DNA from: Apostichopus japonicus
Lineage: Eukaryota > Echinodermata > Holothuroidea > Aspidochirotida > Stichopodidae
NCBI RefSeq assembly: GCF_037975245.1
Contig: NC_092561.1
Coordinates: forward strand, 6,126,001-6,190,000
Direction of reading: 5' to 3'
DNA length: 64,000 nucleotides
The translations under genes were made by a program, and so were the position numbers. Below are positions 1 to 64,000 of this stretch, one piece after another (the stretch's first letter is position 1; each line of letters begins with the position of its first letter). The notes under the pieces are model-generated. The model saw only the letters and a program-made list of their open reading frames with translations. It had not been told where the DNA came from and ran no database searches.

Positions 1-449
1 AGGTAATCAGAAGCAGCTACAGTACCACAACTGCAGTTTACGTTTTAAACTGAAGAAAAAACAATTTGACATCAGCTTTTTTATAATTTTAGCATTTTTT
101 TCCCCTTCCAACACAGGAATAATAAAGAGGTACACAGTATGTTGGGACTTGTTTGGGAGGAAGAACAAGAATAAAGAGAAGACCATTTCAAAGAAAGAAT
201 GGAACAGATAACAGTAGAGAAAATGTTTAAGAAATAAATAGGAGTTAGAAACTTTTCGAAGGCTGGGAAAAAATATACTGGAAATGAAAGGTGTAGCAGA
301 TGGGGGCGGGGAGGGTGAAGGGAGAGAAAAGAAAATGGTGAGAAATTGACTATTTGAGGATACAAAATATGACAACAGAATGAACAAAGAATTGATGATG
401 GGAGAGAAATCACAGATAGTCAAAGGCTGCGCAAAGTTATTGGGATTAC

Positions 450-2986
450 CTGCTGTGATGATTTCCTCCTGCTCGACCCTTGACCTGGCTTCCTGTTCGA
501 CGGCTCGACGGGCTGAAGGCATTTCCTCGTCCTCTATATAATCTCCATCGGGACTACTAAAAGAGTAACCGGTGATGTAGACGACACCTAAAGAATGTAT
601 TAAGAAACGAAGATATATGTTCTTTTGTTATTCGGGTTAGCAATACTTATAAATTATCTGAGTTACCATGGTAACAAACGCTTCAGTGAGCTAATTTTTC
701 TTTCTCCTTTTTTGATCTTTTCCAATTTTGGTTTCTGACTAGTACACCGGCAAAGCAATGGCTGTATTAGGATCACCACCGAGAAGGACTTTAGGCCGTC
801 CAAAATATATGAGGCCGTGCAAAGTTTTCTCAAGTTTTCAGTACAGAGTACACAAATATACAGAGTTACAGAAATGAGACAACCATGTCATTATTGTTTT
901 TTTGGTTTGGTTTCGGATTCCATAATTTTACCAATCAAATCTCATATTGACTAACTAAACATCTTGCATTTTACCCTTCGATACCTCAAAAATGCAAAGT
1001 TTCTAAGGGGGCATTGCCCCTTAACTCCACCAAGGGCCCCTCAGATGGGCCCCTTGACCCCCGGAGTGAGGGGCGATCGCTTTGCGATCGCAATGATGCC
1101 TCAGGCATTGTGTTGCCCCAAAATAGGTTGGACAACCAAATTAAAAATTTGGACACCCACATCTACCATTTCTGCCTCAACCAATCCCAACAAGTAAGGC
1201 TGGATAGGCTATTTAGTAGAGCACAGACACTGTAATCCTGAGTTTAATCATTTGGAATTCTGTTAATATACCCTAAATTTTATTTTCCCCCTTTCCAAGT
1301 TTACTGATAGAATATCCCTGTCAGTTTTCCTTTGTTCAATTACCTTTTTTTCTCCAATTTGTGTCGAAAACTTCATCAGAGGATATATTTGCTAGGTAAA
1401 TATCAACTTGGTGAAGTTTCAACTGCAAAAAAATTCTGAATGAATTGGAAACATGAATTAGTGGTAACAAAAAATATTATCTTATGAAAATATTTGAGAA
1501 CCTGGATGTCTCCATGGTAGCCTTACATTTTGAGTCATATTTGATACGTTTGGTGAAACATTTTCAGGTAATTTTGTCATTCCATCCGATGAAAAATCGC
1601 TGCTAAAATGGATATTTTACTCACCCGATCCCTGAACTGAGAAGGATACTTTTTCTCTTGGCATCAGTTTTAGATCCAAGCTCTGCTGAAAGATGGTTCC
1701 ATGGACCAGGGTGCAGAGTAATTGTTCTGTATCCTTTGTCTTCAAAACCACTTGAGAGTACTTGCTTCCCACGTCTGGAAACGAAACAGAATACTTTTTC
1801 AATCATTTTTCCACAGACCAAAATAATATTTCTACAAACGAGTTGCATTTTGATGAAATTCTACCTACAGAGAACATTGATAGCTTTAAGCAAATTTTCT
1901 ACCCTTTTTATACCTTACATTATCGATTTATATAATTTGTATTTCATGTTTGTATGTATTTTACTGTAAAGCGCCTTAGAGCAATTTCTGATTGGATAAG
2001 GCGCAATAGAAATTTTGTATAATAATAATAATAAGCAAACATTTTGACTGTTTCAGGTTTTAAAGATCAATCAACAGGATTGGCCTAAGAAAGTTTTAAC
2101 TAAAACTAAGAAAAGATCTGTATATAGACGAAAACACAGACCACCAACTGTGATAAACTTCCAGGAGCAGTTTAAGGCGTCCGTAATATAAAGTTAAGTG
2201 CAGTCTATCATATCTTGAGTAAGGCACAAGAAACTCTTTAATATAATAAGGGATTGTCTGCTACCAGAATTTACCTTCATCTCTTACAATACAATTATTG
2301 ACATCTTGATCATTTTGCCATAAGTAATACAAATGTATACAAATATCAACATTTCAGACAAACCTCATTGCTACAGTGCCTTGCATTAACAAGCTGGTAT
2401 GATAATAAACCAACAGGCTACAGTAATAATCTATTAATTGTGCAAGTCATGGAGAAAACTAATTAAAAGATATATATACATCGAAGCTCTGTGCAACAAT
2501 AGGTAGGTGTTCTAGATAACTATTTCTTACCATCATGGTCTGGTCGGCTGTCAAGAGCAGCCAACGAGAGGTGAACTTCTTCATCCAAGACACAAGAGTA
2601 CATCTGACCCGGTCCTATAGCAAGACCTGGAGTGAGATAAGGGTAAGATGTTAACGGTTCGTGCAAGTTACAGAATCATTCAAATTGTTGTTTATGCAGC
2701 AACCGCCACCCCATGGAGAGATGAGAGGAACTTTTAGAGGACTTTAAAGGAAGCAACGAAGTGACGTGCAGACAACTGCCTTGCATAGTCAAAAGGTGAA
2801 AGGCAAAGAATACTATTGAAACAGAACAAATACTGTACATAATCTTCATAGTTTAACAGTCAAACACCCCTCTATCAAAAGATGGACTATTTACAGTAAT
2901 TGAGTTTCTTGATTTATAGCCTCAAATATTAAGTATTTGGTAGTACTCAGAGACAAGGGGGAAAAAAAAGTCTTACCCCAAATCAT
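450..2986 (-). CDS. nucleoplasmin-like-domain protein (FKBP39/46 type), 5' part of gene
   Basis: Four exons can be joined on the minus strand with matching phase (all phase 1): 2986-2977 (ATG, Met-Ile-Trp-Gly), 2626-2531, 1774-1625 and 587-450. Each is bounded by AG/GT signals (donors GTAAGA, GTAAGA, GTGAGT, GTAATC). The roughly 131 residues encoded read as the N-terminal nucleoplasmin-like beta domain of nuclear FK506-binding proteins: a W-G start, then LAIGPGQMYSC, LSLAALD, LLCTLVHGTIFQQSLDL, KVSFSVQGSG and VVYITGY, passing into an acidic DGDYIEDEE run. In that family the domain forms a pentameric histone-chaperone module, followed by a charged linker and a C-terminal peptidyl-prolyl isomerase domain. 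The rest of the gene lies left of position 1, so an FKBP domain cannot be confirmed and a stand-alone nucleoplasmin is possible. The first ATG sits only three codons before the first donor; the 5'UTR is not defined. Confidence 0.72.
1895..2036 (+). repeat. 3' end of a SINE-like repeat
   Basis: The segment contains TGTAAAGCGCC near 1964-1974, then GGCGCAATAGAAA and a short ATA/ATAATA tail. This GTAAAGCGC...GCGC...(ATT)n arrangement also ends the SINE-like copies at 29134-29450 and near 59000. No tRNA-like head is visible here, so it is a truncated copy. It lies in the intron between exons 2 and 3 of the nucleoplasmin-like gene. Confidence 0.4.
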
Positions 2987-5900
2987 GATGAATCTACAGT
3001 TGTTGAGACTTCAGTTCAAATCTTTAGGAAGAGAATCACTTGGAAAATGATAAGGTAAGTGTATCTTGTTCCCTGGATGGTACCAGTACAATAGTAAAAT
3101 GATATCCTGTTCTGGGGAAAACATGTACAAAGAACATAACCAAATTGTGGGAGAAGTGAAACTATGACAAGAAGGTAGAGGAAGTTAAGAAATTAAAACA
3201 GGCAGTTGTATTACTGTATTATAAATAAAATAAGATGATCGAAACATTGAGATAGCCAAGTGGCTGCAACCAAATTTAATCTGTAAGTCAGATGGAGAAA
3301 TATTCATTCCAAGTGAGAAAAAAACATAGAGCAATGACCTAATACTGAGAACAGCTTTAATGACAACTTAACAATTTCTGCTCTGATTCCTGATCTTCTT
3401 TCTCATTGAACTATTAGTGTGTCACTCATAGTTAGTTCTACTGGATTCTTATATGAGATGCACACAATACAAACACGAAACTGTCATATTTGGAACAGTT
3501 GTGGATTTTAGAATGGAATAGTCTGATTTAATGACTGGAATGCAAGTTAAAGTTAACATGTCTGGCTTCTAAAAAATCTAAGAAGTTACAAATGACCTAA
3601 CTTTAGGCCTACTAATAATTAGTTATATATTAGCGATATATACAAATAGGCCTATAGCAACTGCAACAAAGCTTTAGTCTTAACAGAAATGAATAGATGG
3701 CTTTCAAGTTAGGCTATTCTTCTTCATCCTCTTCTTGGATGCAAAAAAAAAAGAAAGAGGATTAAATTAGTGTTTGCTCAAGTCAAGATAGGCCTACAAC
3801 TAACAACTTATTAGTATTTTGCACAACGTTCAGGTATGTACCTGTTCTGCGAAACACAGAGAGCGCCATCATACTATAGTTGCTGCCAGCGTATACAATT
3901 ATATGCCTAAGCCTATTTACCGATACTAATATAGTAATAATAGCAATAGGCTAATACCAAAAGTTACTAATCACAACTTGCATTCGTAAACAAAAATAAT
4001 GATAATAAATCCAAGGTTATAACTCACCTAGCTTATGACCATAGTAATCATTGCAACTTATCACAATCTACAGTATGAATAATGAACGGTTTAGTAACGG
4101 CGTTCCCGTCTAAAAGTGGAAAGAAATTTGGATGTTTTCAGTACCTTCAGAAAACACTCTACCGCAAAAACATAAACATTATGGAACGCCAAATAGAATA
4201 GTGTAATGTTGGCAATTGACGCAAATACTAAATAGTTCGCGGTCTATTCAGTGACAAAATTAAAGGAGCTTTGAGAAGAAGAAAAAAGAGCATCGGTTGA
4301 TGGTATAAAAAACTCATCTAAAGACTGTCTTGCTCCACTTGCATCAGTATTACAGCACAAAGTTTTATCAAAGTGGTGAATGTTATTGGTAATTAGTTGC
4401 AACACCGTCAGAGAAATGCGCAAAGGTGATCATCAGTTTAGCAAACCTAGCAAATTTTCGTCATTTTTTAGCACCCTAAATCCCTTTTGTTTTACCCAGA
4501 CTCAATATCGGGGACGTTTTTGTATAGAGACTACAAGTACACATTCATCTCTGTGTCTTCACAATCCATGCATCCGCAGGGGCTTACGGATTAACTTACT
4601 TGGGGTGTGGCAAGGATTAGTTGGGCACCTAAAGCAAGCGAAACAAGCAATTGTTAGATCATACTAGCGCAGCGAGATCCCACATCTTCTTGATGATATT
4701 GATCCTGTCATGTGCAATGTGCTGTGTGCATCGTTTTGTTTTTTTTTAAATCTGGGGCCATCAGGTAATTCTGGAGCCTGGGGTCGTCCCTTCTCAAACC
4801 CCTGGCGTTACGTCGTTGACTATAGAGTAGACTGCTTGTGTGTTAACGTAAATGCGATGGTGTTAGTTGTCGAAGTACCATTGGACTGTAGAGAAGTAAC
4901 ACGTGTAGCTATCATTTCGATCTCGGAACCAGGTTGTCAAGGCTCCTGGTAAAAGGGATCATCGCTAGATATTTGGAAGCGTGAGCACCCCAAAACGAGA
5001 TCAACTTTTAGGGGGAACAGAAAGCAGGTGACGTAAGTTTGCTTCACAGGTGCCAGTGAGAGTGCGGAGTGAGATGCAATCTTGATGTGGATCCCTGGCA
5101 GGATTTCATAGGTGGGTTGGGAGAGGGGTGCATATTCAAAATTTCCTCCGACTGATTTAGGTACATATAGGCCTGAACCTTTATGGAGGACCAGAAGTGA
5201 CCCCGGGATATTATAAAGTAGGGGGTACTGCCCTGGGGTCGTTGAAGGCGAATCCCATGTTAGCTCGAGGGTCTAGGGGTCCTTCTCCACGAAAAAATAG
5301 ATGTGAAATGATGCATTCTGAGGCAAATTCAGACTATAAATTAGGTCTAATTAGTAGCTATATAATTAGTGAAAAGGGTAAGAAGACTGAGGAGTTTGAT
5401 AGTTGCATCAATAATGACACAGAAAGCATTTGCAGGTCTATGCGGTTTTTAACACGAAATTATCATACTTTACAGGGCTGTAGAGAATATGTTTGCAGTA
5501 TGTTGAATCTAGGGCCGGAATGTCTAGGATCCAGTACATTTGTTGTACTGTAAGTGAAACTCAGTCGGAGATTGGTTTCAACATTCTCGGCATCAGGTTT
5601 CGTTATCAACGACGCCTTATACAGGCATTTTAATAAATCTTGAAATCCAATGCATACTTATCTCATGTTTCAAAACTCTAGTTCAAATAGAAGTTTTTCA
5701 GCATCTAGAGCATATTTAAAATTGACACCACCAAGCTGCACAACAACCTGCATTATTGAATAATAAGAGAAAAATATTCTTTAAATTAAAGCGGGCTTCA
5801 GCATATCAAAACTTGAATTTTGCCTTAAAGATGGTAAGTATATACGAAAGGTAATTCTCTCTCCATGTTTTTTATTTTTATCGGGTATGATATATAACAA

Positions 5901-6353
5901 TAAGTATTTCTAAATATAGGTAATATGTAATATATATGTTTACAGACCGGCCTTATGGGTGATTGTTGCAAGTGGTCGATTTCCGTCCCTTGAAGAATAT
6001 GTATAGTTAGATAGGGATTTCTCAGGCTGCTTCTGAATAATTAAGGACAGAAAACTGGAGGTTAGACTTACATAATTTTTTAAAAGCCATTACTAGTGGG
6101 CCAAACTTGCAAATCGTATATATTCTTAAAGGAATATTTCGATGGCTGCAGTTGATTGTTTAATAAAAATGCTGGAAAATTTTGTCTGCATCTTTAGGTA
6201 AAGAGCCTCATCCCCATTACATCCCTATGACGAAGGTATAATTTTTTTTTTTTCATTTATTCACTCAGGCAAAATAGGTTACTGTCTATTAAACTATCTT
6301 GAGTTTAGTGCGATATATTGTGATATTGTTTATCAAGTTACAGTGTTACTTCT

Positions 6354-6456
<103 letters not shown>

Positions 6457-7216
6457 ATGAATGGATAGATGGATGAATCGGGGTTTGTAAAATAGCGTAT
6501 ATACAGAGATAATTACAAAACGGATACATATATCTGTCTCCCTAATGTTATGACACTCTTTACTTAGATCTAAGCTCTGTTCAACCTCACGTGCCAGCAG
6601 AGGAACATCGTTCAACACAAGACAAAGTGGGTATGTTCCACTTGTTGTTCGATGTCATATATTTGATAAACGAACATAGATTTTATCTCACCTTGTAAAA
6701 AAGCCATATGGAGACATTCATTTTTTTAGACGAACAACCCAAGATTATGCATTATGTTTCACCACCGCAACATTTAAATTGTATATCTCATTCGCCGTCG
6801 ATTCACTAAAATATACCCACTTTTGGAAATGATGGGGTCTGAGCACGTCTGACATGCACAAGCGCTGAAACCGACGCATTATGTCAATTCGTTTTCGCAT
6901 CGCATTTCCGCTATTGATTTAACGTAACTAGTCAATGCGTTGCATGTCCACGATATACGTGTGGTTCCAGGCCAGGTTGCAGGCGAAAGATATTAGAAAT
7001 TAGACTGATTGACACTGATGAAAACACTTGTCAGCAGTTGTTGTTTTAAAGATAATCCAAGAATGGTAAGACGTAGTCTAAAATTTGTTTTTCTTATGAT
7101 GACGATGAGTTCACCTGTTGGAACTTGGAAGTATCTAAATATAAGTTTGGTTGTATCCCCTTCCCCTATCCCTTCGTCTATGACTCTGACTGTAGAGTAG
7201 AGTAGCATAGGTCTAA

Positions 7217-7266
7217 GAGCATAGGCTTGTGTGTCAATAGCCTAGGTATCACACAAGCCTATGCTC
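7217..7266. repeat. perfect 17-bp-arm hairpin
   Basis: The arms GAGCATAGGCTTGTGTG (7217-7233) and its exact reverse complement (7250-7266) flank a 16-base loop. It lies about 630 bases upstream of the first SET-gene coding exon. It could be a foldback element end or an RNA hairpin; nothing else identifies it. Confidence 0.6.
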
Positions 7267-7890
7267 AGTCCTAAGCGTTTTCAGTGCCATTCCGCCATAG
7301 GAACGTACCGCCATAGCTGGATTCAATCCATTCCGCCATGTCGTCAACTCTCCTGGTTTTACCGGGAGACTCCCAGTTTTTACCTGAATCTCGATCCCGG
7401 TTTCATATTCTATTCTCCCGGTTTTTTAATTGTTTCATCACTTGCGACATTTCTGAAAAATACTGAAAGAGATGGTTTAACTTTCCATGATAGGTACAGT
7501 ATCTGATTAGTTCTTGTTTATGGATTGCAAAATCAGACTTTAAATGTATGTGTTGAAAATACTATACTAGGCCTTGGTCTTCATTTGTTTTTATTCAATA
7601 TTTTTCTAGAGACTGACTTCCAGTTTCATGGCCTAGCCTAACTCAAGTCTAAATTAAGTAGCTTAGTCCTACTACTAGGGTGCGTCGGCATAAGCAAAAA
7701 AAACTTCCGGTATACCCGATGACGAATACCGGTGTGCTGTATTCTGTGCCTCCCCTAATACTGTTGATCAAATTTGACTTTTTTTACTCATTCTTTGACC
7801 AATTCAGACAGTCACGTAAACACTAATGGCCTTGTAGAAATGACCTAAATGTTGCCACTGGTGTTAGAACTTGTTTTTATTTTCCTTTAG

Positions 7891-10800
7891 ATGAGTCGAA
7901 GGAGAAGAACAGGAAAATCAGAGGAGGAGAGAGCTGTCGATGCCTGTCTTAAAGGAGAAGACACTGAAGGGTTCCGATTGGGATTCATAGATGAGTTCAT
8001 AGGTACAATTTTTAATTTTTTTCATCTTTGTGAAGCATTTACAATTATTTGAAAGATGCACAGAACAGCAGATGTCACATATCATCGGTTTGAACTTTCC
8101 TAGATAGTTGAGCATGGGAGAAGTTATCTATGCTGGTGACAGATTGCAAGAAAACGAATTTTAATTCATCATGACATGTATTACTGTACTTTTGATTCCT
8201 TGCCAATTTGGAACAACTACAACTGTAGGAGTGACAGCTCAGTGGTAAGCGCATGTGCATTCTTTTACCAGGTACGTAATATATTTTGACTAAAAAAAAT
8301 TTAAAAATGTAAATTGTTAGCAAAACTAGTACTAGTGTATGTGCTTGAAAAGCTACACAAGTGCCAGCATTTGGCATCTGAGCACCTTCAAAAATTTCAC
8401 CACCTCCCCCAGGACGGCGTACCCGGCACTCAGCAAAAACCTGGGCACATCCCTGCATACATATATACAACTTCAGTCTGTGGCAAAGACAAGTAGTTCT
8501 GCTAGAGTGGCCCAAGGGTACTACATTTATTTATATGCAAGAACCTTCAAAAGTTGTGGCTTGGTAAAGTCACCAATAAATGATGTGAACAGGTTTTGTT
8601 TGCTTTAGTATAGGAATTGTAGTCTGTATATTACGATAAGCCTCCTTTAAAACAAAACAAAAATAGCAATGATGTACAATGGCTGCTGTGCTTAGGCTTT
8701 CCTGTCACATATAAACTAATGAATTGATATCAATATGATTTGCATTAAGTCTGGGAAAATGGAAGAAAAATATGGGTTTTCTGTGCAGTAATCATCAGTG
8801 GTAGTCAAAAACCTCACTATTCTCCCCTTTATATATATCTGAATCAGTTATATCAAGCTCATAATGGCCAATATTTAGGATGTTTCCTTTGATGTTTTTT
8901 CCTATATTTACAGCCCGGCACCTAGGATTACTGCCGAAGAGTACTGTAGAGTATTTATAGAACTTTGTAGATTACACCTCTTACTGTATACTAGCAATGC
9001 TTCAAATATATTACAGGCAAAAAAAATCATAAACCCCAAATTGCTAAACAATCTCTGAACACTTGACTTCTGAGCACTGAATTAAAGAATTATTTTCCAT
9101 GAAATGTGAAATCCTGTGGCCTACTTTAATGAGTAAGACTTACACATTGAACCCATATGTAAACTTTGCATTCAGTTGGTTGCGATGCCAACAAGTCCCT
9201 GTTCCTAGGAGAAAGAATTATAGTCTAGTGCAGGGTTTCCCTAACTTTACCCGCCCCCTCCCACAAACCCCTGTGGATGTCAGAGTTGTCCACGAACCCC
9301 CAACTTTTGGAGACACAATCTGATTCATTATTAATACGCATAACAGTGCTTCGTAAAAGATCAAGTTCATAGTATAATATTGTAGAGTTTGTCGATAGGT
9401 ACGACTTTTGTACATTACTAAATTATATCTATGATATATCAGATTTTAGTTCAACAAAAAGTACTCTAGTTTTGAATTTCAGAATCGTCTCAGGAACCCC
9501 CTTGGATATGGACTCACGCACACCATGGGGGTTCATGCACCCCAGTTAGGGAACCCCTGGTCTAGTGTGTTGGAACTCATACTGTACATGTGCAAAAAGT
9601 AATCATCACACTGACTTTGCTAAAATTGTGCAGTATTGATGTCGGCCTTGGATACATGTATCACTTAAAACGTACACCTTATGACCAGGATATACCACAA
9701 AATACAGTTGGAACACAAAACAGAACACATACTGTATGTCAAAGCATGGATGTTGACACCTTTTACGGCAAGAAATCACAATCAGTACTGGCATTCTGGT
9801 TAGTCTTGGCTTCCAAGCATCATTTTTTTTTCTCATTTCTTTACCCAGGCTCCGGTGTCTTTTGTGAGAAACGATTCAAGAAGGGAGACTTTCTTTTGGA
9901 ATATAGAGGAGAACTAATTTCTCAAGAAGAAGGGGAACATAGAGAAGCCAATTATCCAGAAGAAGTAGGAAGTTTCCTTTATTTCTTTTGTCATAATGGG
10001 AAAACAAAATGGTGAGTTGTAAATTTATACTAGTTATTTAACTTGTTTTACATTTAAATTGTATTAGGACAATATTGAAGTCTACTCATTGTAGACAGTA
10101 TTGTAATTGAAAGTTGTTCATCTGCATACTCAGTTAAAAAAAAAAAATTTTTCACTAGCATACAGACACATGTATACAAACCAGTGTTGTAGCTACGTAG
10201 GTCGGACTTGGCCAGCACTAACGTTTGCTGACCGGTACTCCAAGTAAAAAGATCTAATACCGACTGTCCCTCGAACTTCTGATCGACCGGTACAAAATTC
10301 AGTAAATAGTGTCACAAATGACTGTTAAAGAAATCACTCTCACTCAAAACTGATTTGATCTTTGGAAAAATAATAAAAATAACGATAGCAGAAGGTCACT
10401 GTGCTGTTCGAATGCAACTATAAACAAACTGAATAACTGAATATCTCTACTCAGTACGTTACAGTAGCTCTATCTTGAATACAAATTACGCGAACGTGTG
10501 TGTGGCATACAATTGTTGTATTACTCGAATCGCTCTGTCGACGTCTTCTGATTTTACACACTTTGTCAATGAGACATCGCCATTGACTTAACTACATGTG
10601 AGAACTCAGAATATTTTGTGGCAGTTCTATAATGTTCAACCTACTGTACACTAGTGTGGAACTAAAAACAGGTTATGTTACAAATATAGATTGAATTGAT
10701 ACCCTCAAAATAGAGGAAATGTCATTACCCATCACCTCGGCAGACTGAATGCAAAAGAAAACAATGTTGAGACCTTGCAATTAATCGATCAACTTATCAA

Positions 10801-13800
10801 GGACTTATCCTAGATTGATCAAAAAGGATTGAAGTGTTTGCAAAACATCTGTTTCTTCTACAGGCAAAATGATTCTCTGTTGTAGAGGTTATCACTTAAT
10901 ATTCAACTGACAATATGATAATCGGTTATTACCGATTAGCTCATGTGACAATCTGGCCGATTACCGATAATTGCATCATTTTAGTGAGACTGGCCTAATA
11001 TATGATTAAGTGTTATGCATGATTACCAACTTCTAGGCCAAAACAATCAAAGATGCAATGAACAACTTACACTAAAGCAAATAAAGAACACTGTAATACA
11101 TACATGGGGCGCTGTATGTTCATAACGATGAGTCGCAATATTGCAATCCCACCACAACACAGTAAATGGCAGTGCTGTACAGACAACAGAAGGGGGAAAA
11201 TAGTAGCCATTGGCTACAAAATGAAAAAAAAAGTTAGGCCAGCTTTTACAAAGTATTATAGCCATGATCAGTATTGCAACTCCAACGTAAATAAAGTGAA
11301 AAGTAGATCGAACGGTTATAAAATTTTCGTAATTTCGTAATATGTTATCGAAATATATAATCTGATATGAAAAATAAAACAATACCGAACATTTGCTTCA
11401 AGTTTTCCATGATTACCATCTGCGAGGGAATACTTTGATGGAACGTTGTTTCAAACGATTAAACACAGTAAGTCAATGGCGCTTCTCCATTGACTTAACT
11501 ACATGTGAAAGAAATCACAGACTTAAGTCCCATTGACTTTGTCGCACGTGTCGCTGGATATTAAACTTGCTTTAGTGGGTTGCGGGAGTTCAGGTACTGA
11601 AAGGGGTTATATTAGCATGTATGGTACATGCGGTCAGGGGAAAAAATTGTGTTAATATGGGTAAAAAAAATGCGTAAGTGTGTTTGCCTAATCACAAAAT
11701 ACTGTAATGCAGTAGAACTACTGAGAACATTACGGCGTCCCCCTAAGCTTATTGCGGGTATACTGTATGATGTTAACTGCCAAAACTGGATAGTATATGG
11801 AAGAGCATTAGTACAATCTCCCATGAGGGACTTGCGATACCGTTACCTTCCCCTGCTTTCAGTAGCATTGAATGGAATGATCTACATTCTTTTCCCGTTG
11901 TGGTTGTGGTGAATCAAAAGAGCGGAAAAATACAATCCTTTATGTGGGGAACGTAATAATTGGTTCCGCATAATCGGTAGCGCATTGGATTTTGCCAATG
12001 CCGATTATTTACAGATTGTCTGATAATCGGCCCGATGCCGATTATGTAACCGATTATCAGTCGAACACTAGTTTAATATCACATACAGCATGTGCTGGTT
12101 TTGTAGGCTAACTTACCTGCTGTATATGGTACATATCATACAGGATTAGTTGGAATACCACATACTGTTTAATTTACAAATAATCCAGTCTTACTAATAT
12201 TCTTAGCAATGCCAAGGACACTGTTCCCTCGGGGGGGGGGGGGATCCTACAAAGGTTTTGATCTTTGACCTATTCTCAAAAACCATCTTGTCACACCAAC
12301 TTCAGTTATCATTTCAGGTTTCTGTCAAGATTAGCAGTAATACTAAAAGCATAATCCTATCAAATGTGTATTCACTGTTTTGACATCTAATAGATCTCAG
12401 GGCACATTTGATCTGTCATGTTTGTAAAATAATTGAGTGACATAACTTAAAGGAGAAGCAGAGAGGGAAAGGTTTTCATATTTTACAACTCTGTGTGAAT
12501 ATAGATCATGTTTAAAGTACTCTCCAATAATGAGATAGGTGTGACACCTTGACAAAGTTACAACAAAATTTGTTCACAGCAGGCGGTACCTATTCAGTTG
12601 AACTTGACAGGTACAATTATGTTCTACAAAGCTCTAATTTCAGCATCCAGTTCCATTATCTTGTCTCATAATATCGCCATTGTGGATTTTCATGAACTCA
12701 GGAGCAGAGATGCCTTAAATAATCTTAACTGACCCATTATTTTTTTTCCATTTTTGAAGCATCGATGCTACAGATTCGTGTGGAAATGGAAGGATGGTTA
12801 ACGATGGTACAAACATGGCAAACTGCAAGATGAGGATTGTTTCTTTGGAAGGAGTGCCAAAACTGTGCCTCTTTGCATTGAAAGATATAGAAAAGGGAAG
12901 CGAGCTGAGGTGTGACTATGGCGTCAGTGATCTACCATGGAGGAAGAGGGTATGTTGTTGGTACATTTGTTTTAGACATGAGAACCGTAAACGGTACAAT
13001 CTTACACTTGGAAATTTCTAACACAAATCACATATATAGAGTTTGTGATCATTTGATATATTTGGGAGACAGTAATATATTGCACTAATGCTGTAGAAAC
13101 TTGCTCTATGTAGATACACTTTGGTTGGCTACATTAGGGAGACGAACAGTATAATCAAACTGATTTTTAAGAAACTTTTCTTGCAAAACCTAGTTGCTAT
13201 ATTGGTAAAGTTGTTGATTTTGCTAAAAAATGATACCTGATTTCACTTCTAAGTGGAACAATGCTTACACTTGGAATTTTCTCTATTTAACACAAATAAT
13301 ATATATGTATGTGATAAATAGATATATATAGGAGACACTGAATATATGTTGTACTAATGCTATACAACTCAGCTATATACACTTTGGTTGGCTACATTAG
13401 GGAGATTTAGAATTATACTGACTTTAAGAATGTTACCTGCATTATAACCCAGTTGCTATTTTAGAAAAAAAATTGAATTAGATAGAAAATGATACTTCTA
13501 TTGAAGATATAGAGATACTTTAAAATGAAACATTGTGATGAAAACTTGTGCACTGATGTAAACATACATTTTGAATTTAAACTGTATTAATAATATAGTG
13601 ATAAGAATATATGCAATTAACTAATGTGTACATTATTTCATGTTGCATAACAAATCAATAAAATCTCTGTAGGGTAGATCTGCACTATTTGGTATTGGTG
13701 TATTAAAATACTAAGTTGTTATCTGACAAATTTGACCAGAATTTACTATACCATTAAACTCTGCATCTCATTCCAGGAGCAGATACAGATGGAAACAAAC

Positions 13801-16800
13801 AAAGTTCCACAAGAATCTTCCTCAGAACAGTCGGTATGTATGAAATATCTTTTTACTAAGGGTTTTTTTTCAGAGTATAGAAGATTTTAATGAAATGTAA
13901 GCATGTTACATTTTAAAGACCATCAATCAGTTTGACCAGTGCCAGTAAGCCTCTTTGAAAAACCATGGCTTCTATGGTAAGAAGACAATAGTTGATTAAT
14001 GATTAATAAACGTATGACCAGCTGAGGAGGTGGGATATCAAAATAAGGTTGCTTAACTGTGCTCTTGCTATTATAAGTTCTAGGTAAGGTATCTGGCCAG
14101 ATTGTCCAACCTGGACTGTGCCGTCTGACTGTGCATCCTACAGTACACACACACTTCCATAAGGCACAATTGGTAGACATGCAATCAGACCAATAATATT
14201 GAGATGTTTATATATTAGGGAGACATAGAATCAAACTGATTTATTGTTTGTGTTGGGTTGTGTGTGGGTGTGTTGGCCAGTTTGTAAACATGATATCTCA
14301 GTAACTTAAACATGGACAGATACCATGATTTGTACAGTATATGAATGCCATATATTGCACAAAATAAGCCTTTTAGTTTGAGGTCAAAGGTCTGTGGGGT
14401 CAGTGAATATTGATAAAAAAAAAATGATATTTTCAAGAAGGGAAAATTAAACAAAATTATATTTGGTATGGGAGGTAATTGTAAGCATCATGCCTTACAT
14501 AAATTCCTTTAGAGTTGTGACATGTTATGTGAATGGGAGTTAACTGTACTGTTTGAACCTTTAATGTGTTGGTGCGTTATGACTTAAAACTTTTGTTTTG
14601 TTTACTTTCGTCTTTTCTATTTGTATCAAGGTATGTTATGTCTAACCTTTAATGGTTTAGCAGTAGTAAATTACTGTTGACGTTCTCATTGTGATAAATA
14701 TGGATAAGCAATCAAACATTGGGATGACATGTCTCTTAAGAACACTTGATCCATTAAATATCCTAATGTTTTTCAGGAAAAAGCCAAGAACCTTACACAT
14801 TACCCTGAAGAAAATAGGGACAGTAGTGAGGTCTTCCAACAGCTGTCTGAAGCATCTACTTCAAAGACTATTAACAAAGAGGCAAACATCATTGCTGGTG
14901 AATCGAAACAACCACCAAGGTACAAGAAACCTTCAAGAAAGTGTCCATTTTGTGGGAAGTATTACCAAGAAAAACTAACCAGACACATCAAGCTTGTCCA
15001 CAAGGATGAAGAACAGGTTAAAAGGGCCCTTGAACTACCCCAAAGGAAAAGGGAGAAAACTTTTGCCTTGATGAGGAAAGAAGGAATCTTACAAGCCAAC
15101 CAATTACAGATGAAAGTCGACAACCCAAAATATGAAGTGGAAAGGAGGACTGCCACTGAAAACCCTTTGGTCATCTGTGGCTTGTGTAAGGGGTTTTATT
15201 CCACTAGATTCTTCTTTAGACACAAGGCCATTTGTCAAGGAGATAGCTGTTTGCAGGCAAGTCCAGTCCCTGTATCCTTGATGACACCTGAGTTAAGAGT
15301 GAATCAGAATATCTCTGAAGTGGAAAGAAGGACTGCCACGAAAACCCCTTTGGGGTTTATTACTGAGGAACATGAAAATGAAAACTCGAGCCGCGAAAGT
15401 GACAAAGCGCAAAGAAGGTCTCATGCCAAAAAAGGGAAGCAAAAGAGGATGCTAAAACTGCCACAACACAAAAGGCTGATGTCATTAAGGTGTGCAACTC
15501 GGGAACGTGTGTCAGGTAGTTGTGAGTCAGATGATAGGGACAGTAGTGAGGTCTTTGAAAAGCTATCTTCTTCAAAGACTGTTAACAAAGAGGCAAATGG
15601 CATTGCTGGAAATTCGAAACAACCACCAAGGTTCAAGAAACCTACAAGAAAGTGTCCCTTTTGTGGGATCTATTGCAAAAAAAAACTAACAAGACACCTC
15701 AAGCTTGTCCATAAGGATGAAGAACAGGTTAAAAGGGCCCTTGAACTACCCAAACAGGAAATGGAGGAAACTTTTGCCTTGATTAGGAAAGAAGAAATCC
15801 TACATGCCAACAAATTACTGATGAAAGTCGACAACCCAAAATATGAAGTGGAAAAGAGGACTGCCACGAAAACTTCTTTGGGGTTTATTACTGAGGATCA
15901 TGAAAATGAATACTCTAGCTGCAAAAGTGACAAAACACAAAGAAGGTCTCATGCCAAAAAAGGGAAGCGAAAGACGATGCTAAAACTGCCACAACACAAA
16001 AGGCTGTTGTCATTAAGGTGTACTACTCGGGAACGTGTGTCAGGTAGTTGTGGGTCAGATGGTAGGGACAGTAGTGAGGTCTTCCAACATCTCTCTGAAG
16101 CATCTTCTTCAAAGACTGTTAACAAAGAGGCAAACGGCATTGCTGGAAATTCGAAACAACCACCAAGGTACAAGAAACCTTCAAGAAAGTGTCCATTTTG
16201 TGGGAAGTATTACAAAGAAAAACTAACTAGACACATCAAGCTTGTCCATAAGGATGAAGAACAAGTTAAAAGGGCCCTTGAACTACCCAAACAGGAAATG
16301 GAGGAAACTTTTGCCTTGATGAGGAAAGAAGGAATCTTACATGCCAACCAATTACAGATGAAAGTCGACAACCCAAAATATGAAGTGGAAAGGAGGGTTG
16401 CCACTGAAAACCCTTTGGTCATCTGTGGCTTGTGTAAGGGGTTTTATTCCACTAGATTCTTCACAAGACACAAGGCCATTTGTCAAGGAGATAGCTGTTT
16501 GCAAGCATGTTCAGTCCCTGTATCCTTGGTCACGCCTGAGTGTAGACTGAATCGGAATATCTCTGAATTTCAGCGTGACATACTCCATCGATTCAGAGAG
16601 GATGAAGTCAGTGAAGTCTGTCGCAGTGATCCTGTTATTGTTGACATAGGAAAGAGATTGTGGGATGCAAGCAGAAACAAAGAGGATATCAAGAAGACCG
16701 AAGTTCGAAAATGTGTCATGTCCGATATGAGGCGGCTGGCTTCTTTGTACCGGTGCTTCAAAGAGCAACACGAGATACATGGCACAGGACCCCTGGAAAG

Positions 16801-19800
16801 AGGTACTGCAAGAGACATGTTTCAGAGCGGAAACTTTTACTGTTTGACAGAGGCAATTTCATCATATTCAGGAGAAGGTAATGAACTCAAGCCAGGCCTG
16901 AAGATTGGACTCTTCTACTTGTTGAAGAAATCTTGTAAAATAGTAAAGGCCACCCATTTGGTTGAAGGACAAAACGCATCTGCAGAAGAGATAGACCAGT
17001 TTGTTGCCATTTTGGAACTAAACCACAATTATTTATTTGGTGATGCAAAACACCAAATAGACCAAAGCAGGAAAGCCAATCTCAGAAATCCAGCAGCCTT
17101 ACCCCTCGAGGAAGATGTTAAGAAGCTGCAGAACTACATATCAACAGTGATAACCACCATGATGGAAAATGATGTCATTGTTTGGGACTCATACAACTTT
17201 AAGAAGTTACGAGACGTGGTGGTAGCAAGGCTTACTTTATTTAATGCAAAACATTGTGGTGAACCCTGTAGGCTGTCCATTGAAGAATGGAAGGAGGCCA
17301 TGGCAGATGCATGGATTGACGAGACACAAGCTGATGCAATTTCTGATCCAATTGAGGAACACATGCTCACAAAGTTGAAAGTCACTTACCAGACAGTCAG
17401 AGGAAACAACCGTCTTGTTCCTGTCCTTTTCCCAGATGATTGCATACAGGCAATTGAGGTTCTGACAAGCTCGGCAGCAAGGTCTTCAGCAGGTGTGTTG
17501 GCGAGCAATGGATATGTGTTTCCTCGCATCCAATCATCACCTAATCATGTCATGGGTTGGCATGCACTTAGTGGCATTTGTCACGATGCAGAGGTGTCGA
17601 GCAAAACCAGACTGACTGCTACAAGAAACCGACATCACATCAGTACTTTATATGCATCAATGGATGTACCGGCGTCTGAACGAGCGTCGTACCTTAAACA
17701 TATGGGATACTCGACCGACGTCAGCGAGAATATAGACGAAGCACCACCTGCTGTTAAGGAAGTCGTTGAGGTTGGGCAGCCACAACAGATTGATGCAGGT
17801 TTGAATAATCTATAATTTAATTACTATTAATGTCGTCACTTGTAGTGTTTGCATGGGTTATCCGGGTACCTACCTGAATCCTACGCAAAGTGTGATATTT
17901 TTTGTTTTTGTTTTGCAAACTGACGGTTAGGCAGATTTCTCATTGACTTAGTGTGGTGTTAGGCTACCATGTGGTCGAAGAAACAGCAATAACAATAGTA
18001 TTCCATGGATATTTTTATAACTGCCTCACAATTTTAGCTAATAAACAGATGGCTAGGCTAGATTACCCCATTGACTTAGTCTGGTGTTAGGCAACCATGT
18101 GGTCAATTGAACAGCAATAATGAAATTATTCCATGGATATCTTATAACTGCGTCACAATTTCAGTGAGTAAACAGATGGTTAGTCTTAGCTAGATTTCTC
18201 ATTGACTTAGTGTGGTGTTAGGCTACCATGTGGAAGAAATTGAAAGAATTCTCACAATTATTATTTATTCATTCCTTTATTTCATAGAAGGGAAAGCTGA
18301 CAAGGAATTTTACGAGATGTTAATGGATTATAGACGGGATAACTAAGAAATAATAATCGCAAGTGGCTTTTTACATTATTCATCTAATCATTATTCCAAA
18401 TGCGATCAAATTTAGCGAATCGCACAATCTAGCGGCTAATGCGAACCCTTGGCCTGCATAATAGATAGTAGTAGTAACAACTGTTTAAGAGCTAAATTTG
18501 ATACTTATATGGTCTGATCCAATAGACGTGGAGAGCAAGCATAAGCATCGGCAGCAGTGTGATGTTAGTAGTGATAATAATTATATGAAGTTATTAACAA
18601 GTTAATGAATGAAACAAAAACAAATAGAAATTATTGAGGAAGGTTTTATACCTTATCTTACAAACATGTACGTATTTGAACATGAAAACATTGTCAGTAA
18701 AGAATATAATTCATTTATTATAGCATCCAATATGAAATTTCTTGAAAATCGTGATACACGAGGGTAAACAATTTTTTTGTCCGGGTACCCGGATACCCGA
18801 TGGGTAATGGCTCTCGGGTACCCGGTTCCCGATTGTTGGACCTGTGTAAACACTATAGTCATTTGTATCCTCAGTATCAATGAAAAGTCATTGAAGTTTT
18901 ATAAATTACAACCGATCCATTACAGATTGTCTTCGGTCTATATAAGCTTGACTTTCATTACAGTTGTCAAATTTTTATTGTCGTTCGTGTATTACGATTA
19001 TTATTATTACCGATGTGTTAATATTTGATATCATTGGTAGGTCATGATGACTGCTTACTAGAGACCAGGAACCAGGCAGTGGATGACGCTGATCCGGACG
19101 TCTCAGGTATGATACATATTACACTGTCACCATATTACAAGCAGGGGGGTAGGGAGCTTCCAAAAAGTGGGGGGCACAACATCAGAGGGGCACTTTCTCA
19201 TTCCACAACCACCACTCGTTATGCTATAAACCGATACACACCGGCTGTATCGCTTAAATATATATGATGTGTAAGTATGCTATCAATACTATTATGGTGC
19301 ACGTGAATAATTTAAAAAAAATTATAAATTAACAAAGGCTTAAGATTTCCAAAAGACAGTTCTTCATCAAAGGGGCACATTTTATTTGCCAGTAGGGCAC
19401 ATTTGTTATTTTGGTAAACAAGTGGGGTGGGGGGGGGGCACGTTCCCCCGGTACCCCCTCCCCTTCCCTTGCTCCTACCCCCCTGACTTACAAGCAACAC
19501 TATATTAAGACAATGACATCAGACATACCATCGGTGGAAGTTTTCAAACTTAAAGACAAAAATGAAGACAGATGTTACGTCATCTAATATTATACACAAA
19601 GTGCTGAGGAGAAACTTTCATATTACACAACAAGTGTTGAACTCTCATGGAGACAGACATCCTATATCAGGTTCGTATATAGTAGTTTTACTTAAATATT
19701 GTATCAGAAATGTTGTGTATAATCACAGAATCTACAGGTCTCTAACTCTTTTTAGGAGTATGGAAGAAACGCGCACTATTGACACTGCCATGAAATAGAT

Positions 19801-22567
19801 GGTGTCGTAGAAATTGTGAGGTCTAGTTAATAATGTTAGCATAGATGTGAAAAGAAGAATACCATACTTTCTATTTACCAGTTTTGTGGTATGTGTGTTG
19901 TACCGTGCAGTTAAGGTTCTATACAAAATTTGGAGATAAAATGTCAACATTTTGAGATAAGTAGTCAAAATTTGGAGATTTTAGGACATTTATTATTTTG
20001 TTTTACTATGTCCCTATTAATCCAATGAATAGTTAAGGATTTGCCTGCTCTAATGTTTGTAATTTTATTTATTTTATTTCACAGGGCCTAGTGCTGTTGA
20101 GCATCATGAAGTCAACGAGTGTGACAAAGGCACAGGTACAGAAATTTTGCTCCAGCCCCCTCATGGGAGGATCTTTAGCTTAGCGTAGAACTTTGAAGAA
20201 TGCTTCCGACTAAATGGTCCACACATCAAATCTCGATTATCATAAACCTTCACGTCTTTGGTTATTTTACCTTCCTTGGCCCTTGATTTCATGTCTTTGA
20301 CAGCCAGCTTATCCAGTATATTGTTTCAGCAATTAAATGATAACGTGACCCTTTTGCATATGACCTTCTTCAAAACTTTCATGAGTAGTGCAAAGTAAAT
20401 GTTATATTTTTGTAGTACTTAATGTAATGTGATGTTAAACTGTAAAGTGTCACATTTGATTCTTGAACCAAACAGAAAATCCTGATAGAACGGCGTACTT
20501 TGCAGCGAAACCATTAATTTAAAAAAATATTGTTATGCTCAATTCAATATAAAGGCTTTCCGTATGATCCATTAGCAGTAGTCTGCACATCTTTGTGACC
20601 TTGAACTAACTTACCGTTACATTTGGTGATCATTATTTCTGTGTGATTTGGACGCAAATGTTTTGATTCAAACGTTATAATTGTGAGGGTTCAACCTTTT
20701 TTGTGACCTGTGTGAGTGTAAAGTTTGAAATGCCTTCAAAGAAACTTTACTTGATCTTTGAAGCAATGAGGCTTAGCAATTGGGAGGTTCCGGGTTCAGT
20801 ACCTGACCGGGTCCTAGTAAGGTGGGCTTTTCATCGACGAGCAATCTACGGTTTTCCCATCTGAATTGACCTCTCGAAACTTCAAAAGATTCCAAATTTG
20901 AGTTAAACTGTTGAATTGGAAGCCACCGGACATGTAAGTTGTAATGCTTAAGACCTTGTGGGTTTGTCCCACATTTGTGGTCGCTTAAGCGCTGTAAAAA
21001 TAACTGCTGATTATGATTATGATAACTTTATATTTCATGCAGCTAAGAAAAGGAAGTGTTCAGAAGAAGTGAAAGCAGGACAGGAAAAAAAGAGTGAGTA
21101 TAGATATATGGTATGAAGATGGGAAAGAATGGCATGTAGTGTTGTAAGGAACACAACTGTTTCCAACCCAGGCTTGCTTTTGTGCGTACTGTAACTAAAT
21201 TCATCTTATAGATATGCAAAGCAAACATGTATAAAGTAGTAACATCCCTGAATGCCTAGTAATATGCGTGAAATTATAGATTTTACAACAGTTCCTAATT
21301 GACAAAACAGTATCCAGCAGTTGTTACCTTTTACAACCACGCATTTTTGCTAGTAGGAAGATCCAAGGTGCACTTTCATGGTCGGTAGAATTGTATGAAA
21401 CATACATTTATCTTGCAACTTATACCATGAATGGAAGCCTTCCAAATGTTTTATTTCAGTATTAATACATTACAGGGGTGTTGACAGATACACACAGATC
21501 AAATTGAATGTGATTGACTGTTTGACATATTAACTGGATAGGAACTGGAAATTATGAAGAATTTGACCAATCCCATTTGGTGGAATGTATAAACCTTTGG
21601 GAGGAGTTAAGATGGCATCTCTGTGGCTTCAAAAACTTCACTATACTTTGTCTCCTATCCAGTTAGTGTATTGATCAATGGATTGTTTCAACCAAAACAT
21701 TCATTCAGTTTCAACCTTAGCTCTTCATGGTTCCTCACTAGATCCACTTGAACAAACTGCTTCCAGAGTTTTTTTCTCAGTTAAAGGCATTCTCTCAGCT
21801 AGGAAATTTTTAGAGGGCGGGCCAATTTCATAGGTTTCGATGGTACACCGTTACTCCACTTTCTGACTTGCTCATGTGATAAGGTATTTGTAATATACTA
21901 CCACATTCTTTCCTATCCAATTCCTGTTAGGTCTGATAAAGTAGGTTGTATAAGGTTTTACATGTATATTTTTTTATTGCAGCACGAACATACACCAAGT
22001 GGACAGAAAGCGACACAAAATTAGTGAAGGAACATTTTCACAGTATAATCACTGACCATACAGCAAAGACAATTCCAAGTAAGTGTTACAGTAGGTGTTA
22101 GACGATGGGTTACAAAACTAAAATTGAATTTCATGGCATACATAGTTGAACTTGCATCATTTATGTCCTTCGTATAAAAATATAGGTCTAAATGAGGCTG
22201 CCAGCATGCAAATGAGTTATTATCATGCCATTAGACGCCGAATGCGTCCCACGCAAATTATTTCTACTAGATACTTCTTTAATTATTTGGAAAGGTAACA
22301 AGACAAGAACTTCCTTTGTCTGGAAGAGTTTGGCAAATACAGATGAGAACACTTTAAAAGCTACATAAATAATTTTTCTTAATCTGTATTTTTTTTCTTT
22401 ATACTTCCACAGATAAAACTGAAGTCGAGGGATTTATGAAAGTGACGAAACTTTCACGCCCATACCCTTGGCAGACTGTACGGACTAAGGTGATGAATGA
22501 GAGAGAGAAGTGGAAGAAGAGATTCACTGGAAGAATGCAAGCAATGATTGAAGGCCAATTACTTTAA
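7891..22567 (+). CDS. SET-domain / zinc-finger / recombinase-like / SANT-like fusion protein (about 1,320 aa)
   Basis: Ten exons join in frame with AG/GT borders and matching phases: 7891-8002, 9849-10011, 12760-12949, 13777-13833, 14777-17798, 19041-19106, 20085-20135, 21043-21093, 21983-22078 and 22413-22567 (stop TAA). The lengths sum to 3,963 nt. Order of parts: basic N-terminus; KMT5A-like SET domain (residues about 38-152); linker; alternating C2H2 and C2HC fingers (about 230-745); a region from about 773 to 1170 resembling the catalytic domain of tyrosine recombinases; then lysine-rich and acidic linkers; and a C-terminal SANT/Myb-like piece (about 1240-1320) with W-T-E-S-D and P-W-Q-T-V-R-T-K-V. 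SET proteins of this class mono-methylate lysine on histone H4 or other proteins. A recombinase-like plus SANT-like tail suggests a domesticated transposase part for DNA or chromatin binding, which is inference. An upstream non-coding exon is likely because the ATG follows directly on an acceptor. Confidence 0.85.
8003..9848 (+). other. intron 1 of SET fusion gene
   Basis: A 1.85-kb intron with donor AG|GTACAA and acceptor TTTACCCAG. It holds one complete hAT-like MITE (9231-9559). Near 8370-8454 there is a CG-rich stretch whose end (minus strand CAGGGATGTGCCCAGG) resembles a hAT terminus without a visible partner. Short frames inside are not genes. Confidence 0.6.
9231..9559. mobile_element. 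hAT-like MITE with 8-bp target duplication
   Basis: It begins CAGGGTTTCCCTAAC and ends GTTAGGGAACCCCTG, imperfect terminal inverted repeats of the hAT type. It is flanked on both sides by the identical 8-mer GTCTAGTG (9223-9230 and 9560-9567). At 329 bp it has no transposase. It sits in intron 1 of the SET gene. Confidence 0.9.
9849..12949 (+). other. SET domain exons of the fusion gene
   Basis: Exons 9849-10011 and 12760-12949 encode the SET fold, preceded by residues of exon 7891-8002. Visible family landmarks: G-S-G-V-F, K-K-G-D-F-L-L-E-Y-R-G-E-L (the SET start of KMT5A-like enzymes), then C-I-D-A-T-D, G-R-M-V-N-D, G-V-P-K-L-C-L-F-A-L-K-D-I and G-S-E-L-R-C-D-Y-G. KMT5A-like enzymes normally have N-H-S at the methyl-donor site and Y-D-Y-G at the catalytic end. 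Here these read N-D-G and C-D-Y-G, so the asparagine and the second tyrosine remain but the histidine and first tyrosine are changed. Activity is therefore uncertain. The intron between the two exons is 2.75 kb and holds a large inverted-repeat element. Confidence 0.8.
10905..12072. mobile_element. inverted-repeat DNA element with repeated AATCGG motifs
   Basis: The left end (about 10905-10975) carries ACTGACAATATGATAATCGG, ACCGATTA and CCGATTACCGATAAT. The right end (about 11965-12072) carries the reverse-complementary GGCCCGATGCCGATTATG, ACCGATTATCAGTCGAACAC and further CCGATTAT motifs. The two ends form imperfect inverted repeats with the sub-terminal AATCGG word repeated. The interior of about 1 kb encodes nothing recognisable. 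No clear target duplication is seen. It lies in intron 2 of the SET gene. Confidence 0.5.
13010..13510. repeat. degenerate tandem duplication in intron 3
   Basis: Two diverged copies of about 240 bp each carry TACACTTTGGTTGGCTACAT followed by TAGGGAGA, at about 13117 and 13378. Matching flanking words are ACACAAAT, GGGAGACA or GGAGACAC, and AGTTGCTAT. It is an old local duplication within the intron between exons 12760-12949 and 13777-13833. Confidence 0.6.
14777..16560 (+). other. tandemly duplicated C2H2/C2HC zinc-finger array inside exon 5
   Basis: Three near-identical blocks start with the same bases (GGGACAGTAGTGAGGTCTT) at 14818, 15537 and 16066. Each encodes K-C-P-F-C-G-x-Y...L-T-R-H-x-K-L-V-H, a C-X2-C-X10-H-X4-H finger, starting at residues about 230, 467 and 646. 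Each is followed by a charged helix (DEEQVKRALELPK). Blocks 1 and 3 also carry I-C-G-L-C-K-G-F-Y-S-T-R-F-F...H-K-A-I-C (C2HC, residues about 308 and 724). Block 2 has instead a basic G-F-I-T-E-x-H-E-N-E segment. The blocks differ by few bases over hundreds, so the duplication is recent. Spacings are 719 and 529 bases. Confidence 0.85.
16570..17798 (+). other. tyrosine-recombinase-like domain, probably catalytically dead
   Basis: After the last finger the exon encodes about 400 residues: a helical N-terminal part (G-K-R-L-W-D-A-S-R-N, R-R-L-A-S-L-Y) and a C-terminal part with the order expected of a phage-integrase/Crypton-type catalytic domain. This is an arginine in V-V-A-R-L-T-L-F-N-A (residue about 992), T-R-N-R-H-H-I-S-T-L-Y (about 1126) and K-H-M-G-Y-S (about 1149), then E-N-I-D-E-A-P-P (about 1161), where related sequences carry the nucleophilic tyrosine. 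The tyrosine is Asp here, and His is missing from both the HxxR and L-G-H positions. I recognise related domains joined to SANT-like tails in fish and invertebrate proteins from memory. No structure or search was run. Confidence 0.55.
17935..18240. repeat. tandem repeat, about 130-bp unit, three copies
   Basis: The phrase CATTGACTTAGTGTGGTGTT with AGGCTACCATGTGG recurs at about 17941, 18069 and 18201 with small changes. Between copies come ATTCCATGGATAT, ATAACTGC and AAACAGATGG. The array lies at the start of the intron after exon 5. Confidence 0.85.
18776..18836. repeat. GGGTACCC-rich palindromic cluster
   Basis: The stretch contains CCGGGTACCCGGATACCC and, 20 bases on, TCGGGTACCCGGTTCCCG. 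Each half is self-complementary around GGTACC. A related CCGGGTACCTACCTGAA occurs at about 17859. It is intronic with no coding content. Confidence 0.5.
19142..19485 (+). mobile_element. hAT-like MITE, CAGGGGGGTAGG family, copy 1
   Basis: It starts CAGGGGGGTAGGGAGCTT and ends GCTCCTACCCCCCTG. TTACAAG flanks it at 19135-19141 and 19488-19494, consistent with an 8-bp hAT duplication with small changes. Inside are runs of G and phrases such as AAAGACAGTTCTTCATCAAA shared with the copy at 30678-31088. It is non-autonomous and lies in the intron between exons 6 and 7 of the SET gene. Confidence 0.8.
20765..21035 (+). repeat. tRNA-derived SINE
   Basis: A polymerase-III type head is visible: A-box-like TTAGCAATTGGGAGG, then B-box-like GGGTTCAGTACCTG. 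The body ends TAAGCGCTGTAAAAATAA followed by a TTATGATTATGAT tail. The head, body and short tail fit a SINE inserted on the plus strand in the intron before exon 21043-21093. Confidence 0.6.
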
Positions 22568-23236
22568 TTGCTTCAATCAGCTTATTCTTTTCTTTAGCCA
22601 TTGTAAAGTAATTGTAACATTAAGATATAATTTTTGTTTTATTTTTTTATTCTCAATGTAGTGTTAGTTTGCCAGTGGAAAAGGGCAGAGACGTGTTTTT
22701 TTTGTTGTTGATTTGTTCTGCTCTTTTCACTATGATTATAGGAAAGCATTGTAATCATTCTTTTGTGTTGTTTGTTCTAAACATATTAACCTCTGAAAGA
22801 ATCAAGTACCCTGAAGCAATAGTATGTCTCGAACAAACAACAAAAGAATGATTACAATGCTTTCCTATAATATATTTGCAAGTTGTGTGCAGCTCTAAAG
22901 TTGCTATATCATGCTGCGATTCAGCATTAGGAAGGGGTTTTGATGCCATTTTTTTTACCAAAGTAAGAGCTGTTAGAGCTGTTAAGGTGTTATACTTTAA
23001 TTATAATATAAAGTTCTAACACCGAACAAATTTCAGGGTTGTAGCTTTTTCTCAATATTAATTTATGAAGTTGTTAAGTTGCTCCAATGTTGGAAAAATC
23101 TTATTATTTTTCTGGAAGAGATATAGTACCACCCTGAAAAGAAAAATCCTCAAAGTTTGGCATTGAAAAAAAAAAAAAAACGTTTCTGCCTGTTTTGATG
23201 TTCCACATGTTTTTAGCCTGGGTATTGTACTTCAAG
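22568..23236. other. 3' flank of SET gene, no further gene
   Basis: After the TAA at 22567 the sequence is AT-rich 3'UTR and spacer. No clear AATAAA was picked out close to the stop. It contains a foldback hairpin (22735-22873) and a piece (TCTCAATGTAGTGTTAGT..., about 22650-22720) repeated near 29020-29095 on the other side of the retrotransposon. Confidence 0.5.
22735..22873. repeat. foldback hairpin, about 43-bp arms
   Basis: The left arm (22735-22778) and right arm (22831-22873) are reverse complements over about 43 bases, apart from a 2-base bulge (GT). Core words are ATTATAGGAAAGCATTG and AATCATTCTTTTG. The loop is about 52 bases. There is no terminal signature of a known superfamily. 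It would form a stable hairpin in the 3'UTR if transcribed. Confidence 0.75.
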
Positions 23237-23241
23237 GTCAT

Positions 23242-23578
23242 TGGCACAGTGAAAAGAAGGACTACTACAGTCAGGATAACCTGACTGTAGTAGTCCTTCT
23301 TTTCATTGCACCATCGATTCAATTTCTTGGCAGGATAAACCAGCAACTCTGACAGAATCAAGCCCTCGCGGGATTAATTACTGTAAAACTGACAGAGTAG
23401 GCTACGGACAAACAAGAGTTCGCCGTAGTTAAATCGTTAACTGAACTGAAGCTATCGACAAGACTCGACAACCTTCACAAACCACCGAAAACTACGGAAG
23501 CGCTGAAAACCATAGTTAGGTGAATTAAATTAAATCAATAATAAAAGTGTTCCGAAACCCAAACTGTACAACGAAACA
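23242..23578 (-). repeat. 3' LTR of BEL/Pao element
   Basis: 337 bp, nearly identical to 28197-28534. It contains a self-complementary region in which GACTACTACAGTC and GACTGTAGTAGTC face each other across a few bases. In element orientation it starts TGTTTCGTTGTACAG. Confidence 0.92.
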
Positions 23579-23632
23579 TCCACCCCACCAATGGGGACTA
23601 AGTTCCCATTCACACAACAACAACCCACTCAC

Positions 23633-24811
23633 TCAATCATCATAACCCTCTGCCGGAAAGATAACAACAACTTTCGTTACCGGTCTACGATACTCCTTGT
23701 CAACAGTTTTGACCTTAACATTCCTGATCCTACCATCTGATCCAGGATACACATGGACTACTCGTCCAAGGGTCCACTTCCCTCGAACTGCATTCGGATC
23801 AGACAACATAACCACATCGTCTACACGAACATTTCTCTTCTCTACATTCCACTTGCGCCTCGGAACAAGCAGAGCAAAAACGTCACAAATCCAGATCTTC
23901 CAGAACGAGTCTATTATCTTCTGGACGAACTCAACTCTGTGTCTTGGATTCGGAGTCTCCCGGAACGGCCCTTGTGGAACTGCGGTGGATGCGAGTCCAA
24001 GCAGCATGTCGTTCGGTGACAGGTAGTTTCCATCGTCTTGATCATTCGGCATCCTGCCTATTGGACGTTGATTCACAAGATTGGCCACCTCTGTCAGGCA
24101 TGTGAGCAGCTCAAATGGTGTAAGAACCTGATCTCCAATCGCCTTGCGCAGTGCGAACTTGCAAATCTTCACCAAAGACTCTGCGCATTCGTTCTGATGG
24201 GTAGCTGAGGGAGTGACAAACTTCCAGTCCATTCCTTTTGCTGCACAGAATTCCCTCAGTTCGTCCTCACTCCATCCCTGGACCATAAGACGTAGTTCTT
24301 TCTCAGCACCGATGAACTGAGTACCGTTGTCGCTGTAGATGACCGCTGGTTGACCTCTGATCGCAAGAAATCTGCGTAGGACTTGCAAAAACTCCATCGT
24401 TGAACAATCAACGGCAACATCTAAATGTACGGCGCGAGTGTTCATACACGTGAATATCACCCCGTAGTGTTTCGTAGTTTTGTTCCTTCCCACTCGAACA
24501 TGGTACGGGCCGAAGTAATCGCAGGCGGTGAAATGGAATGGAGGTGTAAACGGAGCCACTCGATGAGAAGGAAGGTCAGCCATTAACTGCGTCTCAACTT
24601 TGTGCTCTGCCTTCCTGCATATAACGCATCTGAACTTGACGGTTTTGACGATCCTCTGAACCTCCAAGATCCAGTAATTTTGTCTCACCATGGCGGAAGT
24701 GCTGGCCACCCCACCATGACCTCCCTTCTCATGAAGGTATCGAACAATCAGCTTGGCGATTTGACACTGATGAGGTAGAAGCACCGGATGTCTCTGCTCG
24801 TAGGACACCAC
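23633..24811 (-). CDS. BEL/Pao integrase with C-terminal DUF5641-like domain
   Basis: An open frame of 392 codons. In order it shows a zinc-binding H-x-x-x-x-H...C-V-I-C (HHCC) module; an rve integrase core with F-T-A-C-D-Y-F-G-P, Y-S-D-N-G-T-Q-F and H-Q-N-E-C-A-E-S, giving the D, D and E positions; and a C-terminal region with G-K-W-T-L-G-R-V-V-H-V-Y-P-G-S-D-G typical of the BEL integrase tail. In the usual motif the residue after H-Q-N is glycine; here it is Glu. The frame's first Met is inside the polyprotein, so this is the 3' part of pol and not a separate gene. It is upstream of the 3' LTR by about 55 bases. Confidence 0.9.
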   Translation of the reverse strand: MVSYEQRHPVLLPHQCQIAKLIVRYLHEKGGHGGVASTSAMVRQNYWILEVQRIVKTVKFRCVICRKAEHKVETQLMADLPSHRVAPFTPPFHFTACDYFGPYHVRVGRNKTTKHYGVIFTCMNTRAVHLDVAVDCSTMEFLQVLRRFLAIRGQPAVIYSDNGTQFIGAEKELRLMVQGWSEDELREFCAAKGMDWKFVTPSATHQNECAESLVKICKFALRKAIGDQVLTPFELLTCLTEVANLVNQRPIGRMPNDQDDGNYLSPNDMLLGLASTAVPQGPFRETPNPRHRVEFVQKIIDSFWKIWICDVFALLVPRRKWNVEKRNVRVDDVVMLSDPNAVRGKWTLGRVVHVYPGSDGRIRNVKVKTVDKEYRRPVTKVVVIFPAEGYDD

Positions 24812-24888
24812 GTCTCCACCGGCTCTTCCACCAACTCTGATGATCCCCTCATCGATGTACGGACTGAGCGTTGCAAACTCTCCCTTCT

Positions 24889-25245
24889 TCAGTCTGTCGT
24901 GTAAAGGCTTCTGTGCCTTTCGTACCCAGAAACTCTCAGCATCTTCCAGCTCCTTTGGTAGGATTGCCTGCTTTCTGGAAGTGGCTCATCTTCATTTGGC
25001 GTCTTGTTACATTTAGCCTTCAGATTCCTCACGAACCTCTGGACGTAGGCAGTAACTCGAGTCAGCTTAGTCCATTTCGAGTACTTCTCAGAGTCAATGC
25101 AGTCTGCATCCACTTCAACCATGGCCACTTGGTGGTCTCTGCGTTGTTCTCTGTCTTCAGTGTTCCCCTCTGTTGTTATGTCTGTTTCTGGCCACATCTC
25201 AACCGGCGAGTAGAGGAATTAAGGTCCAGTTCTCCATCTCTCCAT
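24889..25245 (-). pseudogene. remnant of pol between RT and integrase
   Basis: A short frame (24889-25197) resembles the stretch that precedes integrase in BEL polyproteins (K-Y-S-K-W-T-K-L-T-R-V-T-A-Y-V-Q-R-F). It is out of frame with both neighbours and directly abuts the end of the RT frame. Several hundred codons covering the RT thumb and RNase H are missing, so an internal deletion is inferred. Confidence 0.7.
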
Positions 25246-27998
25246 CAGTTTCGTCGGCTCGATGCCTGTAGACAGATCGTCTGCAGGATTGGAATCACCT
25301 GGTACGGGATTAATTGGTAAGAGAACTCATCCTCCCGTTGATTCCATACTGTCCCAAGCACCTTCACGTTTGATTGGTTCTCTACCATTCGGATCTCCTT
25401 GTTGGCTTCGGATGTCTTCCCCCTTAGTGCTGCATTTGACATCCATTCTTTGACTTTGAAACCTCTACCAGACAGAACCTCATCGATGTCTTGTGTCAGG
25501 AGAGACGCTTCATCTTCTGTCATCACCGACGTACAGATGTCGTCCATGTATATATCTTGCTCTATCACCCGGGAGGCTTGAGGGTGATCTTTCTTTCCTT
25601 CTTCTGCAGTACGTTTCAGAGCAATCTGGGCCATTGCTGGAGCCGGTTTGTCTCCGAAAGTGACAACTGTTTTCATAAACACATCTGGTTCCTTGTCGGT
25701 CTGCATATCTCTCCATAGGAATCGATGCACGTGCTGATCGATTTCAGGAATCAGGACCCGATGATACATCTTTGATATGTCACCATAGACTCCCACTGGT
25801 CTTTCCCGGAAGCGGACCAGGACTCCAAACAGATCCCTCAGAAGATCCGGACCTTTCATCCAATAGTCGTTGAGACTGTGTCCTTGGAAGACTGAGGAAG
25901 AGTTGAAAACAATCCTCAACGGGGTGCTCTTCTTTTCGGGCCTGATGATGGCATGATGACCGATGTAGTGAACTGGGCCATCATACAGCTTCATCTCTTC
26001 TGGCGTTAGCTGTCTGGCAAAGTTCAGGTCCAACATCTCTTTCATTTGCTGCTTATATGCATTTGCGTTGTCTTCGTCTTTTGCCAGATTCTTCTCCGTA
26101 TGGAACAGCATTCTCTCAGCCTGGCTCTTGTTATCTGGGAGCTCGTTCAGATCTCTTTTCCAAGGATAGGATACCATCCATTGACTTCCCACCTTCTTGC
26201 AGGACTTCTTTATCACTTCGTACTCCTCAGTTTCTACCTTTGTCATTTTGGTTGGGTTACACTGACATCCTGGAGCCTCCACACCCATTGCTTCTGTACT
26301 CCAGAACTCTGACAACTCAGTTACGGCAGCTTGGACATGTAGGACTCTGTGGGTCAATCGTGAGGGTGTGTTAGCGGCACCAAATACCACCCAGCCAAGA
26401 GGTGACTTCCGAGCTGCACAACTCACCCCTTGTCGTGTCTCTCCGATATGCATCTTTGGATGATCGATGCCCACAAGCAAGTCCACTGGGCCTCCACCTC
26501 TATGCAGCTCATGTACATCCAAGCCGAGTTGTTTTGCCTCCTCTGTCAGTGAAGCCTCTGTTACCTCGTCGCTGATGCAAGGTAGTCCTATGGCCGAAAC
26601 AGTGTACCTTTGCTGACTGTCCATGGAACGGATAGGAACCTTGTACACTTTCGTCGTTACTTCTTCCTGCTCACCACCGACCTTTGTGATGGACACGGAG
26701 ATATTGCGTCCCGTCAACTTCAGCTCATCAGCAACAGACTGTCGGATGATACTGATCTGTGACCCAGTGTCAAGAAGAATGTTGCCCTCTCTGTTTCGTT
26801 GTTGACTGCCAACGAACTCTGCCTTCACAACCGGTAGTAGGGCATCTTGGCCTTCGATGAACGCTATGTTCGATCCCACAGCGTTATCCCGTGCCTCGTC
26901 GTGGAGGAGTGAGTGGTGATAGTACCTGCACTGAACACCACCTCTTGACTCACTGCACTGCTTCTTCTCCTTGCATGTGGTCATCCGATGGTCCCTTCCT
27001 GCCTTCTTCAGGCAGCTGAAGCAGATGTGGTTCTCCATTGCCAGCTTCAATCGGTTTGGTTGAGCCATGGCAATGAACTTCTTGTATTGGTCTGTCCAAT
27101 GGTCGCTGGACTCACATAGCCAACATCTGTAAAACGGCCTCTGTTGCGTTTGTGCATCTCCCTTGATTGATAGATGATGCACCTTTCCTTTATCAGCTGT
27201 CTCACTCCTTACTGGCGCTATGGCCCTCAACCTGGATTTCATCTCTCCTGTCATCCAGTTGATTAGGAGACTCAGTGAGGCAGGCTTCTTTTCTTGCTCG
27301 AGGTGTCTGAACCAAACCTTTCTGTCATCACTGCCCATCTTCCTCTCTATCAGAGCCAACATCTGGCTATTGTCCATGTCTTGCGGCCGCTTGACCTCCT
27401 TCAGTGTGTTGTAGCTCCTTTGGATCAGGTGCACCAAATCACAGAAGCGTGCATCTTCGCCGTTTCTCAATGCCTTGAAAGAGTTGACATCATGAACAAT
27501 GGCATCAGCTATAAAGCGAGTGTCCCCATAGACGGAGTCTAGGTATTCAAGCACTGCATCAAAGTCCTGACCAATACCTCTAATCATCTCCAAGGGCTTC
27601 CCACTCAGGCAGGTGCGTAGGAGGCTTATTCTGTCTCTCTGGGTATACCTCCCTTCAATCATGTGCAGGAAATCTCCTCGGAAGCTGTGGTACTCTGGGA
27701 CGTCACCGCCAAACCTTGGCATCTTTGGCTTCTCCATTTTAAAACTGCATGGTCTACCAGTAGGACTAGGCGTAGGTTGACTTTCTGTAGAGACATTGAT
27801 GGAGTCATCCTCTTCCTTCTCAACATCTAGGACATCTTCAGGTACATCAGCCTGTGATGGACTCTCTGGCTGTTTGCAGTAATCCTTGATCTTCATCTTC
27901 AAGAATTCCTCTTGGCATTTGTCCAGCCAGACATCTTGTTTCGCAAAGAGATCATCGTCTTTAATGGTCGCTGTGTAATCTTCATGTACCTTGGTCAT
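25245..27998 (-). CDS. BEL/Pao gag-protease-reverse transcriptase (truncated)
   Basis: A 917-codon frame. The N-terminal third is gag-like. A cysteine/histidine-rich segment follows (C-W-L-C, H-I-C-F-S-C-L-K, C-R-Y-Y-H-H). Next is an aspartic protease active site (L-L-D-T-G-S-Q-I-S-I-I), and then reverse transcriptase with V-Y-G-D-I-S-K-M-Y-H and the catalytic Y-M-D-D box. The frame stops soon after V-L-G-T-V-W-N, where RT should continue. A likely earlier gag start (28140 downward, Met-Glu-Asp-Leu-Lys) is separated from this frame by a frameshift near 28020, so the element cannot make an intact polyprotein. Confidence 0.9.
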   Translation of the reverse strand: MTKVHEDYTATIKDDDLFAKQDVWLDKCQEEFLKMKIKDYCKQPESPSQADVPEDVLDVEKEEDDSINVSTESQPTPSPTGRPCSFKMEKPKMPRFGGDVPEYHSFRGDFLHMIEGRYTQRDRISLLRTCLSGKPLEMIRGIGQDFDAVLEYLDSVYGDTRFIADAIVHDVNSFKALRNGEDARFCDLVHLIQRSYNTLKEVKRPQDMDNSQMLALIERKMGSDDRKVWFRHLEQEKKPASLSLLINWMTGEMKSRLRAIAPVRSETADKGKVHHLSIKGDAQTQQRPFYRCWLCESSDHWTDQYKKFIAMAQPNRLKLAMENHICFSCLKKAGRDHRMTTCKEKKQCSESRGGVQCRYYHHSLLHDEARDNAVGSNIAFIEGQDALLPVVKAEFVGSQQRNREGNILLDTGSQISIIRQSVADELKLTGRNISVSITKVGGEQEEVTTKVYKVPIRSMDSQQRYTVSAIGLPCISDEVTEASLTEEAKQLGLDVHELHRGGGPVDLLVGIDHPKMHIGETRQGVSCAARKSPLGWVVFGAANTPSRLTHRVLHVQAAVTELSEFWSTEAMGVEAPGCQCNPTKMTKVETEEYEVIKKSCKKVGSQWMVSYPWKRDLNELPDNKSQAERMLFHTEKNLAKDEDNANAYKQQMKEMLDLNFARQLTPEEMKLYDGPVHYIGHHAIIRPEKKSTPLRIVFNSSSVFQGHSLNDYWMKGPDLLRDLFGVLVRFRERPVGVYGDISKMYHRVLIPEIDQHVHRFLWRDMQTDKEPDVFMKTVVTFGDKPAPAMAQIALKRTAEEGKKDHPQASRVIEQDIYMDDICTSVMTEDEASLLTQDIDEVLSGRGFKVKEWMSNAALRGKTSEANKEIRMVENQSNVKVLGTVWNQREDEFSYQLIPYQVIPILQTICLQASSRRN

Positions 27999-28196
27999 GT
28001 CTGTGTAGGCCTTTCGGAAACCATGAATGCATCATCAACTTCGGTGCAGGAGCGACTTTCATCTAGCTGAAAATTCAGAGCCTTCTCTTTTCTCGTGAAG
28101 TTCGCCTTAGCCGTTCGTCGTTTGATCTTTAAGTCCTCCATGACAGATTATGTCCCTCTTTCCAAGTCCCAGGTCAGCAATCAGAAATTGAATCGA

Positions 28197-28534
28197 TGGC
28201 GCAGTGAAAAGAAGGACTACTACAGTCTGGATATCCTGACTGTAGTAGTCCTACTTTTCATTGCGCCATCGATTCAATTTTTTGGCAGGATAAACCAGCA
28301 ACTCGTGACAGAATCAAGCCCTCACAGGATTAATTACTGTAAAACTGACAGAGTAGGCTACGGACAAACAAGAGTTCGCCGTAGTTAAATCGTTAACTGA
28401 ACTGAAGCTATCGACAAGACTCGACAACCTTCACAAACCACCGAAAACTACGGAAGCGCTGAAAACCATAGTTAGGTGAATTAAATTAAATCAATATTAA
28501 AAGTGTTCCAAAACCCAAACTGTACAACGAAACA
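28197..28534 (-). repeat. 5' LTR of BEL/Pao element
   Basis: 338 bp, matching 23242-23578 with few differences. A long near-perfect palindrome (about 28185-28280) runs across its inner boundary: twelve bases outside the LTR (28185-28196) are complementary to bases 28268-28279 inside it. The tRNA-primer site expected immediately inside the 5' LTR is not evident. Confidence 0.92.
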
Positions 28535-28585
28535 GTCATTCAATTCAATACTGTGCAGATTTCTTTTGATTTTTCTGTACAAACA

Positions 28586-28620
28586 GGGTGGTACTATATC
28601 TCTTCCAGAAAAAATAATCA
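28586..28620. repeat. inverted copy of the sequence at 23103-23137
   Basis: CAGGGTGGTACTATATCTCT plus TCCAGAAAAA on this side matches, in reverse complement, TTTTTCTGGAAGAGATATAG plus TACCACCCTG at 23103-23137 on the other side of the retrotransposon. The BEL element therefore sits between two inverted 35-bp sequences that lie outside its target duplication. Confidence 0.7.
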
Positions 28621-29133
28621 TATCTTTTCAACAATTCGTTTTGAGTTATTGGCTGTCAAATATATACTTAATTCTTTTTATCATTTATCAGTCCAAAGTG
28701 TTCAAGACATAACTTGCCAATAACACTATTGCAATAGGCATTTGCCAGTTTTAAGTTGCAAAGGTGTGTCATAGTTTGTAGCCAGTAGATATAGTGTCTA
28801 TATTTTATCATTTATTCTTTTTATCATTTATACTTTATTCTTTATACCTTATACTTTAAGTCCAAGAAGAAGAGGTCCACAGAAAGGATGGATAAGCAAT
28901 GAGTTGATATTGCTTGAATCCCATTTATTCATTTCTTAGGGACATTGTGAAGGAGTATTAACATGTTATTCCCAAGAGAAATTCAGATACAGTTTTGTTT
29001 GAATCAGCACTGTGTTATATTTCTCAATGTAGTGTTAGTATGCCAGCAGTGGAGAAGAAGCAGAAATGTGTTCATTGTCGTTTGATTCATTGCTGTTTAT
29101 TTTCTGTATATGTTCGTATATATGTTTATGACA

Positions 29134-29450
29134 GAGCGTGGTGGCCAATAGGCTAAGGCGTCGGACTCGTGATCCAAGGATTGCTGGTTCGATTCTTGCC
29201 TAGTTCATTACGTTGTGTCCTTGGGCAAGATGCTTTATCTCACTTGCCTCTCTCCACCCAGGGGTTCAATGGGTACCTGTGAGGTAACTTGTCATTGGGC
29301 GCAGTATATAACTGCTGCCGACTGGAGGGATTGTCTCTGGGACAGGTTATCATTGACCAGGGGTAGTATAACGTCTGTAAAGCGCTTTGAGACCTATCGT
29401 TGGTATAAAGCGCTATATAAAAAGCAAATATTATTATTAAATATATTATT
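29134..29450 (+). repeat. tRNA-derived SINE
   Basis: The head folds like a tRNA: A box GTGGCCAATAGGCTAAGGC, an anticodon-like loop, and B box GGTTCGATTCT. The body follows with TTGGGCAAGATGCTTTATCT and ACTTGCCTC. The tail is GTAAAGCGCTTTGAGACCTA, GCGCTATATAAA and an ATT-rich run. The short frame across it is not a gene. Confidence 0.85.
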
Positions 29451-30677
29451 CTAATACTAATCTTGATTTTAACCTTTTACTCAACTTGTGTCATCTTCAT
29501 TATTGACCAATCGGTCAGAACTCCATTTGTCGTAAGTAACTTTCATATGTAATTGTTTCAGTATATGCTTTATTCCATAGTGTTTCATAAGTTTCACATT
29601 AGACCATTATTTTATTTTTAATTCTATACAATTTAGTTCGCAAAGTGGAGAAAACCGATACTTCAGATGAACATTAGATGGAGCTTACTCACACTTTTGC
29701 TGAAGCTACAGCTCTAACTGTAATACTGATTCTTCTGATACTTCAGATGAACTTAGGGGAGGCTTACTCATTATTTAAAGTGATTTTGGTTTGTTTTTAC
29801 ATTCTGTCCAACCACTTTTGCTAATTAGCTACAGCTCTAAACGTAATACTGATTGCATTTGCTATTATTTTTTAGTGAATATTCTGTCTTTTACCCGGAT
29901 GATTTTATCCAAGAATCTTTGTACTTTCAGTCAAAAGAGTTCAAACAAAACTTGTCGATAAGAGCGTTTGTAAAAGGTATTTGCTTATTTAGTAATAATT
30001 GAACAAAAACAAATGGAATGTAAACTGCCTTAGACATTCAAGTAATTATCTTATCAGTGATGACTCAAACATGAGAGTAATCTGATATTGCAACAATAAA
30101 GAGACATAATCCTTACCCATGTGTGTGTAAATGCTAGTAAATAAGTTCGCTAACTTTTGTTTGTGGAAACTTGAGGCTCGTTTGGATATGCACCAACACT
30201 GATGATTGAGGATGGTCGGTTTTGAGTTCAAATCGTCAAAGCCCCTGATAAATCAATATTAGAACAAATGTGACCGTTCTATGGAATAACAATATGCTAG
30301 CAAAGTCCTGTTACTGTTCAGTAGTTGATAAGCATCATAATTTGCATTGCATCTAATTCACCGATTGACTAGTCACAATAAAAAAAAAAAGGCAAATCTA
30401 ATACATGTAGCTAAACTTCAAGAATGTGATCAAGCAATTTAGATTCCCGGTTCCGCTTACTTTTTAATAATCACAAAAATCTATTCGCGATAAATTTTGC
30501 AGGATTCCTCGTTTCCGAACAGTTCAATCTTCATAGTCATTCTCTCATAAACCTAAAATGTTTTTTTAATTGCCTCGAACTTCAAATCCGCTACGTAAAT
30601 GGATCTTTCGTATTAAGTCTCACATCACCGGCCTCCACGAAGACTTGGGACCCCTTAACAACTATTAGTTCTACAAT

Positions 30678-31088
30678 CAGGGGGGTAGGAGCCAGGGGGA
30701 CATGTTGCCCACCCCCCCCCCACTTTTTTTCGTCAAAATAGCAAATGTGCCCTACTGGCAAATGTAATGTGCCCTTTGATGAAGAACTGTCTGTCTTTTG
30801 GATATCTTAAGCCTTCGTTAATTTTAATATTTTATTTTAATTATTTATTTTTAGTCTGTACATGCTATTTTCAAAATGGCGTCCCATATCTTTTTTGTAG
30901 CACGCTTAACAATAATCATTCTCAATAAATAGTATTGATAGCATTTAATAACACATCATATATATTTGAGTGGTATGGCCGGTGGGTATCAGTTTATAGC
31001 ATAACGAGTGGTGGGTTTGGAATGAGAAAGTGCCTCTGTTATATTGTACCCCCCCCCCCCCACTTTTTGGAAGCTTCCTATCCCCCTG
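30678..31088 (-). mobile_element. hAT-like MITE, CAGGGGGGTAGG family, copy 2
   Basis: Terminal repeats are CAGGGGGGTAGGAGC (left) and TATCCCCCTG (right). It is flanked by TCTACAAT (30670-30677) and CCTACAAT (31089-31096), an 8-bp duplication with one change. The interior matches copy 1 (19142-19485) in reverse complement over most of its length, with an extra AT-rich stretch near 30830-30950. Confidence 0.82.
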
Positions 31089-31518
31089 CCTACAATTATA
31101 TGTAATCCGTTCTTTGCTCCTTAATCCGCTTCATGTATAATCATGGTTTATTTGGTCCTATTTCCATCAATGTAACTTACACTTATCTAGCGTCATACTT
31201 TCATTGTGTTACATTTTGTACTTTTCATTCGACTGCCAAGTATTGCTGACGAAGGTTCCAATATATTCTCTAAAACTGTACTCGTTATTTGTCAATTATG
31301 AGTCATATCTTATTTCTCTGGTTTCTCTAATAATATTTTATATATATATATATATATAGGAATAACGGAAAAACTGTTAAACAACTATGCATTTAGAGTA
31401 AGGCTGGATCTCGAGTGAGATACAATAATTAAAATAGGTAAGTGTTTGGAAGTAAAACAGCCAATGTTCGGTTTTTGCAGAGCTTTCGAGCAAAACTAGC
31501 TCTCCTTCAGTGCATGAT

Positions 31519-31745
<227 letters not shown>

Positions 31746-32122
31746 TACCGCTAAATAAAATACTCTATACCAGCAGTAATTGCCTTTTTCTTGAAACTTA
31801 TTTTGAGTGCCTTCTTGAAATATCTGAAAAAGCTTCGTCAAAATGCCAGTCAACGGTTTTAACCATGTGATATTGGAAATGTTATCAACAGTATTTATAC
31901 AAGGAAAGCGTTTGTTCTTTTCTATGCACTGTGGCAACACGGTATTTCTCATTCTCTAGGAAGATATACGCTTTATAATAAGCGACGTAGCAGATATGGA
32001 AGAGGTGAGTAACTTATTAAACTTAATTCTAATTTTTGGTATTCTCCATTGATTAAAAAAATTAAAACAAAATACTTAGAAATTCGTTTGAACCTTTCTC
32101 TATTTGTATTATTTTTATATAC

Positions 32123-32124
<2 letters not shown>

Positions 32125-32157
<33 letters not shown>

Positions 32158-32215
32158 AAAAATTGCAAAGTTTGCAAGTTTTTCACTAGAATTCTCAGTG
32201 CTACGCAGAACATTG

Positions 32216-32256
<41 letters not shown>

Positions 32257-32268
32257 GAAAAACGTAAT

Positions 32269-32331
<63 letters not shown>
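32125..32331. repeat. three (TA)n runs
   Basis: TA runs at about 32125-32153, 32217-32253 and 32268-32331, separated by short unique segments. Confidence 0.95.
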
Positions 32332-32334
<3 letters not shown>

Positions 32335-32394
32335 AGAAATATGATAGAATATTATAGAAATCGTAATGAGTTGGAAAATCAAGAACAGTGAAAA

Positions 32395-32455
32395 AAACTT
32401 CCAGCCTCCACTGGGATTCGAACCCGGGCCTCCCGCTTTATATGCGGACATATAT
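32395..32455 (-). repeat. tRNA-like B-box fragment (SINE head)
   Basis: On the minus strand GCGGGAGGCCCGGGTTCGAA continuing TCCCAGTGG is a near-consensus polymerase-III B box with paired flanks, like a T-arm. A similar segment occurs on the plus strand at about 49362-49396. No complete cloverleaf was found, so it is scored as a SINE fragment and not a tRNA gene. Confidence 0.45.
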
Positions 32456-32849
32456 CAATATAATACATAAACTAACAATTCACCAAAATGAATATACTCA
32501 TATGAATGACAGGTTGGGAGAGAATGATGGCTTGGTAAAATTCAAATGTCACTTTTTCGCAACCTGTAAATCAGATTAAGTATATCCTTAGGTGGAGCAT
32601 TGTTTTGCATTTTTCCGGATTACTTTAAAAAATATAAAACCTTTGAACTGTCCTTTTAATTAACTTACACAAAATAATGTAGTATAATGCTGCCTTTGCT
32701 ATGCGTGTAAATTATAGGTGATAGCTTGGTGGTATAGGCCAAAACAATGAACTAAATTCCTGTCTTCTTCACACAGATGTATTAAACGACTGAAAGCGTA
32801 GACAACGCATTACTGTTTTTTTTTTAAATATCGTGCATATTTGAAGACA

Positions 32850-35800
32850 ATGGAAGGTTTGAAAGGTTCTTGGATGATGAAAATCCCTCGCGTTGTTCTA
32901 TTATTGGCTGTTTTGACGACCTCATCACATGGAATGGACTCGCTCGACCAACGCCCACGTAAGTAAACGGAAAGTAGACTTCACGAAGAAAACCTAAACT
33001 AAACCTAATTATGTGATTTTGAATATCGAATGGCATAAAAAATAAAATGGGATGAAAATCTACCAAAATAACGAATGGCATAAATTATATAATGGTATAA
33101 AATCTACCAAAATATCGTCACTTTAAGTTTGTGTGCTTCGCAACCAATGTTTGAATGTTTCCCTCTTTTATAAACATGCACATCACAGCATACAGAACAT
33201 ACAACACACACAGCGCATAAACAACACACACCGCGGCACACTAATCCACAACACACATACCCGCAGCTTTGCCCTATTTTTAAACTGGCAAGATCAAGTG
33301 ATCACTTGTAAATATTTCGACAGTATATATTACCTGACCAAAATTTAACCATGATCAAACATAACGTTGTGATGTATTGGCCTACTAAGTGACTCGTTAT
33401 ACTCTTTTCTTTTTACGCAATATCGTTATAACCATACGATTATAAACAGTCTCTATGTAAGGGGACTTGTTGGTCGAGAGTGGATCAAATTCAAGTTTGG
33501 CTTTCATTCACATGCCCTTTATATCCTAGATGACTTTTCTCGTAATAATAGTATCTTCTAATCTCAAGATTTCTGGGTTTTTCTATCACAAACAAACATT
33601 GTCCTAGGTCACGCAGTTTGACTAATTACACGATAGCTTAAACTTGCTTGAAATGACCTCGGGCAAGTGATTGCCAAATTAACCATGGATGCACTTGAGG
33701 CTATATTAAGAAAATATATACTAAATGCAGCTTAATTGTCTTCTTTCAAGAGAACGGGGTTTTTTTTTAATGAAAAAGAAAAGAAGGGAACGGTTTTAGT
33801 GTTAGGCATTAAATTCTAATATAGACTTACTCAATTTTTATCCAATTTATAAGTGCATATATAATCGATATTTTGGCAAATACCATTTGATATAAATTAT
33901 GTAACACATAGATTTGAATCATAAAATCTTATGCTCTTAGCGTCATTGAAAATGCAGTTTTTGAGAAAAAAAATCATTTAACAAAAAACAAGCAACGTGT
34001 TTTTGACAAATGATAAGTGGGATCTATACTGATATATCACAAGATTTATCATCACATGAATTAAAACCTGCTAAAAGGTAAGAACTTGTGCTAACTGTTT
34101 CTCACTTATACTTCTCTTATTATCCACAAAATCTAATGAATCTTTAATGTTGCATTGGGCCTATCTCAAGAGCATAATACCGTGGTGTTAAATTGCTTTT
34201 AGGTTATTAAATACTCTAATGGTTTTTAGATTATGATATTGCTGTAATGAAAGTTAATAGAACGTGCATATAACTATGACGTAGCCGACTGGTGACTCTA
34301 TTAGTGGTTCTCATGAATAATTATGTATGATGTGGTTTTAAAAATATTGAAAGTCGATTGTTCGAAGGCAGAAGAAGAATTATCTAAATTTATCTCACTA
34401 CACATTTTATAAGGATGTTTTTTTTTCTCCTTTTTTTTCGTGATGCTTTGACAATTAAAGTAAAAGACAATAAAAGGGGAAAACAAGTCAGCTCAACATT
34501 TTTTTTAACCATTCATCATATTAACTTCTTTTATCCCTTCCAGACTTTAATTGGACTGGCGAATATAACGATTTATTTAACCTTACAATTTGTCCTATAT
34601 ACCGTTGTGGCGGTCACAACAGAAGCCTTGAAGAGCCATATCATCTCTGCAAATGTGACGATGACTGTCTGTTTTATCATGATTGCTGTTGGGGATATAA
34701 TGGAAATTCCGTGACGCCGTCTCTTCATACTGCTTCAAATACAAAGGAAACCGACCAGTGCGCAATCGCATACCGCGCTAACGTTGGCACAACCGCCCCG
34801 GATGAGTGGAGCACCACAGCTGCGGGATATCGAATGGTCAGTACTTGTCCACCCGATGTACAGAATAGAACGCTTGTTCAACATTGTCAGGATACAGGTG
34901 ACGTCATTAACACACCACTGGACGTATGGCAAGGATACGCAGATCATCTGCCGGTGCAAGATGATAATACTGGGAAGACGTATAAAAACGTTCATTGCGC
35001 ATTTTGTAACTTTGTCAGATTTGAAGATATGCGCTTTTGGCAGTTAACCCTATCGATATTTTGTGATCGCAACCAACCACCTTTAAGATGTGGTAACTTC
35101 TTCTTTGAACCCATGAAATGTAACGACATGGCAGCCGTACCAAGAGGCTGTATCCACGTAGATGTTGAGTCGTGCCCGGAAACAGCCAATCTAACCATTA
35201 AGAATCTATGTGACTCCTACTTAGCTCCTTATGAGTTAAGCGGGCTCATTTTCCGGAACCCGCACTGTGCATTGTGTAATACGCACGGCCCCTTTCCTCC
35301 CTCTATCTCGTATTGCCCTTCCCTTGTTGTTCCAGTCAGTTGTTCGTCGAGAGGATTACCTCACACTATTCCGTTTAATTTCTCTTCATTTGGAAATCAG
35401 GCATTGCACAAACCGGTTATAGTCTGTGCTACTGGATTGACGTACAACGAAACAACAATGAGCTGCGAATTGTCTGAGAGTGATTTTGATAGATTTATTT
35501 GTGACAGATCTAATAACAACAACAATGGTGCAATGATTGAGATGGTTATCGGTAACGAAGATCGAAGTAGAACTACATCGGATGTAGAGGGCATCATTCT
35601 GACAATAAACAACACCTTTTTAACCTCCTCTCCTCGACTACAAACAGGCATCGTCTCTTGTGTTAAGGATAAGGACAACGCCATTATCACGTGTTCATCT
35701 ACGTCCCCTAATATATCTCAATTTGAAAATAATCTGGAACCTTTTATTAAGGAACTGCAACGAAGTGGAGGAATCGATGTAATACGTGCCGAGTTATTCA

Positions 35801-36852
35801 TTGTGTGTACCTCCTCATTTACATTGACTTCAAAGGGTTGCACAAAGCTTGGCATATTCGAAAACTCTGACGTCACACTGGCCTCAAAAGATCGCGACTA
35901 TTACGTAACAACTTTATCTGAAAATAGAATCTATACTAACGCTGAAGTTTTACGAAAATATTCAAGTTTTCGAACTTCAGACGAAACGGAAGATGATTTG
36001 CAATTTAACCTGCATATATCGATTTGTGAGTCATCTACGGAAGATCTGTTGTGCCCGTATACTTTTCTTTTGCAAGACGAATTCTCAGTTGCAAATGGCG
36101 AATTAATTCGGAAATCAAGAACAGAAATTTCCATATCGCAAAGGGAATATCTTTTGTCATCTGATGACCAGGTCAAAGTTTGTTTAGACCGGTTATCCGA
36201 ACCCTCCCCTCAAGACGATCTATTTCTTCTTTTAATATTTATCATCTTCACAACTCTTTCCCTCCTTGGCCTTGTCTTGACCTTTGTAAACTACTGCTTT
36301 TTGAAAGAACTTCGAAATCTCCCAGGCAAGTTAACAATGAACTTCATCGTTGCAACGTTTCTCGCGCAACTGCTACTCCTCGTTTCACCAGCAAACGAGG
36401 TCATGTGTACACTCGTTGCTATATTTGGTCATTTCATATGGCTATCCACCTTTATTTGGACAACCGTTATCGCTTTCAACGTAACTCAAACATTCAGCGG
36501 TACGTCGTCACTCCTCGTTGACGCATCTGTGACGTCACATCTAATTTTAAGAAATACCGTAATAGGGTGGATTTCTCCCGCTATGTTTGTAGGTATTTGC
36601 TTCGTTTTCCAAAGATCTGCAATTTTGGAAGAAAGGTTCGACTACGGTAAGGGCGAAACTTGCTGGCTAACTCCACCATTGGCCAACTTTCTATTGTTTG
36701 GAATTCCCGCCATTCTCTGCTTGACTTGCAACATCATTTTCTACGTGACGACCGTTCGTGGCATAAGGGATACAAAACGAACTTCACTTGTGGCTACCCA
36801 AACTGATGAGTCGACATTGGTTAAAGAAGAAATCGTTCTATTCTTGAAGGTA

Positions 36853-36915
<63 letters not shown>

Positions 36916-37452
36916 AATATAAATATTTAATCCCAAGTGCTTATGATGTTTTTGTTGTTGTTGAAAGATATTAAAATATGATATGAAATCTAATGGTTAA
37001 AACTCAGAATATCCCTCATAATGTTATCATTGACCTGCATGGGTCATTAAATTACAAATACAACCAGAAAATACGGTTATTGGTAAAAAAAAAGAGAGAA
37101 TATTTCACATCCAACAAATCCTTATGTTTCTTTATATCCATAGATCTCAGTGCTGATGGGTCTATCGTGGATTTGGGGCATTCTCTATGGATGTTTTCCA
37201 CAAGTGACAGCCTTTCTTTACATCCATACATTTTTAAATCCTTCGATTGGTGTTTTCGTTTTCTTAATATACGTTTGTAATAGAAGAGTCATATCAATGT
37301 GGAAGGTCAAACTCGGCAAACGGAACTCTAAGCGCGCTACGAGCCAGGACGCTAGCAAGCAAAACATCGGTATCGTTAAAACTGCTTCCACAAGTCTCTC
37401 AAAAGGAAGTAGTAAAGATGGTAATTTTGTGTTAGATGAAACGAAGTTGTAG
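32850..37452 (+). CDS. Methuselah-like GPCR with somatomedin-B-like domain (gene 1)
   Basis: Three exons join in phase: 32850-32958 (signal peptide), 34544-36849 and 37144-37452 (stop TAG), giving 907 residues. Residues 1-28 are a signal peptide (V-V-L-L-L-A-V-L-T). Residues 53-86 hold a somatomedin-B-like cysteine pattern (C, C, then C-K-C-D-D-D-C, D-C-C-W). The ectodomain continues with paired C-x-x-C motifs (V-H-C-A-F-C-N, P-H-C-A-L-C-N) and C-A-T-G-L-T-Y-N-E. TM1 starts near residue 596 and TM7 is in exon 3. The seven-helix part has secretin-superfamily/Methuselah features (L-K-E-L-R-N-L-P-G-K after TM1, C-W-L before TM5). It would be a plasma-membrane receptor; the ligand is unknown. The donor of exon 2 is followed within 6 bases by a (TA)n run. 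The gene converges on gene 2. Confidence 0.9.
36855..36912. repeat. (TA)n microsatellite beginning at a splice donor
   Basis: TA repeat of about 58 bases starting a few bases inside intron 2 of receptor gene 1 (donor AAG|GTAAG at 36849/36850). Confidence 0.95.
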
Positions 37453-40344
37453 TAATTAATTATTGGTGTTAATTGCACAAAAGATGGCTAGGATAGGTAC
37501 AGGGGGTGGATGAGAAGGGTGAGAGGATGGCAGTGGTACGGGTGTGGGGTGTGTGTGGGGAGGGGAGGGGCTTGCGACGAGGACTACGGGGGAGGTTAGC
37601 GAAGGTTTGATCTACAAAACATGAAATTGAAATTTGTCTGGAGCCATATACTATGGACTAACCGTACAAGAGTACAGAAAAAGAAACGTCTTAATTGCCG
37701 TGTTAATTACAGTAATGGAGTGAAGGCTTTGCCCGATATGACGTCATTTTTACTCTCCCACAAAAGACACACAAATCGTAATTTCTAACACACTCAGAAA
37801 ATTTGGTGGGGAAAAATAACTCAGAATGATTCATTTGTAGAAGTTTTAAATGTTATCATTCTAATCACTCATATTGCGTTATTGTACCTACCAAATGTAA
37901 TGAGTGTATAATATAAAACTGGGATGGGGTGGGGGTGGGGTGGGGATGGGTGAACTACAAATGCCCTTTTGTAGTACGGAATTAGTACGCAGAAGACTCA
38001 GTTATGCGGAAACTTAATTTTGTTCCCTCAAATCAAAGTCCTCGTCGTCTACCCTTCCAAAGTCGTCCCACCTTTCCTCGTCCTCCCCCGAATTAGTTCT
38101 TCCTTCGCCGCTTCTAAGACAACTTCTCTGGGATCTGATGTGCTATCGAGATTATCATGTTCGCACTATCGATGCGGTGGACGCATCACCCCACGACACC
38201 GGTTCTGCTTACCAACAGATGCATGTGACTCACTGATCGAGAACTTATTTATTCTCACTATAGCCCAGTAGTTCCAAGCCTTGCGAGTTAGACGGGGGGA
38301 AAGGCTTTCTGTGTGTTATAAGTATTCTTTACGACGTATTTATATGATGGTTCCTTTCAAACCTAATTATATAGCCTATATATCATTTTATTCATTGATG
38401 TTGACTTAATGTAGCTTATATGTATGCCTAGTGGCGTCGCCAGACATTTCAATCTCGGGCGGTACATGGGGAGGCCCAGCACAATCACAGGGGAGAACAA
38501 TCCTTATTTGTGAATGCCGTCCTGGGGGAGGGTTCTTAGGGGAGGGGTGATTTTTTTTTATATTAATTAATGGTCCTTAGACGCAATCCGGGTCTAAATT
38601 TTGCAAGTTGAAGTAATTTTATGTTCAAGAATTTTCGCGCTTATTCTGTCCGATATTTATATTTTTAATTGAGGCAGATAAAGTTTTTGTGTGAGTATTT
38701 TTTGTTAACACTACAAATAGCATCTGTGGGGGTGGTGGGCACCTGGGGGCACGATTTTTGTCTGGGAAGGCACGTGACCCTTCCCCCGCCCCCAGGCCAC
38801 ACCTTGGCGACGCCATGTGTATGCCAATATTTACAGTTTTATACACAAAACTCAACGAAAGAGAAAAAATAATTCGTAAGTACCAACGAATTTTATTCAA
38901 CATTTCAAACATTGTAAGTATGTAATAAAAAAAACAAAAAATAATTTTATCCACGTTTAAGAATTACCGTTGGAAAGTTTATTTATACATATATGTAAAA
39001 GTGTTTGATATGTGATCTTGAAATAAAACTAAATAAACTCGGAATATATAATTTAAAGATGATATTACATAAATTATACCGCCTTTTGTTGTTAATGTAC
39101 AACTACGTGTTTGCAACACATATACGTTTTCTCCTGATCAGAGCGTCCGACCGACGGTATAACTTCCTTCTTCCCAGCATACAGTTCACGCAGCAATCAT
39201 GAAATCCATGGCACACAATTTTTATGAAACTTTTGGGCCAATACTAATCACGAGCCTTAGGTAGAAAGAAAGACCCATGGCCTGCAGGGCCTAACATATT
39301 ATCCATTGCCTGTGTAGTTCTGTACGCGATTGCTCCAATATTTCAAGTCGCAACGGTCTAAAAATGTAATGATATCAATTTTAGATCATGAAAGCAAATA
39401 ACTGATGAATATTCAACGAAAATGCAAGATGCACAACTTGCGACAATGATCACACAGTGGCATAAAATCACCTTTGAAAGCAAGTTGATGAACGCATAAA
39501 GGGTGTGAACACTCGCGCAAAAAGAATCGTCTCATGCCGGTAATCTGACCTAGTTTCAAATGAGGTGTAACAGAAGTGTTCGACACCACCCTCGATCCCA
39601 GATCATACACACACAGCTTGCTACCGTCGGTAATTAGACACTAGTGTACAATCAAAAACTACAGCTACGGTCAATACCCACAACACAGTGTACATAGCAG
39701 CGATGCACATCTCAGGTCTATATAGATAAAAGATAACAAGGTATCACGTTTCATTACTGTCTGCATTTTGTAGTGACAAGAAAAAAACTTCACTTGCAAG
39801 CAAGGGAAAGTTAACTTTTTCAAAGGGTGGCACGCGGTTTAATGGGGCGAGTCTTCAATGCCTTTAAGTAACCGGGGGAGCACTCTTCGTTTCAGTAAAG
39901 GGGTGAAGGTCCCCACACCTTCCCCACCCCTCCCCTCCCCCTCCGCCCTGGCTATATTACTGCAGCTTCATGATTATTGTAATCATTTCAAAGATACTTG
40001 AGCACATTCTTTGGGTATCATGATATAAGGATAGGAAGAAAAAAAACATTCACTAGGTTCTCTTTATGCCTCATTGCCTTATGGTAAGGGCCCAAATCTC
40101 TACATAACGCACACTGTTGTGCTACAGGCATCCTTATCCACTGGTTGTTCCCTTACCTCTGTTGCAGAGGATTTCAACACAAGGGAGTGTATGGGTTCAT
40201 ACCGCAAAAGAACATCGGTATAAGTTCTCAGCGTACAAAATCTCACAAGAGGTTTTGAAAAAGCATAACAGATTCCACGGCGTGAGACATAATCACCATT
40301 CATTATCACTGTTATTGTGCTATAGGGTCTGTAGAGGGTTGCAG
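37453..40344. other. convergent intergenic region between receptor genes 1 and 2
   Basis: It lies between the 3' ends of gene 1 (plus) and gene 2 (minus). G-rich stretches (37500-37600, 37920-37950), one hAT-like MITE (38429-38817) and low-complexity AT sequence are seen. Short frames such as 38020-38271 and 39413-39610 show no domain. No gene is supported. Confidence 0.55.
38429..38817. mobile_element. hAT-like MITE with 8-bp target duplication
   Basis: The ends TAGTGGCGTCGCCAGAC and TTGGCGACGCCATG are imperfect inverted repeats. The 8-mer TGTATGCC is identical on both sides (38421-38428 and 38818-38825). The interior is G/C-rich near the ends, AT-rich in the middle and non-coding. Confidence 0.85.
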
Positions 40345-43300
40345 TCAAGAATGGTGTGTTAATTCAATCTTGTCTTCCAACATGATACTATCTGTGCCTC
40401 TTTTCGCTTTGATAACACCCCTGTCCGATAGGGTTGTGGACATTGTTCTCGTGTCTCCTTTACCTGTATCGCTAGGAGTGAAATAAGTTTTCTTGGATTT
40501 AGCCTTCCACATTGAGTATACTCTTCCGTTACATACGTACACCAAGAAGACAAATACCCCCTGTAAAGGATTCACGAAGGTATGGATGAACAAGAATGCG
40601 GTCACGCGTGGAAAGAATCCAGAGAGGAACGCCCAGATCCAAGATAAACCAATCAGAATTGAAATCTGTTGATGAATATGTAGAGAGTAAAAAACAACAA
40701 CAAAGTGTTCAGCGTTTAACTTTATTAAAATGTTACATGCTGAACTGTCTAAACTTGAACTATTGTAATGGTCTTTACTTGATCAAACCAAAACACATTC
40801 GACAGGTTATAGTTTTCTTCCCCGAGTATAGACATAGCATATGACACAGTCATCTACTTGATTGTAGTTGACATCTGTTACGGCAGAGAAACAGAAGATC
40901 AAAATGGTTATTTAAAATGATAAAAAAAATGCAATTATTATGACCCTAGTACATGATGGTGCTCACAGTCCATAGTATCTAGTTCATAGTTGTATTCGCA
41001 ACGTAGGTATAACGCACTGTTACGAAAACATGTACACGGACGAATTGTGTTGGAGTTTTGCATCAATGTGGTATTGTGCGCTAGCCGTAAGGTTTGGACA
41101 TGCGGTTTTGACAAAAGAATTGCTTTTTTTTTTGTGGTTTCCCGAAAGGGAAATCTATTGAGTCACTCTTACACCGACCTTGCAAATTTTTCTGAGGCGA
41201 CCGCTGATCGCAAAGTCCGCTATGAATATTACGCGGATCGTTAATTACTATTCATTCATACTTAGTAAAGATTCCTAAATCCTATTGGTCCATTCAGGTC
41301 AGCTGACCGTGGTTAATCCTGTGAGTAACGCACGGTAAAATTACCGGCGGATGAATACAATTGATACCATGTTACCATGTTTTGTCGTCTGCCCTGATGA
41401 GCTATCGAAATACATCAAAAACACAAAATGGCTAATATAACGTTTAATTAAAACTTCGATTTGCTCACTTTAGACGAGGTAGACACTCAGGAAAACAATG
41501 GAAAATTTGCAAACCTGGTTGAGAAAGACTTAATTCACAGAAACGATCTTGTTCAAAAGTCTTGCAAGATGCCATCAGAAGTAAAGGACGCAAAAACATG
41601 GATCCGCACTCGAGTCTAGGCCAAAGTGTAGGCTGCACAGCTGTAGCCTCCAACAATGACATTAACGTTACTGCTGCTGTTAGGGCTGAAACGTCTAACA
41701 TGCCCAAACTGTTTTCCAAATGTTCTTTCCAAAGTCCTGTGAATGTTTACTTCCAAAATTCATAGTTATATCCGTATTAAAACACCAAACAGTTGTGGAT
41801 GCTTTGAGTTTAAATATATCCAGTATCTGTCCGTAATTAAATGTTCGCAAGGCCGTTATGTTGCTCATAGTGTTATAAATTTAAAGTTAAACGACCGCAG
41901 TGCCAAGCACTGTGTAGTGTGTACGTTCAAGTGAGTGTACGTGATCAATACAAGGCCTACTATGTTACAGTATGACTGTATACCATACGTACGTGTTTGT
42001 CCCTAGAATGGTTGCTATGGGAACCAGAAGCTGTGGGGTATTGATATGATGAAGCCAACTAGTAATTGTTTGTAGTTCCTTGTTATTGAGACCTTTCAAA
42101 AATAGTTTTATGGCCGCAATATTGCCAAACATTAGTTAAAATGTTATTATGGTTCATCTTTTATGAATGACAGCCTTTCAAAGACGTTTCCTTTATAATA
42201 TTCACTATCGTTCAGTATTACTTTATAATTGCACATGTACATTATTGTTATGCTGGTTGTTAATCGTTAAGTCGACTTACGGGGCATCACTTTAATAAAT
42301 CTTCGGTTATACGTAACCAAATATGTTTTGTTTTATGATTTTTCCCCCACAGAAATGGTAGTGTATGAATGAACGGGGTTAATCAACGGTCTAGCGTGCG
42401 TTACTCACATGATTAATGCACTCCGGGTGTTAATGCTATCGCTGGATGCACTCGGGCTCCGCCCTCGTGCATCGCTTGCATTATCCCCCGATCGTGCATT
42501 AATCCTGTGAGTAACGCACGCTAGACCGTTGATTAACCCCTTATTAATTACTATTTAATTACTTTTACAGCTAGTTAATTACTACAGCTAATTAACAGCT
42601 AATTAACAGCTAATTAACAGCTAATTAACAGCTAGTTAATTACTACAGCTAGTTACTTTTACAGCTAGTTAATTACTATTACAGCTAGATTCGTCCAACA
42701 CGGCCGCATACAGAAACGTTGTAACCAAGTCAAAGCCGAAGCCAAAATAAATTAATCAGGTCACATATCCGGAGTCTATGCATGCTTAGTTCTTCAATAC
42801 CGTCCTCACTTTACCTTTCGGTAGTTTGATTTTGATATTCAGTGACGTTGTCACAATAAGTGTGTCTACGTTTGTTTGTGATAATCAGTAAGTGTGTTGT
42901 TGAACAGATGCTGTGATTATTGCAATGTAACAAGTTCATAAAGGATTTATGGAACGCCAAACTAGAAGTGACCGGCAATAATAAGTTCTCTACTGTATGG
43001 TAACCTGCATAAACATAAATGATGGTGATATAAAATATAACTCACCTTGATGAATAGAAGAAGTTGTTCCTTCATAATGTTAGATGTTGACATGTTCTTC
43101 GCCATTTTAGTATGTTGTTTTGCTTTTCGTATGCCATGAACCGTCACAAGATACATAATAAAGTTACAACACAAACAGAAAGCTGCAGGTATTCCAAACA
43201 GCAAGAAATTCGCTAGGCTAGGTCTAAGCCAACAGCTCCCTTCTTCACCGTAGGAAAATTTTCCCTCCAAATTAGTCGACTTTTGTAGAATCAAACAACT

Positions 43301-46300
43301 GATTACGAAAGCTGCTGGTAACAACCAACCAATTAACATATACGTCAATAGTTGTTTCTTGACACTTGTACCATGTCTGGTAAGTGATGACGTTCCAAAT
43401 GTTCGTGTGACGTCATAAGCAATGATCGTCATCCACAGAAACGCTGCTAACCACAGAAAATGGCCCACAGTTGAAATGAGGGTGCACAAGACAATGTTTG
43501 CTGGTGATACGTAAGAAGGTATGAGTACCAGTTGCGCGAAAAACAAAGCAACGACGAAATTCATCGTGATCATCCCGGGTAGGTTCCTAAGGGATTTGAA
43601 TATGCAATAGTTGACGAAGGTTAGAAATAGACCAATCAGAGATAGGCTAGTAAATATGATGAATATAACTAAAAGGAATAAATTATAACCAGGGGGCTTG
43701 GTTTCAATTATCCAACGAGAACAGACCTTTAACTGTCCGTTTGACAGGATCAAATAGTCACTGACTGGAATTTCATCCTCGAAAAACTGAGATTGTAGAG
43801 AGCCGTTAGTGGAAACAGAATAATCTTCTGACAAAAATACAGAGAACGGACACAGGAGATCCTCTCTTGAGATTTGATGGAGGGAAATGTTAAACCAGCT
43901 CTCTTCATTGAAGCTTTCGAAGTTATCAGACGAGAAATATTGAAATATGACTAACGCCCTCACATCCGAGTAGACTCGGTTTTGTGAATGAATGATGGCA
44001 TAGTCCGTCTTTTCGAACATGTACAGAGTAACATCGGATGTATTGAAAACATTGAGGAATGTGTAACTCGAAGGAGCAGACACTACCGTCCCCATTGCTG
44101 TACATTCCGCTGTAATATCTAACCGTAAAACTCGAATTCCGTATGTCCAAAAATAATCTCGAATCACCTTCGAAGTAATTCTGGAGTTATTTTGGATCGA
44201 TGACATTTCTGCCGCAATCGTAGCACATGGCATGAGAACCGTCGTATTGTCGGCATCTGGGTCAAGATCACAAGGATATTCGTGTAAGGACATTACATAG
44301 AAATATAATGTAAGCACTGGATGATATGAATTAGCACTAAAATTTAGAAACATCTGAGAGGCATTCAGATCGACAGGCTGTATGTCAAGAAAGACTAAAA
44401 AAGGATAGTTTTCCGGCTCTAAGCAGTGCTCTGTGGTCACCACTGTGACATTTTCTGATAATTCACAAACCTCCGAACTCTCATTGTACGTCAATCCTAT
44501 AGCACAGAAAGTAACAGTTGTTTCGTTGTGAGCTTCTTCGGTGAAGGAAAAATCAAACGGAATACTCTGAGGGAGTCTACCACTAGACCCTGCAGGATCA
44601 CTAGCTTGTAAATCAGGGCAGTAGTCTTCTTCGTCCTGTTCGAAGTAAGACTGATTGTTACATAATAGACAATGTGGATTTCTATAGACGGTTCCGTTAA
44701 CTTCAACTGGTGCCAGGTACGACTCACATAATTCTGTCCTCGTTTGGTCAGTATTTGCAGAACTTGGACAGGAGTCTATATCCACTTGTACACAACTCCT
44801 CAAATTGGACGTATCTTCAGAATACACCGCTTGAAATGCGAGATCGTCGCATTCATCCGGGGATCGGGTGACGTCACAATTTTCATCGACGAGTAATTGC
44901 CAAAATCGCATTTGACTGTACGTCACTGCATTACAACGTGCACAGTGCACATTTTTGTAAGTCTTCTGGGTTCCTGAAGCAAAGACAGGTAGATGATCAA
45001 CGTACTGATTCCAAGAATCAAGGCGCATGCTCAAAACATCACGTGAGTCGTGACATTTTTGGATAAGTTGGTCATTTTGTACTCCGGGAAGACATTCACT
45101 GATCATGTAGAAACCTAATATTAACTTCTCAACGTCCAAACGAAATTGAAAATTTTGAAATGTTGTTGCTATGCACTTCAGTCCATCTTGCTTTATACTA
45201 TCAGTAGTGGGTGACTTCGAGAAGAAATCACCGTTTCCATGCCAACAGCAATCTTCATATTCAATACAAGAGTCATCACATTTGCATAAATTATAATTAG
45301 GACTTGGACATCGGAGTGGTTGACAAGTGGTGATGTTGACATCGTCGGCTAGTGTTATATTCAAAACCAGTTCTGTTAGTAAAGAATAAAAATAATGATA
45401 AACAAACGTTGTTTACATATTAATTAAATTATTTTGATTGTTTATAAAAACTTAAAACTAGGCTGTATGTATGGGAAGGGGTTCAGGGAGATACAAGCCC
45501 AGGTCAGTTAGAGGGCCCGAAGAAAACATTTGCAGAAGCTCAATGAAAGAAATATTTCATAAAGAATAGTGTATTCTCAAAAGGAGGTCACTGTTACAAA
45601 TTGGGCCTCAGCACAACCTGATAGTGGTAGTCGTTACAATGTATATGAAATAATCTATTCTAGGTTAGCTTTTTTTACGGTAGCCTATAAGGTACATTAA
45701 TTAACTAGATATTGAATTACTAGGTCGGGTTTTATGTCGGATGTTTGTCTTTTTATCTCGAAATTTCAACATTTTTACCGCAGTATTATGTCGACCTTGA
45801 GAAAAAGCTACAAATTTCAAGTTGAAAAATCGAGTTTTCAGGAACGACTTCATCTCCAATTTTTTTTTTTTTTTAAATATTTTTTTTATTGTTTCTTGTG
45901 TCACCGTATCCTTTGTAATAAAAGCCACCCAGGAAGGAAGACAAAAGGGGACAAACATGACATCACCATTGTTTCACTACTACTGAACCCATCATAAGGT
46001 AATGACGGTTCTTGTCAAAATTCATACACAAATATTTGGTCTTTAACATCTTCTTGTTTTCTCATAGCTCCCTTATCCATGTTAATACCGCCATAACTAT
46101 ATATAAAAATCACAACTATCTTTCATACCACGCTGGGAAAAAAAAGAAGATATTTGCATTCGGATATAGTTATGAGTGTAGCATTTATATATAATTAGGG
46201 TTGATAAAAACAATTTTATTTGGATTGTATTATCCCTCAACATCTTAACATATCACATACCATTTGGAGGAAATTCCATCGTCAGTGATTGGTCTATCAA

Positions 46301-46390
46301 CGAAATAGTCAGAATAACGACCGATGCTAAGGTTATCAAACGATAGCACGTAAGCCGCGACCCTCTGGAAATTCTTGACAATGGAGCCAT
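40345..46390 (-). CDS. Methuselah-like GPCR with somatomedin-B domain (gene 2), frameshifted last exon
   Basis: Exon 1 is 46390-46261 (signal peptide M-A-P-L-S-R-I, hydrophobic L-I-T-L-A-S-V-V-I-L-T-I-S-L, donor GTATGT). Exon 2 is 45372-43046 and exon 3 is 40663-40345. Exons 1 and 2 give 819 residues. These are an SMB domain (C-K-C-D-D-S-C-I-E-Y-E-D-C-C-W), a cysteine-rich ectodomain with C-A-R-C-N and C-L-L-C-N pairs and C-A-I-G-L-T-Y-N-E, and TM1-TM6 (C-I-F-K-S-L-R-N-L-P-G-M after TM1; C-W-L-R-P before TM5). Exon 3 is 319 nt, one more than a multiple of three. Compared with gene 3 it lacks two bases near 40621, so the normal frame ends after 44 codons at TAA 40531-40529 within TM7. The intact frame resumes and runs to 40345. 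Either a new pseudogene or a sequence error. Confidence 0.85.
42375..42540. repeat. foldback palindrome with 47-bp arms
   Basis: The left arm (42375 onward) and right arm (ending 42540) are reverse complements over about 47 bases with one mismatch. They include AACGGTCTAGCGTGCGTTAC. The centre has a second nested palindrome (GATGCACTCGGGC / GCCCTCGTGCATC). A lone related piece (GTTAATCCTGTGAGTAACGC) is present near 41313, so this is a repeat family. It lies in intron 2 of receptor gene 2. Confidence 0.8.
42541..42690. repeat. minisatellite of CAGCTAATTAA units
   Basis: An 11-base unit CAGCTAATTAA repeats in tandem four or more times, with longer variants (CAGCTAGTTAATTACTA) on both sides. 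It directly follows the palindrome at 42375-42540. It is rich in TAATTA, the homeodomain core, but probably only by composition. Confidence 0.8.
45373..46260 (-). other. intron 1 of receptor gene 2
   Basis: A phase-1 intron with donor GTATGT at 46260 and acceptor TTTACTAACAG at 45373. It is homologous in inverted order to parts of gene 3's intron 1 (57936-59851), including TTCTTCGGGCCCTCTAACT-type and CACCGTATCCTT-type segments. This shows the duplication covers introns as well as exons. Confidence 0.75.
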
Positions 46391-46957
46391 GTTTGAAACA
46401 GATCTTGCGTAAGCCTTGCTATTCAGCCTTGTCTAAAGTGATTCTTCTTGTGCTGTGATAGTAGAAATAATAATCATTATTATGTGCATTAATTAGGTGC
46501 AAAATGGTTGAACAGTTACTTTTGACATGAGTTTGGCCAGTTTGACCTATGCGGGTGGGGGTGAGGGAGAGGGGAGGGGTGCGGGGTTCAAGCTGCTCTC
46601 TTCAAATACCAAAAAAAAAAAACGATTGTATAAACGATTCAGAGCAGTGTATTTATTATAAGTAGAGAGATGGGATTAAACCCTTTACTTGCGTAGTTTA
46701 CAATGTGTGTAGTCAATGTAGTGAAGCGTACACTGTAGTCACAATTCGCGTTATGGTTAACTCCAATAATGGGCGGATCTAGGATTTTCAAAAGGGAGAT
46801 ATCCCAGTATGTGTTCTCGATCCATTCTATCATACACCCTTATATCTCTTTCGAAACACTAGATTCATTGCATTAAATCCAACTTAACATCTACATCGTA
46901 CCCGATTTCTTGTTTATAATAATATTACAGTTTCTTACATATTGCCCTATTACGAAT

Positions 46958-46959
46958 AT

Positions 46960-46993
<34 letters not shown>

Positions 46994-47002
46994 ATATATA
47001 TG
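46958..47002. repeat. (TA)n microsatellite
   Basis: About 45 bases of TA repeat with one or two AA/TAA breaks. Confidence 0.85.
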
Positions 47003-49340
47003 CACATATGTATAGACAGATATAGATATAGATAGATATAGATAGAACCAACAACTTGATCCATAGGCTTGTTCGACCTCCAAAGTTGCATATAAGGAGG
47101 GGAGTTTTAAAGGAATTTTATAAGTGCAGTCTATTGGGTATTTGAACAAACTCCATAATTTTTCATCGCCACAGTCTTAGTTCGGGGATTTTTTCTCCTA
47201 TGATTCAGGAGAAGTGAATTTTTGAACCTCACGCCAACTTAATATAATATGTATATTTAGCGGAGAACGATGAGCGACGGTGACGTCATCGCGGCACTTC
47301 GTTTCTGGGGCTGCAGGGTCACTATCATGAGCAAGCAACACTGTAGCGAGGAAAGTTAAACATTTTGAAAGTAAAAAACTGCGATTTAAATTTCCGGTGA
47401 AGTTGCAAGTTAGCAACTTTTTGGAGAGTTTAAACATTCCAGAATTCCATAACTAGTTCTCCTTCGTAATATGATGTTCGGAAATTTGTTATTAGCTTAG
47501 AGTGAGATCTGATCGATTCTGACCAATGTGCCGCACTGACGTCAACTCTCGACGTAAGTCAGTGTTTGATTCGAATTTTCTGGCAGGACGGGCCAACATT
47601 TCAAGCACTCTATCACAGAAACTAAAATTTATCACAGGGCAAGGCCTAGGGCGATACAAAGACAGAAATGATATGACCGGAAGGAATGGATCCCATTTTT
47701 TCACTAAAAGATTCTGTTAATCCCAATATGTCATTCTGAGCTGATAATCTGAACCAGCACGTCATTTGCCTTTTGTAAGTATTTTGCACAGAGCAATTTG
47801 GATATGCTACAATGAAGTAGATTGTAAATATATTAGGCAACTTGCAACTGCGGGTTTTCCTGTCTAAATCTTATTTCTACCATGGAAGTCTTCCGAACAT
47901 CTCTATCATAACTTCCAAGAATATCCAATTGACCGCGGGTTAACGTTACACACAGGTGTGTCCATTCAGATTGAACTAAAGGATATAGCCCGTAGTTTTA
48001 TAAATTGGATTATACGCTCACCCAGCAGAAATATATATAGGTTTCATCGACCAATTGAGATCGAGTGGTTTGTTTGTCTGTAAATGGCACATAACATAAG
48101 GGTATGCAGTCACACCATGATAGATATAGTGATATAGTTGATAAAGTATAACGTTAACCTAGAACACTTTGTAAGCAAGTTGTGAATTCATAACTTGGCT
48201 ATGCCGTTGAGGGCGGGGAGGGGTGGGAGGGGGTAAGGTGTAGAAAACGGTGGAACTGATATCTTATCCAAACGAGTTCTATAGAGAAAGACCATTGTTT
48301 GCGAAACTGTTCATTACTAAACCCTATATGATACCGGAGGGCAAAATGCGGCCCGTCGGTAAGGTCCGCTTGCAGCCCTTAGCGAGTTCTCTGCAGCCAT
48401 GGTGAGATTCTTAAGACCCTGCCAATACGACCAGTATATATGACCTTATTCCGACTAGGAATTATGAAAGAGCTATATGAGGTCCAGAAACTTTTTTTTT
48501 AATAACCGTGCATAATGATAAATCGTTCAGTTATTGAGAAGTGTAGGCGCTGATTTGGCAATCACATATTACATAATTTAGACAGAATGACACATATGCA
48601 TTAATAACTGAATGCCAATTGCAAACTTTGTACACAATTATGTGTAATAAGGCAAATGGGGAACTAATAATTTTTAGAAAGAAAAAAAGGGGCCAACAGA
48701 TAACCTTTTCCACTATAAATCGTTTTCAGCTTGGTAAACGTAAATATTTTAATTAATGATGCTGATGAAATCCTCAACATTTGGTTGCACTGAATATACT
48801 TTCGATAGTTAAGTTACACCATTTGAAGAGTTAGCCGTTACTGGATTGGTTAACTGTTGCCTAGTATATGTAAGGCCCATACACATATTACATAAACAGC
48901 CTATGTGAACACGTTTTAGAAACTTACGAAGAGCTTTATGTTCACCGGCCCTGCCCAACAATTGAAGATGAAACTTCTCGTCACTTACTTACCAACTCAC
49001 TCAAAATAGGCCACTGTTCATCGCTCTCCCTCAGATAGACCTGTGTTTTAGAAGCACTGATTTGCACAACCACTGCAACTTTAAAATATGCCAACCCCTT
49101 TCACTGTAAAGATTAAAACACCATTCATTTTAATTCCGAAAGTGATAGTTAATAGCTCACACTAACGCATATAGCTTTCGGGAACGATAAAGCCGTACTG
49201 AACGTGATTGAATAAAGCGGTACAATGGAATCGTTTATGCGAAATCTTGTTCAACCCATCGCTTGAGTGATTACTAACAACACTATGGTGACGTAACGTG
49301 TGCTATTTGGGCTACTTAACGCTATAGTCACAATATACTG

Positions 49341-49400
49341 TGCAAGAGAAGGCAGGCTATAAACGGGAGGCCCGGGTTCGAATCCCGGGGGAGGCTGCCA
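49341..49400 (+). repeat. tRNA-like B-box fragment (SINE head)
   Basis: GGGAGGCCCGGGTTCGAATC with CCGGGGGAGG following is a strong polymerase-III B box with paired flanks. Upstream there is no convincing A box, so an intact tRNA is not supported. It is directly followed by the CCGGTA-motif array. Confidence 0.45.
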
Positions 49401-49412
49401 ATTTTTCATATG

Positions 49413-50370
49413 CCGGTAATAAATAGAAATAATACCGGCAATAAATGGAATTAATACCGGCATTTATATATGATTAATACGGCATTAAATAATATAAATA
49501 CCGGCTTTAAATAGACCATCTTTGTTTAGTTGGCACTGCAACTTTAGTTGCGCTACAGTGTAATATACAATGTTATTAACAAGTATCCAGCTCTTGTGTC
49601 AGGCGTGAACCTTCCCCCGTTCATCCAGAGACACTGGTGCGACCATTGAAGTAAAAACAGTTTTACCTCCATGGTGCGACATTGTACTCGTCTTCATTCA
49701 GGAGATGCAAATTTGGGCCGACGTTCTGTCTGCCCAATGGGTTTAGCTCCTGTTACTCTTTTTGTTCTTTTCAATCTGTTCCGTTCTATTATGTCTTCTC
49801 TGTTATATTTTATGGTTTGAACAATCTTAGTGTGAATAAAACAAACAAACAACCAAAAAGAGTCTTCCAAGCTTTGCATAGCGTAATGCTCTTCGAAGAT
49901 TAACAAACCGGTTCAAAGCATTGCGAACTGGTACTGAAACATCGGATTGTGTGGGATTGGGAGTCAACATTTGTCAATAACCTACAAGTATCGTTCGCTT
50001 CTCGACGAAATTCACGCAGATATGATGTATTTTGTCTATCATGCGTGCCATTGCGTTGTACTTTGCTTGGCTACACAGGGGGTAGTATAAGCTTCCAAAA
50101 AGTGGGGGGGGGGCACAACATAAGAGGCTCCTACCCCCTGTTTCTACGTACAGCAGAAATAACTGCGCTGCTTTCATGCTACAGCAAGAGGGATTAACAC
50201 AAGCTCAGAGCAACAGCTTCAAAAATCGCTAATGTGATTGGTCTATTTAATTCCGGTATTACTTCTATTTAATGCCGGTATTAATTATATTTAATACCGG
50301 TATGTGAAGGCTACATGGTGATTGGCTGAGAATTAATGCCGGTATTGAATTGAATTATTACGGTAATAAG
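49413..50370. repeat. two facing clusters of TACCGGYA motifs
   Basis: Left cluster (49413-49515): CCGGTA/TACCGGCA words every 20-25 bases separated by AT-rich spacers (AATAAATAGAAATAA, AATAAATGGAATTAA). Right cluster (50245-50370): the same units in reverse complement (CTATTTAATGCCGGTATTAA and variants). The pair brackets about 730 bases of other sequence, like sub-terminal repeats of a DNA element. No transposase is visible. Confidence 0.55.
50076..50140 (+). mobile_element. hAT-like MITE, CAGGGGGGTAGG family, copy 3 (65-bp deleted form)
   Basis: It begins CAGGGGGTAGTATAAGCTTC and ends GGCTCCTACCCCCTG. The sequence next to the left end (CCAAAAAGTGGGG) matches copy 1. Only the ends remain. 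Confidence 0.75.
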
Positions 50371-50737
50371 TTTAGTTCATACGGACATTATATCAGCAGT
50401 TATTTGCCGTATGGCCTACCATATTCGTCACTTGTAAACAAACCTCTTCACTCAACAGTAAACAATTTTCGTACGCTGCTCCTGGGAGGCCTAAAGGGGT
50501 CTAAAATTGCCTCAATTGACCCAATTTTTACACCACATGTACTTCCATTCATGCTCTTCAACATGCAAGCCACACAAAATCACATCCTGATTGATAACGT
50601 ATCCGAAAAAAAGAAGTTTTCTTACTGCATTTTGGCACTTTTCCTGAAGGAGAACACTCGGGTGGATTGATATAGAATCTAATAGGAGTATGCCACCATA
50701 TACCTGTTACGGAATTTGAAACCCTGCAGAAGTTTTA

Positions 50738-50940
50738 CGAAAATATGCACTGTGCACGTTGTAATGACGTGGTGTACAGACAAATGCGTTATTTTTCATC
50801 AGCGGTGCGGGAAATTGTGACGTCATCAAATCCCCGGATGAATACGATGATCTCGAATTTCGAGTGGCGTATTTGGAAGATTGCCATGATCTCTTTAACG
50901 TCGACTTGGATTACATGCAGAAATGAGATCGTGGAATCGT
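50738..50940 (+). pseudogene. decayed fragment of SMB/Methuselah-like receptor ectodomain
   Basis: About 200 bases align with the ectodomain part of gene 3 around 60267-60440. Visible matches are M-H-C-A-R-C-N-D-V-V-Y-R-Q-M-R-Y, then (after a frameshift) bases corresponding to G-N-C-D-V and S-P-D-E-Y-D-D-L-E-F. The fragment has frame changes and ends in stops, with no flanking exons. It shows that a further receptor copy once existed in this interval. Confidence 0.8.
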
Positions 50941-52020
50941 AATCTAGCAAAGATTAAAAAATTAAATGATGTATTGTAACACATGTTTATATGATTAATT
51001 AGATCTAATATTAGGTCTACACTCAAGGCTGTGCCAATAGCTATAATTTTATTTTCTCGTGGGGTTTGCAAATTGGGAGTGGTATGGATACCCCTCCCTT
51101 TGCATCTGTCCGAGTGAGGGGGTAATTAGTTTGACAAAACACATGCAACGGGCTCACATGGATGAAGACAAAATTGTACTATAATTATGGTAACAAGCAG
51201 GCTGGCCTAAAGAGTCGAATCGAAGCACGGAGATAGGGTTCAATGATTCCATTATACACAGATAGAATAGAGTCATCCGGTGCCTACCTTGATTATTTTA
51301 AGTCACGTGGCTGTCTGTTTTGCCTTCGACCTGATAAATCGATGGATGACGCATGGATATGCATGAAAGATGTATGTATAGGCTATCACATATCATTAGT
51401 AAGTTCCCGATTTGTATAGTACTCGAGTCCTCAGTCTCGAGTACAATTTTACTGTAATCCTACTCATGGCATTGTATAGTCGTACTCGTATACTCAGCAA
51501 AAAACAGCAAAAGACAAGTATACTTGTTATTCTAGTGAAATATTATACTTTTAATTGTAAACAGAAAAAACAAACAAATTCCATCTGTTTTGGGGTTGCT
51601 TGACTTTTTGAAAGGTTACTTTAGCTTACAGAAATGCATATTTAGATATAATATAAAAACGGATTGGGACCAATATTGGGAGCCTTGGGTAAACTTATAG
51701 GGGATTAACATTGAACATTACTAAAAGATATACTTTCCCATTGCATGGGATTATATGTATTTGAATTATTTTTTTGTTTACAAAGCAAGATGATACATGT
51801 TGATTGCCGTTTTTGTTTGTACTAAAATGAGAGTTGAATCAAAAAATTTAAAAAAGTATACTTGTACTTTAGGAAAAGTCGCCCAGGAAAGAACCTGGGC
51901 ACGAAAACCAAACTACCGAACTACTGATCCGCTCTCAACCCCAGTCCCCTTGCATCGGGGCTGTGACTGTGTGATCATCGTCACTTTCGTCAGGTGTGCA
52001 TCACCATTCCCCTCGAAAGG

Positions 52021-52052
52021 GAACAGATAACACACATGATCTTAGCCAAAAG
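52021..52052 (-). ncRNA. U2 snRNA-like fragment
   Basis: On the minus strand, CTTTTGGCTAAGATCA followed by TGTGTGTTATCTGTTC resembles the highly conserved 5' region of spliceosomal U2 snRNA at roughly 29 of 32 positions. The first dozen bases of U2 and everything after this block are not recognisable, and the branch-site-pairing GUAGUA is altered. It is therefore a pseudogene piece or part of a snRNA-derived repeat, not a working U2 gene. The comparison is from memory. Confidence 0.4.
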
Positions 52053-52500
52053 TTATGTGTACTCGTATTTATGGCTTGTAGTCGTAATCGACACCTTGTA
52101 CTCGTACTTGTGACTTCGTAGTCGCACTCGTACTCAGCAAAAACAAACAAAAGTTATGTGTACTCGTATTCATGACTTGTAGTCGTACTCGAGACCTTGT
52201 ATACTAGTACTAACGGCGTGTATAGCTGTACTCGTAATCAATACATTGTAGTCGTACTTGTGACTTCCTAGTCGCACTCGTACTCAGCAAAACAAAAGTT
52301 ATGTGTACTCGTATTCATGACTTGTAGTCGTACGCGAGACATTGTACTAGTAATAATGGCGTGTATATAGCTGTACTCGTATTCGATACCTTGTACTCGT
52401 ACTTGTGACAGCGTAGTCGCACTCGTACTCAGCAAAAACAAACAAAAGTTATGTGTTCTCGTACTCATGACTTGTATTCGCACTCAGCATACTGTACTCA
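52040..52500. repeat. tandem repeat rich in GTACTCGTA/GTAGTCGTA
   Basis: Units start AAAAGTTATGTGTACTCGTA at about 52049, 52149, 52289 and (diverged) 52442. Each is followed by ATGACTTGTAGTCGTACTCG and TGACTTCGTAGTCGCACTCG variants, with period about 100-150 bases. A simpler relative lies near 51410-51500. Confidence 0.8.
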
Positions 52501-54048
52501 CACTACTAGTCTGTAATGGTAACTTTACAATGTTATCCAAGTATTATTACCTTTTGCTGTTATCTTTTCCAAGTTATTGTTTTCTTGGCTCACTGAAACC
52601 AGGGAGTTGCCATAACAACTCCCTGCTGAAACTTGGTTCGTATAGCGCTATGGTTATTTGGGTTGGAGCCTGTTTTGCCTTAACACTGTGTGTTTTATCA
52701 GCTCTGGCTTCCTTATATTTTCTTTTCTTTTCATCTTCAAGTTTTTTTCATTGTATCTTTTGCTCTCTGTGGGTTTTTTTTACACGGGTCTTCTTCTAAT
52801 ATTCTCCATCATTTGTTTTTAAATTTATTTACTCTTTGTTCTACTTTGTATTTATTGATAATTCTTTATTTATTTTGATCGGTATATGAGAAATATGGGA
52901 AACATCGTGAAAATGTTATATCAGATAAAAAAAGAAACTTTAATTAATACGTTCGTATACCTATACAGTGAATTACCTTTCTGTTTTTGTGTTAGTTTTT
53001 ACGTCAACACTCCTGAACAAATTTTCTGAACTTCTCAGGGTCGTCGATTTCAAGTAAATTGATATCGTTGGCGATTCCGTTTTCAGGCTGGCAAAGTTAA
53101 CTTGAAAATACCAGTCGGTGCATGATATGGTAAGAAGAAAAAAAATACATGAAATATTAAAAAAAAAAAAAAGCATAGTTATTGGCTGCTTTGGTTTAAC
53201 ACCTACCAATACATATCAACAACCTCAAATAAAACGTTTTGACGTCAACGTAACTAATTGTTGTTAAGAATCATTCATGCATTGAAGTCACTCACTATGA
53301 GGGGTTACTGCAGTTGTAGTGGGTATAGCCTGTCTACGTACCTGAAGTATACAGTTTACATGTATAACGTTTGGTTTTCTCTTGCCCATTTTGTAATATA
53401 ATGTGACCAGCTTTACTGTATATAAGTGTGACAGTCAACCTTTCCAACTGTTCGGTAAGTGTTTAACCCCAAAATATATGTGTCGTTTTCAAATGTTTGA
53501 TGGTTCAAATTGTGTAGCTATTTTGAAGCTTGTTCTTATACAGTATCTATATACACTATAGCACGTGAGCTATAACCAAACGGTTGAACCTATAGTATAA
53601 CGCCTAACGCTATAACCATTTTTTCTTCAGCAATTTGTCTCGTCAGTCAAACTTAATTATTGTAAACAGTAACGGTGAAAGAGGGTTCCACATGTGGTAG
53701 GGTGAAGGGGGGGGGGGGTCATATTTCGACGGGCAGTGAGACAAATCATTCAAAACTGACCAACTAAAATGGATAAAGTGTGATTCCTTACCACAAATAT
53801 ATTCAGTATTTGGCCACTTTTAAGAAGGCCTAGCTACATCTTTATTTCTGAAGTATGACAACTTACCCAACGTTAGGCACTGCAGTAGTACCACAGTTGT
53901 CATGTTAAGACTTATGTATGCAGGAAGCATTAAACCATTTAGTGTTCATGGTGTCGAAGTTCTCTTAGGGTGATTAGAGGCTGGAGTTCAATTCGTATAC
54001 CAGTCCTCTATTATAACGGTGACAGGAGACGGTAACAGGAGTGTTATA

Positions 54049-54325
54049 TGCTAGCAAACACAAAACGTTATTGTTATCATAACATTTTTAAAAGAGCCTC
54101 TAAAATATGTTTTTAACGTTAAATGTGGTGTTCTAAACACGTCGGCATAACGTTTTTATGAGATATTAACGTTATATTCATGTTATATTAATGTTTTAAC
54201 GAAAAATGTTTTGAAATAATAGCCTGAAAACTTTTTCGTGACATATTTATTACACCACAAATAACGTTATCAAAACAAAAGACGAAACGTTTTAATAACG
54301 TTTTAAAAACATTTTTGTGTTTGCT
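54049..54325. mobile_element. MITE with AGCAAACACAAAA termini
   Basis: Left end TGCTAGCAAACACAAAACGT and right end CGTTTTAAAAACATTTTTGT then GTTTGC form terminal inverted repeats. The interior repeats AACGTT/TAACGTTA words many times. TTATA is seen just outside both ends, a possible target duplication. It is non-coding. Confidence 0.65.
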
Positions 54326-54400
54326 TATAGCTCAGTGGTTAACGCCGGTGCCTTCCAATCGTTAGGTCCCCAGTTCGAGTCACTCCAAGATTAATGTATG
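54326..54400 (+). repeat. tRNA-derived SINE head
   Basis: TATAGCTCAGTGGTTAACGC (A box) and CCAGTTCGAGTCACTCC (B box) have tRNA-like spacing and directly abut the MITE at 54049-54325. The 3' limit is not clear. Confidence 0.6.
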
Positions 54401-54889
54401 TCGTCCAGTTACAGAGTTGTTGACAATTGACAATTCATAATCATGGGCGTTAAATATGAATCTAAGAGACTGACTTCGGTCAGCTTGCGGCATTGATAAG
54501 CCAATGAGGCCTGCGAGTTCCTGTTTGCAGGAGGATCTAAAATACAAACAATCTAATACATACATTATGATACATACAAACCCAACTATCATTTCGAACT
54601 TATATGACAGATTTGGTTATGAAGAACATCTCCCTCCCCCACCCCCACCCCCCAACCGTCGAGCAGCTAACCGTTTGGGAGATTCTTGTTTAAAAGTCGT
54701 GCCTGCATGGGAGCTGTCATTTGGTAAATATTGAGAATCTGAAACCTTTCTTTAACGTTCACTTTGTCTTTCGTTTCATGTTGCAAAAGTTAAAATTTAA
54801 ATAGTGTTGACACTAAAACCTATACAGGTCATGTTAAGAGCTCTAATATTTTAGATTCAGAATTTGAGGGAAAAAAACATCCCTTCATT

Positions 54890-56085
54890 AGCAATCAAAG
54901 CGCAATCCTTACTCCTCGTTATAAGTATTTCATGTGAATTATAGCTTTTAACTGTTGATTATTTTTTCGTCTTTTTCATATCGAATCATTATATAAATAT
55001 GCATGTTTGTTCTTCATTAATATCATCCGCAACTTTCCCATTCAAATCACTCATCCATAAAATAGCAATAACATTAATAATGGTCATCACTTTCGCATGG
55101 CTAGCTAGCACTCGTGTTTCTATGTAAACGTTGTCAACTAATGAGTAAGAAAACCTTTAAAAAAAAACTTTAGAAATTTACTACTTTAGATCATCGATAT
55201 GCTAGACAACCAAACCTGTTACGACTTTGTTCCTTTGGCGATCAAAGCGATCTAAATCCTCGTTATAATTATTACATGTGAATTATAGCTTTTAACTCTT
55301 GATTATTTTTTTCTTCCTTATCATATCGAATGATTACAGAATATTAACAGTAAATAAGCATTGTAATAAATAAAAGGACAATATTAAACAATGAGTGACG
55401 TGTGGCTCGATGACGTCATATTTAGACTTGATCAAGTCTCCGTCCTTGTGTTTGAAGGAACAATAAACCTGTGGTATCTCCAAATGGAATCAGATATTAT
55501 CTTAGCTGTTTGGGAAAGTTGTCTCTATATCACAAAGACTTACAATGATTGTTGGTTTTGTATATCTCTTTTAAAAGATGATGACTGGCGTTGTATCTCT
55601 TTTTGAAGATTACATTATTTAACATTTCTTAAATTTAAAAATAGAATAAAGACGTCATTTTATGACGTCATTTGTCATAAAATTACTGCAACTCATGCCT
55701 CGAGCACAAAATTAATGTAGCATAAGTTTGGGCCATTAAAAATAATTGACTTTTTTGTATTGAAACACGAATGCTATCTAGCCATGCGAAAGTGATGACC
55801 ATTAATGGATTAATCGTTATTGCAATTTTTATGGATGAATGCTTTGAAAGGGAAGGGCGTCGCTGATATTAATGAAGAACAAACATGCATATCGTATATA
55901 TAATGATTCGACATGGTAAAGAAGAAAAAAAATAATCAAGAGTTAAAAGCTCTAATTCACATGTAATATATATACTTATAACAAGGATTTAGTTCTGCTT
56001 TGATTGCCAAATTAACAAAGTCGTAACAGATTTGGTCGTCTAGTACATATATCAATGTTAATCAGTAAAAAAAAAATTAGTAAAT
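54890..56085. repeat. large imperfect inverted repeat with internal duplication
   Basis: The segment 54890-55125 and the segment 55195-55330 both reappear in reverse complement within 55755-56085. Shared words are ACATGTGAATTATAGCTTTT, GTTGATTATTTTTT, ATGCATGTTTGTTCTTCATT, ATGGTCATCACTTTCGCATG and GTTACGACTTTGTT. The unit of about 100 bases starting near AATCCTCGTTATAA is present twice on the left side. No coding content; a foldback element or rearranged MITE is likely. Confidence 0.7.
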
Positions 56086-56859
56086 CTGGCCTGAGAGGAT
56101 AAGTGATTTAAGGAGAAGTAGTGCTACAAAGCAGACCAGTGAATGCAGGTTTTCTTTCTCATCAGTTGAAACTCAGATGGTATCACAAAGAACTACTAAA
56201 ATCCGCTGCAGTTCTCTACCGTGGTGAATTGTAACTTTTTACCTTATTCTAGCCAAGGTATGTAAACCATAAACATAAATAATTTTACTATATAATCTAA
56301 TACAGAATTTCTTTGTCGTTTCTTTTGAATGTAATGTTGTTAATGTTATCACATTCCTATGAATTAATGTAATGCATTATGCAGGGTGAGGGTATCTTTT
56401 AGAGATTGGAATTCATTTACAATTTGTGCTATAAAAGAACTTACATTTCGGCCCAACCACACCCCTATCCCACTCCACTGGAATTGGTAGGGTTGGTGTA
56501 CATTAGTGGGGGGGGGGGTACCATCAGATAACTCGATACCAGAGGATGGAGTCACATTTTTGGAAGAGGAGTAAAACGGAATGTGTGTATGTGTGTGTGT
56601 GTCTGCATGTGTGTCAGCCAAATTGTGTCTAACGAGCTCTTCTAAGCCCGTAAGGCTGATGGACTTCATCAGATGTAGTGCCACCGTAACTTCTGATGTC
56701 ATAGATCAAATTTCAGAGGTCAAACTTGAGGCGAAACACCAAAACCATTCAAGTACACTATCGGGTTAGCTACAGTTCTGTTAACAGGGATGCTGGTCGG
56801 ACGCAATAGTACTTTGCATCGAAAGGAAAGGCACGATGTCTTTCCATATCTCTTAGGAA

Positions 56860-57172
56860 CAGGCGCGTAGCCAAGGGGGGGGGGCGAAGGGGGCAACCGC
56901 CCCTCCCTCCCCCCTTGAGCAAATTTTGTGTATATGTTTTTATGATATCGCTAGTAATTTCAAAATAGAAAATGCTTAGATGCAACTTACAAGGCCTGGG
57001 AAGTGCCATATCCAGCGATCTGGGAGGCATTTTCGGCCAACATTTTCTGGTACGCTTCGCGCCAACTCATATTGGCGCTACGGTTAGATAGATTCCAGTG
57101 CCGATTCTACGGTTCTAATAGTTTGCCTACAGGTTCGCCCCTTGGCAAATTCCTCGCTACGCGCTAGGCCTG
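56860..57172. mobile_element. hAT-like MITE with 8-bp target duplication
   Basis: It begins CAGGCGCGTAGCCAAGG and ends CGCTACGCGCTAGGCCTG. It is flanked by CTTAGGAA on both sides (56852-56859 and 57173-57180). Size 313 bp; near the left end there is a G/C-homopolymer stretch. Confidence 0.88.
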
Positions 57173-57802
57173 CTTAGGAAGCGATAAGCAAATCACGAAT
57201 GTGTAGATGGCTACCCCATGCTTTGGACTTGATCCTCTTTGTTTAAGATCTTCCTACCAAATAATAGAGGCGCTTTACCCCTTATAGTACCACGTGACCA
57301 TTACAGTTCACTATAAGAAGTGAGAGGTATTTTCACCCGGTATTTTATGCAGGTGAATGGCGCACGATTACCTCAACCGCTCCAATTCACAGACCGACTC
57401 CGCGAAATAAAAATCCTGCTATTCGCGATTTAGCGGTAAACATTCCGATATAACCTGCATTGATCGTGAAAATATTTCTCTGGTATAATGTATGCGCGCT
57501 GACTGCCCGGCAAAACGACATTTAGCAAGTCTGAAGATAGCTCGCCGCTTCCACTAGATAATGATGCGCGCATGCATCCAATCATGTTCCGGAATGTTGT
57601 AAGGTTTACAGGGAGCTGTGACCCCAAAAGACATGCACCAATTATTTCTAAGAGTAAAAGAAGGTGGTAATTGAGTAGGAATTTATAAGACTATATCAAA
57701 GTCTCGTTGTATACATTACAATGATTCTCATTTCTACTTTCTCATCTCAGGAAGACTAGCCCTTGATCAGCTAATCCAACTTATTAAACAAACTAACACG
57801 TG

Positions 57803-58101
57803 ATGGCTCCATTTTCAAGAATTGCCACCAGAGGGCCGCGGCTTACGTGCTACCGTTTGATAACCTTAGCATCGGTCGTTATTCTGACTATTTCCTTGAT
57901 AGACCAATCACTGACGATGGAATTTCCTCCAAATAGTATGTGATATGTTAAAGACGTTGTTGGTTAATACAGTCCAAATAAAGTTGTTGTTATCAACCCT
58001 AATTATTTATCAATGTTACACTCATAACTCTACTCGAATGCAATATCTTTTTTTTCAGCGTGATATAAAGTAAAAGATAGTTGTGATTTATATATATATA
58101 T

Positions 58102-58177
<76 letters not shown>

Positions 58178-61100
58178 AATATTTCTTTCCTTGAGCACCT
58201 CCAAAATTGTTCTTCGGGCCCTCTAACTACCTGGGCTTGTTTCTCCCTGACCCCCTTCCGATACATACGGCCCAGCCACCGCTTACGACACTACTTAGTA
58301 CATATACCATAGACCGAAATACAGCTTGTTATAGGCCTAGCTTATGCTATCTTTGCATGTGAAAAATGGCGCTATAATTTGTTGTTGTTCTTTTAATGGT
58401 GGGGCTAATCAGTCTCAAGTTTGTATAAACAATCAAAATAGTTTAATGAATATGTAAACAACGTTTGTTTTTTTTAAATTATTTTTATTCTTTACTAACA
58501 GAACTTGGTTCGAATGTAACAGTAGCCGAGGATGTCAACACCACCATTTGTCAACAACTCCTATGTCCAAGTTCGCCATAACGTTTTTTAACTTGTATTA
58601 AGCATATATACGTTTGGAACTATTTACTTCATTCTTAACATTTTATTATTAAATTTATTTATTTTATTTTTTACTAGAGATCTATTTATTATCGTTTAGT
58701 ATTGGGTGTAATTTATTACTATCTGTTTTAGGCTTTACAATAATTGTCTTACTGTACTATAGTTTCTCATACTTTATTTAAACATTGACTATGATATAAT
58801 CTATTTTACTATTTACATACTTCTGAATTTGTTTTGGACTATATGCGTTTTGGGTTTTTTTTTTAATATTTTTTTTTTTATTATCGTTTAGTACGGGTGT
58901 TTTTTATATTGTTGCTTTAGGCTTTTACATGTTATGCCTTATTGGTTCTATATATTTAATATTTAGGTTTTTGTTACTATTTGTTTTTAGGTTTAGCATT
59001 TGTAAAGCGCTTTGAGCAGCTTTGCTGATTATGCGCTATATAAATATTACTTATTGTTATTATTATTACCTGATGATGGGTTCAGTAGTATATAGTGTAA
59101 CAATGGTGACGTCATGTTTGTCCCTTTTTCTTCCTTCCTGGGTGGCTTTTCTTACGAAGGATACGGTGACACAAGAAACAAATAATTTAAAAAATATATA
59201 AAATTAAAGATGAAGTCGTTCCTGAATCGTCGAGTTTTCAACTTGTAATTTGTAGCTTTTTCTCAAGGTCGACATAATACTGTCGCAAAATGTTGGGAAT
59301 TTCGACATAAAAAGACAAACATACGACATAAAACTCGGCGTAGTAATTCAATATCTAGTTAATGTACTTTATAGGCTACCGTAAAAAAAAGCTAACCTAG
59401 AATAGATTATTTCATATACATTTTAACGACTACCACCATCAGGTTGTGCCGAGGCCCAATTTGTAACAGTGACCTTCTTTTGAGTATACACTATTCTTTA
59501 TCAAATATTTATTTCCTTGAGTTCATGCAAATGTTTTCTTCGGGCCCTCTAACTGGCCCGGGCTTGTATCTCCCTGACCCCCTTCCCATACATAAGGCCC
59601 AGACAAAGAATATATTTAGCTCTTTGAGATGGTTCCCGCTTACGAAAATATACTTAGTACATACACCATAGACCGAAATACAGCTTTTCATATAGGCATA
59701 GCTATCTTTGCATGTGAAAAATTGCGCTATAATTTGTTGTTGTTCTTTTGATGGTGGGGCTAATCAGTCTTAAGTTTGTATAACAAACTAATATAATTTA
59801 ATGAATATGTAAACAACGTTTTTTTTCATTATTTTTGTTCTTTACTAACAGAACTTGGTTCGAATGTAACCGAGGATGTCAACATCAACATTTGTCAACC
59901 ACTCCGATGTCCAAGTTCTTATGAAAGTAATTTATGCAAATGTGATGACGCTTGTATTGAATATGAAGATTGCTGTTGGCATGGAAAAGGGGGTGATTTC
60001 TTCTCGAAGTCATCCACTACTGATAGTATCAAGCAAGATGGACTGAAGTGCATAGCAACAACATTTGAATCGATTCAATTTCGTTTGGACGTTGAGAAAA
60101 TAATATTAGGTTTCTACATGATCAGTGAATGTCTTCCCGGAGTACAAAATGACCAACTTATCCAAAAATGTCACGACTCACGTGATGTTTTGAGCATGCG
60201 CCTTGATTCTTGGAATCAGTACGTTGATCATATACCTGTCTTTGCTTCAGGAACCCAGAAGACTTACAAAAATGTGCACTGTGCACGTTGTAATGCCGTG
60301 ACGTACAGTCAAATGCGATTTTGGCAATTACTCGTCGATGGAAATTGTGACGTCACCCAATCCCCGGATGAATGCGATAATATCGAATTTCAAGCGGTGT
60401 ATTTTGAAGATACGTCCAATTTGAGGAGTTGTGTACAAGTGGAGATAGACTCGTGTCCAAGTTCTGCAAATACTGACAAAACGAGGACAGAATTATGTGA
60501 GTCGTACCTGGCACCAGTTGAAGTTAACGGAACCGTCTATAAAAATCCACATTGTCTATTATGTAACAATCAGTCTTACTTCGAACGGGACGAATATGAA
60601 TACTGCCTGGAAGTTGATAATAGGCCCTCATTCGGCGAGGCGGGTGATAAACTTCCCCAGACAATTCCGTTCGATTTTTCCTTCACCAGAGAAGATCACA
60701 ATGAAACAGTCGTTAGGTTCTGTGCTATAGGCCTGACATACAATGATACATCGAAGGTTTGTGAATTATCAGAAAATGTCACAAGGATTACACCTGAGAG
60801 ATGCTTAGATTCTCGAAACTCTTCGGAAATTTTATTTATGACAATCCAGGCTGTCCATATGAACGCTGCACAATTTCTTGGGAAAGTCATGAAAAATTTT
60901 AGTGATGTTTTTTACCCGAGGGCCCGTACAGCCGAGGTTGTACAGTTAGATGTATACCCTTGTATTCAAGACCGTGAGACCAAAAATTCGACGGTTTCGT
61001 TGTCGTGTGCTATTATGGAAATAGAAATGACATTGATCGAAAATAATTTCGCCGTTACCTCAAAGATGTTTACCGATTATTTCCATGCTCATGACATTCG

Positions 61101-63456
61101 AATATTAGAGTTAACAGTTACTACGGAATGCACAGTTTCATTACATGTTATAATGACTGCTTCTTCGAGTTACACATTCCTGAATGCGTTCAATACATCC
61201 GACGTTACTCTGTATATGTTCGAAAAGAAGGACTATGCCATCATACATTCACAAAATCGAGTCTACTCTGATGTGAGGGCGTTAGTCATATTTCAATATT
61301 TCTCGTCTGATAACTTCGAAAGCTTCAATGAAGAGAGCTGGTTTAACATTTCCCTTCATCAAATCTCAAGAGAGGATCTCTTGTGTCCGTTCTCTGTATT
61401 TTTGTCAGAACATTATTCTGTTTCAACTAATGGCTCTCTACATTCTCAGTTTCTCGAGGATGAAATTCCGGTCAGTGACTATTTGATCCTGTCAAACGGA
61501 CAGTTGAAGGTCTGTTCTCGTTGGATAATTGAAACCAAGCCCCCTGGTTATAATTTATTCCTTTTGGTTATATTTATCATATTTACTAGCCTTTCTCTGA
61601 TTGGCCTTTTTCTAACCTTCGTCAACTATTGCATATTCAAATCCCTTAGGAACCTACCCGGGATGATCACGATGAATTTCGTCGTTGCTTTGTTTTTCGC
61701 GCAACTGATACTCATACCTTCTTACGTATCACCAGCAAACATTGTCTTGTGCACCCTCATTTCAACTGTGGGCCATTTTCTGTGGTTAGCAGCGTTTCTG
61801 TGGATGACGATCATTGCTTATGACGTCACACGAACATTTGGAACGACATCACTTGCCAGACATGGTACAAGTGTCAGAAAACAACTTTTGACGTATATGA
61901 TAATTGGTTGGTTGTTACCAGCAGTTTTCGTAAGCAGTTGTTTGATTCTACAAAAGTTGACTAATTTGGAGGGAAAATTTTCCTACGGTGAAGAAGGGAG
62001 CTGTTGGCTTAGACCTAGCCTAGCGAATTTCTTGCTGTTTGGAATACCTGCAGCTTTCTGTTTGTGTTGTAACTTTATTATGTATCTTGTGACGGTCCAT
62101 GGCATACGAAAAGCAAAACAACATACTAAAATGGCGAAGAACATGTCAACATCTAACATTATGAAGGAACAACTTCTTCTATTCATCAAGGTGAGTTATA
62201 TATTATACATTTTCATTCATTTCATGCATTGACTTGTACCATTTTTGTTTCTTCCCTTTCGGGGTTCAATAAAAAACAATGTAGGCACTTTATGTTACAT
62301 TCTATAAACCGGTTCCAATTACTTTCTTTGGGGGGGGGGGGGGGGTGTGGGCAAGGTATGAGGCCTTTACCGTTATATCACCTCCTTACTTTCAAACCGT
62401 TAGCTTCAATCTTACCACTAGTTGGTTGGAATGGTGTCATGCAGACATTCCCGACAATCCATAAACTTTGCCAATTCTTCTTTTGTTTTCAATAAGAATG
62501 ATATTTCAAACTTATAAAAATGTATATATAAATCCACATGATACCGAAAAAAAAAAACATATCATATATATAAATATTTATGTATTACAATGCACTCTTG
62601 TAACATAGACTTTACAATTGAGAGTCTATGTTACAGTCTACCCTAAATTTGGAAAATACTGCAATTATTTAAAATTGATTTAAGAAAACAACATGATCGC
62701 CGTGGAGTCCATGAAAGTTTGATATGGTAACCAAGGGCGTAGGAACCGGGGGGGCTGGGGGGGCGCCAGCCCCACCCCAGTGAAAAATGTGGAGGGGCGG
62801 AAGTATCATTCCGCCCCCCCCCCCCGGTTCGCAAGTCAGAAAACCCCTTTTTCATTTCCAAATGAGAATAAAATCTCATTTGGAGCACCAAATTGCATCT
62901 AAGGCCAGGTGAAAATACAAAATTAAGTTCACAAAATGGAGAGGGTGTTGAAGTGTGCTATATTGCACCAAATTGCATCTGAGGCCACCTGGAAATGCAA
63001 AAAAATCCAAAGGGGAGGGGGACACCCCCTCCCCTTAGACCCCTCCCCCAGGCCGGCCATCAGTCTTCAGCCCCCCCCCACTCAAAAGTACCTTCCTACG
63101 CCACTGATGGTAACTGTAACAAGTAGTATGTTATTAATTTGATCACGTGAAAGGTTATAAGGGAAGATACATTATCATAATTTGGTTGTTGTTTTGTTTA
63201 TATATTCATCTTACAGATTTCTATTCTGATTGGTTTATCTTGGATCTGGGCGTTCCTAAATGGATTCTTTCCACACGTGACAGCATTCTTGTTCATCCAT
63301 TCCTTCGTGAATCCCTTACAGGGGGTATTTGTCTTCTTGGTGTACATATGTAACGGAAGAGTATTCTCAATGTGGAAGGCTAAATTCAAGAAAACCTATT
63401 CGCCGACTAGCGATAATTCTAAAAGAGCCCAGGGAACTGCTTCCACTTCCCTATGA
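57803..63456 (+). CDS. Methuselah-like GPCR with somatomedin-B domain (gene 3)
   Basis: Exons 57803-57935 (signal peptide M-A-P-F-S-R-I, L-I-T-L-A-S-V-V-I-L-T-I-S-L, donor GTATGT, phase 1), 59852-62190 and 63217-63456 (stop TGA) give 903 residues. The SMB domain has C-Q-P-L-R-C and C-K-C-D-D-A-C-I-E-Y-E-D-C-C-W. Paired cysteines (C-A-R-C-N, C-L-L-C-N) and C-A-I-G-L-T-Y-N-D follow. Seven helices then start at Y-N-L-F-L-L-V-I-F-I-I-F, with L-R-N-L-P-G-M after TM1 and F-V-N-P-L-Q-G in TM7. It is the intact partner of gene 2, in inverted orientation and very similar in the 7TM part. A middle ectodomain patch differs strongly. Intron 1 contains an extra truncated copy of the exon 2 start (58502-58581). 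Intron 2 contains a MITE. A plasma-membrane receptor of unknown ligand. Confidence 0.9.
58089..58175. repeat. (TA)n microsatellite
   Basis: TA repeat with short CAAATA and CATACA breaks, in intron 1 of receptor gene 3. Confidence 0.95.
58502..58581 (+). pseudogene. partial duplicate of exon 2 start inside intron 1 of gene 3
   Basis: The acceptor TTTACTAACAG is followed by 27 codons closely matching the real exon 2 start at 59852: L-G-S-N-V-T, E-D-V-N-T-T-I-C-Q-Q-L, then C-P-S-S-P and a TAA at 58579. It keeps a usable splice acceptor and the same phase. Flanking intron sequence is duplicated too (58190-58500 resembles 59500-59850). Confidence 0.85.
58960..59070 (+). repeat. 3' end of a SINE-like repeat
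   Basis: GTAAAGCGCTTTGAGCAG, then GCGCTATATAAATATT and an ATT tail, matching the tail of the SINE at 29134-29450. The head is not recognisable upstream. It sits between the truncated exon copy and the real exon 2 of gene 3. Confidence 0.55.
62600..62634. repeat. short perfect hairpin
   Basis: GTAACATAGACT (62600-62611) and AGTCTATGTTAC (62623-62634) are exact reverse complements around an 11-base loop. It lies in intron 2 of receptor gene 3. Confidence 0.6.
62732..63106. mobile_element. hAT-like MITE with 8-bp target duplication
   Basis: It begins CAAGGGCGTAGGAACC and ends CTTCCTACGCCACTG. The 8-mer ATGGTAAC is identical on both sides (62724-62731 and 63107-63114). There are C/G homopolymer runs near both ends. 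It sits in intron 2 of receptor gene 3, upstream of the acceptor at 63216. Confidence 0.9.
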
Positions 63457-63945
63457 GAAAGCGGTAATACCACAACAGACAGAGAGACTGAAAGTATCAT
63501 CTTGGAAGACAAGAACGCATTGCTGCCTGTATAGACCCAAACTATAGCACCCTATCAAGGAAACGCTTCTGGAGATTACGTAATTGACCTGCCTTGGTCG
63601 TAAAATGACCTCTATTTACCAATTAGTCTGCAAGGCCTGCCACATATTATTTCTTGTGGTTACAAAAAGAGCCATTGGTGTTAAGAAGCTATGCAGGCTA
63701 ATTGAGGTCGATTTACGTAATCACAAAATTTTTTAATCTATAGCGTGCTATCATTGGAGCTAATAAAGCAGATAAATTAATGACAACAACCCCTACGTAA
63801 GCACGATTGCAGTTCATGTTAAAAGGATGACCAACTATCACTGAGCCGGGGTTAGTTTGGTCATATTTGTCTCTATGTGGTATGATCCTAGTCATCTTAG
63901 AACTGGCGACACCAAATACAACGCTAGTCATCATTATGTTGTAAA
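63457..63945. other. 3' flank of receptor gene 3
   Basis: About 490 bases with no gene recognised. The short frame across 63329-63547 is the exon 3 region read in another frame. Confidence 0.5.
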
Positions 63946-64000
63946 CAGTGGCGGAGCTAGGGGTATTGGTCGGGGGGGGGGGGTGCGAGAATGGTCTGTA
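63946..64000. mobile_element. left end of a hAT-like MITE, cut by the window edge
   Basis: CAGTGGCGGAGCTAGGGG followed by a G-run is a typical hAT-like terminus resembling those at 38429 and 62732. The other end is outside the window. Confidence 0.55.

Follow-up and report, generated by a model that had tools for sequence, protein, structure and literature searches.

A KMT5A-like SET domain joined to a tyrosine-recombinase domain in Apostichopus japonicus: a probable member of a dispersed DNA transposon family

The sea cucumber Apostichopus japonicus carries a gene in which a SET domain of the histone-methyltransferase type precedes zinc fingers, a recombinase-like domain and a conserved C-terminal tail. 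This arrangement raises the question of whether the gene is a domesticated, targeted chromatin modifier or one copy of a mobile element that carries a SET domain. The gene lies in a 64-kb stretch of the genome, hereafter the window, and positions cited without a contig refer to that stretch.

One reading frame from the SET domain to the tail

Ten exons spanning positions 7891 to 22567 of the forward strand splice into 3,963 nt, corresponding to 1,320 codons with a single terminal stop, and all nine introns are of the GT-AG type. The splice model is based on the sequence, the annotated protein P0001 and relatives. P0001 (1,297 aa), an A. japonicus protein named as an isoform in the annotation, shows 97% identity with 100% of the query covered and uses the same frame from the SET domain through the tail; with respect to the ten-exon model it has an extra first coding exon (7018–7065, forward strand; 16 codons followed by GTAAGA, placed from the P0001 N-terminus and the DNA) and skips exons 6 and 7. 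The SET region starts in exon 1 (7891–8002) and extends over exon 2 (9849–10011) and exon 3 (12760–12949), the latter encoding the GRMVND and RCDYG motifs. A 57-nt exon 4 (13777–13833) leads to exon 5 (14777–17798), which encodes the zinc fingers and the tyrosine-recombinase (YR) domain. Exons 6 (19041–19106) and 7 (20085–20135), both absent from P0001, are followed by exon 8 (21043–21093) and by exons 9 (21983–22078) and 10 (22413–22567), which encode the conserved tail domain, exon 10 also containing the stop; all ten exons lie on the forward strand. The original prediction of ten joined exons in one frame of about 1,320 codons was thus borne out by the splice sites, the sole terminal stop and P0001, and the fusion of SET domain, fingers and YR is real, the P0001 frame spanning the SET domain to the tail. 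A tblastn search of the 64-kb window (E ≤ 1e-3) returned this gene, at 7891–22567, as its only match.

The predicted KMT5A-like nature of the SET domain was corroborated by a match to Pfam PF00856 (E = 8e-17) and by the 14 best solved relatives, all of them KMT5A/SETD8 (top E = 2.2e-26). KMT5A (PR-Set7) is accordingly its nearest SET kin by sequence, but the SET domain is N-terminal in the window family, INH is replaced by VND, and the first Tyr of YDYG is Cys in the window. The alignment with KMT5A is divergent, with GRMVND for GRLINH and RCDYG for LYDYG, so that ND and CDYG stand in place of the catalytic NH and YDYG, the second Tyr being retained. Among 19 family SET rows, ND occurs in 15 and NH in three (P0016, P0017 and P0026), and P0006 lacks both. 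Within the aligned rows, the Cys of RCDYG occurs in the window, P0001 and P0004, and P0002 has RCYHG.

Three CxxC..H..H and two CxxC..H..C fingers were found in exon 5, in agreement with the C2H2/C2HC fingers originally proposed. They belong to a finger block present three times at 87–93% DNA identity, the middle copy lacking its second finger: unit 1 contains a C2H2 finger (14942–15001) and a C2HC finger (15176–15235), unit 2 a C2H2 finger (15653–15712), and unit 3 a C2H2 (16190–16249) and a C2HC finger (16424–16483), all on the forward strand. The block at 14815–15319 (forward strand) is 93% identical to 16063–16567, and dN/dS among the finger repeats inside the gene is 0.6–0.8.

The C-terminal tail is common to 16 aligned sequences including the window, with invariant W and N residues, and that of the relative P0027 was modelled as helical, with three longer helices and a short one. 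Pfam and PDB searches gave no convincing match to the tail, and a profile search against PDB gave nothing below E = 0.2. Therefore, of the SANT-like tail initially proposed, the conserved tail stands and the SANT identity is unconfirmed, the term denoting a resemblance only.

A recombinase fold with a degraded active site

The AlphaFold model of the YR region (16499–17797, forward strand) has a pLDDT of 86.7, and its 30 best structural matches are all named recombinases or integrases, with most of model residues 42–411 matching solved YRs. The modelled stretch, about residues 749–1181, agrees with the recombinase-like domain anticipated at residues 773–1170, and the window protein is, as modelled, a two-domain YR fold. 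Against the YR assignment stand a Pfam scan of the stretch, which gave no match, DUF3504 included, and a plain Foldseek search of the model against PDB, which gave nothing at E ≤ 0.001; no significant PDB match was obtained with YR sequence profiles either, the top one being XerA (E = 0.26). The fold is shared with the bacterial Xer, Cre and lambda integrases, but identity in the structural alignment is about 10%, and the window gene, in contrast to those enzymes, is eukaryotic, multi-exon and, to judge by its residues, inactive in this copy. The order of active-site residues in the window family is presumably that of Xer, Cre and lambda integrases; the His of the HxxR tetrad appears to be Thr in the family, an assignment that we make by spacing.

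The six active-site positions are kept in 129 of 144 complete YR cores, from a total of 157 cores in which isoforms are included and one gene is counted twice (window and P0001); the other 13 are incomplete, with one or more of the six positions blank. The family proteins were the best 120 of 184, scoring being restricted to candidates sharing most words. In the window these positions read HRRHYD and four of the six are lost. Arg I is His (17252–17254), Lys is Arg (17399–17401), His III is Tyr (17708–17710) and the nucleophile Tyr is Asp (17735–17737), and Arg II and the following His are both kept (17630–17635; all on the forward strand, located by active-site alignment). By descent and fold, then, this protein belongs to the YRs, but its residues predict that it does not work as a recombinase.

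The same four losses occur in a paralogue (P0002) located about 0.6 Mb from the window gene, on the reverse strand at C1:5.52–5.53 Mb. Being common to both copies, the losses either arose before the duplication or passed from one copy to the other. A tree was built from 40 of the 43 chosen rows (P0020, P0134 and P0151 had no core of the set length and were left out); in it the window and P0002 group together (100), and the next to join is Holothuria P0003 (99), which has all active-site residues in place. The recombination-dead pair has been seen in one species only, A. japonicus.

Despite the loss of the active site, the window coding sequence is still under purifying selection. Between window and paralogue, a single pair with few changes, dN/dS is 0.49 for the YR (95% interval 0.32–0.80; bootstraps at or above 1, 0.003), 0.31 for the SET exons (0.13–0.79; 0.008) and 0.71 for the fingers, with an interval that includes 1. 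The paralogue itself is decaying, because its exon 10 contains a stop.

Copy number, element ends and the unit in the window

The original prediction had proposed that one conserved locus would support domestication and many copies a transposon. A search of the 671.6-Mb genome gave at least 91 YR matches at no fewer than 78 loci, and at least 150 SET matches at 119 loci or more; these are lower bounds, as scoring covered 87 of the 127 candidates for YR and 150 of the 338 for SET. The YR loci lie on 19 contigs and the SET loci on 21. Copy number and dispersal are thus the two features shown for the SET-YR loci, and with this many copies single-locus domestication was rejected as the origin of the family.

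The two domains are linked well beyond the window. Of the 78 YR loci, 49 are preceded by a same-strand SET match within 20 kb and 54 within 35 kb, which leaves 24 with none in the 35 kb upstream. The controls, consisting of the downstream same-strand position and both opposite-strand positions, gave 0 of 78 each within 20 kb, and 1, 0 and 1 of 78 within 35 kb. The YR at C9:14.17 Mb has a full catalytic set and is preceded by SET exons 1, 2 and 3 in order; the exon-3 match there counts one TAG inside, and the window's own match one TGA. SET exon 3 is likewise found immediately upstream of two broken copies on C17. We observed that 17 of the 78 YR loci lie on contig C17, between about 6.5 and 30 Mb, many of them broken by stops, as if copies accumulate and decay there; this might be a low-recombination or sex-linked region (cf. 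PMC9128100, in which the male-biased genes kmt5a-a and kmt5a-b are placed in a candidate sex region of A. japonicus).

Many equal-scoring copies were likewise found for a more distant YR group, at about 24% identity. Five of them are 98.5–99.99% identical over 16.7–20 kb among the pairs listed and have SET matches 23–32 kb upstream; the 99.99% identical pair, on C16, may be an assembly duplication. In one locus of this high-copy group (L032, 7293–9999), a 204-bp tandem array follows the YR gene.

A SET-less sister lineage is plainly mobile: its nearly identical copies are scattered over the genome, have the same ends and lie in different flanking sequence. Three units, of 17.3 kb (C16, 4.98 Mb), 16.8 kb (C7, 17.2 Mb) and 16.4 kb (C16, 31.95 Mb), are 99.0–99.6% identical over their longest aligned blocks, their flanks differ, and (TA)n adjoins both ends of each; a fourth copy on C12 is rearranged and 97–99% identical in blocks. 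These sister copies, the best-proven mobile ones, match at 58% identity, retain an intact YR with a dN/dS of 0.04–0.05, and lack any SET match in the 35 kb upstream. In the two stretches listed for element A, no ORF of at least 150 aa was found besides the YR gene. In this lineage (P0027; L003–L006), a proline-rich N-terminal part is seen where the SET domain would be, and N-terminal modules may be swapped within the YR family.

Both ends of the sister elements carry GGAGACA boxes, with the arrangement GGAGACA-N6-TGTCTCC near the left end. In the copy counted, eight of eleven GGAGACA/TGTCTCC boxes lie within 300 bp of an end. The paralogue's unit has the same arrangement at its left boundary. 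Exact GGAGACA-N6-TGTCTCC sites number 10 in the whole genome, against 7 occurrences of the reversed control pattern, so the raw count is not enriched and only the placement is distinctive. Eight of the ten sites lie 27–83 bp from (TA)n, the paralogue's site and one on C23 having no tract; these eight represent two families only, the first contributing five copies and another element, with no YR match nearby, three copies that are 98–99% identical. The site was found by looking rather than predicted, and its placement near (TA)n is consequently not a blind test; sequence within 100 bp of such a tract makes up 3.3% of the window and 0.8% of thirteen other stretches. A further dispersed element (L043, L044 and L045; C4:15.93 Mb, C16:18.04 Mb and C17:33.97 Mb), 98–99% identical over the ends fetched, has the same site about 60 bp from (TA)n and no YR match nearby, and is perhaps non-autonomous.

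The left end of the window unit was located from the homology edge, a (TA)n tract and a candidate site. The tract (6356–6454) is the probable insertion target and outer element edge, by analogy with the sister elements that abut (TA)n, and the candidate recombinase site, GGATACA-N6-TGTCTCC with one mismatch (6522–6541, forward strand), lies 67 bp inside it. Homology with the paralogue runs from about 6502 to 22728, taking in the gene and a large part of its introns, and resumes over the remainder of the shared unit at 28866–29953 (forward strand), in two aligned blocks. At the break between them lies a stretch of BEL/Pao-type retrotransposon ORFs (22729–28865, reverse strand; edges approximate), with pieces at 23633–28031 (reverse strand) that encode DUF1759, an aspartic protease, a reverse transcriptase, an integrase and DUF5641. 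The right end of the unit was sought and not found, which leaves the element boundaries half conjectural.

Origin of the family and fate of the window copy

These findings make it very probable that the window gene is a copy of a YR DNA transposon family encoding a KMT5A-like SET domain, fingers, a YR and the tail. Of the two interpretations first offered for the locus, a mobile-element family carrying a SET domain is upheld by the 78 or more YR loci, and a working targeted chromatin modifier is not demonstrated for this copy. Relatives with both SET and YR are found in a crinoid, sea urchin, Hydra and oysters, among them Hydra P0007 and P0008 and Strongylocentrotus purpuratus P0010 and P0026. 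As annotated, the two Hydra proteins also have a protein kinase domain N-terminal to SET. One scan of viral contigs for a viral source gave 43 pattern matches, with no relative among them.

The nearest named elements are the animal Cryptons. Previous work has described Cryptons as eukaryotic DNA transposons encoding a YR, present among others in sea urchin, a mollusc and a cnidarian, and has reported domesticated copies, the DUF3504 genes, that lose active-site residues (PMC3212892). Neither terminal repeats nor a C-terminal domain are reported for animal Cryptons in that article, whose main text lacks the terms 'SET domain' and 'methyltransferase'. Unlike Cryptons as described there, the window family has SET, fingers and tail in one protein and no DUF3504 match, and its elements, as seen in the sister copies, have GGAGACA end boxes and (TA)n on both sides. 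The DUF3504 genes, having also lost the active site, are the nearest parallel for the window copy.

A second connection is to the expanded KMT5A-like genes, 65 in Hydractinia, 24 in Hydra and 61 in S. purpuratus, which have been read as predicted H4K20 methyltransferases (PMC10368294). Most of those in Hydractinia and urchin have an N-terminal SET domain, as in the window family, and a C-terminal part is common to the two animals; the words recombinase, integrase and Crypton are absent from the main text of that article. Since the Hydra and S. purpuratus relatives carry SET plus YR, the SET-YR family probably accounts for the published expansions of Hydractinia, Hydra and sea urchin. Among the titles and abstract openings listed by a literature search, none mentions a SET-carrying YR element or a link of one to the KMT5A expansions. 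The accessible portions of PMC9406493 and PMC10380595, two papers that contain 'SET domain', 'Crypton' and 'tyrosine recombinase' together, treat Cryptons in general terms and do not contain 'KMT5A'; those of PMC5240408 and PMC12153100, the latter reporting three kmt5a paralogues in C. teleta, draw no link between KMT5A and YR elements.

The SET-YR genes could instead form a host family of ordinary chromatin regulators that grew by duplication, which is how the KMT5A expansions were read, and their multi-exon structure, the purifying selection at the window gene and the expression of genes of this kind in Hydractinia and urchin embryos (PMC10368294) would fit that origin. We consider it improbable, however, given the dispersal over 19 (YR) and 21 (SET) contigs, the near-identical sister copies with unrelated flanks and shared (TA)n-abutting ends, and a recombinase active site that is largely invariant. 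An annotation chimera of two adjacent genes might be suspected from the 1.8-kb gap between exons 3 and 5, bridged by one 57-nt exon, in gene models that are predictions; it is nevertheless very hard to sustain and was rejected, because SET precedes YR in crinoid, urchin, Hydra and oyster proteins as well, and a SET match precedes the YR at 49 of the 78 loci.

With the transposon origin preferred for the family, the fate of this particular copy has to be weighed separately, and we regard function and decay as close to even. That it was domesticated as a targeted chromatin regulator, like the Crypton-derived DUF3504 genes, is a possibility we rate somewhat short of an even chance: the frame remains open over 3,963 nt although four of six YR positions are lost, dN/dS has stayed below 1 in SET and YR since the duplication, and the annotated protein has an isoform name, but the dead pair has been seen in one species only, the paralogue is decaying, Holothuria P0003 is intact, and the SET domain differs from that of KMT5A in the NH motif and in the first Tyr of YDYG. 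The YR loss combined with purifying selection allows domestication and does not prove it. Any domestication, moreover, looks recent rather than deeply conserved, as Holothuria P0003 keeps the full YR active site. We hold it about equally conceivable, again a little below an even chance, that the gene is a functionless transposon copy in slow decay; the active-site loss, the internal repeats, the BEL/Pao insertion downstream and the decaying paralogue are consistent with this, whereas the open frame and the constraint argue against it.

For working copies of the transposon family, we propose that the fingers and YR would bind the GGAGACA boxes at the element ends. The YR would cut and rejoin DNA at GGAGACA-N6-TGTCTCC, with (TA)n as the neighbouring target for insertion, and histone modification by the SET domain, at the element or at its target, would mark nearby nucleosomes. 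In the window copy, the YR active site would have been lost before the split from the paralogue, and what remains would most likely act as a DNA-binding SET/finger protein that could still occupy element ends, either as a repressor or as a regulator. If the window gene does anything, its likeliest product is thus a SET protein that binds DNA and does not cut it.

On a wider scale, we tentatively suggest, while leaning somewhat against it, that these genes represent an animal-wide, previously unrecognised group of YR transposons whose own KMT5A-like domain prepares or protects chromatin for transposition, that the hydrozoan and sea urchin KMT5A expansions are its amplifications, and that some dead copies, the window gene included, have become sequence-targeted chromatin regulators. 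If true, a transposon with a histone-methylase domain and a recombinase in one protein would directly link mobile DNA to chromatin writing. It would also give a specific answer to the puzzle of dozens of 'KMT5A' genes, many of them on around genome activation alongside transposon-related RNA: the expanded genes may be transposons and not host regulators.

Elsewhere in the window, three long ORFs at 34525–36930 (forward strand), 42962–45412 (reverse strand) and 59797–62232 (forward strand) look related by eye, each with the appearance of a cysteine-rich ectodomain followed by a seven-helix receptor.
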